64,000 bases of DNA, taken from assembly GCA_016647705.1 (NCBI GenBank), contig JAENRU010000472.1, forward strand, positions 124,001 through 188,000, in the 5' to 3' direction. Position numbers and translations under genes: made by a program. The stretch is from Eucommia ulmoides (taxonomy: Eukaryota > Streptophyta > Magnoliopsida > Garryales > Eucommiaceae). This document shows, piece by piece, positions 1 through 64,000 of this stretch. Within the stretch, counting starts at the first letter, position 1; every line of letters starts with the position of its first letter. A model generated the notes under the pieces. That model did no database searches. It was not told the origin of the DNA and was given only the letters and a program-made list of their open reading frames with translations.

Positions 1-461
1 TGCTCTTCAATTTCTTCTTATCTCCACCGATTTCTTGGTTCATGGATATGCAGGTCACATACTCTCTCTCTAGCATGTTCTTTGTTTTTGGGAGTTTGCT
101 TTGTGTAATTTTATTTTTCTTCACGAAATTCCTGTGAGTTTTCGTCAATTTAGAAATTTTATACAGTTGAGATCAGAAGATCAAGAATTTAAGCTTTAAT
201 TGCTGAATCATATCTTCATATGTTCTTATATGCACCACGTTTCAGGCTTCAGTATAAATTATATATTCCTTGTTATTCAGTGAATATTTGATGTCAATCT
301 AAGAACTCACCAGGAACTGACCATTTCTCAATTCTTTTCCAGTTGGCTAAGAAATCTATTCTCAAAGTTGCGGATCCTCCCAAAAAGGTTGTTGTCCCTC
401 CAAAAAAGGTGGCTGCAGTTGCATCTAAGAATGGTCACAAAGCTTTAAAATTGACCTGAAG
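1..461 (+). pseudogene. Lys/Pro-rich exon remnant, unidentified gene
   Basis: A possible short first exon (ATG at 42 or 48) ends in CAG before GT at 54. A second exon-like stretch, 343-461, begins after a pyrimidine-rich tract ending in AG and stops at a GTAAGA donor. Its open frame of 38 codons is basic and proline-rich (for example KVADPPKKVVVPPKKVAA) and closes with TGA at 457-459. The composition recalls nucleolin-like or other nuclear basic proteins, but I cannot name the family. The splice-like borders suggest a piece of a host gene. The early stop and the unrelated gene pieces just downstream suggest a relic. Confidence 0.35.
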
Positions 462-859
462 GTAAGAACTTTGATTCTAAAAAATTATGTTGTATGCAGT
501 CGAGTGACTTGGCAAAGGTAATTTTTGTGTTCTCCAACAAATTGTTGTTTTAATTCAGCTGGACAAACAGGTCCCCAACTATAGTAGTTAGTGAAACTCA
601 TGAAAACATTTTGAGCAGGTTCAAGTGAGTTTTGCTAAGAATGGGTTTGTTGCATGCATATTTTTGTTTGATTACTTTTCTCCATATATATTTTGATTTG
701 TTTGTTTTGGTTTATTTTTCATGCATATTTCGGTTTAGAATGGTCAATTAGTTTTTCCCTCTTTAAATTATTTCTTTGTTTCCTTCAATTTTTGTTTTCA
801 ATTGTCATCTTACGGAAATATCCCTTTCTATGTGATTTCTCATGCTATTTTCTTTTATA

Positions 860-1018
860 GGCTTGAGGAAATCCTTATTCAATGTTTTTCATGATAGAGA
901 TTGCCATCCAAAAATGGCATTGGTGATTGATGATCGCCTAATGGTGTGGGATAAGAAAGATCAATATTGAGTGCATGTTATTCCTGTATTTTTTCCCTAT
1001 TATGATCCTCAGGCAGAA
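860..1018 (+). pseudogene. CPL1/CPL2-type CTD phosphatase exon fragment
   Basis: The forward frame reads [18 protein letters not shown], then VWDKKDQ, a TGA stop at 968-970, then a diverged match to the PYY-PQAE segment. This is the core of plant C-terminal-domain phosphatase-like proteins 1 and 2, which dephosphorylate the RNA polymerase II tail in the nucleus and have a conserved [21 protein letters not shown] stretch. An AG acceptor at 859-860 and a GT after GAA at 1018 mark it as one exon with its intron borders. The in-frame stop and the lack of neighbouring CPL exons make it a dead fragment. The family call is strong; whether CPL1 or CPL2 is open. Confidence 0.75.
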
Positions 1019-1099
1019 GTACTTTACCCATATTTATTTCCCTTGATGATAGATAGTTTTATCTTCCTCTTCTATTTGCTCCTTCCTTTTTTTATTGTT

Positions 1100-1290
1100 G
1101 GTTACGCACAGTGTGGTTATGTCCGTCAAGCCATGGAGGCTATTTTTTGATGCACTTCAATGTGGTTATGGCTTCCACTGGTTATGCATAGTGTGTTTAT
1201 GGCCTTCAAACCAATGAAAACAGCCTTGCTTTGAACCTGTTTAGCACAATGCAAGAGAAAGACATCGTATCATGGAACACTATCAGTTTG
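1100..1290 (+). pseudogene. Pentatricopeptide-repeat (PPR) gene fragments
   Basis: Two short stretches in different frames read like parts of plant PPR proteins, which bind organellar RNA. At 1100-1147 the frame gives GYAQCGYVRQAMEAIF before a TGA. At 1213-1290 another frame gives ALNLFSTMQEKDIVSWNTIS, the typical end of a PLS-class repeat. They are out of frame with each other, so the piece is broken. Both are too short to assign to a specific PPR protein. Confidence 0.55.
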
Positions 1291-2021
1291 GATCTGTTCC
1301 AAATTCGTTTAAGAATGGTTATAATATGTTTAAAATAATGGTTATATAATTTCAATTTGGTCCTCCTCCTTTCTTAATTCGAAAGTGATAATTCCTTGCC
1401 CTTCTCCTTTTTTTTTTTTTTTTTTTTTTTTATATATATATATTTTTTTTTTATCTAGCTTTGAAATCTTTTCATCAATTTTGTTTTATATGCATCATTT
1501 TGTCTGTTAGTTGAGCATGAAAAGATACAATGGAGTTTGGTTGAAGATTGGTGTAATTGTTCCATACATTTCATGCCTTTGGTTGTTGTGGTTGTTTTTT
1601 TTATCCCTCTGCAGTTTTTATGTTTGATCAATAGCTTATTTAATAAAAATTATGCATCTTTTATGCTGAAAAAATTCTCTGCATTACCTACTGATTTTTG
1701 TTGAACATTAAACTGATATATATCCATTGGTGGTTATGATATATATTCATTTTATGATTATTGTTATGTTCCCAGTTAGGATTTGTTGGCGGTGATGATC
1801 TTATATCTACTAGTAATAGAAATCGCGCACGAGGACCTTCTACCCGTATCTTGGCTGGGCAACCCGGAAGGCATGTCAGAGGCATCGAGCCGGTCGTCGC
1901 TCTCTTACGCTCAACCGGTGTTGCAGCCCTGGCGGTGTTGCCTCCTCATGCCTGATCAAACATCAAATCTCAGACAATTTAAGAGTAAAAAGTTAGTGGG
2001 TTAGTTGCCTTTATCAACTAC
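1291..2021. other. Intergenic stretch with one exon-like GC-richer island
   Basis: Mostly AT-rich with a poly-T/TA tract at 1409-1450. From about 1777 (after a CCCAG acceptor-like site) to 1955 the base composition rises. A plus-strand frame reads about 60 residues containing RARGPSTRILAGQPGR and ends in TGA. I do not recognise it. It could be another captured exon or chance. Confidence 0.25.

Positions 2022-2104
<83 letters not shown>
2022..2104. repeat. (AAT)n microsatellite
   Basis: An uninterrupted run of about 27 AAT trinucleotides in an AT-rich context. Confidence 0.95.
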
Positions 2105-2106
<2 letters not shown>

Positions 2107-3779
2107 TAATAAAACATTAACTCACTATTTTAATATTTGCGATTATACCAACTTATATTTGTAAGTTAAGAAAAGTCATCTTTTATTTTTATTATTTATA
2201 ATTTTATTTTCTGTTTGAATTCTAACAAATATATCTCTAATTTTTTTAAAAAAGTTTTTACATTTCCCTTCTTTTTTTTCTTCTTCCCTACACTATATTC
2301 TCTGGCAAGAATCCGATTATCCTTCAACGATTATCCTTCAAGAATCCAGTTTCTCCCTCTGTCTGCAACGATTATCCTTCAACGATGGAAATGATGCTAA
2401 ACTAATTTATTATTGGAAATGATGCTAAACTAATAAATTTTGGACAAAAGGAATATATTTTTACATAAAATTTTACACTATGACATGGAAAAAAAAGTGA
2501 AATTCAACATATTCTAAAGAAAAATAATGTTTTACATACAAATTTCAACAATAATCACTAAAATATGCTCTTAAATAAACTAACTCACCTGCTCTCCGTA
2601 TTTATAAACCAAACACATAAAGCCATTACTACAACTCCTCTCCCTCTCTCTCTTATATCGCTCGCTCGCTCTCTCTCTATAAGGCCATTTTCAACACGAC
2701 GATTAACTTTATAACAAATGGAACGCCAAGATGCAATGATAAAAAAAAATGACAATTTTACCTTCCCAACATTAGATTTACTAGGCCTAATCCTTGTAGA
2801 AGGAGCCGATATCCCAATCCTCGATCGAGGACAAAAGGGTCGTTAATGCAACCATAATTGATCTCATGCTTGGTCTCAGTTGAGAATTTTCATGTGTGCA
2901 AACTTTAGAAAGCAGGGCCATCTGTAAAAATATATGCATATATATATACATATATAAGATAATTGCCTTTAAAATAAGTCATTTATAACTATTTTGTAAT
3001 TTTATTTTATTTTTTTCAAAAAGCAAAAGACAACTGCTTTTTTTTTTTTTATTCAATTTTTATATTATTATAAGAGATTGACTCGACAGACTAAGAGGTC
3101 GTGAAACATGGAGTCTAGGACTGTTCGTCCGACGGCGAAGGTGAGAGGAACAAGAAGGTGGTGAAGGTAAGATAGGAAGGCTGAGAAGTTATCTGATGAA
3201 GAGATTAGGGTTAGGATTGGGTTGTGCATATATATATAAATAACCCTTAAACAGTGTCATTTAAGGGTAAGAATCGGGTGGGTTGGGCTAACCCACAGCG
3301 GCAAACCAATTACACGCAATCTGCCTACGCATTGCGCAAGTTATTATGCGTGGTTTTTGCAGCGCCGGTTTTACTGTTTGGGCGCATTTAACGAGTTGAC
3401 CCGGTCCGCTGCATAGTCGTACTGACATTTTTCAAAATATCTTATTTTTCTTCACTTTGTTTTAATATGAATTCACTAACAGGAATAATACTAAAATACA
3501 ATCGTACACTATCAAAGGCACTTATGAGTTTTTCTTGTTAAATTAACTTTTTTGCTTTAAAAAATACTTCAAAACGGTTCCCACAAGACACATCAATCAA
3601 TCTTAACTAGATTGGATATATCTAGTTGATATCAACTATATGTTGAATTCATATTTCACATCATAATTAAAGTTAACTGAAAATATTGGTAAGAATGAAA
3701 AATAAATTACTCTAAAATAAGATAAAATTTTGAAAAAAAAAAATAGAGAATTATATAATAAAAAATGGGATTAATTTAC
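2105..3779. other. AT-rich non-coding stretch
   Basis: No convincing gene. It contains two ATTATCCTTCAACGA-type direct repeats near 2325-2385, a CT-rich patch at 2635-2685, and a GC-richer segment at 3260-3420 that looks like an old element remnant without identifiable ends. Confidence 0.4.
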
Positions 3780-4066
3780 CTTTCGGACCGAATCAAAGGG
3801 GTAGTCTTCACCAAGTTTATTATCAACCAGCTTGCAAAGCTTTTCTTTAGTATCAGGCAGATTAAGAACTTCTTCAAACTGTATATTTATTGTTGATATA
3901 AGGACAAAAGAAATACCAAGGCAACAAGTCTCTTTGCTTCGTCAATAGCTTCAGTTGCCATGACAATGGCTTCTTTAGCAGATATTAGTTCATAAAGAAC
4001 CACTCCAAAATCATATACATCTACTTTAGGAGAAATATCACTAGACTTACCGTACCCATATTGCAT
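3780..4066 (-). pseudogene. LysM receptor-like kinase (CERK1/LYK) fragment, copy 1
   Basis: Reading the minus strand from 4066, the frame contains [20 protein letters not shown] and AKEAIV. After a frame break it continues [19 protein letters not shown] and [12 protein letters not shown], ending at a GTAAAT donor after 3780. This matches the late kinase-domain exons of plant chitin-receptor kinases of the CERK1/LYK group ([21 protein letters not shown] followed by FEDVLNQPDPREDLRKLVD). Those are plasma-membrane receptors for chitin and Nod-type signals. The frameshift, internal stop and absence of the rest of the kinase and the LysM exons make it a relic. A second copy lies about 0.5 kb to the right. 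Confidence 0.75.
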
Positions 4067-4199
4067 TCAAATCCACCTTAAAATTAAAAGACAAAAGACA
4101 AAAAAAAAAAAAAAAAATTAATCCGACAAACAAGAAGTTATATTAGACCAATAGCTATATTTTTAAAATTATTTATTGAAGCAAAAAAAATACTTAAAA

Positions 4200-4270
4200 A
4201 ACGTTATGTAATGGTGCAAAGTGCAATTCAACCTAACCACAGGGGTGCAAAGTATAATTAACCCTTTCTA
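4200..4270 (+). repeat. Mutator-type terminal repeat remnant
   Basis: The segment contains CACAGGGGTGCAAAG followed by TATAATTAACCC. This resembles the right-hand terminus of the Mutator-like family seen intact at 20328-20559 and 33635-35218. No matching left end was found close by. Confidence 0.45.
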
Positions 4271-4339
4271 AAAGTACTTTTGCTTAAGGGCAAAACAAAC
4301 ACATTTTAATTTATATATTTTTTTAAAGCAAAAAAATAC

Positions 4340-4522
4340 TTAAAAAAAAAGGTTATCAAAAAGATATGCCAAGGCAACAAGTCCCTTTGATTCAACAATG
4401 GCTTCAGTTGCCTTGACAATGGCTTCTTTAGCAGATATTAGTTCATAAAGAACCACTCCAAAAGCATATACATCTACTTTAGGAAAAACATCACCATATT
4501 GAGCATACCTGCACCATTGCAT
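4340..4522 (-). pseudogene. LysM receptor-like kinase (CERK1/LYK) fragment, copy 2
   Basis: The minus-strand frame of 60 codons reads [20 protein letters not shown], then [20 protein letters not shown] and GLVALAYLF. This is one exon of the CERK1/LYK chitin-receptor kinase family (subdomains VIII-IX, with the conserved [15 protein letters not shown]). It is closer to the functional consensus than copy 1: YAFG is intact and there is no SSD insertion. The following exon is missing. Its upstream border TTGCATTCAAATCCACCTT is shared with copy 1, so the two arose by local duplication of the same relic. Confidence 0.75.
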
Positions 4523-4897
4523 TCAAATCCACCTTCAAATAAAAATTAATTTTCCTCAAGGAAAACAGAAATCCGACGAACAGAGAATGAGTGCCAAATT
4601 CCGAATATACCCTTCTCCAACGCATACTCACGATGAAGTTATATTAGAGCGATAGCAACATTTTTACCCTTCTTTTAGTTTGTCCGAAGGATGGACACTT
4701 TGTATTCCGAAGGATGGACACTTTGTACCCCTGAAGTTTGACCAAAATCTCACTTTGGTCCCCATAGTTTCAATTTAAAAAACTAGCACCTTAATGTTTG
4801 CAAACCATCTAACTACATGTCAGTATTCTATAATTAAAATACTATAATTACAATTATAAAATTTATCAATTAACAATTTTGTTTGTAGAAAAATATT
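4523..4897. other. Non-coding spacer with element debris
   Basis: It contains a duplicated CGAAGGATGGACACTTTGTA at 4685-4727 and text of the 'CACTTTGGTCCCCATAG' kind, a degenerate relative of the Mutator-type termini seen elsewhere. No gene is seen. Confidence 0.4.
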
Positions 4898-5019
4898 AGG
4901 TTAATAGAACTTTACCCCTTGTGATTTGGCTAATTTGTACTTTACCCCCTATGGTTAGAATAAATTTAAATTTTAAAAAATCAGTAGCAATTTTTTTAAT
5001 ATACTCATTAAATTGTAAT

Positions 5020-5235
5020 AGACCAGTTTTTCATCCCAAAAATAATTAGAAATAGAATTAAATGTATTACATATACCAATAATATTTAATTCTTAGAATA
5101 ATTTCAAATTTATAAAATTCAGCACCAAATACTCTTTAATTACTAAAACAATTTGTAGCAACCAAGAATTGATCCGAAAAGTAATAAAAAAAAAATTAGA
5201 AATTGAAAATGTATTACATAAACAAAATTTAAATA
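5020..5235. repeat. Dispersed AT-rich repeat, also flanking the solo LTR
   Basis: The text around AATATTTAATTCTTAGAATA and GCACCAAATACTCTTTAAT recurs at 9810-9893, continuing at 20020-20100 on the far side of the solo LTR. Within this copy the TCC(C/G)AAAA...AATGTATTAC segment occurs twice about 150 bases apart, so the repeat is itself partly tandem. It serves as an approximate unoccupied version of the solo LTR site. Confidence 0.6.
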
Positions 5236-6171
5236 CAAAAATCAAATTTTGTCCAAAATTGTAATTCTTTTAGGGGTTATAATAGTCATTCTTTTATTAG
5301 ATAATTTTAACTAAATTTTTAATAGTATAGTAAGAAGGATAAAAAGTAATTTTATATTTAACATCAAACGAAAGGGCTGTCGGACATATTTTTCAAATAA
5401 CACGGGATATTGTTGTAAGTTTTTCAAATGACAAAGGACATCGATCACTGAAACTTACCGATACAGTTCATGATTGTTTTTATTATAATTAATTATATGT
5501 GATTTATCTCTTCCTCAATTTCTCTCTGTCCAACTATTTAATAAAATTATCTCTCCATCTATTAATTACATATAAAATTTATTAAATTTCGTTTGCTCAA
5601 AGAGTATTCTAATAATTTTTAACCAAATAACAGAAACTATTAAATAATTTAAAAAAAAAAAGGACCTATTATATTATTTTAAAACCATTATTTCCAAAAA
5701 AAAAAAAAAAAACTTTTGAATAGCCCCTTTAAAGCTTATTTAATTTTTCCTGAAATTAAATATGAGTAATGATATTAATAGGTTTAAAGATTGATATTAA
5801 CAAAAAAAATTTCTATTTTTTTATTTTTATTTTTTAATATTAAAATTTATTTTTCTATATTTTCATAAAATATATGAATTATAAAATTAAAAGATCAATT
5901 GTAGGTATGTCTAAAATTCAAATAAAAATTACATATTAATATAAATTTTTCCACTAGAACTGCATAATATGTGGATCTAAAACTAGAAGATATAAAATCA
6001 AAATCTTTAGCGCTTTTTCAAAAAATTTCAAGGATGATTTGAGCTTTCTTTTTGTTTTTTCACAAAAATTCAGAAGAAAAAAACCATGAACTTTCTGCTG
6101 GTTTTTTGTTCTGTTGGGTTTTTGTTCTGGGTAATGAAACGATCATTTTGATTACTTTTATCGACTGATTA

Positions 6172-6616
6172 ATGCAGGTAGAGATTATTTCTGGGAAAAT
6201 CGATACCCATTATCAAACCGGAGAGCACATTCTCCTCTCCGGCATCTTCACCTCGCGGCCGCGTGAAGGGCCACGACTACGTCATCGTGGGTGGCAGCAC
6301 TGCCGGGTGCCCCCTCGCCGCCACCCAGTCCCGGAATTTCAGGGTGTTGGTATTGGAGACAGGCGGTGCACCATTCGGAAATGCCAATGTGTCGTTCCTG
6401 TGGAACTTCAGCATCACGTTAGCGGACACATCGCCGGCATCGGTCAGCCAAGTGTTCATCTCCACTGATGGGGTCAGAGGTGCGGCTCGGCGCAGGGGCC
6501 TCCACCGTGGCGGTGACGGCAAGGAAAAGGTTCAAAATACACATCTTCAAAGAAGCTCTCGTTCTCTCTCTCTCTTCTCTGTGCATCGTGAAGGGGAACA
6601 CCACCGGAATCGTTGA
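6172..6616 (+). pseudogene. HOTHEAD-like GMC oxidoreductase fragment
   Basis: The frame from 6263 reads HDYVIVGGSTAGCPLAAT, then RNFRVLVLETGG, NANVSFLWNF and TLADTSPASVSQVFISTDGV. This is the N-terminal FAD-binding region of HOTHEAD/ADHESION OF CALYX EDGES-type glucose-methanol-choline oxidoreductases, which act in cutin fatty-acid oxidation. The Rossmann GxGxxG motif is VGGSTAG, so its second Gly has become Ser. After ISTDGV the match ends abruptly. A different frame then reads VRLGAGASTVAVTARKRFKI and VKGNTTGIVEVF before TAA at about 6614, which I cannot place. The usual protein exceeds 500 residues and only about 75 match here. The GC-rich island within AT-rich DNA inside a Mutator-like element suggests capture. 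Confidence 0.7.
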
Positions 6617-6679
6617 AGTATTTTAATAGGGTATGTATTACAATCATACATTATGATGAAATGTAATTGTTGACCTTTT

Positions 6680-7400
6680 GATGTATTTGAAAGAGAAACA
6701 CTCTTTATTTTTGTTTCTGTTCTAACAAATAGAAATAGAAATGGAAATATGAGAAAGAAAAAAAAGTGTAGCTTCCAGTTTTTCGAACAAATTTTATTTA
6801 TGTTTTTCTGTTCTTTCATTTTGTTGTTTCTGTTCTATTCCCAGATTTTGTGATTAAATATGTGGAAACATAACTTAATGATTCTCAAATTTATGTTTCT
6901 ATTCCAACTTCTATTTCTGTTTCTGTTATGATTTTTCTGAATATATAAACAGAAATATGGGAGAGAAACACCTTTTATTTTTGTTTCTGTTCTGAAAATT
7001 TTAGAAATAGAAACGAAATTATGACAATAAAAAAAAATAGTTTGTTTTTGTTTAGTTTCTAGGTTTTAGAACAAATTTTGTTTGTTTGTTTCTTTTATTT
7101 CCTTTTGTTGTTTCTATTCTGTTCCCAGATGTTCCCAGATTTTGGGATTAAATTTTGAAAAACACAACTTAATTATTCTTTCTATTTCTATTCCAATATT
7201 TGTATTTTCGTGTTCAATTTTTCATAAACTTTTTAGTATTTCTGATCATTTTTTTTAATTTTTTTTTCTGTTTTCAAAATATTAGAAATTGCAAAAGAAA
7301 TTTGATAACAAAAGGGAGTATGTTTCTGTTTAGTGTCCAACTTTAGAACAAAATTATTGGAACAGAATAAAACTGTTCCCAAATTTTTGTTTTAGTTTCA
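6680..7400. repeat. Degenerate ~265 bp tandem repeat, about 2.5-3 units
   Basis: Units begin near 6691, 6964 and 7235-7265. Each contains TTTATTTTTGTTTCTGTTCT, 'AGAAATAGAAA', 'TTTAGAACAAATTTT' and 'TGTTGTTTCTRTTCTRTTCCCAG'. They are clearly related but diverged, the third most of all. Confidence 0.65.
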
Positions 7401-7736
7401 AGTTTGTTGGGAGAAAAAATAAGGGTGAGAGAAAAATAAATAAATGACATGGTTTGGTGTAGAAAATGTGTGAGAAACATAGAGATTACATAGAGAAACA
7501 TGGAGGGTAAAATGGGAACAAGAAATCAGTATTTTGGAATAAAAAAAAACAAAAAACATGCCCGTTCTCATAACATGCGCGTGAGTTGCACATCTGTTAA
7601 ATTTGACAAAAAATATTAGATTTGCATTTAGGTCCAAGACCACAAGGGGGTAAGTGACGATGTTTAAACCACAGGGGGATAAAGTGAAAATGGGCCAAAC
7701 CACAGGTGGGTAAAATGCTATTAACCCTAAAATATT

Positions 7737-9893
7737 TATTAACTATGAATAAAGTCAACTAGTCAAAATGCTAATAATATCATTCTAATGAAATTTACAA
7801 TTTTTGTTTTGAATTGAATTCTTCACAAATTTGATATTTTTATATATGAATATAAACCCACTATATTTCCCAACCCATATATATATATCAATATCAATAT
7901 GATATATGTAAAAGCGAAAGCTTTACCTTTAAAACAATCAGAACTGAGTATCCTTTCCTCTCATCTCCTCACTCTAATAAGATCAACGGCTAAAATTGCT
8001 TCAAAACTCACTAATATTTTAACCCTTCCCCTTCTCACATCATCCCCATTTATTTTCCCTCTCTCCACTATCATTAATAAACCATTTCATCCACATCAAA
8101 ATGGCCTTTTAGTTTGCCACCTCCTCCTCGCAATTTATGGTTACATCATCAACAAACCATTTATTCCAAAAAAAAAAAACTTTGTGAATTTCATGATTTT
8201 CTAACATTATGAAGATTGGGAATGGGTTCTTCTTAGAAACCCGAGAAAAATAAAGGAAAACTAAAACTTTTTTTTTTTTTTTTTAATTTCTCAGGTGGGT
8301 TTAAGGTGAATTTTTTGTGGGATAATTCAGTATGTGAATTTGTTTGGGGTTTCCATTGCCTATACAATTGTCGCATCCATTAGTATGATGTGATTTTAAG
8401 TTTTGAATAACAACAATTTTTTTATCGAAATTTTGATGATTTTGATCTGTTAGGGCTCATAGATTTGATGCATTTTTTGGATGAAATAGGCCAATTCAGA
8501 GAACAAATTGCTTCCATAGGAGTGGAGGAACAGACTCACGCAAAATCTCAAGCAATCCTTAAATGATAATGTTTGGTGTTGTACAAATCATTTTCTCTTA
8601 AATCCTAGATTTTGATCAGATTTCCATTGTTGTTGCCATCATGTCCTTCGCTTACTTCTCCATAAGCTTCGCCCTTGGAATCTCCAAAGTTGCAGGTCAT
8701 AATAAAAGGACTGAGCTTCTCTTTGAGCCCTTAATTTTGTTTTTTGAAATTGAAATCAATATTTTGATGACCAGAAACTTAATTGTTTGGTATTTGTTTG
8801 ACAATCAAAAATTAATTGTAAAAATCAAGGGAAGTCTCACCGGAATTAGCGTCGGAAAGGTGACTGAAACAGAAACAAATTGGCAGACAAAGATTAGTGT
8901 TCGTATTTCGTATCCTGTTCATTGAGAAAAAGATTTTTCATTCTTCATAAAGCAAAATTCATCACAACATTGGTCTACGAGAAGTGTAAGTTTCGCGATT
9001 CTCTCTCTATATATACACATATGTATATATGTTCTTATGTATGTATAATTTGTATGCATAGCATGTGTTGAGTTTGTAGGGTTTCGCCGGTGAGAAGAAA
9101 CTGGGAATGTGATAGTGTTGGACAAGTGGAATGAATGGGCAAACAACAATACCAAAAACGGCGGCCGAAAGGTGATAATTATTGTTAATTGTTTTCATTG
9201 ATTTATAATCAAAAGAGTTAATTGAACACAAGAAATACTTTCACATAAAATTAAAAGAAAAAGTGAAAAATTTGTTTGATATCATAGGATGGTAATTTAG
9301 TGCTTAAATAATCATTTCATCTGAAACAATTTCGTGGAGGATTGAGAAAGTTTGGGTGGAGAGGTAATTAATATAGTGATTTGAGTGATTTTCATTATTA
9401 TTTATGATTAATATAGTGAATTCAATGAATTTTAATTTTTTTTATATTTGAAATAATGAAAAATTTCTTTTAATATTTTAAAAATAAATAATAAAGTGCT
9501 AGACTTCGACTTAAAAAAATAAATAAAGTTTTTTTATATTCTTTGTTCCTCAAGTGTTGACAGAAGTAATGAAAAAAAATAATTCTCCTTTTTATGTAAC
9601 CAATTTCATATACAAAACAAGTTTAAAAATGACAAACACAATAAAGAGCTGAAACTAATAATTAAAAAATTCACAAGCCAACTGTTTTTGAACCTAAGTA
9701 AAACTATTAAATAAAGTCTCAAACGAAAATTTCATCAAATAATTAAAAAATAATTAAATGAAATAATTTATATATAATCAGTAACTAAAACTAAATTTTA
9801 CAAATAAGAAATAATTAATTCTTAGAATAATTTTAAATTTCAAAAATTTAGCATTAAGTACTCTTTAAATACTAAAAAATTAGAAAACTCATC
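7737..9893. other. Non-coding stretch with unidentified exon-like pieces
   Basis: No complete gene. Three short plus-strand pieces look exon-like but match no family I know. At 8469-8567 a frame includes FLDEIGQFREQIASIGVEEQ and ends in TGA. At 8641-8696 a frame reads MSFAYFSISFALGISKVA up to a CAG/GT border. At 9112-9172 a frame includes KWNEWANNNTKNGGRK up to GTGATA. They may be parts of one decayed or captured gene. The rest is AT-rich. Confidence 0.35.
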
Positions 9894-10334
9894 TGTAAGA
9901 CCCCAATTTTAGCACGTACGTCATTTTAGCTGCATTTTAGAGTATTTAAAAAATTACGAGGTGGAATTGTATCAATCAATATCCATATTAAAATTTTATA
10001 GGTCAAATTGCAAATTTAGAAACATTGATTCTAAACTTGGGATTCAAATTGTCATTCAATTTATAAAATTTAAATTTTTAGGGGTGGAATTACAATTTAA
10101 GAAAACTCATAAATGTAGAATTGGATTAAAATGAACAATTAAAGAAATTAGGGGGAGGAAAGAGTAATTAAAACAAAATATTTTTATATAAAAACATATA
10201 TATACATATAATCGTGTGTGTCTGTGTCGTGAAGATAGTCGGAGAGAGAGCAAGGAAATGGCGACGTGGCAGTGTGAGCTCAAGTGTTCAACTACTAATT
10301 ACATGCATATATATATATACAGGCATGTAGTAGA

Positions 10335-10833
10335 TGTTGGATTTTTCCTAAAAAAATCCTCAAGATCATGATCCATTCTTCCATCATTTTAGGAAGGTGG
10401 ATCAACTTCCTCCAACCACCTTTGAATCCGCATCATGAACACCCTCCTCTTTTGTAGATCATGGCCACCACTACAAGAGTGGGTTAAGTGGGTTACAAAA
10501 CGTGGGTTCATGGATAGCTAACTGCCCACTATCTTTCTGCACGTCCAAAACCGACTCTTTGATGGGAAAAGTCTATATAAAGAGACTGTGGATGAGGTTT
10601 TGGTTCCCTAAGCCTACAATCTTATTTTCGAAACCATATACACCATCAAACCGAGATTGACTAAGGTTTAGAAGAGCTTTAACCCGAAACCAACCTTTCC
10701 CGTGATCTTGAGCAACCGAGAACAGCAATGGCTGGAGGTACGCATTGACCCATTCATTTTTTTATTTCCGCATTGATCTAATTGCTTATTTTATATGCAT
10801 GAGCATGTTTAGATCGTTAAAGTTTATCCCACA
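10335..10833 (+). repeat. 5' LTR of copia element 1
   Basis: It runs from TGTTGG to CCCACA and is nearly identical by eye to 17012-17503. A TATA box, TATATAAA at 10574-10581, lies mid-LTR where the U3 promoter is expected. The main length difference is a 7 bp GGGTTAA-type duplication near 10480 that is absent from the 3' LTR. Confidence 0.93.
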
Positions 10834-10835
10834 GT

Positions 10836-10848
10836 TGGTATCAGAGCC
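10836..10848 (+). other. Primer-binding site, initiator tRNA-Met type
   Basis: TGGTATCAGAGCC begins two bases after the 5' LTR and is the standard sequence complementary to the 3' end of plant initiator tRNA-Met. Confidence 0.92.
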
Positions 10849-11267
10849 ATTTTTGCCTCTGTCTTGTTGTTCTTGCATATAGTATCATGAGTTTTCATTA
10901 ATGAACATAATTGGGTTTTTCGAAAACTTCAATATTTCTGGGAAATTTTTGCATATAAAAAATCTATGTTTCATTACGAGTTCAATTTTTGATCAATTTT
11001 ATATGATTTTTTGAAGATAAGAAAAACGTATGCTCCTTTCTATTCGAACCTTCTGATCTAGGTTAGAGCTTAGGAAGAAGACGACTGCAACGGCGTCGTT
11101 TTGATAACTTGGCCAATCAGCAAAAGTGTTAAATTATAATTTGTTACCGCATTTACATTTCATGTCCGTTGTGTTGGTTTAGTGGAGTTGTGTCCTTAAT
11201 TCATGGTGCCAATAGCATTTTGGTCGAATTGATTCGGTTACAACTTTGTAGCATTTTTTTGTTTTTA

Positions 11268-11450
11268 TAATAACAAAAGGCATAATAACAGTGTCCCTAA
11301 GAGAGTTCGAACCCTAGCCCTATAAGATATAATAACAAAAGGCATAATAACAGTGAGAGTTCGAACCCTAGCCCTATAAGATATAATAACAAAAGGCATA
11401 ATAACAGTGTACATAAGAGAGTTCGAACCCTAGCCCTATAAGATATAGTA
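11268..11450. repeat. ~60 bp direct repeat, three units, in copia 1 leader
   Basis: Each unit runs AATAACAAAAGGCATAATAA, CAGTG, then GAGTTCGAACCCTAGCCC and TATAAGATAT. The middle unit lacks 9 bases after CAGTG. Each contains GTTCGAACCC, which resembles the tRNA T-arm/B-box consensus. Confidence 0.9.
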
Positions 11451-11784
11451 GGGTGGCACAACCAACAGAACACATCATGAATGTTGATGACAATTTCTCA
11501 CGTTTTTCACTTATTAATGGCAAGTCAGTGTGCATTATTCATTGAAATTAATTGTATGTTTAACATTTGTTAATTATTTTACATACAATATGGAGGCTAA
11601 ATAATGCACATTTACTCGAGGCAATTTAAATTTTGGACATGCATGCGTTTATATTATTTATCATATTATTTTGTGTGTATAATTTATTATTTTATTATAC
11701 ATGCAATATTAAGTTGAATAATATTAGTACAGTGATGTTCAATTTGTGTTATTGCTTATAGTTTATGCAATAAGTTTGAACCAT

Positions 11785-12360
11785 TATTATTTAATTTTGA
11801 GAGATCCATATAATTTAATTAATTAAAGAGTAGTCACAGCTTCTTTAGTTAATTAGAATTATATATTAAGTATTAAATATCACATTATAATTATTATGAA
11901 CTATTTAATTTTTGAGTGATTTATATAATTTTAATTAATTAAAGAGTAGCCACAGCATCTTTAGTTAATTAGAATGATATATTAAGTATTAAAGATCACA
12001 TTATGATTATTATGAACTATTTAATTTTTGAGTGATCTATATAATTTTAATTAATTAAAGAGTAGCCACAACATCTTTAGTTAATTAGAATTATATATTA
12101 AATATTAAGGATCACATTATGATTATTATGAATTATTTAATTTTTGAGTGATCTATATAATTTTAATTAATTAAAAAGTAGCCACAGCATCTTTAGTTAA
12201 TTAAAATTATATATATTCAGTATTAAGGATCACATTATGATAAAGTATGAATTATTTAATGTTGAGTAATCAATATGATTTTAATTAATTAAAGAGTAGC
12301 CACAACATCTTTAATTAATTGAAATTATACAATAAGTATTAAATATCACATTATGACATT
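11785..12360. repeat. ~117 bp tandem repeat, five units, in copia 1 leader
   Basis: Units contain TTTTAATTAATTAAAGAGTA, GCCACARCATCTTTAGTTAA and 'GATCACATTATGATTATTATGAA'-like text. They sit between the primer site and gag, in a region that would be transcribed but untranslated. Units differ by scattered substitutions, and the last is the most diverged. Confidence 0.92.
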
Positions 12361-12674
12361 AATTGTGGTTAATCATGCGTAATATAATAGATCTTATCCC
12401 ATAAGAATTTTTATTATATTTGCATGAATAATTAGGATAAAATATCAAATTATATTTCTTAATTTACCCACAGGAATTAAGAAATAAACATAATTTTGAT
12501 AGTTTTATCATAGGGTTATAACTGAATCTAATTGAATTAGAATTTTAGCCCACATACAAGTTTTATGTCACTAGATTCTTAAATTTTGGATTATGATTTT
12601 CATTAGTAAAACATGATATAAGTTTATAAGTCTCAATTTTAATTATAAGCATGTATATTTAATTTTATGCAGTC

Positions 12675-15600
12675 ATGCAACCTGCGAATTTTTCTGATAT
12701 GAAATGTGACATTCTCGAATTGAGGGGTGATAACTATAAGATTTGGAATGAGAGAATTCTTCTTCAATTGGGGTGGACGGATATTGATTATGCTATAAGG
12801 AAAGACGAACCAATCATTACTCCGACCAGCACTCTAGATGAAATTGATCTTTATGAACATTGAGAGCGATCCAATCGCCTTAGTGTGATGTTCATAAAGA
12901 CAAAGATCTCTGCTGGTATTCGTGGTTCTGTCGATCAGCATAACAAGGTCAAGGAATTGCTGAAGGCTATTGATGAACAATTTGAGTCTTCGAATAAGGC
13001 ACTTGCTAGTACCCTGATTATGAAGTTTTCATCCCTGAGGCTCACTACTGTGAGAGGTGTGCGTGAGCATATCATGCACATGAGGGGCATTGCGACTCAA
13101 TTGAAAACACTTGAGGTTGAGATATTTGATTTTTTTCTTGTGCACTATATTTTGAACACTCTTCCACAGCAATATGGACCCTTCAAAATATCCTACAACA
13201 AACATAAGGATAAGTGGTCAATCAATGAACTTTTGACCATGTGTGTTCAGGAAGAGGGAAGGCTATCAATGGAATTGGGATAGAGTGCATTAATGGTAAC
13301 GGAAGGAAAGAATCAATGACAAACCAAAAAGAAAGGGAAAGGTAAAATACTACCCCAAGGTAGAATCAAGAAGGATTCCAAGTGTTTTTTCTGCAAGAAG
13401 AAATGACATATGAAGAATGATTGTACTAAATTCCAGAAATGGCTTGAGAAGAAAAGTAAATCAATCTCATTTGTTTGTTATGAATCTAATATAGTTGATG
13501 TTATTTATAACACATGGTGAATTGATTCTGGTTCTACAATCCATGTTTCAAATACCTTGCAGGGTATGCGAAACCTAAGGAAGCCAATGCCAAATGAGAA
13601 ATGCATTTATTCAGGAAACAAAATGCGTTCACATGTGGAGGCCGTTGGAACATGCAGTTTAGTTTTAAGTAGTGACTTTATTTTAAATTTAGAAAAGACC
13701 TTTTATATTCCAAGTTTCTCTAGGAATTTGATTTCAGTTTCAAGACTTGTGCCTTTGGGTTATTCCTTTAATTTTTATGAGACATCTTTTAGTTTGTTTT
13801 ATAAATCTAATCTTGTTGGATCTGGAACATTGTCTGATGGTCTTTTCTCTATAGATTTACAAAATTATGCCACTAATAATGCTATGCATGATCACGCTGG
13901 TATAAAACGATGTGTTATGAATGAAGAATCCTCTAGTTTGTGGCATCAAAGATTGGAACATATCTCCATACAGAGAATTAAGAGATTAGTAAATAATGGA
14001 GTACTTAGTACTTTAGATTTTACTGATTTTGAGACTTGTGTGGATTGCATTAAGGGAAAGCAGACCAACAAGTTCAAGAAAAGTACAAAAAGGAGTACAG
14101 AAATATTAGAAATCATACATTCAGACATTTGTTGTCCAGATATGGACATACATGGTCCGAAATATTTCTCTCTTTCATAGATGATTACTCACGATACATA
14201 TATATCTACTTACTTCATAACAAGAACGAAGCACTGGATGTCTTTAAGATTTTTAAGGCTGAAATAGAGAAGCAATGCGAAAAGCAAATTAAGATCGTAA
14301 GGACTGATAGAGATGGAGAATATTATGGTAGATATACCGAGAATGGACAAACACTTTGTCTATTTGCGAAGTTTCTTCAAGAGCATGGGATAGTTGCCCA
14401 ATACACCATGTCTAGTTCCCCAGACCAGAATGGTGTGGCAAAAAGAAAAAATCGAACTTTAATGGACATGGTTAGGAGTATGCGCAGCAACTCCAAACTT
14501 CCTGAATTCTTGTGGAATGAAGCTTTTAAAACGGTAGTGTATATATTAAATCGAGTTCCGACGAAGGCTATCCCAAAGACGCCATTTGAATTGTGGAAAA
14601 GTTGGAAACCGAGTTTGCGACATATGCATGTTTGGGGATGTCCGTTTGAAGTAAGAGTTTACAACCCACAAGAGAAGAAACTGGACCCAAGGACTCTAAG
14701 TGGATATTTTATTGGATATGCCGAAGGATCCAATGGGTACAAATTCTATTGTCCATCTCATAACACTAGAATTGTGGAGTCAAAAAATGCAAAGTTTCTT
14801 GAGAATGACTGGGTTAGTAGAAGTGATCACTCTCAAGACATAGTTTCTGATAAAGATCATATTAATGCTCAACCGTCATGCTCAAGAGACAGATTGATTG
14901 TCATTCACACCCCTCAAGTCCAAACGGGTGTTGGACAACTAATTGCAAAAACTCAACAAATTGCTGATAACGATCCAATAGATCAAGTTGTTGATGAGGA
15001 ACAACAAGAAATTGTTGATCAACCAGTTGAACAACAAGTTCCTCAAGAAGATAATGATACAACATTAAGAAGATCTACCAGAATGAGGAAATCAGCAATA
15101 TCTAGTGATTATGTTGTATATCTACAAGAATTGGACTTTAACGTTGGAGCCAAAAATGATCTTGAAACGTTTTCACAAGCCAGGAGTTGCAAAGAATTGA
15201 AACTGTGGTATGATGCTATGAAAGATGAGATGAATTTTATGGTATCAAATCGAGTCTGGGATCTCGTTGAGTTGCCAGATGGTGCAAAAGCCATTGGATG
15301 TAAATGGGTCTTCAAAACAAAGAAAGACTCATTGGGCAACGTTGAAAGATATAAAGCAAGACTCGTTGCTAAAGGATTCACTCAAAAAGAATGAATCGAT
15401 TACAATGAGAATTTTTCTCTTGTGTCTAAGAAAGATTCTCTTCGTATAATTCTAGCATTAGTTGCACATTTTGACTTAGAATTGCAACAAATGGATGTGA
15501 AAACAGCATTTCTTAATGGAGGCCTAGAGGAAGACATTTACATGAAACAACCAGAAGGATTTTCCTCTAGTGGTGGTGAGCATTTGGTGTGCAAGTTTAA

Positions 15601-16742
15601 GAAATCCATATATGGTTTAAAACAAACTTCCCGTCAATGGTATTTAAAGTTTCATGATGTTATCTCTTCATTTGGATTTGTGGAGAACATCATGGATCAA
15701 TGTATATACCAAAAGGTCAGTGGGAGTTAGACTTGTTTTCTTATTCGGTATGTGGATGACATTTTACTTGAAACCAATGACAAGGGATTGTTATATGAGG
15801 TAAAACAATTTCTCTCTGAAAACTTTGATATGAAGGATATAGGTGATGCGTCTTATGTCATTGGCATTAAGGTACATAGAAACAGATTTCGAGGGATTTT
15901 GGGTCTGTCTCAAGAAACCTATATCAACAAAGTTTTAGAGAGATTTTGGATAAAAGATTGTTCACCAAGTATAGCTCCCATTGTGAAGTGTGACAAGTTT
16001 AATTTAAACTAGTGTCCAAAGAACGATTTTGAGTGGGAACAAATGAAAAACATTTCTTATGCTTCTGCGGTTGGAAGCCTAATGTATGCTCAGGTTTGCA
16101 CTAGACCTGACATTGCATTTGTTGTTGGGATGTTGGAAAGATATCAGAGTAATCTAGGTATGGACCACTTGAGAGCTGCAAAAAAGGTGCTGAGATACCT
16201 TCAAGGGATAAAAGACTATACGCTTATGTACAGACGGACTGAGAATTTAGAAGTGATTGGCTACTCTGATTCAGACTACGCTGGCTGCATAAATTCACGA
16301 AAATAAAACTTCAAGGTATGTTTTCATGCTAGCTGGTGGAGTTTTATCTTGGAGAAGCACAAAGCAGACTTTGACTGCCACTTCCACTATGGAAGCTGAG
16401 TTCGTATCGTGTTTCAAGGCTATCTCGCATGGTGTATGGATGAAGAGTTTCATTTCTGGGCTTAGAATTATGGATTCGATTTCTAGGCCACTAAGGATAT
16501 ATTGTGACAATTCAGCTGCTATTTTTATGGCTAAGAATAACAAAAGTGGTAGTTGAAGTAAGCACATCGACATCAAATATCTAGCCATAAGGGAACGTGT
16601 TAAGGATAAGACAGTGGTCATTGAACACATTAGCATTGAATTGATGATTGTTGATCCTTTAACTAAAGGTATACCACCATTGAAATTTAAGGTTCATGTA
16701 GATAAAATGGGACTTGGTTCCTTTATGAGATTTTCGTTGTAA
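12675..16742 (+). pseudogene. copia element 1 gag-pol, multiply broken
   Basis: In order: a gag domain (12675-13283) and a CX2CX4HX4C zinc knuckle at 13383-13424. Then a protease DSG at 13524-13532, an integrase with the pre-integrase WHQRLEHIS (13941), an RT with YVDD (15749-15760), and RNase H with the STMEAEF motif near 16387. Breaks: stops at 12861, 13281, 13317, 13404 (inside the knuckle), 13518 (beside the protease DSG), 15392, 15728, 16010 and 16554. Frameshifts lie near 14130-14178 and near 16300. The integrase residue expected to be the catalytic Glu (before RKNRTL) is Lys. Several stops are TGA where Trp or Gly is usual in the family. The normal role is reverse transcription and integration of the element. 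Confidence 0.92.
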
Positions 16743-17011
16743 GAACGAATTTTTATGAAACTCTGTTTGTGATGTTTTCTCGTATTTGATTTCTTGTGTA
16801 CACATTTATTTATTTGAGAAACATCATTGAGGTGGAACGTAGAATAAAAATAAGGTTTATTCATTAAAGTTATAGGGCTATAATGAGAAACGATGTGCAT
16901 TGTAATACATGGAAGATAATACTCGTTTTAGAGGACCTGTCACCATGATTCATGTATTTCGTTTCTTATTGTGATAAATGATGGAATATATATATGGACC
17001 AAGTGGGAGAA

Positions 17012-17503
17012 TGTTGGATGTTTTCTAAAAAAATCCTCAAGATCATGATCTATTCTTCCATTATTTTAGGAAGGTGGATCAATTTCCTCCAACCACCTTT
17101 GAATCCACGTCATGAACACCCTCCTCTTTTGTAAATCATGGCTACTACTACAAGAGTGGGTTACAAAACATGGGTTCATGGATAGCTAACTGCCCACTAC
17201 CTTTCTGCACGTCCAAAATCGACTCTTTGATGGGAAGAGTCTATATAAAGGGGTTGTGGATGAGGTTTTGGTTCCCCAAGCCTACAATCTCATTTTCAAA
17301 ACCATATACACCATCAAATCGAGATTGACTAAGATTTAGAAGAGCTTTAACCCAAAACCAACATTTCCCATGATCTTGAGCATCCGAGAATAGCAATGGC
17401 TGGAGGTACGCATTGACCCGTTCATTTTTTTTTATTTCAGCATTGATCTAATTGCTTATTTTATATGCATGAGCATGTTTAGATCGTTAAAGTTTATCCC
17501 ACA
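17012..17503 (+). repeat. 3' LTR of copia element 1
   Basis: It begins right after the purine tract ending at 17011 and matches the 5' LTR along its length, including TATATAAA at 17242-17249. It ends CCCACA, followed by ATAGA. Confidence 0.93.
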
Positions 17504-19007
17504 ATAGATTGAAATCATAAGAGAAACAAAATTCCGAATAAAGGAAGAGAGAGACCAGCGTTGGGTGAGAACCGATCGTCGGCGAGTTATTGGAGTTTGC
17601 ATGGAGGTTGATCGCTGTGACAGTTCGTCGGTCCAGTTTGAGAAAGCGAGAGAGAGAAGTTGTAGACTATTTCTACGTTGTTCATCGGCGATGAATCGCA
17701 GCTGGTGACCTTAGAGTACTCTCCAGCGTGTGGGGGTCGCCGTGCCAACTAAAAACCGGACAAATCAAGGTCGGTCGGCGAAATTTGGGTAGTCGACGGT
17801 GACTGTTGGTGAGTATTTGTGTGTATTTTCTCTGATCATTTTGGTGTGTGTGCGCATGCATGTGCATTGCCGGTATGGATCGGTAAATTTTCAGGCAATG
17901 TGTGTGTTCAAGCGATGCGCGTGTAATCAACGACGTTCAGTCGTCGACGTTTGTGCGACTGTGTGAATGGGTGTGTGTGTCACTGGTTTTGACAGCGGAT
18001 TGGGTATCAGTGGGTTCGGACGGGTGTGTTCCGTTCGTCAGGTAGGTATGTGTGTGGGTCGTCGACGTTGTTGTTGGGTCGCCGGCGAAATGAGTATGTG
18101 CATAGAAGGACCCCGTGTGTGTGTTCTGTCTGGTTCGCCGGCGGTGGGTGCAAACGGTAGAGGTAATCGGTGTCGACGTGAGTGTGTGTGTTTCTTTGTT
18201 TGTGCGAGTAGTAGGCTGTTGGTTGTCGGCCAGCTGCGACAGACGTGAGTTGTGTATACGTATGATCGGCGATGAAATTGCAAACTGAAACAGAAGCGGA
18301 AAAGCAAACGAAAATAAAATAAAATTACACAAACAACCCAAATAAAAAAACCAAGAATCCATTTCGCGGCCAGCGGCGATTCGGAACAGGTAACGATCCC
18401 GTCAATTATTATTTTCTTTAAATTAAATTATTAACATTAAATTTTCGTAATCGTGACGATAATTTTTGTAACAATTATTGTAATAAATTTTGTACAGTAA
18501 ATATTAACGTAGGTAGTTGGGAGAAATACTAATTTGGCATAATTAAATTTAGGGAATGGGGGAATTATGTAATTTAGGGCCTGCATTCCATGTTAGGTTA
18601 TTTTTTAAATGAAATATTAATTTAGGCCCTATCACTTTCAGGTTCGCAGGCACCGGCGTCCCGATAGAGTGTAGTCAGTGGCAATTTTGCAGAACGGATA
18701 TCGAGGTAAGTGTACTGTCTTCTATGTAAATTACAAATTGTATTTTCGTATATATTATGGAAAATTGTGTTTATTTAAAAATTGATGAATTTGCAACTTA
18801 TATGGATCAAATAGTTTTGGGTGTTTGTGGAAAAATATTTTGTGAATTATGTTTGTTTTAAAAGGGTGGAAAATGATTTGTTGAATCTAGTTGGTTTTTT
18901 AAAGGGTGGAAAATGATTGTAAACCGAGTCGTTTGTTTTTGAGGTAGAAATTGATGGTTGGTCCGACGATGCCATAATATTTTCTTCCCGAAAGAGATGT
19001 GGATTAT

Positions 19008-19205
19008 CTGCTAGACAAAGTCCGACAGAGCGTTGTTTATTGCTAGGCATAGTCTGGCAGAACGTTGTTTACCTATTAGGCATAGTCCGACAGAGCGTTG
19101 TTTACCTGCTAGGTAAAGTCCAGCAGAGCGTTGATTATCTGCTAGGCAAAATCTGGCAGAGCGTTGATTATTTGCTAGGTAAAGTCCGACAGGGCGTTAT
19201 TTATG
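19008..19205. repeat. 33 bp tandem repeat, about 6 units, in the solo LTR
   Basis: The unit is close to CTGCTAGGCAAAGTCCGACA followed by GAGCGTTGTTTAT. One unit is a base shorter. As 33 is divisible by 3, a chance frame encodes an 11-residue repeat (LLGIVRQSVVY-like). Its place inside an LTR and the lack of coding features argue that it is not a protein gene. Confidence 0.85.
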
Positions 19206-20019
19206 ACCCGTTAGGAAGGCATATCCTACGGGTGGTACGGTACCGTTGCAACTCCCGATCATGAGGTTAAAATGATCCTATGGCTAATCGGAGGGTGGTG
19301 TGGTGTTTTGTTGTATATGATGAACTGTTTGGAGTGATTCAATTATATATATATATATATATTACTTTAAAATGGTTGGCGTATAAATATATCTATTATT
19401 CTGGTTGATTTACACTACTTGGACAGGGTGTTATACATATATGAATTTATTTATGTGATAACAGGAAAGCTGAGTTTCCGTGTAATATGTGATTATATTA
19501 TATTTGAATTGGATGTTTTAAATTCAGTATTTCTTTACAATGGTGACAGTTGAAAATGGGTTCCAACTATGATATACGGTATTATCGTTATATTATTTCA
19601 TTTAATTGGTGGCAGTGAAACCAGGTACGTGATTATATTATAATATATTTCGAAACATGGTGTGTTTATTATTTATTATTTTGAAATGGAAAATTTAAAT
19701 TCTTATACTTAATCCATACAAAACGTTTTTATTATGAAGACAGTACACCAATAAAAAATTTTAGTTTCAGGTACCGCGGCTAGGAGTGGTCTACTACTGG
19801 CACTAGGGAAAGTCCGGAGGTAGTGTCGTGTTGGAGGTGAGTCGGTCGGACGTGAACTGTGGAAGATTCATGTGTATATATATTGTATAAGAAAAATTTT
19901 ACAAGTAGGCAAGTGTGTTTGTATATATGATTGTTTGGATATTCTTGGATTGATCCGGTGACGTCAGGTTGTCGTCACGCCCCGCCTCGGGTGATGAGTG
20001 CCCGGGGTGGGGTGTGACA

Positions 20020-20327
20020 TCATCATTTTATCCCAAAAGTAATAAAAAGAAGAATTAAAAATGTATTACGTAAATTAATAATATTTAATTCTCATAATAG
20101 TTCTAGGGATTATTTTGTTTATTGTTTAATATTATATGAAAATAAATATGAGCGATAAACATTAGTCGAGACTGAGCAAGGTGAATTGTAAGCCCTAACA
20201 ACGATAAACATTCGTAGTGTCAGAGTTTGGTATTATTAGTTTTGTAGGTTACAATTTTATTTTTACTTCTGGGCATTAAATTTTATTTTTTATATATTTG
20301 TTAAATATATATTTATTATAAAATTAA
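20020..20327. other. Flank of the solo LTR, dispersed repeat continuing
   Basis: 20020-20110 continues the dispersed repeat interrupted at 9893. The remainder is AT-rich without a gene and ends in the left 9 bp target duplication of the adjacent MITE. Confidence 0.5.
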
Positions 20328-20559
20328 GGGTTAGTTACACTTTATCCCCTTGTAGTTTGGTCAATTTGTATTTACCCCCCTGTTGTTTGAAAATCGTCAC
20401 TTACCCCCCCTTGGTCAGATTTTCAAACCACTTATCCCTTGATGTAGGGGGTAAGTGCAACAAATATCTCACCACAGAGGGTAAGTGGCTATTTTCAAAC
20501 CCCAAAGGGGTAAAAGTGAAAATTGGCGAAATCACAAGGGGGTAAAGTGTAATTAACCC
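20328..20559. mobile_element. Mutator-type MITE, 232 bp
   Basis: It is bounded by GGGTTAGTTACACTTTATCC on the left and, reverse-complemented, GGGTTAATTACACTTTACCC on the right. The inverted repeats extend for much of each half, so the element is nearly all terminal repeat. Perfect 9 bp duplications, TAAAATTAA, lie at 20319-20327 and 20560-20568. The 9 bp length is diagnostic of the Mutator superfamily. It has no coding capacity. Confidence 0.9.
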
Positions 20560-20599
20560 TAAAATTAAAGCATCAAACATATGTCATGTGAAATATTGG

Positions 20600-20645
20600 A
20601 ATAGAAAAAAAAAAAAATTAAATAAAAAAAAATAAAAAAAAATAA

Positions 20646-20718
<73 letters not shown>
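20600..20718. repeat. A-rich tract and (AT)n microsatellite
   Basis: A run of A and AAT units leads into about 28 AT dinucleotides. Confidence 0.9.
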
Positions 20719-20721
<3 letters not shown>

Positions 20722-20731
20722 TATAGTTTTT

Positions 20732-20761
20732 AGACCCGCATTATATGCGGTTTAAAACTAG
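20732..20761 (+). mobile_element. Helitron 3'-terminus-like hairpin ending in CTAG
   Basis: A perfect stem CCGCAT/ATGCGG with a TAT loop is followed 8 bases later by CTAG and then T. This is the arrangement at Helitron 3' ends (hairpin, CTRR, insertion before T). The other end was not located, so it may be an isolated terminus. Confidence 0.45.
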
Positions 20762-21078
20762 TAAATATATGATAGTGATACATCTATATGTATGTGTATA
20801 ACTAAAAGTCTAAAATATATTTATAATTAAGCAACAAACATCTTACAACTAATAAAACAACATATATTACATTTAGTTAAAACAACACAACAAAAAGATT
20901 GAGTTATTCAATTTTTTAAAAGATATATGTATGTATTAGAGGATAATATGTGCATAAACTTATGGATTAAAAAATAACTTTAATTTTAAAAAAAAATAAA
21001 AAAAAATCTTAAGTTATTTATTGGATTAATGAACATTTTTGAATTGAATTCATCTATTCAAAAAGCATTTATCACTAC
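20762..21078. other. AT-rich spacer
   Basis: No gene, repeat border or other structure is recognised. It ends where the second copia LTR begins. Confidence 0.5.
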
Positions 21079-22064
21079 TGTTGAAACAAATGAATTTTAA
21101 TTTAATTTTTAGAATAGAAAGTGCCAAATGTGTCAAATTGGTTTTTTCCCTCAAATCCTTTTATCCCACATTGGTTGGGAGAGGTGAAATTAAAGTGGAT
21201 ATCTAGGGATAAGTGAGACACTTGAGGTGTGCCCCAAGGGGTACCCACATTTTGTAGAGGGGAGAGGAGCTACATCCCTATCGGTTTACCACGCGCGCGC
21301 GCCGCCCCCGTCGTCCGTCTGGCCGTGCCCAGTCGAATTGAGTTGCGCGTGTGATGAGGTGGCACTTATTTACTTTTTAGAAAAAATTTATTTAAAAATA
21401 TTTTTTAAAAAAAAACAGTTCAATTAAAAAAAATTAAAATAAACGTTTGAACTGTTCAAAAAAAATTTCAACCGTTAAAATAAAAAATAAATAAAATAAA
21501 AACGTTTTAATTAAGAAAAACGTTTTAACGTTTTTTAATTAAAACAGTTTAACATTTTTTTTAAGTTTCGGTTTCAAATTTTTTTTTTTTTTCAAACGGT
21601 TTGATTTTTTTTTTTTCCTATAAATACCAGTTTTGTTTCCTCAATTTTTAGAGAGAAAAAACACAGAACAGTGTTTCAACTTTGTTTCTGCTTCAGCTTT
21701 GTTTCTGTTTTTGTTTCGGCTTTATTTCTGTTTCTGTTTCGGCTTTGTTTTTGTTTCTGTTTCTGTTTCTATTCCGAAACATTTTCGGTTTGATCTTCCG
21801 GAATTGTTCCGATCTGTTCCGGTACTGTTTTTTCAGTTCGATTTTGGATTCCGAGCAGTTTGTTCGTTTTGCGAACGGTGTGTGGGGGTGTTTGGTTTTC
21901 GGGACTTCTACAGTGCAAAGAACGTCCTAGATAGAGGAGAATTCTGGGCTGTTTTATCCTGGGGACGACGGGGCTGATACACTTCTTGCACGTTCTTGGG
22001 CAGAGCCGCGAAACGTCTTAAAGAGAGCGACCTAGTCCGCGACTCATTCCAAGAAATTTTGGTA
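21079..22064 (+). repeat. 5' LTR of copia element 2
   Basis: It matches 26508-27487. It contains TATAAATA at 21619-21626, a (TTTCTG)-rich tract at about 21685-21775 and a GC-rich CGCGCGCGCC patch at 21291. Open frames in the tract encode only Phe/Cys/Ser-rich strings and are not genes. Confidence 0.92.
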
Positions 22065-23039
22065 CACTCGTTCTTTATTTATTTTCTGCAACAACAATTT
22101 TAAGACGTTTTCTTCTGCCATGTCTTCGATTACCAATTTAAGTATGTTGTTTCATGAACATGCTTGCGTTAATCATGTTGTTTCAATTAATTCCAGTTTT
22201 CCGAATTAATCATGATATTGTCTATTATACTTCCAAATCTGCGCTAATTCTTTTTTCGAATTACGGATCCGTGGATCTGCACTAATTTTTTAGTTCTGAG
22301 AATGTTAAATTTGTTGGATTACATGCATTCTTTTTAGGGCTTCTATCTTCTGCATAATATTTTTTTTTTTATGATGACAGAAAATGAATCTTTTTAATAC
22401 ATTGAATTGTTTGGGTGTTAACGTCTGGTTTATTGGGTTTTTTGTTTATATTTTTGGTAAATTTCACTTTTGCCCCTAATGTTACAATCACTTGCCTATG
22501 TAGTACATAACAATTATTGTTGAAATTGGTTTACTTGTGGGATGTTGAATTTGGTCAAGCTTTTGAGGTGTACTATTTATTGGTTTATCTGTGAATTATT
22601 TTAGTGCTCTTTACACTTTGGACCCCTGATTTTTGAAAAGTGGGTTGTTGAAACTTGAAAGGATTTTATTATGTGAATTGGTTATAGGTTATCATGTGAA
22701 TTATTTCACAGGCCTTACCGTCTGCTATGCGGTGCTTGTAGTATATCATGTGAATTGTTTTAGACCTTATTACATTAAACAACCTTGATTTTTGACCTAA
22801 ATCCCATTATGGTCCCTAAGGTTTCTATTGGACACTTAATACCCTAAAGTTTGCAATTGTTTAAATTATGGAAATTGTTCATGAAATTATTTTAGAAAGA
22901 TTTTAAGAGTACTATTTGCCCCTTAGTTGGAAATATTTTAAGAGTACTATTAGTCCCAAATAAAAGGATTTTTTTTAGAAAGTTTGATTACTAGTCTTCG
23001 TATTGAGGGGCAGTCCGTTAACAAAATCAATAAGATGAA
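22065..23039. other. Copia 2 internal leader and eroded gag
   Basis: Mostly non-coding and T-rich. Near 22975-23035 a frame with SLRIEGQSVNKIN resembles the last part of a copia gag, suggesting that the main gag domain was deleted. Scattered 'CACTTTGGACCCCTGA'-like text is present without a definable element. Confidence 0.5.
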
Positions 23040-25952
23040 GTGCTCGTTGTTTCCAACAACGCTCACAAGAGAACCACCTCCACTGTTATGAAACCCAAAG
23101 GGAAAAATATGAAAAACCAGAATGGACACAAACCCCCTTCAAGAAATGATTCTTCACAGTTTACTTACTATAGCTGTGGAAAGGCGGGCCATATGGCTCC
23201 GAACTGCCGGTTTAGAATTCGTCCTGCTCCGCAGGCGAATCTAACCGAAGACCAACTTGTGGCTATGATTTCTGAAATCAACATAGTTGGTGGATCCGAA
23301 GGGTAGAGGGTAGACATTGGTGTTTCTCACCATGTCTACAATGATTGTGCTATGTTCAGATCCTATTCTGCAACTGAGTACAAGAAAATATTGTTGGGTG
23401 ATTCTCACTCCACTATTGTTGATGATTTTGGTGAGGTGGATTTGGAGTTTACCTCTGGAAAGACTGTTATTCTTTAGGATATACTGTATACTCCAGAGAT
23501 GAGATAGAAATTGGTTTTGGGCTATCTTCTCAATAAGACCAGGTTTATTCAAACTATTGGGTTGATTTGTACACCTTAACTAAAAATAATGAATTTGATA
23601 GGGTCTTGACTAGAAATGGAAAACACTATTTTATTATGTTAATTAGTGATTACTTTAATTTTACTTATGTTTATCTCATGAAAAATAAAAGTGAAGCTTT
23701 TGAAATGTTTAAGAATTTTGTAACTGAGATTGAAAATCAATGCAATAAGAAAATTAAGAGATTACGTAGTGATAGAGGAACAGAATATGATTCCGATATT
23801 TTTATTGATTTTTATAAATCTCATGGGATTACTCATGAAAAAACTGCACCGTATTCTCCTGAAATGAATGGTAAGGCTGAAAGGAAAAATAGAACTTTTA
23901 CTGAATCAGTAGTTGCAATTTTACTTAACTTCGGTGCAGCTTCTCACTGGTGGGGTGAAATTTTATTAACGGTTTGCTATGTACTTAATAGAGTTCCCAA
24001 ATCGAAAAGTAAAATTTCACCTTATGAAGTTTTCAAAAATAAGAAACCAAATTTGTTTTATTTTAAAACTTGGGGTTGTTTGGCATATGTTCGAATTCCT
24101 AACCCCAAAAGAAGAAAACTTGCCAGTAGAGCTTATGAATGTGTTTTTATTGGTTATGCGGTAAATAGTAAAGCTTATAGATTTTATGATTTGAAAGGTA
24201 AAGTTATCATTGAATCAAATAATGCTGATTTTAATGAATATAAATTTCCTTTCAAATTGAAGAATAGTGGGGGCTCAACTTCTAGTAATGAACCTATCAT
24301 TAGGATTAATGAATCTAATAAGGAACTAGATATTGAACCTAGAAGGAGTAAACGACCTCGTATAGCTAAAGACTTTGGTTCGGATTTCTATGTATATACC
24401 TTAGAGGATGATCCACTTACCCTCCAAGAGGCTTTATCCTCTATAGATGCCAGTTTATGGCAAGAGGCTATAGATGACGAGTTAGACTCTCTCGAGTCAA
24501 ATAGAACTTGGCATTTGTTAGATTTACCTCCTGGTTGTAAAACAATAGGATGTAAATGGATTCTTAAGAAGAAATTGAATCCCGATGGAACCATTGATAA
24601 ATATAAGGCTCGTCTTGTAGCCAAAGGGTTTAGACAAAGAGAGAATATAGATTTCTTTGATACTTTCTTACCCGTCTCTAGAATTACATCTATTCGTGTA
24701 CTTTTATCTCTTGCTGCAATTCATAATCTTATTGTACACCAAATGGATATTAAAACTGCTTTTTTGAATGGTGAATTAGAAGAAGAGATTTATATGGACC
24801 AACCTGAAGGATTTGTTATTCCTGGTCTAGAAAACAAAGTATGCAAATTAGATAAATCTCTTTATGGTTTGAAATAAGCACCTAAGCAATGGCATGAGAA
24901 ATTTGATAATCTAGTCATTTCACATGGTTTTAAAGTAAATGAAAGTGACAAATGCATTTACTATAAATCTGAAAATAATGTTTGCACTATTGTATGTATT
25001 TATGTAGATGACTTGCTAATTTTTGGTTCCAATATTCATGTTGTGAATAATGTAAAATCCATGCTATGTGCTAACTTTGATATGAAAGATCTTGGTGAAG
25101 CAAGTGTAATCCTTGGTATTAAAATAACTAGGTCTAAACATGGAATTTCTTTGGATCAATCTCATTATATAGAGAAGATTCTAAAGAAATACAATTATTT
25201 TGATTGTAAACCAGCATGTACTCCTTATGACCCTAGTGTGAAGTTGTTCAAGAACACCGGTGACGGTGTTAGACAAACTGAGGATGCGAGCATCATAGGC
25301 AGTTTCCAATATGCCACTGACTGTACTAGGCCCGACATAGCGTATGCTGTTGGATTACTATGCAGGTTTACAAGTAGACCTAGTATTGAGCATTGGCATG
25401 CTATTGATAGGATTATGAGATATCTAAAGAGAACTATGAACCTTGGATTACATTATCAGAAGTTTCCCGCTGTTCTGGAAGGATATAGCGATGCTGATTG
25501 GAACACCCTTTCAGATGACTCCAAGGCAACTAACGGTTATATATTTAGTATAGCTAGTGGAGTTGTTTCTTGGAAATCTAAGAAACAGACTATTTTGGCT
25601 CAATCTACTATGGAGTCTGAGATGATTGCACTAGCTTCGGCTAGCGAGGAAGTAGGGTGGTTAAGGAGCCTGCTTTCTGATACCCCTTTACGAGAGAGAC
25701 CGATTCCAGCTGTCTTGATCCATTGTGATAGTACCGCGGCTATTGCAAAGATTCAGAACCGTTATTATAACGGAAAAAAAGCGACAAATACGTCGCAAAC
25801 ACAACACTATTAGGGAGTATATCTCTACAGGGGCTGTGAGAGTGGATCATGTACGGTCTGATGATAACTTAGCCGATCCTTTGACGAAAGGATTAGCTCG
25901 AGAAAAGGTTTACAAAACTTCGAAAGGAATGGGACTCAAGCCCATAGATTGA
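22985..25952 (+). pseudogene. copia element 2 gag-pol remnant
   Basis: The zinc knuckle near 23160-23215 reads YYSCGKAGHMAPNC, so its first Cys has become Tyr. The protease motif is altered (VDIGVSHHV), with stops at 23304 and 23476. The pre-integrase segment is missing. Integrase and RT share one frame of 436 codons (23567-24877). The second Asp and the Glu of integrase are spaced 35 residues apart (SDRGTEY ... NGKAERKNRTF), but the segment that normally holds the first catalytic Asp is changed. RT carries YVDD near 25001-25012. A TAA at 24875 follows YGLK where the family has Gln. RNase H motifs SDADW and STMESEM follow. A frameshift in an A-run near 25777 leaves the last frame (to 25952) displaced. 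Confidence 0.92.
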
Positions 25953-26507
25953 CAAGTCACTTGTGAGGGAAACCCAACCTATAGACTGGAGATCCCAAGA
26001 AATAGGTTCAAAGGGTAATAACAACTCATGAAGTGATATGAGAAAAATCGTGCTATAAATTTGAGTTCTATTTCATAAATGTGCTGTTTGAAGCATGATA
26101 TCTTGAAGCGATAGAAGGTTGAGTTTTTATTAACTCTTAATAAGATCTATATTCTATTTTGGAGTGGAGTACCTAGCTACAAGAGTACTCTTGATAGATT
26201 CACCTATGTGAATGTGGAAGTGTGGCCGCTTCCTATGGAATTTTGGGCAAAATTCTCTAAAGCATTCACTATACTGGGATACACGTGTATGGCCGTAAAG
26301 CACGGGCTTTTGGACTACACCCTGATAGGGTTGTGTGTGTGATGTTGTTAGAGATAAAGTTCAAAACTACGAGTTACTCTAGTATAATCTAAAGCATCTT
26401 CACTATGTAAAGGTTCAAGTCGATAGATACCTTTTCTTATGCATAATCTTATATTGAATTATACTGCTCGATGAAAAAAATTGTTTTTTAAAATTCAAGT
26501 GGGGGAT
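25953..26507. other. Copia 2 internal 3' untranslated region
   Basis: It lies between the end of pol and the 3' LTR. It ends in the purine tract at 26495-26507. No gene is seen. Confidence 0.7.
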
Positions 26508-27487
26508 TGTTGAAACAAATGAATTTTAATTTAATTTTTAGAATAAAAAGTGCCAAATGTGTCAAATTGGTTTTTTCCCTCAAATCCTTTTATCCCACAT
26601 TGGTTGGGAGAGGTGAAATTAAAGTGGATATCTAGGGGTAAGTGAGACACTTGGGGTGTGCCCCAAGGGGTACCCACATTTTGTGGAGGGGAGATGAGTT
26701 ACATCCCTACCGGTTTACCACACGCGCGCGCGCCGCCGCCGCCGTCCGGCCGGCTGTACCGAGTCGAGTCGAGTCGCGCGTGTGATGAGGTGGCACTTAT
26801 TTACTTTTTAGAAAAAATTTATTTAAAAATATTTTTTTAAAAAAAACAGTTTAATTAAAAAAATTAAAATAAACGTTTGAACTGTTCAAAAAAAAATTTA
26901 ACCGTTAAAATAATAAATAAATAAATAAAAATGTTTTAATTAACAAAAACGTTTTAACGTTTTTTAATTAAAACAGTTTAATGTTTTTTTTAAGTTTCGG
27001 TTTCAATTTTTTTTTTTTTTTCAAACGGTTTGATTTTTTTTTTTTCCTATAAATACCAGTTTTGTTTCCTCAATTTTTAGAGAGAAAAAACACAGAACAG
27101 TGTTTCAGCTTTGTTTCTGCTTCAGCTTTGTTTCTGTTTCTGTTTCGGCTTTGTTTCTGTTTCTGTTTCGGCTTTGTTTCTGTTTCTGTTTCTGTTCCGA
27201 AACATTTTCGGTTTGATCTTCCGGAATTATTTCGATCTGTTCCGGTACTGTTTTTTCAGTTCGATTTTGGATTCCGAACAGTTTGTTCGTTTTGCGAACG
27301 GTTTGTGGGGGTGTTTGGTTTTCGGGACTTCTACAGTGCAAAGAACGTCCTAGACAAAGGAGAATTCTGGGCTGTTTTATCCTGGGGACAACGGGGCTGA
27401 TACACTGCTTGCACGTTTTTGGGCAGAGCCGCGAAACGTCTTAAAGAGAGCGACCTAGTCCGCGACTCATCCCAAGAATTTTTGGTA
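26508..27487 (+). repeat. 3' LTR of copia element 2
   Basis: It is the counterpart of 21079-22064, with TATAAATA at 27048-27055 and the same TTTCTG-rich tract. It differs by scattered substitutions and small indels. Confidence 0.92.
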
Positions 27488-28092
27488 AACTGCTTGCAAA
27501 GAACGACAAGTAGCTCTCACCTAAGGGTAAAACTACAAATCAACAATGGTTTGAAAGTTTAAAGAACACCGAAAAATTGCTTCTTTGAAAAATGTTGATT
27601 TTGTAATTAAAAAAAAAAATAACTTTTTAAAAAAAAAATAAAGATCACCAATTTATTATTATTATTATTATTATTTTTTAAAAAACGTTGCCTAATTAAA
27701 TATTAAACAAAAAAGATTAATTATAACTAATTGAAAAAATGAGAAAAAAATGAAAAAGTTGAATTCAACAACAAAATCAGTTAAAAAATGTTGAATTTAT
27801 GAATGGATTGAGCCAATCCGTAACCACATTAACATTTTAAATTAGTTTTCAACAAAAAAAATGATCAAGATACTTATCCAACTAGAAGTACCAAAAAAAT
27901 AAATAAATAAATAAAATAAAATTCAAAATCATAGAAAAAGAGAAAAACTTGAATTCAACAAGAAAAACAATTAAAAAAATATTGAATTTTGTAATCCATA
28001 ACCACACAAAAATTAACATTTTCAAGTATTATTCAAATGGATTGAGCTAATCCATGACCATATCAAAATTAATATTTTCAATTATTTTTTTT
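27488..28092. repeat. AT-rich stretch with a dispersed repeat shared with 52725-52990
   Basis: No gene. The text 'TTGAATTTATGAATGGATTG', 'AGCCAATCCGTAACCAC', 'ACTTATCCAACTAGAAGTAC' and 'TTGAATTCAACAAGAAAAA' at 27790-28075 recurs in the same order at 52725-52990. This marks a dispersed repeat of about 270 bp of unknown type. An ATT microsatellite lies at 27653-27675. Confidence 0.6.
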
Positions 28093-28309
28093 GGGTTAGT
28101 AGCACTTTACCCCTTTGTGGTTTGGTTAATTTGCACTTTACCTACCTGTACTTTGAAAATCACTACTTACCCCCTCTGGTTAGATTTTCAAACCACTTAC
28201 CCCCATGATATGGGGGGTAAGTGTACCTAAATCAAGACCACATGGGGTAAGTGCTAACAAAGGGGTAAGTACAACTAGACCAAATCACAGGGGATAAAGT
28301 GCAATTAAC
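28093..28309. mobile_element. Mutator-type MITE, ~217 bp, degenerate
   Basis: It begins GGGTTAGTAGCACTTTACCC and ends ATAAAGTGCAATTAAC, with internal CACTTACCCCCATGAT and its near-complement, like the 232 bp MITE at 20328. The flanks are T-rich (ATTTTTTTT on the left, ATTTTTTAT on the right), an imperfect 9 bp match, so the right border is uncertain by a few bases. Confidence 0.7.
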
Positions 28310-28850
28310 ATTTTTTATTTTTATTTTTATTTTTATCAATAAAAGTAAAATCACTTCATCAACAAATCTATGAGACCTACAAAAGAATCATCTTTTTTTA
28401 AAAAAAAAGAAAAAAGAAAAAGAAAAGTTTAAAGAACACCAAAAAATTAATAAAACGTCACCTAATTAAATATTACACAAAAACGTTTAATTATAACTAA
28501 TTAAAAATATGAAATCTACAAAAATCCAATCTATACCTAACCCCTAGAATTGTTTACATGAAAAAACAAAAACAAAAAAACAAAATCTAACTACTAAATA
28601 TTACACAAAAACGTTTAATTATGTATATTAAAAATATGAGATCTACAAAAATACGATCTATCCCTAACCCTTAGAGTTATTTAAAAAAAATTAAAAAATC
28701 CAACTACTAATGAGTAATGTGTGTGTGATTTTTTATTATATACCAAAATAATTTGATTGGTTATTTTAAATGCATCATTTTTATTGTAATGGTAGCAAAG
28801 GAATTTTGTTTTGGCTCAGTGTGCGGTTATATCTATATTATATTTTGAAA
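28310..28850. repeat. AT-rich stretch with a ~135 bp direct repeat
   Basis: 'ATTACACAAAAACGTTTAAT', 'AAAATATGARATCTACAAAA' and 'CTATMCCTAACCCYTAGA' occur at 28470-28556 and again at 28598-28680. A weaker third match lies at 27690-27740. No gene. Confidence 0.6.
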
Positions 28851-29603
28851 AGTGGTATTTGATAAATATACTTGATTCATAAAAAAATTTTATACTATGA
28901 AGACAGCGTGTGCATTGTCTCATATGTAAATTATCAAATTATATTTTCGTTCTAAAATGGGAAAAGAAAAGATTTGTTAAAGTAGACGCTTTTATAATGT
29001 GATGTAGATCAAATAAATTTTTAATATAATTTGATAAAGTTTATATAATCAGAATCTTCTTTAAACTTTTTCATATTTAAACTTTTATATCATATTTATA
29101 TAAACTTTGTCATAGATATAAAAGTTTTATCAAGGGTAACTGCAAATGGGCCAAACTATTGTGTTATTAACCCTACTAATAATATTAACCCTACTAATAA
29201 TATTATTATTAGGCAATGGATCGGCACATGTCAACTTGGAGATGGCATGATCATGGGAGTTATTTAAATTAATATTCATTCTACACACAGTTAGTCCACT
29301 GCCATGATCAATATATTAATCAATATATTAAACGTTTATATTATATATATGTTTTTTTTTTTCTTTTTTCTTTTTTGTTAATACTGTGGTTTTGGGGGGC
29401 GCGAAAATTTTTTTATCAAAAAGGAAAATGAAATTTATACTGTGGCGATTTCGATTCGGATATCGACTTCGGATTTCAAGTAGAATTTGTTACTCTTTTA
29501 ATATATGTATTTTATTTTTAATATATGTATTTTATTTCTCTATTGTGAGATTTATGTCATTATTATTATCGAATTATAGTTGTTAATTTCCGTAAAATAA
29601 TTA

Positions 29604-29855
29604 TGAGACGTATTTATGTATTTCTGTGACAAGACGTATTTATGTATTTCTGTGACTGAGACGAATTTATGTGACGGATACGTATTTATGAGGTTGACAC
29701 TTATTTCTGTGTTTCGAAGCGTATTTACGTGGTTGACATGCATTTATGTGTTTTGAAACGTATTTATGGGGTTAACACGTATGTATGTGTTTCGAGATGT
29801 ATTTATATGTTTGAAATATATTTATATGTTTTGAGGTGTATTTATGTGGTTAAGA
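29604..29855. repeat. ~22 bp minisatellite, about 11 units
   Basis: The unit is close to GACGTATTTATGTGTTTCGA with variation in the last third. It lies just before a primer-binding-like site. A second block of the same unit lies at 32420-32580. Confidence 0.85.
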
Positions 29856-29860
29856 CAGAG

Positions 29861-29873
29861 TGGTATCAGAGTG
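29861..29873 (+). other. Primer-binding-site-like sequence
   Basis: TGGTATCAGAGTG resembles the initiator tRNA-Met primer site of LTR retrotransposons and follows decayed LTR sequence. Confidence 0.6.
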
Positions 29874-32419
29874 AGATTTACGACCACCTTAGGCTTGGGT
29901 TATGGTGACCATTGTCCCATTACTCATAATAAATTAATTCATATTAAAAATAATAATTTGATTGTATTAAAGTGGAGTTCTAACTAATTCGACGTCCAAA
30001 TGACATCTAGTTGTTCTTGTATCTTTATATATTTTCTATTGTTAGTTGTTTCTGATTGCTGAAATGAATTGTATTCATTATCATCATACTGGTATGCTTT
30101 CTATTTGTTAAATTAAATATTTCTTCTATTCTGATGGCTTGCGAGAGGAGTTTGGGTTTCATTTCTAATTCCAATTTTGAGGCTCCAATTCCTTGTAGAC
30201 AAACGCTTCCTTATGACCTCTTTAACATTCATTTTTAGTTGAATTTGAATCCAACTAGTTTTGGAGACTTTATAATATGCAATGTTAATATTATAACTTT
30301 CTATGTATTGTATACATGGCGTTATATAAAGATAAAGATAGTTAAATTCAGAGACTTACTAATTTCAGAGACTTTTTCATATATATATTTTTACTTAAAT
30401 TCAACTAAAACTATACATGGCGTTATATAAAGATAGTTAATTTTAACTAAAAGGTAGATGAATTCCACTTTAAGTTAAGGGAATCAATATGGACATAGAT
30501 TTCAAGTTCAACGTCTGTAAAGTAATTAGTCGAAGTGCGCGCAAGCTAACCCGGACACACCTTCATCGTGTATATATATATATGGAAACAGATTTAGAAA
30601 ATATAGTTTGATGTAACGAGGAGTAAGGAATATTGGTTTACGGGAGGTTAAATATCTAAGCAAGATTTATTTTATTAATTGATTTGCTTAGCGATTCCAC
30701 ATAATTTGTTATAGTTAACTTTATAATTGATATCACCATATAATTTGGAATTTAATGAATAATTAAATTGATTTAGTGAAACGGAGATAAATACCCAAAT
30801 CTCTTTCCTAATAAGATGCACACCAAGACCATGAAGTAAAAAAATCAATATTTCTCGAACGACACGGGCTTACGACATGCATTCTCTATTGTTTTCCGGC
30901 GCCGGCCGTGGGCAGCACCCATTACTCATAAATATGATATATATGAGTATATCAGAGCCAGGCCACATATTATAGGCTCGGTTTAAGAGGATCAAGTACC
31001 CATCAATACCCACATAATAATGGCAACAATTAAAATGTGCACAATAATACGATATATATGAGTATCCACTATATGGGTGCTAATAATAGTTATCTCCATA
31101 CTCTTAAATCTCAGCCATAAATAATTAGGAATTGAGTAATGGTTTGATTATTTGTCGCGTTTATGTGGTTTCACCGATAAATATATATAGGAGGCATCTT
31201 TCCTATCAGAGCCATAATTATAGTTATGTTAGTGTTGTTCATTTTTATGCTATTTTGTATCATCTATGGGTTTCGAAAAAAAAAAATTATTTGATCCTTA
31301 AATTGTCGGTTATATTAATAATATGAAAGTAGTAGGATATAATTATAACTATGTTGTTGAAGACGGGGTTGAAAAATCTTGGAGATTGTCATTCCTTATC
31401 GGAGACTTGTTAATTTTGTCATTTGGAGTTGTTCTAGGAACGTGATACCTATAAGAATATAATTTGATATTTTTTGTTTTTGACACTTTACACCCACATG
31501 TTGTCACCATTATTTCACTTGGTTCTCTACAATATCAATTTGAACATATTAATATGTCAGGTGACGTTTGATTAATGCAACTTACCAATAGTAAATTAGA
31601 CAAGTCTTGGTGAGTGTCGTGCTGGTCGTGGAACATAGGGTTATCGGTTTAAAAAGAGTGTTTCATGTCTTCTATATAAATCATTAAACTATATTTTCAT
31701 GTTAGATTGTAAGAAAAAAAGCGTTGACAAAAATAAACATGTTTTAAGATAATTAATGGATCAAGTAAAAATTTTAAAGGTGGAAAATGATTTTTATTAT
31801 TCTACTATGTCATAGCTGTCTTGTCAGGAGGGTATGTCCTGCGAGATGTTGTTGGTCCTTACATGAGGGCATGTCTGGTAGGATGTTGTATTGTGACCTG
31901 ACAGGAGGGCAAGTCATGCAGGTGGTTGATTATGTTGTTGATATGGTAGTTATACCATTTGTTGCTCTTACCATTAGAGATATTGAATGACTCTGGTACT
32001 GATAGCCACCTTAGATGACACAGTTGTACAGGTTACGGTATTATCTTAACTTCCGATCGTGAGGAATAACGATCTTATGGCTGACAAGGAAGTATGATAT
32101 TTTATTATATAAAAATGAGTTGATCGTCAATTTCAATTCGGTTGTTCTATTATGATGATATTTTTGTTAGGATCCGGATACTGCCTAGTGTGGTTATATT
32201 TTATTGAAAAATGAATTTGAATAAAAATATTTGATCTATAAATGGTTTTTGTATTATGATGACAGTACACCAGTAAAATAATTTAGACTATTAGGAGCCA
32301 ATTGTTATTTTGAAATGTTAATTTGAATTTTAACTTAACTGGTATTTTAGAAATTCAATTGGGGTCTTTATGTAATATTTTTACGTGAGTATTGAATTTG
32401 TTATATTACATGATTTTGG

Positions 32420-32580
32420 AGACGTAATTATATGATTTAGGATGTATTTGTGCGTTTTAAAATGTATTTATATGATTGAAGTGTATTTGGGTATTCTGAG
32501 ACGTATTTATGTGGTTTATAAGTATTTATAAATTTTGGAACTTATTTATGTAGTTAAGATGTATTTATGTGTTTCAGACA
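32420..32580. repeat. Second block of the ~22 bp minisatellite
   Basis: It has units such as GACGTATTTATGTGGTTTAT and GATGTATTTATGTGTTTCAG. It is the same family as 29604-29855 but more diverged. Confidence 0.75.
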
Positions 32581-33634
32581 TATTGCGAAAAAAATTATTA
32601 TTTCAAGTTTGAATTGTGTTGATATTTATGAAAAAGTTTACAAGGTTATTAAAATTTTGATGTGAATATTGGAAATTATTATTTTTAGTTTCACATGATA
32701 GTCCACAAGGAATTTGGGCTATTTATTGGCTATGATGTTGGTTGCGATATGTTGGCTTGAGATATTGGATAAAATTGATGAATGCTGGCTATGGGATATG
32801 ACATTGAACTTGAAAAGTCATGCCAAATGAGAAAAAATGAGGTCGTGGATCTATTAGAATAGAGATAGACCCAATCCAAATGAGACTATCGTGATATTTT
32901 AAAAATATATTTATTAGTTGTGTATAGACATTATTACTATTTTTATCAGAATAGCGCAGCTGGAGCGTGATGGTGACTTTCGGTTATTATTGTTTAACCG
33001 AGAGTGACTAGTACGGTGCAATTCTGAATTATTATTGTTTTGAACGAAATTTCGAATACGAAATTTATTTAAGGGGGTAGATTGTAATATCTCAAAAATT
33101 ATATTTTTAAAAATATTATTTTAAAAAAGTTTAATATGTTTAGGATTGTTTTGCAAATTTATAGTATAAATAATATTTGATAATTTTGCACATTAAATAT
33201 TAATTTTAAATTGACTTTTAAAAATTTTGGAACAACTATATTATTTAAATTTTACTTTTAAGAGTTTTAGAATATAATTAATATTTTTTTATTTTAAAAA
33301 GGACATTGTCTAAATCAATTAATTAATTAATATGTAATTAACTTTGTTTCCTTCCCCAGAAGGGAAACAAATCCCAATATATGGATGTATATATATATAA
33401 ATTTGACACGTGTGTGTAATAATTTTTTTTTTTTGGGGGGGGTACGGGGCCAAAAGAAACATAAAAATAAAAAGATCAAAAAGAAATAAAATTTATACCG
33501 TGGCGATTTCGGTTCAGATTCCGACTTTGGATCTTAGGTAGAATTTCTAACTCTTTTAATATATATATTTAATTTCTTTGTTATGAGGTTTATGTCATTA
33601 TTGTTGTCGAATTATAGCAGTTAATTTCCGTAAA

Positions 33635-34244
33635 GGGTTAATTACACTTTACCCCCTGTGGTTTGAACCATTTTTACTTTACCCCCCTGTAGTTCAAACG
33701 TCGTCACTTTGCCCCCCTATGGTCTTGGACTAAAGTGCAACAGTTAAAATTAAGGGTAAATTTGTCATCTCACTTTAAAATTAAGGGTAATGTTGTCATT
33801 TTACTAAAACTAATTCAATGGGTTAATTAAAAATATTGTCCAAACTTTAAGGGTAAAAAATATATTTATTTCATTCTTCATCCTTCTTCCCAAGCGGTGC
33901 ACCACCCTACGCCGGCCACCGTCAACCTTGCCGGCCAACCCCAACCAACCACGCTGCACCACCACGACGTTTGTCCTCCGGCAATGTTCCTCTTCACCAA
34001 AGCCACGATGCCGGTGCTCGGCTAGAGAGAGAGAAAGCATAGAGAGAGAAGAGTAGAGAGAAACAGACAGATTGAAAGCAGAGAGAGAGAACGTAGGAGA
34101 GGCGGTGGCTGTTTGCCGTAGTCGCCGTTGGAGATTTTATTCGTCGCCGCCGTTTCTTCGTTGCCGCGGTTCAGGAGTTTCTTTGAAGATGTGGGTTTTT
34201 GATTTCTAAGAGATTTTTTTTCTTTTGTGGTGTGGTGGTGGTTT

Positions 34245-34312
<68 letters not shown>

Positions 34313-34443
34313 TAAGGTGGTGGTGGTGGTTCATCATTGGTGTGGCGGTGGCGGTCCATTGTTGGCGTGGTGGTGGTGGTTGTATTGATCCAACCTTCAG
34401 ATCTTTAAATCCGAAGCTTGGATCTATTTTTTTTTTTTTTGTG

Positions 34444-34488
<45 letters not shown>

Positions 34489-35218
34489 GGTGTTGGTGGT
34501 GTGGTTTGTGGTGTGGTTGGCTTGAGAGAACGTAGGAGAGGTGGTGGCTATTTGCCTTAGTCGTCGTTGGAGATTTTATTCATTGCCGCCGTTTCATCGT
34601 TGCTGCGATTTCGGAGCTTCTTTGAAGATGTGGGTTTTTTTTATTTCTAAGATTGTTTTTTTTTCTTTTTTTTCTTTTGTGGTGTGGTGGTGGTGGTGTA
34701 GTGGTGGCCTTCGGTGGTGGTAAGAAGTTGTTGTGCTGGTGGTGGTGGTTTTGTGTGTGTATGTATATATATATAGAGAGAGAGAGAGAGATAGAGAAAG
34801 AGATAAGGTGGTGATGGTGTGGTTGGCGTGGTGTGGTTTGTGGTGTGATTGGCGTGGTGTGGTAGTGGCCGTCGGAGAACCGGAGAATCCTTGCCGGAGA
34901 GAGAGAGTTCACCGGAGATGGCGGATAGAGCAATGGAAAGAGAGAAGGGAAGAAGATGAAATAGAAAATACACAATAGCCCCTTAAGTTTTTTAATATAC
35001 AAAAACAGTCCTTACAAAATATTTTAAGGGTATAAACGTCATTTTATAACATTTAAACGGATTTTGGTTGACTTCCGTCCATTAACCGTTAGAGTTAACG
35101 GAAAACTTAACCGTTGCACTTAGGCCCAAGACCACAGGGGGATAAGTGGCGACGTTTGAACCATAAGGGGATAAAGTGCAAATGGGTCAAATCACAAGGG
35201 GTAAAGTGTAATTAACCC
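33635..35218. mobile_element. Mutator-like element, 1584 bp, non-autonomous
   Basis: Terminal inverted repeats of about 107 bp start GGGTTAATTACACTTTACCC and both include CAAACGTCG and GGTCTTGG. Perfect 9 bp target duplications, TTCCGTAAA, lie at 33626-33634 and 35219-35227. The paralogous LTR copy at 29585-29600 reads TTTCCGTAAAATAATTAT without the insert, an empty site. The interior has GC-rich text, GT/TA/GA microsatellites and an internal ~430 bp duplication, but no transposase. 33860-34030 may be a captured gene piece that I cannot identify. Confidence 0.93.
34085..34740. repeat. ~430 bp internal tandem duplication with GT/TA/GA microsatellites
   Basis: GAGAACGTAGGAGAGGYGGT, TTGGAGATTTTATTC and CTTCTTTGAAGATGTGGGTT-like text occurs at 34088-34200 and 34526-34640. 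TA runs followed by GA runs occur at 34266-34310, 34444-34487 and 34765-34800. Apparent open frames here encode only low-complexity Cys/Val or Arg/Glu strings. Confidence 0.8.
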
Positions 35219-35984
35219 TTCCGTAAAATAATTATAATTTTGTGAAAATCATATTGATGTGTTTTATTTGTTATATTAATTGGATACATGTATTAGAGGG
35301 GTTGAAATTCTACTGAGCGGTAACTCACAACCGCACAGTTTTGATTGCAAGGTCGGTGAGAACAAAAAGGCGCCAGGAATTCTATATGAATTTCTATTTA
35401 ATTTATAAAAATTGAATTTATTATTCACTACCGTAAAATTAATTCGATAAGTTGACAAATTATATTATCGCCATCGTATTGTAAAAATTCTCAGATTTAT
35501 TAAAATAAAATATTGGTCGTTCAGTTTTAGTTTTAATTCTCCAATGAGAGAAAGCACGTGACGGCCCTAGGAAACTGGACCATTACATTTTTATAGTCTA
35601 AAATATTAATGTCCAAGTTCAAAAAAAAAAAAAAAAAAGGGTCTGAAAATAAAGGTCAATAATCCGTTTCAAGCTACTATCCGAAACCAAGGTATTATTG
35701 AATGACATCCCAAACCAAATCGAGTAACATCATCTTTTTTTTTTTGAAACTTCCCCCCCCCCCCCCCAAACAATCTTGGATGGACTTAATTACCTCATTC
35801 CAATAAATTTCAAATAATTGTATTTATTATTTACTATTGTAAAATTGATTCGATAAATCAACAAATTATAATTATCGCCGTCGTAGTTGTAAAATTTCTC
35901 AGATTTATAATGGATATTCAGTTTTAATATTAATTTTCCGAGGGGAGAAACTGAGTGGCGGCCCTGGCAAGCCGGGCCGTTACA

Positions 35985-36486
35985 GAAGGGTATCAGAGTG
36001 GAATTATTAGTAATACTAATTTATTTATAAATGGTGGGATATTTGAGGAAGAATTTTCTATAGAAGAAATCAAGTGGTGGCCCTAGGCGACTGGGCCGTT
36101 ATACTATGTTGGTATAATATTATAAGTAATAAAATCACTAATTATACACATAAATATTATAATAAATTACATTATAAATTTATATTGGAATTCATAAAGT
36201 TATTTTAATAAATTTTATAATTTAATCACAACATGTAATTAAAACACATAATTATAACCATTATAAATATATTATTAATAATAATTTTATTAAATAAAAT
36301 AATAAATTTATATATATCATAAAATATTTAATTTTAAATTATTTTCCTAATAACTGCTACCTTGGAAAAGTAAATCAAGAAAATAACGATTTTTTTTTTC
36401 TTTTGTTAAAAACTACTGGTTTGCCTATGGAAACAGCCCTGTATTCTCACTGCTTCCAACACAAGCCATGGACTCACTCACTGTTC
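35985..36486. promoter_or_regulatory. Upstream block duplicated before all three germin-like copies
   Basis: From 36110 the text TATAATATTATAAGTAATAA, 'TTATACACATAAATATTATA' and 'CACCTTGGAAAAG'-like segments matches 50825-51137 and 53735-54341. The duplicated units therefore include about 300-400 bp of 5' flank with the promoter. 35985-36109 is leftover gypsy-type sequence. Confidence 0.7.
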
Positions 36487-36494
36487 TATATAAA
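36487..36494 (+). promoter_or_regulatory. TATA box of germin-like copy 1
   Basis: TATATAAA lies 63 bases before the ATG. The surrounding TTCTATATAAACCTATC is shared by all three copies. Confidence 0.75.
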
Positions 36495-36549
36495 CCTATC
36501 CAACTCCCTCCATGAAATCAGCAAATCGAATCCAAAACACCCATAAAAA

Positions 36550-36930
36550 ATGCTTCGGTTTCTCTTCTTCATTTGTTTCCTCCTGCTCTCCTCCAATGCA
36601 ACAGTTCAAGACTTTTGTGTGGGTAACCTAGAACTCCCTGAAGGCCCTGCGGGTTACTCCTGCAAGAGCCCTGCTAATGTCACAGTGGATGACTTTGTGT
36701 TTTTGGGACTAGCCGTGGCCGGAAACACTTCCAACACCGCAAAATCTGCCCCGACTCCGGCATTTTCCGCTCAATTTCCGGGTTTGAACGGCTTGGGCCT
36801 CTCCATGGTGCGGTTGGACCTATCCCTCGACTGGGTGATTCCAATGCACACACACCATGGTGGCTCCGAAGTCATTCTAGTGATTCAGTGCTCCATTACT
36901 GCTGGTTTCATCTCGGCTGAAACATATTAA
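36550..36930 (+). pseudogene. GLP: Germin-like protein copy 1, 3'-truncated
   Basis: The open frame of 126 codons has a hydrophobic signal peptide, the early Cys pair (DFCVGN ... GYSC) and germin box 1 with MHTHHGGSE. The two His and the Glu that bind manganese are therefore present. The frame closes with TAA right after GFISAET, losing box 2 with the fourth ligand (FPQGLLHF in the intact copy) and the C-terminal third of the usual ~210-residue cupin. The Gly just after the box-1 Glu block is Cys. Sequence after the stop jumps into what is 3' flank in copy 3 (CATACGGATTCAGATTCAAA), so a deletion removed the rest. A hAT element landed 12 bases downstream. It is most likely non-functional. Confidence 0.85.
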
Positions 36931-36942
36931 AACTATATACAC

Positions 36943-37480
36943 TAGGGATAGTCATGGGCCTGAAGGTCCGATCGGCCCGCCTAGCCCGGCCCTATTTTTT
37001 TAGGATTGGGCTTGGTGTTTGAGCCCATGGGCCGGGCTAAGGCCTAAAGATTAAGGCCCATTCATTTTTAGGGCCGGGCTAAGGCTTGATCATTTTTGTT
37101 TAGGGCCGGCCCGGCCCGAACTATTTTAAAATATAAAATATATATATTTTATATATATATCCATAGAGAAAGAGGTGAGGGGCCATTTTGTAATTTATAA
37201 TTTTGGCTAGATAATTTAGCAAACCCTAGTTTCATTTCTCTCATAGAGAGAGAATTGAGGAATCATTTTGTAATTTTCGTATTTAGTTTTAAAATTTAAA
37301 AAAAAAAAATTATAGGGCCGGGTTAGGGCCGAGCCTGGGCTTAATTTCTTTTTGTAGGGCCGGGTTTGGGCATAAAATTAGGGCCCGATCATAGGGCCGG
37401 ACCGGGCTAGGGCCTAACATTTTTGTGTAATACCCTAGTCAAAACCCTACCCGGCCCGGCCCGGCTCATGACCATCCCTA
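36943..37480. mobile_element. hAT-type non-autonomous element, 538 bp
   Basis: The ends are TAGGGATAGTCATGGGCC and, reverse-complemented, TAGGGATGGTCATGAGCC (16 of 18 match). Perfect 8 bp target duplications, ATATACAC, lie at 36935-36942 and 37481-37488, the length expected for hAT transposition. The arms are rich in GGGCCGGGC repeats and the centre is AT-rich. No transposase. A diverged relative lies at 58207-58671. Confidence 0.92.
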
Positions 37481-38140
37481 ATATACACCAATATATTGGC
37501 CAACCATACGGATTCAGATTCAAAAAGAACACTCTTTGAGTATAAAAACAACTCGGAAACATGTTACTCGAGGAAATAGTCTCACGAGTGACGACAGATT
37601 GGTATCCATAACCTACCCCCCATGTAATCTTGGGCAATGTATTTGTGCACATAGTTGGTATCCCTTATATTTTAAATAGTCTCACGAGTGACGAGTGATT
37701 GGTAACAATAACCTACCCCCCATGTATTTATGGGCAATTTTTTTGTGCAAAAGACAAAACGAACACTATTAAAAATCCCATTCTTAACGAGATTACTGCT
37801 AAAACTTGATGAATCATGGTTTATTAGATATTCTTTTTGTTTTTAATATATTTTTTTTGTCATATATCCTTTTGTTTTATTTTTTAATATATTAAAATAA
37901 TTTGTGTTCCTAAGCACGGGATATCCACTATATAACATCCTACATGACAGACTTTCCGGTCAAGACAAATGTCCCGAAGGACATGTCCTCCTGTAAAGAC
38001 ACACGCTATGAAATAACAAATTAATAATTTTCATTATTGGTTTTGATGTTTGTGGTTGTAGGTAGTGACGGTATATCCTGTAATGATATTTTTGGTGTTG
38101 AGTCTGATGATTTTTTTGTTTAATTACCTAAATATTAAGG
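37481..38140. other. Germin copy 1 downstream flank with a ~98 bp tandem repeat
   Basis: 37490-37530 matches the flank of germin copy 3 at 54992-55027. Then ATAGTCTCACGAGTGACGA, 'GATTGGTA' and 'ATAACCTACCCCCCATGTA' occurs twice, at 37577-37652 and 37675-37749. No gene in the rest. Confidence 0.6.
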
Positions 38141-38149
38141 TTATCTATT

Positions 38150-38184
38150 TTCGTCTGTACCTTCAGGCACGGGTTATACGCTAG
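38150..38184 (+). mobile_element. Helitron 3'-terminus-like sequence
   Basis: CTTCAGGCACGGGTTATACG then CTAG and T resembles the terminus on the opposite strand at 45813-45850 (GGCACGGGTTATGTCCTAG when reverse-complemented). Its hairpin partner arm is partly degenerate here. The matching 5' end was not found. Confidence 0.5.
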
Positions 38185-38722
38185 TGTGTGTGTATATATA
38201 TATATCAGTATTGTTTATGTTTTACACATACCAATACAAGTGTTTTATATTCTTTCAATATTTTGCTCCCAATTTTTCAAATATGGTATCAATAGCCAAC
38301 TTTTCCCAACACTTTTCTAATATGGTATCGAGCCAATTTCAATATCTTTAAATAACAAAGAACATTAACAATTAATTAAATAAATAAAAAATAATAAAAT
38401 AGACAGAAAATATATAGCTGGTAGATCGAGGCGTATAAATATTGTTCTAAGAAGATATACGCTCCCTCTATGCACATGGTTGAATGACGAGCCCTTCCCA
38501 AGATTCAACAATCTAGGAAGTCAAAGTGTAAGCAAGACATCTCTATATTAAACCAATCATGAACCCTATTACTCATAAATCATCAAGTACATAATATACA
38601 TGAAATATAATAAAGTATAATTTCTCTCTATTTTTGTCTCAATAAAACCATATCACTTCATAAACTATCATCATCTAGTATTACACTATTTTCTCTAATT
38701 TTTTCTAAATCACTTTTTTCTC

Positions 38723-38757
<35 letters not shown>

Positions 38758-38822
38758 GTTTAGATAGTGTATGAATTATGTACGAATTATACAACTCTTA
38801 TTACAATATTAAGTACTAATAA

Positions 38823-39620
38823 TGATGAGGGTATTTTTGGGCACCTCTAAGTCAACACTTGGGACCCAGCCATGTGTCAACCCTCGTAATGACTAGGACG
38901 CATTCTGGAATCGACAACGTTACGCTGGAGCATACGCCGACTACGGCTCCTCCTTGGAATCTCATTGGCACCCAGGGAAGAGCAAGGAGTCCCGCAGGGA
39001 CGTGCCGCTCTGAGCTCTGCGCCGTGCCCTCAGCGATCAGTTTCAGGGACTCAGTCGTTCATCTTGACCGGCTCCCCTTTTCACCTTGTTTCTTTTCCAG
39101 GGCTCCACGGATCTCCACTCTCCTCCACCAGCTTACAGCCGCAGGCCTGACAAAGGCCCGCGGACTTCATCAAATGGGCTCAAAAGCCCAAGCCCAACGA
39201 TTATCTCCTAAACGCCTCGGATTATCGGCTAAACACATGGTTTCAACTAATTAATCATGTTTAGGCCCGACTAATCATCTCCAATACCTATATATATCGG
39301 GGGCTATGTAAGCCTGAGGTACACTTGAATACACTTACATTACGCGCGAGTTCATTTGTTTACTTGCTATATTCTATACCTTTTCTCTCTGAGCACTGAT
39401 TACCACGCCTAAGGGGCTTCACCGGGACAAACCCCGATCTGAGCCTTCTACAGGTACACTCCCTAAGGAGCAGGACACTAGGCACAGCAGGTCAGTCCTC
39501 CCAGGACCCAGCACAGCTCACGCGAAGACTTTTCAACTGACGACTCCACCTCAGCAAGATGACCCACCTGTCATCCGATTGGACCATACTCGAGTTGTAT
39601 ACCAGTTTTATGCACCAATA
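38823..39620 (+). repeat. 5' LTR of the 5.1 kb element
   Basis: It matches 43114-43910 throughout. A CTATATATAT TATA-like site lies at 39288-39297 before GGGGGCTATGTAAGCC, a plausible promoter position. Confidence 0.9.
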
Positions 39621-40349
39621 GTTTGGCGTGGTCTGTGGGAACCGTGCAAAAAGTCTTTCCCTAATCATTTTTTTCTACTCAACTGAGTCTGGATAATCAT
39701 AAGGTCCGGTCGAATAAATTAGGTGGCGAGATCAACCTCCTGCGGTGGACAGCAACTAGGCGGTCAACTCTCCAGAAATGTGTTGGAAACTCCGAGGGCT
39801 CACCCTTCAGCTTCCACCAGCAAGGATAACTACCCCTAGGACCTGGCAGGATCGCCTACTCGGCCACCTTGGGCTGTGGGATAGACCTCGAGAGTCGTAG
39901 AGCCATCTCGGATTGATCCCCTTAAGCATATGATGTGCAAGAGTTCAAGTCATATGTACAGCTCCTCCTCTCGTGCTTACTGTCGACCCTTGTCCAGAGG
40001 GAACCATTTCTCTAGACTGTGGGGCCCGAGAAGTGACCCCAAGATCACGACACTTGTGTGGAATCTTTGAATGGGCTTGTGCCCGAGGGTCGTCCTCTAC
40101 CTTGCCATACTGGGGCTACCGGACTGGAGAGGCCCCCCCGTCCACGTCAAGACCCTTTTCTCCATGAAGACATGGTGCTAAGGACTGACCAGGGCCACTC
40201 TTGTGCTCAACTTCCTAGCCACGTGGTCAGATCCATCGTGGGCTGGGCCAAGCACCTACCTGCCACTCTCGCACCACCACGGCATCCGAGCAGCGGCCAA
40301 CTATGAGCATGCAACTCAAAGACAGAGATGAGCAGCCCTCCATCCTTCT

Positions 40350-40680
40350 AGAGATAGATATGAGAGCCCTCCAGCCTTTCTCCTCAACAGTATTCTGACC
40401 CCCCGAGTAGCATCCCGGCTCTCGGAGTCACTAGTGATTCTCCACGATTGCATTCCGACCCCCTGAGCCGTATCTTGGCTCTCAGTGTCACGAGTGATTC
40501 TCCATGGTTGCATTCCAACCCCCTGAGTTGTGTCCCAGCTCTTGGCGTCGCAAATTATTCTCCTCAGCGGTACTCTGACCTCCTGAGTAATGGAGAATTC
40601 TCCAGATCAACATCCCGACTCTCAGCATCGCGAGTAACTCTCCACAAGTCTCATCCCGATGCTCAGCGTCTAGGATGACA
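40350..40680. repeat. ~65 bp tandem repeat, about five units
   Basis: Units read 'TTCTCC-C-A-GGTTGCATTC' then 'CGACCCCCTGAG' and 'CTCTCGG-GTC-CGAGTGA'. Units vary by substitutions and small gaps. They lie in the non-coding interior of the 5.1 kb LTR element. Confidence 0.8.
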
Positions 40681-41589
40681 ACCAGACCCTCTCCGGAAGT
40701 CAATAGTCCGTACCCGGGGATAGACCAAGGTCATCTACCAAAGGCGGGGTATTGATCGGGTCTGAGGGCCTGCAACCAAGTACTTCTCCCTACCAGTCGA
40801 CTATGAGTCCGACGTTCTAAAATGGAAGGTGCTCCTGCATGTACTAAATGGAGATAACCTGAAAGGGTTCTTTAATGAGCCTGACTATAGAGAACTCCCC
40901 AATGACCGGCTGCGGGGGTCCAACCACCGTGTTACGCCCCTGCGGACTAAGAGGATCGGGTACCTTGGGAAACACTCTTCCTAAGTCCACGACACGATTT
41001 CCTTGCAATCAGCTCGTGTCCCGGACTGGGGGGCTAGTGGTCCATGGCCCTGGGCAGAGACGAGAAATTTGATTGGCAGAGACGGTAACAAATTTCAGCA
41101 TGGACCTGGGCAGAGGCAAGAAATTTGTTTGTCAGAGACGGTAACAAATTTCAACAAAATTTTTAAAATTTTACAACTCTGAAAACAAGACCAAGCAAAA
41201 ATCGACTTGGCAAAAAACGTCGAGAAAAAATAGTAGACTCTAAAGTACCCTGACTATACCACTCAGAAACTTACACGCTAGAGCGTAGAAAAATAAGAAT
41301 AGGTGAAAAGGAGTCTGTAAAATCCTAAGTGCTGAAGAAGTGACGGTCTAGAGCTCAGTCCTCCCCACCCTCATCTTGAGGGGCAACCTTGTGAGAAAAA
41401 GTGGCATCAATCTCGCCCTCCTCATGGGCTCCCTCGTCAAGATTGTCTTCTCCAGCATCTCTCTGCTCTGCGCCCTTGTGCGTGGCACCGTTTTCTGTCT
41501 TTAAAAATTTCATCTGTACTAGGCCAACGGAGAAATTAGAGTGTAGGCAATGGATAACAGTTATGGTGGTCCTCCCCAAGGGCATCGTC

Positions 41590-41790
41590 CAGGGGTTCCC
41601 CCTCAGTGCCCCGTAACCGGCACTGCCCTACTGCGCTACTCTTAGCCGGCAGGGTCCAAGTGGTGACCGGTACCACCCTATCGTGTTACTGCTAGCCGGC
41701 ATGGTCCGGGTGACGACCGAAACCACCCTGCTCCTAGCCAGCAGGGTCCAGAAGGCGATTGGCACCGCCCTGCCGAGCTATTCCTGGTCG
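41590..41790. repeat. ~63 bp tandem repeat, three to four units
   Basis: Units contain GTGACCGGTACCACCCT, GCTACT or GTTACT, and CTAGCCGGCAGGGTCC. All lie within the 5.1 kb LTR element. Confidence 0.75.
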
Positions 41791-42084
41791 ACAGGGCACA
41801 TATGGAAACCAATCTCAATTTTTTCTCTCAAAAACTCCGAGAGATGCAAAGCGAATAGAGCTTAAACTCCAAAAGGTGCAAGGTAAAATGTAGACCAAAG
41901 GTCCAAGAATTCTAAAAAATTATAACTATTTGACAGGTGTTAGCCTCCCCCCTCCCCCCCCCCCCCCCCCCTTCCGTACTGCTCCCTCCAAGAACTTTAA
42001 AATTTCGTAAGTGTTTGAAATATAACTAGCAGGGCTTATGGGTGTAGGGTATTAGAGAAAAATCAAGATTAAAAAATCAAGAGG

Positions 42085-42450
42085 GGCAAAGTTGCCCTCC
42101 TAGAAAGAGAAAGGGGGGAGCATTGCCCCCCACAATTAAAAATTCTAAGGGGGCAAAGTTGCCCCCTAAATGAGAAGAATGGAGGGGGAGGACGCCGCCC
42201 CCCCTCTTAGTTAAAATTTCTAAGGGGGGCAAAGTTGCCCCCCTAAATAAAAAAGAGGGGAAGGGGGTGCTGGTCCCCCACCCTCCCTCTTGTTGGGCCC
42301 AAGACCAGCGCCCTTGTGGGCGCTGAAATGGCCAGCAACCTCTTTTGGGCGCTAGCCTGATTAGCGCCCTAAGCAGGGTGTTGGTCACCAGCACCTTTGT
42401 GGGCGCTAAAAAGACCAATGCCCTACTTTGGGCACTGACCAAGCCCTGTT
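42085..42450. repeat. GC-rich short repeats
   Basis: AGGGGGGCAAAGTTGCCCCC recurs about four times at 42085-42245, each a near-palindrome. It is followed by several copies of a GCGCCC-TTGTGGGCGCT motif at 42305-42450. Confidence 0.75.
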
Positions 42451-42609
42451 TGTGCTCTGGTTAGCCGGCCATCTTGGGCACTAGCCCACCTAGTCCCAAC
42501 TGGGCCAACGCCCTCAACACAGCGACGCACCTCCTCGCTCTCCTAGTCGTCTGTGGAGTGCACTCCTTTGGGGCTCGCCTAAATTTTCTCCAAGATAAAG
42601 GCCAGTCTG

Positions 42610-42990
42610 TGATCAAGGCCTGTTCATGGTGAATGTGTGTCGTCCTGAAAATCGAAAAAAATTGGGGTCGCCCTGCTGTGCTAACTGACCCCGGACCCCG
42701 GCGATATAGGAGCATATTTCAATTTAGCTCCTCTTAAAAAGTTCAATTCTTGAAAAATCTTTACCGTGAAATCGAAAAAATTTGAGATCACCCTGCCGTG
42801 CTACTTGACCCCGGACCTCAGCCGTAGGGGAGCGTATTTTCAAATTAGTTCCTTTAAAAAACTTCAACTCCTGAAAAATTGATGTCCTGAAAATCGAAGA
42901 AATTCGGGACCGCCCTGTCATGCTACTTGACCCCAGACCCCGACCGCATGGAGGCCTATTTCGAATAAGCTCTTCAAGAAAAAACTAACT
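42610..42990. repeat. ~120 bp tandem repeat, three units
   Basis: Units contain GAAAATCGAARAAATT, 'CGCCCTGYCGTGCTACTTGA' and CCCCGGACC, then 'AAAAA-TTCAACTCCTGAAAAA'. They start near 42649, 42769 and 42892. Confidence 0.85.
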
Positions 42991-43113
42991 CTTGAAAAAA
43001 AGTCAATCAGAGGTGTTTCTCACGCTCCGAAATCTTCAAGATACCCGTTTCAGCCAGGAACTGATATCCCTGACTGCCTCGCTTCCCTCGCCGCACAGGG
43101 CTAGGGGAGTAAC

Positions 43114-43910
43114 TGATAAGGGTATTTCTGGGCACCTCTGAGTGAACACTTGGGACTCAGCCATGTGTCAACTCTCGCAACGACAGGGACGCATTCTGAA
43201 ATCCACAACACTACGCTGGAGCATACGCCGACTACGGCTCCTCCCTAGAATCTCATTGGTACCCAGGGAGGAGCGAGGAGCCCCGCAGGAACGTGCCGCT
43301 CTGAGCTCTGCGCCATGCCCTCGACGATCAGTTTCAGGGACTCAGTCGTTCACCTTGACTAGTTCCCATTTTCACCTTGTTTCTTCTCCAGGGCTCCATG
43401 GATCTCCGCTCTCCTCCACCAGCTCACCGCCCTAAGCCTGACAAAGGCCCGCGGGCTTCATCAAATGGGCCCAAAAGCCCAAGCCCAACGATTATCTCCT
43501 AAACGCCTCTGATTATCGGCTAGACACAGGGTTTCGACTAATTAATCATGTTTAGGCCCGACTAATCATCTCCAACGCCTATATATATCGGGGGTTATGT
43601 AAGCCCGAGGTATGCTTGAATACACTTACATTATGCGCAAGTTCATTTGTTTACTTGCTATATTCTGTACATTTTCTCTCTGAGTACTGATTACCACGCC
43701 GGAGGGATTTCACCGAGATAAACCCCGGTCTAAGTTTTCTGCAGGTACACTCCCTGAAGAGTAGGACACTGGGCACAGTAGGTCAGTCCTCCCAGAACCC
43801 AGCACAGCTCATACGAGGACTTTTCAACCGACGACTCCACCTCAACAAGAGGACTCATTGTCATCTGACTGGACCATACTCGAGGTGTGTACCAGTTTTA
43901 TGCACCAACA
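43114..43910 (+). repeat. 3' LTR of the 5.1 kb element
   Basis: It is preceded by CTAGGGGAGTAAC, a weak purine tract. It matches the 5' LTR and ends CACCAACA at the right AATAA duplication. Confidence 0.9.
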
Positions 43911-44365
43911 AATAATATTATGATTAATATTCTTTTTTAGTATATCCACGAGTGTCTCCACAATCACATAGAATTTGAGACTAATCTCGTTTAGGGTTCC
44001 ATGGCTGCCCTTCCCAATCACTGGTGTTAAGTTGAAATCACCGGCGATGGTTGGGTGAACGAAGAGAGGCAACCAACCTCCCGTCTCTCCATGCTCAGCT
44101 ACTACCTCATTCTTAAACTAATGAGATTGTTTGGGTTAGTTACACTTTGCGCCACTGTAGTTTGACCTAACTGCATAAGGGTAAAATTATATTTTTACCC
44201 TTACAATAAAGCATGTGCAAGTTGCATGTGAAAATCTGTCAATATTAACCCATATGTTTTTTACAAAAGGGCCACATAAAAAATAGTGAGAAAACACGTG
44301 GGTCAATTTGAATATCTGTTTTTTTTTTTTTTTTTTTTTTTTCCGAAACAGAAATTCAAAATCCG

Positions 44366-44371
44366 TTTTCC

Positions 44372-44428
<57 letters not shown>

Positions 44429-45812
44429 ATTTTGTTAATGTATAAAGTGGGGGGAAAGAAATTAGTAAAATAACTTAAAATATTAAGTAGTAATTTCTTC
44501 CCTCCGGGGAAGAAATTAGTAAAATAATTTAAAATATTAAGTACTAATCTCTCTCTCCCCTTCTCCCCCAATATATTAACAATATCTTATATATATATTC
44601 AAGAATGGCGACTTTTTTTTATTTTTGGTACAAAGAACGGTGCCTTCTTTTAGGATTGATATGATGACTATACACACTAATTTCTTTTCCCCCTCCTTGA
44701 CATTTTGTACATTTACAATATTATATATATATATATATATATATAAACAACTTCATATTCCGTATTGTTTACGTTACACACATACTAATATAAATATTTT
44801 ATATTCTTTCAATATTTTGCTCTCAATTTTTCTAATATGGTATCAATACCCAACTCTTTTCTAATATGGTATCTACCCAATTTCAATATCTTTAAATAAC
44901 AAAGAACGTTAACAATTAAATAAAAAAATAAAAAATAATAGAATAGACAGAAAATTCATTTCTGGTAGATCGAGGCGTATAAATATTGTTGTAAGAAGAT
45001 ATATGCTCCCTCTATGCACATGGTTGAATGGCGAGCCCTTCCCAAGATACAACAATTCAGGAAGTCAAGAGATAAGCAAGACATCTCTATATTGAACCGA
45101 TCGTGAATCTTATTACTCGTAAATTATCAAGTACATAATATACGTGAAATATCATAAAATATAATTTCTCCCTATTTTTGTCTCAATAAAACCATATTAC
45201 TTCATAAACTATTATCATCTAGTATCACACTATTTTATCGTTTAGATACTGTATGAATTATGCAACTCTTATTGCAATATTAAGTACTAATATTATGATT
45301 AATATTTTATTTTTTTTGTATACCCACGAGTGTCTCCACAACCACATAGAGTTTGAGACTAATTTCATTCAGAGTTCCGTGGCTGCTCTTCCTAATCACC
45401 GGTGTTAGGTTGAAATGACAGGCGATGGTTGGGCGAACGGAGAGAGGCAACCACCCTTTGAAACCTCCCGTCTCTCCGTGCTCAGCCACTGTGTCATTCT
45501 TAAACTATTGAGATTTTTTGGGTTAGTTACACTTTGCACCCCTATAGTTTGACCTACTTTACACTTTTCACCACTGTAGTTTGACCTAACTGCATAGGGC
45601 TAAAATTATATTTTTACCCTTACAATAAATCATGTGCAAGTCGCATGCGAAAATCTGTCAATATTAACCCATATTTTTTACGAAAGGGCAACACAAAAAA
45701 TCGTGACCAAATACAAGGGTCACTTTGAATATCTGTTGTTTTTTTTTTTTTTTTTTTTTTTTTTTTCGGAAACGGAAATTCGAAATCCATTTTCCAATTA
45801 TATATATATATA
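44366..45812. repeat. Tandem unit copy B (complete, ~1.45 kb)
   Basis: It starts in an (AT)n run and includes a small inverted-repeat element (44427-44590), a 'GGTGCCTTCTTTTAGGATTG' segment and the block shared with copies A and C. It ends with 'GGAAATTCGAAATCCATTTT' before another (AT)n, where the Helitron inserted. No open frame resembles a gene. Confidence 0.8.
44427..44590. mobile_element. Small MITE-like inverted-repeat element
   Basis: It is bounded by AAGATTTTGTTAATGTAT and, reverse-complemented, AAGATATTGTTAATATAT, within TA-rich flanks. A sister copy lies at 49795-49907 in unit C. TA-type target duplications cannot be distinguished from the surrounding AT repeats. Confidence 0.55.
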
Positions 45813-46028
45813 CTAGGACATAACCCGTGCCTGAAGGCACAAGTTTTAATTTTTTTTATGTTTAAAATTGATTAAATTGCTCTATTAATATATACTCCAA
45901 GCACCTTGGAAATGAAATTGCAAACAAAACAACCCTTAGAACTAATGTCACGTTGAGTTTAAATATTATACAAAGAAAAAAAACCAAAATATTTTTATGA
46001 CCAATCATAACACTTTCTCTTTTGATGT

Positions 46029-46320
46029 TCACATTTTTAATAGATGATAAACTTGGTTTTGAAGCATTCTAAAAATTCTCAAATTATCCATCTCCAAAAC
46101 AGGTTGTATTCCTGAATTGACACTTACACCACATTTTGATCCGAAATTAAACAATGAACCAAATGGGTCTTTATTCGAATTCATCTCACTTCCAATTCCA
46201 GTCATATTCCGCATAGATGAACCTCCACGATTCGAATTTTTGGCATTACTACCCATGTTAACATTGGTGTTAACATTTGATGCACTTGTATAACATTGAT
46301 GTTACCTAGTTTGGGCAATA
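46029..46320 (-). pseudogene. Unidentified exon-like fragment, possibly auxilin-like
   Basis: The minus-strand frame is rich in Asn, Ser, Gly and Met and contains NSNKDPFGSLFNFGSK, with a DPF motif seen in clathrin-adaptor and auxilin-type proteins. Upstream codons extend the frame (ASNVNTNVNMGSNAK). A plant auxilin-like J-protein is the best guess but is not secure. It lies inside the Helitron candidate. Confidence 0.3.
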
Positions 46321-47383
46321 AATTAATCACGCTCCCATCAAATAGGCACCCTTAAAAAATTAAAAATATTTTGACATAATTTCCTATGTTTATATGACAC
46401 ACTCTAATATTCGAAAAAAAAAAATCAAATGAACACAATAAATAATTAAAGTAAAAAAATTTGGACATAGCTTTCTTGATTTATATGACATTTGAAATTT
46501 TCAACTCTTGTTTTATAATAACGCGACATTGACAAACACAACCAATATCAATTAGCCATGACAACAACGAACACAATCACATTATAAACTTAGTAATATA
46601 AGTCCACCACCCATGACACTGGAGCCCACCACCCAGGACTACTGGAATTTACCTTAATTATAGTCCATCAAGCCATAGATTATCTCCATTTGTCTTCAAT
46701 ATTTGAAGTGGCACATGTTCGTATATCGTCTAGTGAAAATCAAACACAATAATTATCCACTTGATAATAAATTAGAATCATATTTAAGACAAACAAATAA
46801 ATAAGTCCACTCATGGTTACGGGAAATTACCTTAAACATCGACTCTCAAACCAAAAATTAACGACGACATTAGAGCATACCAAACAAATGGAACTTACAT
46901 TAAATGTTCCAAATATAACTCCAATTTTTAATAATCTTGTAAAAAAATTATCACCACCTAGAAAAAAATGACAAATAATTGGATCACATTTAAATGCATA
47001 AGTAGGAAAATGATAATATTTCTAAAAACACAGCAAGTAGGCAAGAAACAACTATTCAACAGGTACCAGAACTAAAACTAAAAAAATATGTAATGAGAAA
47101 TTTGGACATATTTATAGGACATTCCAAATTTCGAACACAACATTAACAAACATGTTCGTTAAAACTTCAATTCGTGTATAACTTCTTTGTCTTCGGAGCA
47201 TTCTTCCAAATGCTTTTCATTTCTAATAATTGCCTTATTTATAGTTTGCATTCAAAATAGAGGACACAATTACAACAAACAATATATAAACACAAATATA
47301 TGCTGAAATATGCCAACACACGATACCAATGAAAAAGTTACAAAGAAAATAAAACAGTAGAAATGGGTTGCGTGAGCGCTTAC

Positions 47384-47598
47384 AAAGTCATCGAGCTCAA
47401 TACGCCATCAAGATAAATACCAAAGTTGAAGCCCAAAAATTCAAATTCTTCTTGTGCTAAATGAAGATGGTGAGGATTTACAACCAAACAGACGTTGTGT
47501 TTGGGAAAGAAGACGATTGGAGAGAGAATAGAGAACTCACTGTAAGTGCGACTTAGGGCCTCCAATAGGTGGTCTCGACTGACGCTGACAGTAGGCAT
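47384..47598 (-). pseudogene. Phenylalanyl-tRNA synthetase beta-subunit exons 1-2 (captured)
   Basis: Starting with ATG at 47598 the frame reads MPTVSVSRDHLLEALSRTY to an A/GTGAGT donor (exon end 47541). After an intron-like 84 bases ending TTTAG, exon 2 (47456-47384) continues TQEEFEFLGFNFGIYLDGV to a GTAAGC donor. Plant cytosolic PheRS beta begins MPTVSVGRDRLFAALGRTYT followed by QEEFEELCF-FGIELDDV. The splice phase restores RTYTQEEFE exactly. PheRS charges tRNA-Phe as an alpha2-beta2 enzyme. Only the first ~45 of some 590 residues are present, with introns kept, so this is a DNA-level capture inside a Helitron rather than a processed copy. It cannot make the enzyme. Confidence 0.88.
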
Positions 47599-47967
47599 TG
47601 TGGTGGCAAATCTTCACATCAACAAAAGAATGTATGAAATTTGAACACAACATGTGCCCTATTATTTAACGCCTATCAAATAAGAGCCAAACATAAGGTT
47701 AAACCTTTTGACACTGTCAGTTGTAAAATATGGCGCAATGAACATTAATTTAGAAACTGAAGAATTTAAAAAAACATAAAATAATAATGACCTAGATGCA
47801 TCTCCTGGAGTATGAAGCATAAAATAAAATTAAGAATAATCTTATTAAATCCAATTACTTACGTCAAAACATCCCAGATTAGAAATTCGACGAAGTAAAA
47901 AATACCAATCGGTTAATGTACAATAATCAAAGCATTCCCCTTTGAAGGGGTTGTGGGGGCCTTGGTG

Positions 47968-48092
47968 TTAGAATTGGCAGTATGGAGTATAAGCATTAGA
48001 AGATGGAGCTTTCGGGATGACTTCGGCACCTTTCTGAGTCAAAACAACAACTGGCTTGACAGTAGTGCCTATAGATGGTGCATCAGATGAAC
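47968..48092 (-). pseudogene. Unidentified terminal-exon-like fragment
   Basis: On the minus strand, after a TTGCAG acceptor, the frame reads SSDAPSIGTTVKPVVVLTQK, GAEVIPKAPSSNAY, TPYCQF and TAA. It looks like the last exon of a host gene. I do not recognise the protein. It lies inside the Helitron candidate, in the same direction as the PheRS piece. Confidence 0.4.
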
Positions 48093-48574
48093 CTGCAATA
48101 TAGAAAAAAACCCAATTGCAAATCACAAATGTTGCTTCAATTCACTAATCATTGTCAACCTTATTCTAGTAATCACAATCTAAACAACATCACTTTCTCA
48201 AAGCAAAATCTATCATATCTGCTCCTTCAAAATTCACAAATCATTGTCAAAATTATTCTTGAAATCACAATCTAGACAACTAATTTTAGAGGTAAGGCAA
48301 GAGAAATCCAAAAAAAATAAAGGTTTAGGCCACCTAACATGTAATGGTGATTGTACATGGATACACAAATAATGTAGTTCATCCTATCTATCGCATACCT
48401 CGTTGACTTCTCATCCAACCACCCTGGATCTTTTTTTTTGGGTGCTGCAGCTAAACAGAGAGATAGAGAAAGACAGATTGGGGAACGGTTTCTGTTTTGG
48501 GCGTGCTGCAGAAATTGATAACCTAACTATAAATTTAGACAATTATCAAAGAATTAATTTACAAAAAATTATTA

Positions 48575-48850
48575 ACACTAATTAAAGACACTAATCCCTT
48601 ACCTGAACAAAAAAGGAAGGAGACACAACGGTGACAGCAGAGGCAGAACAAGAGAACCTGAATTTAAGCAGATTCAACACCCAAATTCAGAGGGGAACAG
48701 TGGAAATCTTAACCCTAATTGAAGACACTAATCACTTACCTGAATAAAATCAAAGACGAATGGAGGAGACGCAACGGTGACGGCAGCGGCTTAACAGGAG
48801 ACCTGGAATTTCAGCAGATTCAACACCCAAATCAGATCCAAATTGCAAGA
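48575..48850. repeat. ~128 bp duplication inside the Helitron
   Basis: 'AGACACTAATCCCTTACCTG', 'GGAGACRCAACGGTGAC', 'GCAGATTCAACACCCAAAT' appear at 48587-48695 and 48723-48835. Confidence 0.75.
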
Positions 48851-49136
48851 AACAGATAAATAAATTGGAGAAATTAAGAGGGGAACTCACAATTTTTTTT
48901 TTAGAAATTCGTCGATTAAAACCCTGAAGAATACCGATCTATCTTTGGGTTTACTCCCCATTGATTTGATCAGAGATATGAACACAAATGTTGGAGGCGA
49001 AACACAAAGAAATGGGTTCTCGTCAATGTCCAACCTTGAGAGAGAGAAATAGAAAAATCAATTGGTTTGAACAAAAATCTTGAACAGAAATCAAGAATCT
49101 AAAGAAGAAGAAAATGGAAAGAGAAGAAAGTTAGGC

Positions 49137-49547
49137 TTACTGTTTGCAGTGGAGAGGGCGATGGCAACTGCGACAGTGCTGAGAGGCATTGGAGGATCGA
49201 TCAATCGAAGACTGGGCGAAGATGAGCGATCGACCAAAGGCTGAGCAAAGAGGATCGAATAGGGTTTCTAGAATACAGAGGGTAGAAGTAGCGGTGATGG
49301 CTCGACGACGGCATGGGAAAGCAGTAGGAGCGAGGGAGAGGAGTAGAGAAAGGGTGCTAACAAGGAGGTGATGGCACAGCGAGGATGGCGAGAGAGAGAG
49401 AGAATGGAGATAGGAGATAGAAGCCGATCTTCGGCGATGGCGATGAAGGAGGTGACGACGGTGGTGGCGATGGAGATGATGGAATGATGATATGGCCGAG
49501 GGAAAGAGGAAGGTTGGAAGAGAACGAACTAACCCTAACCCTACCAA
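49137..49547 (-). other. Unidentified open frame in the Helitron
   Basis: The 136-codon minus-strand frame is rich in His, Arg, Ser and Leu. It starts with MVGLGLVRSL and ends near an ACA/GTAAGC donor-like site (49141). No motif or family is recognised. The low-complexity His/Arg run and the GA/CT-rich DNA make a chance frame likely; a captured first exon with 5' UTR is the alternative. Confidence 0.2.
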
Positions 49548-49764
49548 TTAAGAGTTTGATTGAATAAGTAATCTATGAAGTTAACCCTTGATCTAATCTG
49601 ATCGGATGACCAAAAATGTCTCTTAGTATCATTTAATTTCGTCCGTTGGATATCCATCCAAAAGTTTGAAATGTCTCAAATATAAAATACCTCCAGGTGC
49701 AATCTCAAGCGTCAGATATCCGATCTGACGGCTCAAAATGTCTCAAAATGTAAATATGTTGTGA

Positions 49765-49929
49765 TTTATATATATATATATATATAAGATTTTGTTAATG
49801 TATAAAGTGGGGCGAAAGAAATTAGTAAAATAACTTAAAATATTAAGTACTAATTCTCTCCCCCCCCCCCCCCCCCCCCTCTCTCAATACATTAACAATA
49901 TCTTTTATATATATATATTCAAGAATGGC

Positions 49930-49968
<39 letters not shown>

Positions 49969-50057
49969 GTACAAAGAATGGTGCCTTCTTTTAGGATTGA
50001 TATGATGGCTATACACACCAATTTCTTTTCCCCCTCTTTCACATTTTATACATTAAC

Positions 50058-50095
<38 letters not shown>

Positions 50096-50628
50096 AACTT
50101 CATATATATTCAATATTTTTTACGTTACACACATACCAACATAAATATTTTATATTCTTTCAATATTCTACTCTCATTTGTTTTTAATATTGTATCAATA
50201 GCCAACTTTTCCGAACTCTTTTCTAATATGCTATCGATCCAATTTCAATCTCTTTAAATAACTAAGAACATCAACAATTAAATTAATAAATAATAAAATA
50301 GAATAGAGAGAAAATACATATTTGGTAGATCGAGGTGAATAACCATTGTTTTAAGAAGAGATACATTCTCTCTATGTACATGGTCGAATGACGAGCTCTT
50401 CACAAGATACAACGATCCAAGAAGTCAAGGTGCAAGCAATACATCTTTATATTGAATCGATTGCAAATCTTATTACCCATAAATCATCAACTATATAATA
50501 TACGTGAAATATCACAAAATATAATTTCTCTCTATTTTTATGTCTTAATAAAACTATATTACTCATAAACTATCATCATTTAGTATCACATTATTTCCTC
50601 TAAATTTCTCTAAGTCACTTTTTTTTTT

Positions 50629-50680
<52 letters not shown>

Positions 50681-50824
50681 TTTTATTTATATACTGTATG
50701 AATTATGTAACACTTATTATAATATTAAGTACTAATAATATTATAATTAATATTTTTTTGATATACCCACAAGTGTCTCCACAATCACACAGAGTCTGAA
50801 ACTAATCTCATGCCTTACTGTTTG
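49765..50824. repeat. Tandem unit copy C (joined to germin copy 2 flank)
   Basis: It shares with copy B the inverted-repeat MITE (49795-49907), 'GGTGCCTTCTTTTAGGATTG', 'TTTGGTAGATCGAGG' and 'AAGTGTCTCCACAATCACA'. It contains C20 (49860-49879) and T~36 (49932-49967) runs and an (AT)n at 50633-50680. It is truncated on the right, where the germin copy 2 upstream block begins. Confidence 0.8.
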
Positions 50825-51137
50825 AGCCACACTATGTTGATATAATATTATAATTAATAAAATCTCTAATTATATACATAAATATTATAATAAATTACTA
50901 TAATGGAATTCAAAAAGTCATTTTAATAAATTTTATAATTTAATCATAATAATAATGTGTATTAGAAATGTAATTAGAACGCACAATTATAACTATTATA
51001 AATATTTTACTAATAACAATTTTATTAAATAAAATAATGTAACTTATAGCTGCCACCTTAGAAAAGTGTATCAGAGAGAATGTAAAATATTCTTTCATGC
51101 AAGTGGTTTGAAAGATGATGGATCATGAAATTTGTTC
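50825..51137. promoter_or_regulatory. Upstream block of germin-like copy 2
   Basis: It matches 36110-36486 and 53735-54341, with TATAATATTATAATTAATAA and 'GCCACCTTAGAAAAGT'. Conservation may reflect only the shared duplication. No specific transcription-factor site can be claimed. Confidence 0.6.
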
Positions 51138-51145
51138 TATATAAA
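51138..51145 (+). promoter_or_regulatory. TATA box of germin-like copy 2
   Basis: TATATAAA lies 62 bases before the ATG, at the same spacing in all three copies, giving an expected transcription start near 51170. Confidence 0.8.
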
Positions 51146-51199
51146 CCTATCCAAACCCCCCCATGAAATCAGCAAATCGAATCCAGATCCCTATCGAAA

Positions 51200-51871
51200 A
51201 TGCTTCGTTTTTTCTTCTTCTTCATCATTTCTTTCCTCGCCGTCTCCTCCTCCATTAATGCAGCTTCAGTTCAAGACTTTTGTGTGGGTAACCTAGAACT
51301 CCCTCAGGGCCCTGCGGGTTACGCCTGCATGGTCGCTTCTGCTGTGTCAGTGAATAACTTTGTGTTTTCAGGGCTAGCCGTGGCCGGAAACACGTCCAAT
51401 ATCTTTAGAGCCGCGGTGACGTTTGCATTTGTCGATGAATTTCCGGGGTTGAACGGCCTGGGCCTCTCCATGGCGCGGTTGGACCTGGCCCCCGGCGGAG
51501 TGATTCCAATGCACACACACCGTGGTGGCTCCGAAGTGATTATAGTGATTCAGGGCTCCATTATTGCTGGTTTCATCTCCTCGGACGACGTCCCTTATGT
51601 GAGAACACTGGAGGTGGGTGAAATCATGATATTTCCTCAGGGCTTGTTGCATTTTCAAATAAATGATGGTAGCACACCGGCTCTTGCCTTTGTGAGTTTG
51701 AACAGCCCAAACCCCGGCATCCAAATCCTTGCTACTTCATTGTTTGGGAACGACTTGCCTACCCAATACGTGGAAGCGACCACATTCATCGATGCTGTTG
51801 AGGTGAATAGGCTCAAGGCTGTTTTCGGAGGCACCAGAGAAGTCCGCCTTCGCCAAAAATGTAGTACCTAA
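51200..51871 (+). CDS. GLP: Germin-like protein, ABP19/ABP20 type, intact
   Basis: An intronless frame of 223 codons, near the usual 205-225 for the family. Residues 1-22 form a signal peptide, so the product is expected in the cell wall or apoplast. Cys28 and Cys43 can form the conserved germin disulfide. Box 1 ([20 protein letters not shown], 99-118) supplies His105, His107 and Glu112. Box 2 ([16 protein letters not shown], 140-155) supplies His151, completing the manganese site of the cupin barrel. N64-T-S is a glycosylation sequon. The VQDFCVGNL and AGNTSN motifs resemble peach-type auxin-binding ABP19/ABP20. Activity (superoxide dismutase, auxin binding or other) cannot be read from sequence. 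The C-terminus is unusual: a short REVRLRQKC tail with an extra Cys. TATA and AATAAA signals frame it. It is the only complete gene seen here. Confidence 0.9.
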
Positions 51872-51898
51872 ACATGTAAAATAACGATATGTATTGAC

Positions 51899-51904
51899 AA
51901 TAAA
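51899..51904 (+). terminator. Polyadenylation signal of germin-like copy 2
   Basis: AATAAA lies 28 bases after the stop codon. The same AATAAATC context occurs after germin copy 3 at about 54941. Confidence 0.55.
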
Positions 51905-51919
51905 TCACGTACCAAACAC

Positions 51920-52720
51920 TCTTCTGTAGTTTGGACGTCAGTACTTTGTTTTCCCGTAATCTTGGACTAAAGTGCAATGGTAACTCCGTTAACGGAAAAC
52001 GTAAAATTTAGTTTTACCCTTCTTTAATTATTAATATTTATTCCAGGGAAAATCTAAAAGGTCCAAATCATAGGAGGTAAAGTCAAATTTACCACCACTC
52101 CCTCTCTCCACGCCACCGCCACTTTTGTCCAGCATGTCGCCACCACCATGCTGGCCACCCTCAACCACCCCCGGTTCTCTCTCTCTCTCTCTCTCTCCCT
52201 CTCTCTCCCTATATTTCTCTATTAAAGCTTAAAATCAGAAAATAAAACAAGAAAGAGATTACGAAAGTGAAAAATGAATGGGGGAGGCTCTAATTCGCCT
52301 TTGATTCAGATCGCCAAGGCCGCAACAAACGGTTGCCATGCGAGATAATCTTTCATCCTCGCAGACCTTCCGAGTTGCCTTGCTAAACTGTGGCTCAGTT
52401 CGGATCCTGAATATCCTTTTTAGAAAAAAATTGTCACCACCTCATACAATACATTTGGATCAAGGAATAAGGGCCCGTTTGGTTAGAGAGAGAGAGAGAG
52501 ACATTTACAGCCATCCATTGAGAACAATATATCATTTAGTGTGTGTAATATGGGTTGTTGCTTTTCTAATTCGCGTTAGGTTGAAATCACCGGCGACGGT
52601 TGGGCTAACGGAGAGGGGCAACCACTATAGTTTGGCCTAATTTATACTTCACACCACTGTAGTTTGACCTAATTGCATAAGGTTGAAATTATGTTTTTAC
52701 CCTTAAAATAAAGCATGTGT
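51920..52720. repeat. Mutator-type terminal debris and CT microsatellite
   Basis: 51930-52090 contains 'CTTGGACTAAAGTGCAA' and 'GGAGGTAAAGTCAAATTTAC', resembling the Mutator-like termini. A (CT)n lies at 52180-52210. 52562-52700 repeats text from the end of units A and B ('GGTTGAAATCACCGGCGA', 'CACCACTGTAGTTTGACCTA'). No gene is seen. Confidence 0.5.
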
Positions 52721-52724
52721 AATT

Positions 52725-53734
52725 TGCCCTTGAATTTATGAAATAGATTGAGCCAATTCACAACCACTTAAACATCAACATTTTGAATTAGTTTAATTTC
52801 AAAAAAAAAAAAAAAGATGATCAATAAACTTATCCAGCTAGAAGTACGAACTCAAAAAAAAAATCATACAAAAAGCAAAAAAGTTGAATTTAACAAGAAA
52901 AATAATTAAAAAAAAAAAAGTTGAATTTATGAAAAGGATTGAGCTAATCCATGACCACATCAAAATCAACATCATTCACAAATCAACGAGATCTACAACA
53001 AAATTATAGGGTTTTTTTTTTTCTTTTTAAAAGTTGATTTTCCCTCTTATTTTTCTTTCTTAACCAAACAACACTAGAAAAAATGATTTTCCTTTCACAA
53101 TTAATAAAAATATTATCCTGTCATTTCTATTTGTTTTTTCCTTTTTTATACTTCCAACCAAATAGACCCTTAGAGTTTTTTCCATCCTATTTTCTTTTTC
53201 CTCAAATTTTCCATCCATCCAATCAATGAAAGATTTTATTTTATTTTTTTTCATTTTTCATTTCATTTTCTTTTCTCCTTTTTATCCACCCACCCAAATG
53301 CATTCTGAAAAAGAAAAATAAAATAAATGAAATAATTAATTTTAATAATTTATCTTTGTATATTATTAAAAAAAATAAAATTTTACTATTAAAAATATAA
53401 TTATAATTATACTGTCAAAATCAAAGTATAGATCTTGCTCACCCTGACGTCTGCATGGATTAAAAAGTCGTCACACATGACGTCACTAGAAATGGAAGTT
53501 TTTGGAACGTATCTTGGAGGTGAGATTTGATCCGACAATTATTAAAAAATACTAAAAATATTATAATTAATTTGTTTAATACTGTCCCACACTCACACAG
53601 GAGTGTGAGATTATCTCGTTTGAAATTCTTTGACTGTCCCTCCCAACAAAGATTTTTCTGTATGTTCGAACACCTGACCTTGTAGAAGTCCTCAACTGCT
53701 TTAACTCAAGCATTTCTCTCCTCTTGAACCACAC
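52725..53734. other. Dispersed repeat and non-coding flank of germin copy 3
   Basis: 52725-52990 is the second copy of the repeat at 27790-28075. The rest is AT-rich. A 'GAACACCTGACCTTGTAGAA' stretch at 53660-53710 looks like debris of a small dispersed element. No gene. Confidence 0.5.
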
Positions 53735-54341
53735 TGTATATGTTGCTATAAAAAAATATTATAATTAATAAAATTACTAATTATACACATAAATATTATA
53801 ATAACTTAAATTATAACATATATGTCTATAATGTAATTCACAAAGTCATTTTAATAAATTTTATAATGACAATAATATAAACATGTAATTAGAATATATA
53901 ATTATAATCATTATTAATATATTATTAATAATAATTTTGTTAAATAAAATAATATATTTTATAAATAGAATACAACAGTATGTAATAACAACTAAGTTTT
54001 TGTCCCACTTAAATAAGATCGGTTACATGAATCCGTTTGCGTCATAATGAACAATCAAAAGTCATTCTTTTAGTTAGATTCAATGTCCTCAAATCAATTA
54101 TAATAGTCTCGTCTCAAATTTTTGTAGGCCTACCTCTCCTTTTAGTAATCCCGTACTTCAATTAAATCGCATTTTCTTACTAGTGCAGGCACATATCTAA
54201 ACTTCCATATCTTTTCTTCTAATTTATATATATAATAAAATAATTAATTTTAAATTATTTTTCTAACCACCTCCGCCTTGGAAAAGTAAATCAAAGAAAG
54301 AGTCAAATATTGTTTCCTACACATGGTTTGAAAGATGGTTC
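53735..54341. promoter_or_regulatory. Upstream block of germin-like copy 3, with an insertion
   Basis: It matches the copy 1 and copy 2 upstream blocks except for an extra ~260 bp at about 53968-54226. That insert contains 'GTCCCACTTAAATAAGATCG', 'GGTTACATGAATCC' and 'CTACCTCTCCTTTTAGT', text typical of a small dispersed plant element (possibly SINE-like). Confidence 0.55.
53968..54226. mobile_element. Small dispersed element in germin copy 3 promoter flank, SINE-like
   Basis: It is defined by its absence from the two sister upstream blocks. The class is not certain: no terminal inverted repeats, and a clean target duplication is hidden by AT-rich flanks. Confidence 0.4.
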
Positions 54342-54349
54342 TATATAAA
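54342..54349 (+). promoter_or_regulatory. TATA box of germin-like copy 3
   Basis: TATATAAA lies 63 bases before the ATG, in the same context as in the other two copies. Confidence 0.75.
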
Positions 54350-54404
54350 CCTATCAAAACCCCTCCATGAAATTAGCAAATCGAATCCAGATCACCCATC
54401 GAAA

Positions 54405-54926
54405 ATGCTTCGGTTCTTCTTCTTCTTCTTCATTTCTTTCCTCATCTTCTCCTCCTTCATTAATGCAGCTGTTCAAGACTTTTGTGTAGGTAACCTAAAT
54501 CTCCCTGAAGGCCCTGCGGGTTACGCTTGCAAGAGCCCTCCTAAAGTCACAGTGGATGACTTTGTGTTTTCAGGGCTAGCCGTGGCCGGAAACACTTCCA
54601 ACATCCTAAAAGCTGCTGCGACTCCGGCATTTTCCACTCAATTTCCGGGGTTGAACGGCCTGGGCCTCTCCATGGCGAAATTGGACCTGGCCCCCTGCGG
54701 GGTGATTCCAATGCGCACACACCATGGTGGCTCCAAAGTGATTATAGTGATTCGGGGCTCCATTACTGCTGGTTTCATCTCCTCGGCTGACGTCCCTTAT
54801 GTGAAAACACTGAAGGTGGGTGAAATCATGATTTTTCCTCAGGGGTTGTTGCATTTTCAAATAAATGAAGGTAGCACACCGGCTAAGTTTGCCTTTGCCA
54901 GAAATGTATCTAAGCATGCAAAATAG
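54405..54926 (+). pseudogene. GLP: Germin-like protein copy 3, internally deleted and ligand-defective
   Basis: The 173-codon frame matches the intact copy from the signal peptide to GSTPA. Box 1 reads MRTHHGGSK, so one manganese His is Arg and the Glu is Lys. Box 2 ([11 protein letters not shown]) is kept. After GSTPA the sequence jumps to what is the last coding bases and 3' UTR in the intact copy (TTYGCCARAAATGTA, then AARCATGYAAAATARCGATA). An internal deletion of about 180 bp therefore removed the last 60 or so residues and left a new 14-residue tail ending SKHAK. With two of four metal ligands gone and the C-terminal helices missing, it is very unlikely to fold as an active germin despite its open frame. 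Confidence 0.85.
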
Positions 54927-55612
54927 CGATATGTATCCACAATAAATCTCGTATCAAATATTCTTCTGATATTTTATATAACATACATATGCTCGGCTAG
55001 CCATACGGATTCAGATTCAAAAAGAACCCAGAAACAGCCATAACCATTCGGCCGGAAGTAGCCTTCTTCACCATTCGCCACTGATTTCAAGCACCAAACC
55101 ATGGAGTTGGGCAACCATTTGGCCTGAGACAGAGGAATTTCTGGTTAAAACCGTACGGCTTAGTTGCTGCTTCGGTGCTGATTCAAATCTCCGGCAACCT
55201 TCACCGTTGGTATAAGCAGCGGAAACAGTGTGTATTATCCAGTTCGTCTTCCGGCAACCTCCGCCGTTTGGTATAAGAGGAGGTTAATGGCAAAGCTAAG
55301 TCAGGCAGAATTGAAATCTCCCTCAGTTTTATTCCAGATCTGCATTCCATTGCCAATCGAAGGAAGAATTTGATTTCATAGTGGAGTGTGGAGAGGTGGC
55401 CAGATGCAAATTAATTGAGGCGGTGAAGGTACTTTGCTTCATTGCCCTAGATTCCCTTGCATGGGTGGTTGAGTTTGATTTATAATTTGTTCTTGGAACT
55501 GGTTATTGGGTTGGAGTATTAGTGCTTGGTTTTGCATTTGGATATTGAGGAGTTGGTTCTCTTGAAGCTTTTGTAACACCGAATATTTTCTTGATTAGTA
55601 GGCTGATTTCCA
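54927..55612. other. Downstream flank of germin copy 3
   Basis: 54992-55027 matches the flank of germin copy 1. 55080-55280 contains duplicated TCTTCCGGCAACCTYCRCCG text. It may be the 5' untranslated part of the RRM gene relic that follows. Confidence 0.4.
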
Positions 55613-56033
55613 ATGAATCAAAGCTTCGTAGACAAATTGAGAGGTGGTGTTGCCGAGAGGAAGGCCGGTAAGCTTTTCACTCTTTTTGTTGACTATCTTC
55701 CATCCTATATGTATAATCTCTGGCTTAGGAGAATTTTCTATGGTATTGAAAAGATTAGAGATGTGTTTGTGCCTAGAAAGAAGAGATTTGGCAAGAATTA
55801 TTAGTTTGGTTTTGTTAGATTTAATTCCTTTGGGGAGGCTAAGAAGGCAATTATTTTTTTGAATGGGGTCTTAATTTTCGGTCGTAAAATTTGGGTCAAA
55901 TTTAATTATTTTGGATTGGAGAATAGGTATAGAGGTCCTAAATATGGTGATTTGACTGTTTATTCCAACCGGGACTCATTCCAAAACAATTACTTTAGAT
56001 ATTATGATCTTTTGTTTGGAAAATATACGGAAA
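55613..56033 (+). pseudogene. RRM-domain protein pseudogene (possible LINE ORF1)
   Basis: From ATG 55613 the frame reads LFTLFVDYLP (RNP2), KIRDVFVPRKKR, then a TAG at 55800, then FGFVRFNSFGEAKKAI (RNP1) and LNGVLIFGRKIWVKF. This is the full fold of an RNA-recognition motif of about 80 residues. Single-RRM proteins with FVPRKKR and FGFVRF occur in plant SR-like splicing factors and in ORF1 of plant L1-type retrotransposons; which one applies is open. The stop sits just before the RNP1 aromatic motif. No endonuclease or reverse transcriptase follows within the next 1.5 kb. Confidence 0.7.
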
Positions 56034-56700
56034 GTTAAGGAGCAATCAAATGTTGTTGACAGTGGGGATGATGTTTTGGTGCATCAAGAAAAAATTGATA
56101 GCATTAATGTTGTGGCTGGAATTGAGGGCCAAGGTATGGTTGCTCAAGAGGTTTGTGGAGTTGACTGTAGAAGGGAGAGAACTTTTGTGGACTCCCATGA
56201 TAATAGTAATGCCACAAAGACTTCTAGGGTAGGTGCAAATCTTTTCTCCCAGGGATCAAAGAGATTTAGCTAATATTATCTGTTTCAAGCCTACTAGTCA
56301 TTCAAAGAAAAAGGTGAGAAAAATTAAGAAGAAATTCGATAGTTTAAGTAGTTACAATGATCTCATATGTAAAATATCGTCGTACGATAAGAAGATTATT
56401 GATTGTGCAAAAGTTGTTTTGCGAAGATTGGGTATTGTGATAGAGATCGGAAGACCTTTAGGCCTAAAGACTAATTTTATTGAAGGGGATTTTCGTGAAA
56501 AGATGTTGGAAATGTGTATAAAGAGTACAAAAGCATCACTTGATTTATGCTCAACTCTTGGGATTGGTGCGGGCGTTTACTTCATCTTGATGGAAATTTA
56601 GAGTTTTGGCTTGGGGTTTGTAATTCGAGAGTTTGGAGAAGGAGGGTGTCGTTAATTTATTTGGAGGAAGCTTCTCTTTTTGAATTTCGATTCAGAGTTG
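56004..56700 (+). pseudogene. Continuation of the RRM gene relic, unidentified
   Basis: Two overlapping frames (56004-56273 and 56233-56601) encode mildly acidic, then Lys/Ile-rich sequence (SKKKVRKIKKKFDSLSSYND) with no domain I know. They sit directly after the RRM piece with similar base composition. They are probably the frameshifted remainder of the same protein, whose tail would run to about 56700. Confidence 0.4.
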
Positions 56701-57082
56701 TTGAAATGTTGGTAGTCTAGTCAGTCTATGCCTTCCACGGGTCACGTTGTGGAAAAGATGCTAAACTCGTGGGAGTATGTTGTTTCTTTTCGTTTTGATT
56801 TATTGTAGTGTTAGATTTGTTGTATAGCTATATATCGTGTATAGCTTTGGTGTGTAGCTTGTGGTGTTTGTTAAATACTATAGTATCTTGTATTCTAAGT
56901 GTTGTAGTGTGTAGTGTTTAGGTGTATGGGCCTCGGAGTGTTCTTGTGAACTGTAGCTCATGGATGAGCCATTGTTGAAGTTCAGGCTCTTTTTGGTTTT
57001 GATTGTAATTGACCGAGAGATCTTTCGGGTTACATGTCCATTTTGACGTGTTGTAAGGGAAAACCTTTCCCTTATTATTATT
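56701..57082. other. Non-coding stretch after the RRM relic
   Basis: T/G-rich with TGTAGTGT-like short repeats. 'GGAAAACCTTTCCCTTATTA' at 57058-57078 could be a 3' end. No gene. Confidence 0.4.
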
Positions 57083-57185
57083 AAGGGTTAATTACATTTT
57101 ACTTCCCTATAGTTTCACCAATTTGCATTTACCCCCCTGTGGTTTGAAAATAGTTACTTACTCCCTCCCTTGTGGTCAAAGAAGA
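57083..57185. repeat. Orphan Mutator-type terminal repeat
   Basis: It starts GGGTTAATTACATTTTACTT and continues with 'CCAATTTGCATTTACCCCCC' and 'TGTGGTTTGAAAATAG', the left terminus of the family at 20328 and 33635. No matching right end was found downstream in the window. Confidence 0.6.
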
Positions 57186-58206
57186 ACTTTTGTCACTTGT
57201 GCATCACTTACAAGAATAAATATATAGTGTAATACATTTCAATCTACCATTTTCAAGAAGAAAAAAAAAACTAATCTAAAAAATGCGGGACAAAAGAAAA
57301 AACATGTTGGTTTATATGGTAGATTTTGTCTTTTATTTGGATTTTTTGGTATTTTTCCCAATTAACTATTATTATTTCACATGTATTTTAATAAATAAAT
57401 AAATTAATTAATTAATTAATTAATTAATCATAATAATAGACTTAGTGTGGTATTATTTTGACTAATGTTGTAGTTAAAAGGTATTTTTTAAGAGAGATCC
57501 TTAATGAACCGTCCATACATGTCGACACTGTTCATGTGCTACAATAATTTTTAAAAAAAATTCCAAGTTAGTGTATTATATGAAAATCACTATAATTTTT
57601 TTATATAAAAAAATTGCAGTAACTGATTGAATTTTTAACAGAATTATTAGATTTATTAAAAAATTATTATACGAATTAGGTTAGATAAACAATGAATTGC
57701 AAAAATTAAAAATTATGAAAAAAACAACCTTTTTAAAAGTAATTTCATTTTTGAATATTAAATATATGCAGATTACACATTTTTCGTCAATAATATTATT
57801 TAATTAAAAAAGAAATAAAAAAAGCTACACAATTTTGTTTTTATTAGTCACTCTCCCTCTTCACACAGTAGTGAATAGGGTTGTCTGATGGCAATGGTCG
57901 ATGATGGTTGGTGACTTTAACAATTTATAAATAAATAAATTTCAAGGTTCTATTGGTGAAACTATTTTTTTTTTTCTTCTAATTGGTGGGATTTTGGGGT
58001 ATAAAAAATAATTGATGCAAAAATTCAGATGAAAAGTTTATTTTCTCCAATTTTTTTAACATATTTGGCTAACTTAAACAAAAGAAGAAAAAAAAAAGGT
58101 TAAATTTATATTTTATAAATTATAGATTTTTTTTGCTTTGATTTTTGGATAATGAAAATAGACATGTTTTGGAAGTATGTTAGGTTGTCCTTTATGCACA
58201 AGGTAT
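57186..58206. other. AT-rich non-coding stretch
   Basis: It contains an (AATT/AAAT)n microsatellite at 57389-57428. No gene, border or structured repeat is recognised. Confidence 0.5.
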
Positions 58207-58671
58207 TAGCGGTGGTCATGGATCTAGGAGCCATCCAGCCCGATTTTTATTTTTTTTAAGATTTGGACTTTAGTTTTAAACTCATGTGTAGAATTTGGGT
58301 TTTGATTTTCAAGTCCAATTAAATTTAGGGGCGGGATTGGGCAAGATCAACTTTTTTTAGGGTCGGCTTGAGGACTATTAATTATAATATATATATATAT
58401 ACATCAAACAAACTAATATTTTTATGTTTATGTTTATGTATTTAGTTTTTATTATTTATATTTCAGTATTTATGTTATAGTGTTTATGTTCATATTTTAA
58501 TATTTATTTTTTTAAATTTAAAAAAAAAGAAATTATAGGGTTGGGCTTGGATTTGATTTTTTTTTTTTTTTTTTTTGTAGAATCAGGCTTGGGGATGAAA
58601 GTAGGGCCCGACCATAAGACCCGGCCAGACTAGGACCTAGTATTTCTTTTGTAATATCCTAGCTAAGGTAC
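58207..58671. mobile_element. hAT-type element, diverged copy
   Basis: GCGGTGGTCATGGATCTAGG at the left, then 'AGCCCGATTTTTATTTTTTT'. At the right it has 'GTAGGGCCCGACCATA', 'GACCCGGCCAGACTAGG', 'CCTAGTATTTCTTTTGTAAT' and 'ATCCTAGC'. This is the same order as the 538 bp hAT element at 36943, but with many changes. The extreme ends and the target duplication are eroded. Confidence 0.7.
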
Positions 58672-58892
58672 ACAAACCAACTGCTCCCAAGGACGAACCA
58701 AGTATGTCAAACTTTCTAAAACATAAATATGTTAATTTTGTTGGGGGGGGACTAAAGCTTCACATTTTTCCAATAATTAATTTATTTATTGTGTGTGTCA
58801 ATTTTAATATGTTAAAATAATTTTTTAAATAAATATTTATGTAGATCAAAATGAGAAATAAATAAGGATAAGCAAAACAACCTGACACCTCT
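58672..58892. other. Spacer between hAT copy and gypsy relic
   Basis: AT-rich; nothing recognised. Confidence 0.4.
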
Positions 58893-59550
58893 ACAATGAT
58901 GGATTTTCCAATGTGAATGGTTGTGGGGTCGATGTGGTCCTTGTGGAACCAAAGAGAGAGAAGGTTGAGCATGCCGTAAAGCTTGGATTTCATGCAACAT
59001 CAACGAGGCCGAGTATGAGGCACTACTCGTTGGCCTCCGCCTAAAAAGGAACTTCAACGTGATTTTTTTTTTTTTGTCTTTTGCGACTCTCAGTTCGTGG
59101 TCAATTAAGTCAACGAAGAGTACATGGCCAAGGACCCAAGCATAATAGGATAACTGAAGAGAGTTAGGGCACTAATGGATAGTTTTGAAAAAGTTCAAAT
59201 AACTCATATTCCTCAGGAAGAGAATAGGCACTCGGATTGGCATACACGGTAGAGTGGACTTGAAAATGATGATTCCCATCAAGTATTTGGATGCCCCGAG
59301 CACAATAGGATTTGACTAGGTGGCTTAGATATGCAAGCTCAACTGGATGGACCCCATCCGCTGTTACTTGGAAGATGACAACGTCCTCGACAACCACATA
59401 GAGGCCAAGAGGATAAGATACTGAGCATCAAGGTACTCTATCATCGATAGGGTCCTCTATCAAACTCCTTCCTCAAACCAAACCCAGATGTCTCAACTCT
59501 GAAGAAGTCGAGTATGTACTAAGAGAAATCTACAAGGGTGTATGTGATTG
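58893..59550 (+). pseudogene. Ty3/gypsy RNase H - integrase fragment, part 1
   Basis: Plus-strand frames read DGFSNVNGCGVDVVLV and EHAVKLGFHAT. After a frameshift they read NINEAEYEALLVGLRL, then CDSQFVVN with a stop, VNEEYMAKDPSIIG and VQITHIPQEENRHSDW. This is the plant gypsy RNase H (DGSSN, NEAEYEAL and DSQ landmarks). It continues as the linker to integrase (DPIRCYLEDDN, ASRYSIIDRVLYQT, then a frame change). It ends in the coding text just before the integrase zinc finger, where an insert interrupts it. Several stops and frameshifts make it dead. Confidence 0.85.
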
Positions 59551-60329
59551 ATTTATTTTATTTATTTTTGTAGATTTGAAAAAAAAAAAAAAAAAAAAAA
59601 AAAATCACTATTTGGAAAAAAATGCCAAGAAAATAATTAACGAGATAAAAATCGAGGTTTACGGACACTAGAAGAAGACTACTATCTACTCTTTCAGTTA
59701 TAATTAATTGTACATAGGATGAGAATGATACAACGTTTGAAATTGACATTACAAATATGCCTAATATCGTGGCGCGCGAGCTGGTCAAAAGATTTCACTT
59801 GGTTTGCTGCGCCGGAATTATAAAGCCCATCCTTAATGGGCATTGAAGTCCATTTTAATGGGTTTAAAAAAAGGGAATTTCGGTTGTTTTAGGGGGGACA
59901 AGACCTGAATAGGCAAAGGAAAATTTTTATTTTTTGTCTGTTTTAATAATTTTTTTTTTTTAGGTTTAGCTGGCAGAGGGTTTCGGCTTCTTCTATTTTT
60001 TTTTTTCCTTCATCTTCTTCCGGCGGCTAGAGTGTTTGGGAGTTTTTGGTTTGTTGCGTATCTTGTGAAAATGAAAGAACAAACGGCTCATCTTTCTTCA
60101 ACCGGGTTAGGATGATGATATGTATTTCGCTTTAATGTAATATTGTATTTTTAAATTAATTAAGGATTATGTGTAAATATTTATATGATGATGAATATTG
60201 TTCTTGAAATATAGTTTAATTGTGATTAAATTTAGTCTCGAAATATGCATGTAGAAATTTTAATTTTAAATTCAATTGTTATTAGAACTTTAGATCTAGT
60301 ACAGATCTAAGGATCATATAATCGTATTC

Positions 60330-61115
60330 TTGGTATTTGATTATTGGTTTGAATGAATTATGTCTAGATTCACCTTAGATTAGAGTAATGTACGAATTAA
60401 ATACCGAAGATAGTTCATGCTATTGAATAATCAATCTATATTTTTTTTAGTAGTTTCGGCCTGTAGTTGGAAATGCCCATTTACACAAATCCAAATTAAA
60501 TAGAAAATGCGAAAAAATATAATTCCAAAATACGAAATTCACAATTCTTAACTCAGTTCTTTATTCTCAATTGTTTAGATTTATTACTATATTTCCTTGC
60601 ATTTAAAAACCCAAATTAAAAACCAAAACTCATTTTCGTCAAAGGAAATAAAAATAATTAAAAATTAATAGTTATAAGACCGGTCTTATGGTTCAACACT
60701 TTACTTAAACCCGTACTACATCAGTATCGCGATACTATTTTAATGGTATTATTTTTTAGCGATCAGGTATTGAATCACAGGAATTGATCGTGAAATTATC
60801 AAATTTTGATCATTTTTCTTTCCTTGACGAAAATAAGTTGAGTTTGATTTTTTTATTTTATTTTTATAAAAGAAAAGAAGCTATTAAATCTAAAAAAATA
60901 AATAAATAAAGAACCGGATTATAAATTGTGAGTTCAGTATTTTGAGAATTATGTTTTCCTCGTATTTTCTATTTAAATCGAATTTGTATAAACGGGTGTT
61001 CCCAATTACATGCTAAAACTACTCAAAAATATATGAATTATTATTATTCAACATGATTTATTTTCGGAATTTAATTCTTATGTTATACTAATCTAACTAA
61101 TCTAGGATGAATTAA
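60330..61115. repeat. Large imperfect inverted repeat (foldback), ~780 bp
   Basis: Left-arm text such as TTAAATAGAAAATGCGAAAA, 'CACAATTCTTAACTC' and 'TCATTTTCGTCAAAGGAAA' finds its near reverse complement in the right arm ('TTTTCCTCGTATTTTCTATT', 'TTTCCTTGACGAAAATAAG'). The arms are about 320-370 bp. The loop of about 90 bp contains GTATCGCGATAC. Matches extend outward to 'GGTTAGATTAG'-like text. There is no coding. It could be a foldback MITE able to yield hairpin RNA. Confidence 0.75.
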
Positions 61116-61191
61116 ATACTTACTATGTACAGTTTAACTAAAATTTTATAGAACCCCAAAATGAAGTTAAGGGGTGCACTTGGTCAAAATC

Positions 61192-61220
61192 GGGGGGGGG
61201 GGGGGGGGGGGGGGGGGGGG
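61192..61220. repeat. Poly-G run (29 G)
   Basis: 29 consecutive G on the plus strand, a strong G-quadruplex candidate and also a likely assembly-length uncertainty. Confidence 0.9.
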
Positions 61221-61639
61221 TGAAAACCTTCTAGAAGTGGGTTGGAAGTTGAAATGGACCGCATAAGAAGCAAATGGGCTGAATTAGAAGTAAATGGGCT
61301 GCCCATGGAAGCAAATGGCATGTTTTATTAAGTGGGCTGAAAAATAAAATAATGAATGGGCTGAAGGGTTGGCCCAAGGGATCAAAAGGCTGGTTTGGAT
61401 CAAGTGGGCTGGCCATTGGGCAAGCCCACAACCCAGAGGAGCAGACGACTTTTTGGGTCTTTGTTCAGCTCGCCGTGGTTTGTTCGTTTCTAATCCGATT
61501 CACTTCAAATTAACATTACTTTGTTCTATTTTAAAAAACCTACAAAAATAAATAAAATAATTTAATTTATAATAATTTATTCTAATCAAACAATTAACAA
61601 ATCTAAATTTAGTGATACGAAATTGCACAAAATGCGAGG

Positions 61640-61775
61640 CGATCAGTGTGTGGTAACTACTTGGGGGGAAGGGTCCTGACACACCATGGGTATTTCTGGC
61701 CAAAAATAGTCGATTACGTGGTGGAGTTCGTGAGAAAATGCGACAAGTTTACTCTGAATAGCGTCCTTGGGACGA
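61640..61775 (+). pseudogene. Ty3/gypsy integrase zinc-finger fragment, part 2
   Basis: The frame reads CGNYLGGRVLTHHGYFWPKI, then VVEFVRKCDKF. The gypsy integrase HHCC finger normally has CGNH-GGR and GYYWP followed by KCDKC. Here the His after CGN is Tyr and the last Cys is Phe. It directly continues part 1 (ending 59550) across the 2.1 kb insert. The match stops after CDKF. Confidence 0.8.
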
Positions 61776-62289
61776 TTGGGGATAGGTTCTGAGGCCACGA
61801 GAGGGTCAAGATCCTGCTCCCTGCACGGTTGACAGGCCGAGGCCGGGCCGGTACCACCTATCCGTGAGAGGCGACTACTCAATCACCGGACTCTTGTGGC
61901 CGGCCTGCTCCTACTGCAATATGGAGATCCGGTCCCTCTTCTTCTTGGGCTGGAGGCAAGTAAAAAATAAGAATTTACAAGTAATTCTAGAACTGGATGA
62001 GCTGCTGCACTAGTTTATCGAGCCTGACAACATCGGCAAGTACCAGACATCTGGCCGGCGTAAGCTCCTGAGGCTAGGACTGACAGTCCGACTTGCCCAT
62101 TGGTGGGGATGTCCTCTTCAGCTGGAGCACGGGTTGCTGCCTTGCCGTCTTGTCTTGGAGCTCAGGACATGTCTTGATCTCTTGGTCACAGAGACTGATC
62201 AAACCTTGTGTTCATCAATCTCAAGACAAAATAGAGAGCTGATGACTTGGGGAAAGCTTTTTGTGTCAGCCCCATAGATGATGCCAAAC
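61776..62289 (-). mobile_element. Leader/gag-side interior of a minus-strand gypsy element
   Basis: It lies just downstream (in minus orientation) of an LTR and a TTTGGC-type primer region. It is GC-richer than the flanks. No intact frame or confident gag motif is visible. The element is cut off where the older gypsy relic begins. Confidence 0.45.
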
Positions 62290-63126
62290 TATTGGTGTCA
62301 GAAAGTGGCCAACCAATAATATGGTCTAGTCACTCGCTAATATGGAAAACCGTATCAACTCTGGAGTCTTCATCTTTACGAGAGCTTTAGTCCGAGCTGG
62401 CAGGCGTTGTTTGGTCTAAATCCGAGTTGGTCATCACTCCTCTTGCCTTCTGCTTCTAGCCGTTGTCCAGGTTGTAAGAGGCGCTTTGCGGCCTTGTGTT
62501 TGAGCTGTTCCCTGCACACAGGATGGGCCGAGGGGTGTTCCCAGCGAGTCCCCTCCGACGTGAGAGTAAGAGCTCGGGGGAAAATATTTAGATCGCATAG
62601 ACCGATTGGTTACCTCTCGGTTTTAGACCATTCTTTCTGTGGAGTGAGGAGATTTGAATGTCTGATCGTGTTTTCTCTCTTTGAAAGGGTTGGTAAAACT
62701 TCCTATTTATAGGGAGAGATCGCATTTAACTCTCTGTGAAATTAGGGCCTTAAGCTCGGTTACAGCTAATGAGTCAAGCGTGTGAAGAACATAGCGGATT
62801 AGAGCTTTAGACCTGGGCCTTGGGCCAACTGTTCATTATTAGAGAAGCCCATGGGCCAGACCTGGTAGGAACGCCAGATCGACCCAAGCAATGGTGCACA
62901 AGTTGGGAGGAATCGCCGACATGATTTTCTTTGGCGACCTTGGGAGTATTTGCTTGGAGCTTCTTGGAGATTGTTCAAGTCCGTTCCTTCTGCCAACCTG
63001 AAGAGCCATCCGGATTGTCTATTCATCGGGCTCCTCAGGCTTGGTCTGGTGACATGGAGGTAGTGTCGTGGCGCTTCTCAATCCAGCTGGTGGACACATG
63101 GCTCAGGTCGAATTTTATCCACAACA
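62290..63126 (-). repeat. LTR of a gypsy element on the minus strand
   Basis: Read on the minus strand it starts TGTTGTGGATAAAATTCGAC at 63126 and ends CTGACACCAATA at 62290. It is followed by GTTTGGCATCATCTATGGGG, which parallels the GTTTGGCGTGGTCTGTGGGA after the 5' LTR at 39621. TATAAATA on the minus strand (62711-62704) is a promoter TATA box at a suitable place. The partner LTR is not in the window. Confidence 0.75.
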
Positions 63127-64000
63127 GAATTGATTATAGAAACATGAATTTAATTAATCAATTTATTAGCGAATAGGAGAAAATATTATCTAGACGAGCG
63201 AATAAATTGACTTTGAAACAACATCGATTAGTTAACAAGTCCGGACGCCCGCCAAAATTTCCCTTCTCATTTATCCATTATTTTTTTCTTTTGTTTTTCA
63301 TCAATTACCAAACATAGTGTTAGGCAAGAGAGAGAATGGGACAAGAAAGAGTGTAAGAAAAAAGGTGGGTCGTGGGGTCCAGATAAATAAACATAGATAG
63401 AATGTAGGAAACATGAGTACGTGTCACAGGGTGATGGGGGTTGACTATCAAATCTTAAAAAAAAAAAAACTATTTATTCGGCGAAGAACTCGAGAAAAGC
63501 ACAAAAGGTGAGCGAGAGAGAGAGACGTGATGGAGTTGGAATGTTTTTGTGGACTTTAATGGTTAGATGTTATCTCAACCTTGAAAAATGAATTAAAATA
63601 CATGTTTCAAAAGCTTATAATCAAGCATGTAATTATAAGCTCCAGCTTCGGAACTCTAAACTAGGCAGTGGATTTCTCAAAGCTTACGTTGTCCGACGAC
63701 GTACTTGGATGAGCATCAACAAACACTTTTCTCGCGTTTCTAATAAATACGAAATCAGGAAGATTTTACACAAGCTCTTTATGATCTAGATTTTTATTGT
63801 CACGGTTCTTAATGTAAAGAAATCCTTAATCTAGATTAGAAAATGGATCTAGTTTTCTCATTGGACCCTCTTATAACGGGATTCAATAAAACCCAAAATC
63901 TACACTTCCCATTCAACTGAGTTTCTACACAAAAAATGTCACACCCTAAATCAAAATGTGATTACTATCTAATTAGGCTGCTTATATAATAAACTATCCA
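63127..64000. other. Non-coding right end of the window
   Basis: No gene. GA-rich patches lie at 63320-63350 and 63505-63525. At 63938 the text TGTCACACCCTAAATC resembles the start of a gypsy-type LTR, but only about 60 bases remain before the window ends. Confidence 0.4.

Follow-up and report, generated by a model that had tools for sequence, protein, structure and literature searches.

A probable non-autonomous Helitron carrying the start of a PheRS beta gene in Eucommia ulmoides

Helitrons are described as transposons that begin with TC, end with CTRR, carry a palindrome near the 3' end and insert between A and T (PMC2575219; PMC4778049). In maize, more than 90% of the identified Helitrons were reported to have captured gene fragments, and the stepwise uptake of several pieces was described (PMC3288121). 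The experimental basis for read-through capture was reported for Helraiser/Helibat, a family from bats that has a transposase and a palindrome of 19 bp; in this element the 3' end was reported to be bypassed and flanking sequence to be transduced, and a read-through model was proposed (PMC4778049). Fragments of host genes are also reported from other transposons, such as Pack-MULE and CACTA elements (PMC13317346; PMC1947982).

Here we describe a 3,952-bp segment at 45813-49764 on the minus strand (5' end at 49764, 3' end at 45813) of a 64-kb window, by which we mean the whole stretch of Eucommia ulmoides DNA that was analysed. Based on comparison with an empty site and on TC...CTAG termini lying between A and T, we consider it very probable that this segment is a Helitron, apparently non-autonomous and mobilised in trans, which captured PheRS beta DNA earlier and inserted into the (AT)n run of a repeat copy after that repeat had been duplicated. 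It resembles the gene-fragment Helitrons of maize in its TC/CTAG ends, 3' hairpin, A/T insertion, captured pieces and size of a few kb (PMC3288121; PMC2575219), while the captured gene here is PheRS beta, and the likeness is one of features rather than of family sequence comparison. The TC/CTAG ends are also shared with Helraiser/Helibat, in which the distance from hairpin to end is reported as 11 nt (PMC4778049), compared with the 9 nt that follow the predicted stem in the present element; unlike in that family, a transposase was not found in the scanned frames. As in Pack-MULEs, a host gene fragment is carried, but the element lacks inverted repeats and has Helitron-type ends.

Borders, empty site and termini

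Self-comparison of the window revealed that the segment at 45813-49764 splits a locally duplicated repeat. The left flank (45288-45812) matches 43913-44388 at 81% and the right flank (49764-50596) matches 44404-45235 at 79%, so that the halves of one continuous neighbouring stretch abut the segment at 45812 and 49764. When joined, the flanks align over the junction to the uninterrupted copy (44200-44600). In this alignment, the simple runs and the more distant parts show substitutions and differ in length, and one flank reads TTTATAT where pure (AT)n would be expected. The self-comparison and the joined-flank alignment both place the empty site of the neighbouring copy at 44388-44404, inside an (AT)n run. 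Because the target is such a run, a few bases of slack are left at each border, and it is the Helitron end motifs that choose 45813 and 49764 within this slack; the segment is flanked by A and T, and the (AT)n target would hide any short target-site duplication. The earlier note had claimed that the borders are set independently of the termini by the tandem unit that the segment interrupts, and this is upheld, since the neighbouring copy without the segment defines the two borders with an uncertainty of only a few bases of (AT)n. As that copy lacks the insertion, the insertion is probably later than the duplication of the repeat.

On the minus strand, the termini read TCACAACATATT...GTGCCTTCAGGCACGGGTTATGTCCTAG; the segment begins with TCACAACATATTTACATTTTGAG and finishes with AAAACTTGTGCCTTCAGGCACGGGTTATGTCCTAG, an A preceding it and a T following it. 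The 5' terminal region, which opens with TCACAACATATTTACATTTTGAG, is taken to span 49551-49764 (minus strand), its inner limit being our estimate. The 3' terminus (45813-45845, minus strand) is predicted to form a 10-bp stem with a 4-nt loop (TTCA), followed by 9 nt that finish with CTAG, and the predicted stem comprises a GTGCC/GGCAC core together with two G-T pairs, one C-G pair and two A-T pairs. Folded as single-stranded DNA, the 3' 40 nt gave -6.6 kcal/mol against a mean of -2.27 for shuffled sequences (z -2.79), with 3 of 200 shuffles folding as well. Under a rule for 3' sites that called for CTRR+T after a perfectly paired stem of 5 bp or more, with at least 4 G/C, a loop of 3-6 and a distance of 4-15 nt, the two strands of the window together yielded three sites, and one of them lies exactly at the 45813 border. 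The TC start, GTGCC/GGCAC hairpin and CTAG end that the earlier note had read from the sequence are present at borders known independently to within a few bases, and the A and T that it named flank them. Terminal inverted repeats are absent, the longest inverted match between the outer 150 bases of the two ends being 7 bp and the longest direct match 8 bp. The hairpin is reported to work as a terminator in Helraiser (PMC4778049); in maize, however, 16 of 35 Helitrons were reported to have weak 3' hairpins, with little sign that hairpins matter (PMC2575219), and we therefore treat the hairpin as modest evidence that should not be over-weighted.

The PheRS beta fragment and the rest of the interior

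Within the element, the beginning of a PheRS beta gene can be read on the minus strand. Exon 1 (47541-47598, minus strand), delimited by the splice reading and by Pfam and PDB matches, covers 58 nt from the ATG (MPTVSVSRDHLLEALSRTY); it is followed by the retained intron 1 (47457-47540, minus strand; 84 nt, GTGAGT...TTTAG), which is in frame and has no stop, and by exon 2 (47384-47456, minus strand; 73 nt), after which comes a donor-like GTAAGC. The splice signals are canonical, and joining the two exons yields RTYTQEEFE. As it stands, the spliced peptide matched PF18262 with E=1.5e-10 and 41.6 bits (cut-off 26.8), and the PheRS beta chain 3l4g_B, presumably the human one, with E=4.7e-9, where a manual count gave 25 identities among 41 aligned residues. 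The unspliced frame was narrowly above the PF18262 cut-off (27.7 bits), and it gave no candidates in a protein search that cannot reach full-length relatives of so short a piece. These matches support the assignment of 47598-47384 to the N-terminus (B1 domain) of PheRS beta, and the two of them, to PF18262 and 3l4g_B, agree with the earlier note, which had proposed exons 1 and 2 with their intron and the RTYTQEEFE splice. Because the intron is kept, what was captured would be DNA rather than processed mRNA, and a captured processed cDNA was rejected.

Exon 2 is where that earlier reading needs correction. It contains two adjacent 17-nt units (47387-47420, minus strand; 47420-47404 and 47403-47387) that are identical at 13 of 17 positions and that we read as a tandem duplication shifting the frame of the exon. 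The second unit encodes IELDD, which is closer to the family but lies in the shifted frame, so that the conserved GIELDD is out of frame; exons 1 and 2 themselves contain no stop. When one unit was omitted, the match became slightly better (46.4 bits in the Pfam scan; in a separate search, E=8.1e-10). Since the duplication, as read, breaks the frame, the fragment appears to be decayed and not a working gene, while its capture is borne out. As to whether the PheRS exons run on beyond the element, homology to PheRS was seen only in 47598-47384, host repeat begins directly beyond each border, and Pfam detected no PheRS domain in the other scanned frames of the element or in eight open frames outside it. 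Keyword searches of the literature library turned up no published Helitron that has taken up PheRS sequence.

The element has 57 open frames that reach 35 aa, of which 35 were scanned with Pfam (minus strand, 25 of 29; plus strand, 10 of 28), and among these only the PheRS frame exceeded its cut-off. Sub-cut-off matches, the best of them to PilZN3 in a plus-strand frame (E=0.025), were attributed to chance. There was no Rep/Hel domain in the same 25 minus-strand and 10 plus-strand frames, and for this reason the element is filed as apparently non-autonomous and an autonomous element was rejected. Open frames of similar size occur on the plus strand as well.

Several other pieces of the interior stand out, and none of them was assigned to a family or homologue. 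A 90-aa open frame at 46032-46301 (minus strand), taken from the frame list, is a possible second captured piece with no family or homologue match, and the protein search mentioned above, with the same limit for short queries, gave no candidates for it. At 47971-48092 (minus strand), an exon-like open piece follows a TGCAG acceptor-like site and ends in a stop, and it has no Pfam match; a PDB search with 47971-48141 at a limit of E=10 gave five matches, one of them to another protein and the rest to antibody chains (best E=0.058), which we attribute to chance. An internal duplication at 48572-48836 (minus strand) consists of 48572-48691 and 48709-48836, 80% alike, with a TTCAGGTAAG donor-like site in each copy. 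Near the 5' end, a GC-rich (about 0.48-0.56), CT-rich, leader-like stretch (49140-49547, minus strand) is possibly captured. For the exon-like pieces that the earlier note had listed besides PheRS, the open frames are indeed there in the orientation given, but a family or homologue was found for none; a chimeric transcript from the element is a possibility. In 150-base steps, GC is about 0.39-0.41 at 46500-46749, 0.38-0.43 at 47400-47649, 0.40-0.43 at 47900-48149, 0.38-0.40 at 48300-48549, 0.40-0.43 at 48600-48849 and 0.48-0.56 at 49100-49549, and about 0.24-0.39 in the remaining element. This profile is consistent with a patchwork interior, without proving one.

A second 3' end and neighbouring features

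A second Helitron-type 3' end lies outside this element at 38158-38184 on the plus strand. When the 19-base end GGCACGGGTTATGTCCTAG was searched with up to three mismatches, the window held two matches, its own site and plus-strand 38166-38184, compared with 0.01 on average in shuffled sequence. The last 27 bases of the second end are identical to the element's 3' end at 23 positions (28 of 40 over a longer span), and it directly adjoins a TG/TA run and then another copy of the interrupted repeat. We take it to be a probable decayed relative. Its hairpin, however, folds no better than shuffled sequences (87 of 200 as good), and the end may therefore be decayed or functionally unrelated. Self-comparison found no second copy of the element's 5' end in the window, and no second copy with both ends is present within the 64 kb. 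Exact scans of viral contigs and prokaryote genome contigs gave no match to the 3' end, as expected for plant DNA.

Judged by its germin-like and Copia-type content, the window resembles nuclear DNA of a plant. In the PDB, the germin-like cupin gene at 51167-51868 has its matches among oxalate oxidase chains (best E=4.8e-36), which we take to be plant germins. Germin-like copies are found on the plus strand at 36482-36930, 51133-51871 and 54273-54926, 81-86% alike at the DNA level; the first is cut short, and the second is the one on which the Pfam and PDB basis rests. Just behind the truncated germin-like frame, an inserted piece at 36943-37480 has inverted-repeat ends (TAGGGATAGTCATGGGCC / GGCTCATGACCATCCCTA) and, by eye, 8-bp flanking repeats (ATATACAC) at 36935-36942 and 37481-37488; it is presumably a hAT-type non-autonomous element. 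Direct repeats of about 94% (21079-22068 and 26508-27491) enclose reverse transcriptase and retroviral SH3-like frames (23537-25810) in a retrotransposon at 21079-27491 on the plus strand, and direct repeats of 91% (10307-10833 and 16986-17503) enclose gag-pre-integrase, integrase and reverse transcriptase frames (13521-15391) in another at 10307-17503 on the same strand, both of which we assume to be of the Copia type. No RNA families were detected in the window at Rfam gathering thresholds.

Competing explanations and implications

It is very unlikely that the segment is a different gene-capturing transposon, that is, a Pack-MULE, especially one without inverted repeats, or a CACTA element. 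Such elements share the habit of carrying host gene fragments, their target-site duplication could hide inside the (AT)n run, and the frame at 48890-49057 weakly matches Transposase_21 (E=0.18; 11.4 bits, cut-off 28.6), a family that we take to represent CACTA elements. However, the segment has no terminal inverted repeats, a CTAG end with a hairpin sits exactly on its border, and a similar CTAG end occurs elsewhere in the window; a Pack-MULE or any other element of the inverted-repeat kind was rejected for its lack of terminal repeats. An origin without any transposon, as filler DNA or a templated insertion made during double-strand break repair at the microsatellite from genomic scraps including PheRS beta, would agree with the (AT)n target and with the alternation of GC-richer islands and AT-rich DNA inside the segment. 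This is likewise very unlikely, as TC, hairpin and CTAG would have to meet the borders by chance; the two strands of the 64 kb hold just three comparable 3' sites.

Compatible with a Helitron, but going further, is the idea that the PheRS fragment is expressed under selection and donates exons to a chimeric transcript of the host. Intact splice sites, open frames in a single orientation and the GC-rich leader-like stretch near the 5' end could be read in its favour, whereas the duplication in exon 2 shifts the frame, open frames of comparable size exist on the opposite strand too, and the other pieces match no known family; we consider this idea very unlikely. Similarly improbable, in our view, is that transcription from the GC-rich 5' part yields a spliced chimeric RNA in which pieces of several genes are fused with the beginning of PheRS beta, and that the family repeatedly hits the dinucleotide microsatellites of the repeat, which would make a local hotspot; two insertions or remnants, this element and the 38158-38184 end, lie beside two copies of the repeat.

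Taken together, we favour a non-autonomous Helitron, which the Rep/helicase protein of an autonomous relative would have mobilised in trans. During an earlier transposition, genomic PheRS beta DNA comprising the start codon, exon 1, intron 1 and exon 2 may have been copied into it, and pieces of other genes were perhaps picked up likewise. Judging from the anatomy of the element, capture at the DNA level during rolling-circle (peel-and-paste) transposition is the likeliest account. In the order that seems most plausible, the repeat near the germin-like genes would have been duplicated first, and the element would then have inserted between A and T of the (AT)n run.

The capture of PheRS beta adds one more gene to those taken up by Helitrons, a common event in plants, and leaves the knowledge of Helitrons unchanged. 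For annotation, it is a warning against calling the start of a functional PheRS beta gene at 47598-47384. With an empty site and a kept intron, the locus is a clean case of gene-fragment capture by a Helitron, and the element is useful as a seed for defining its family in the host genome.
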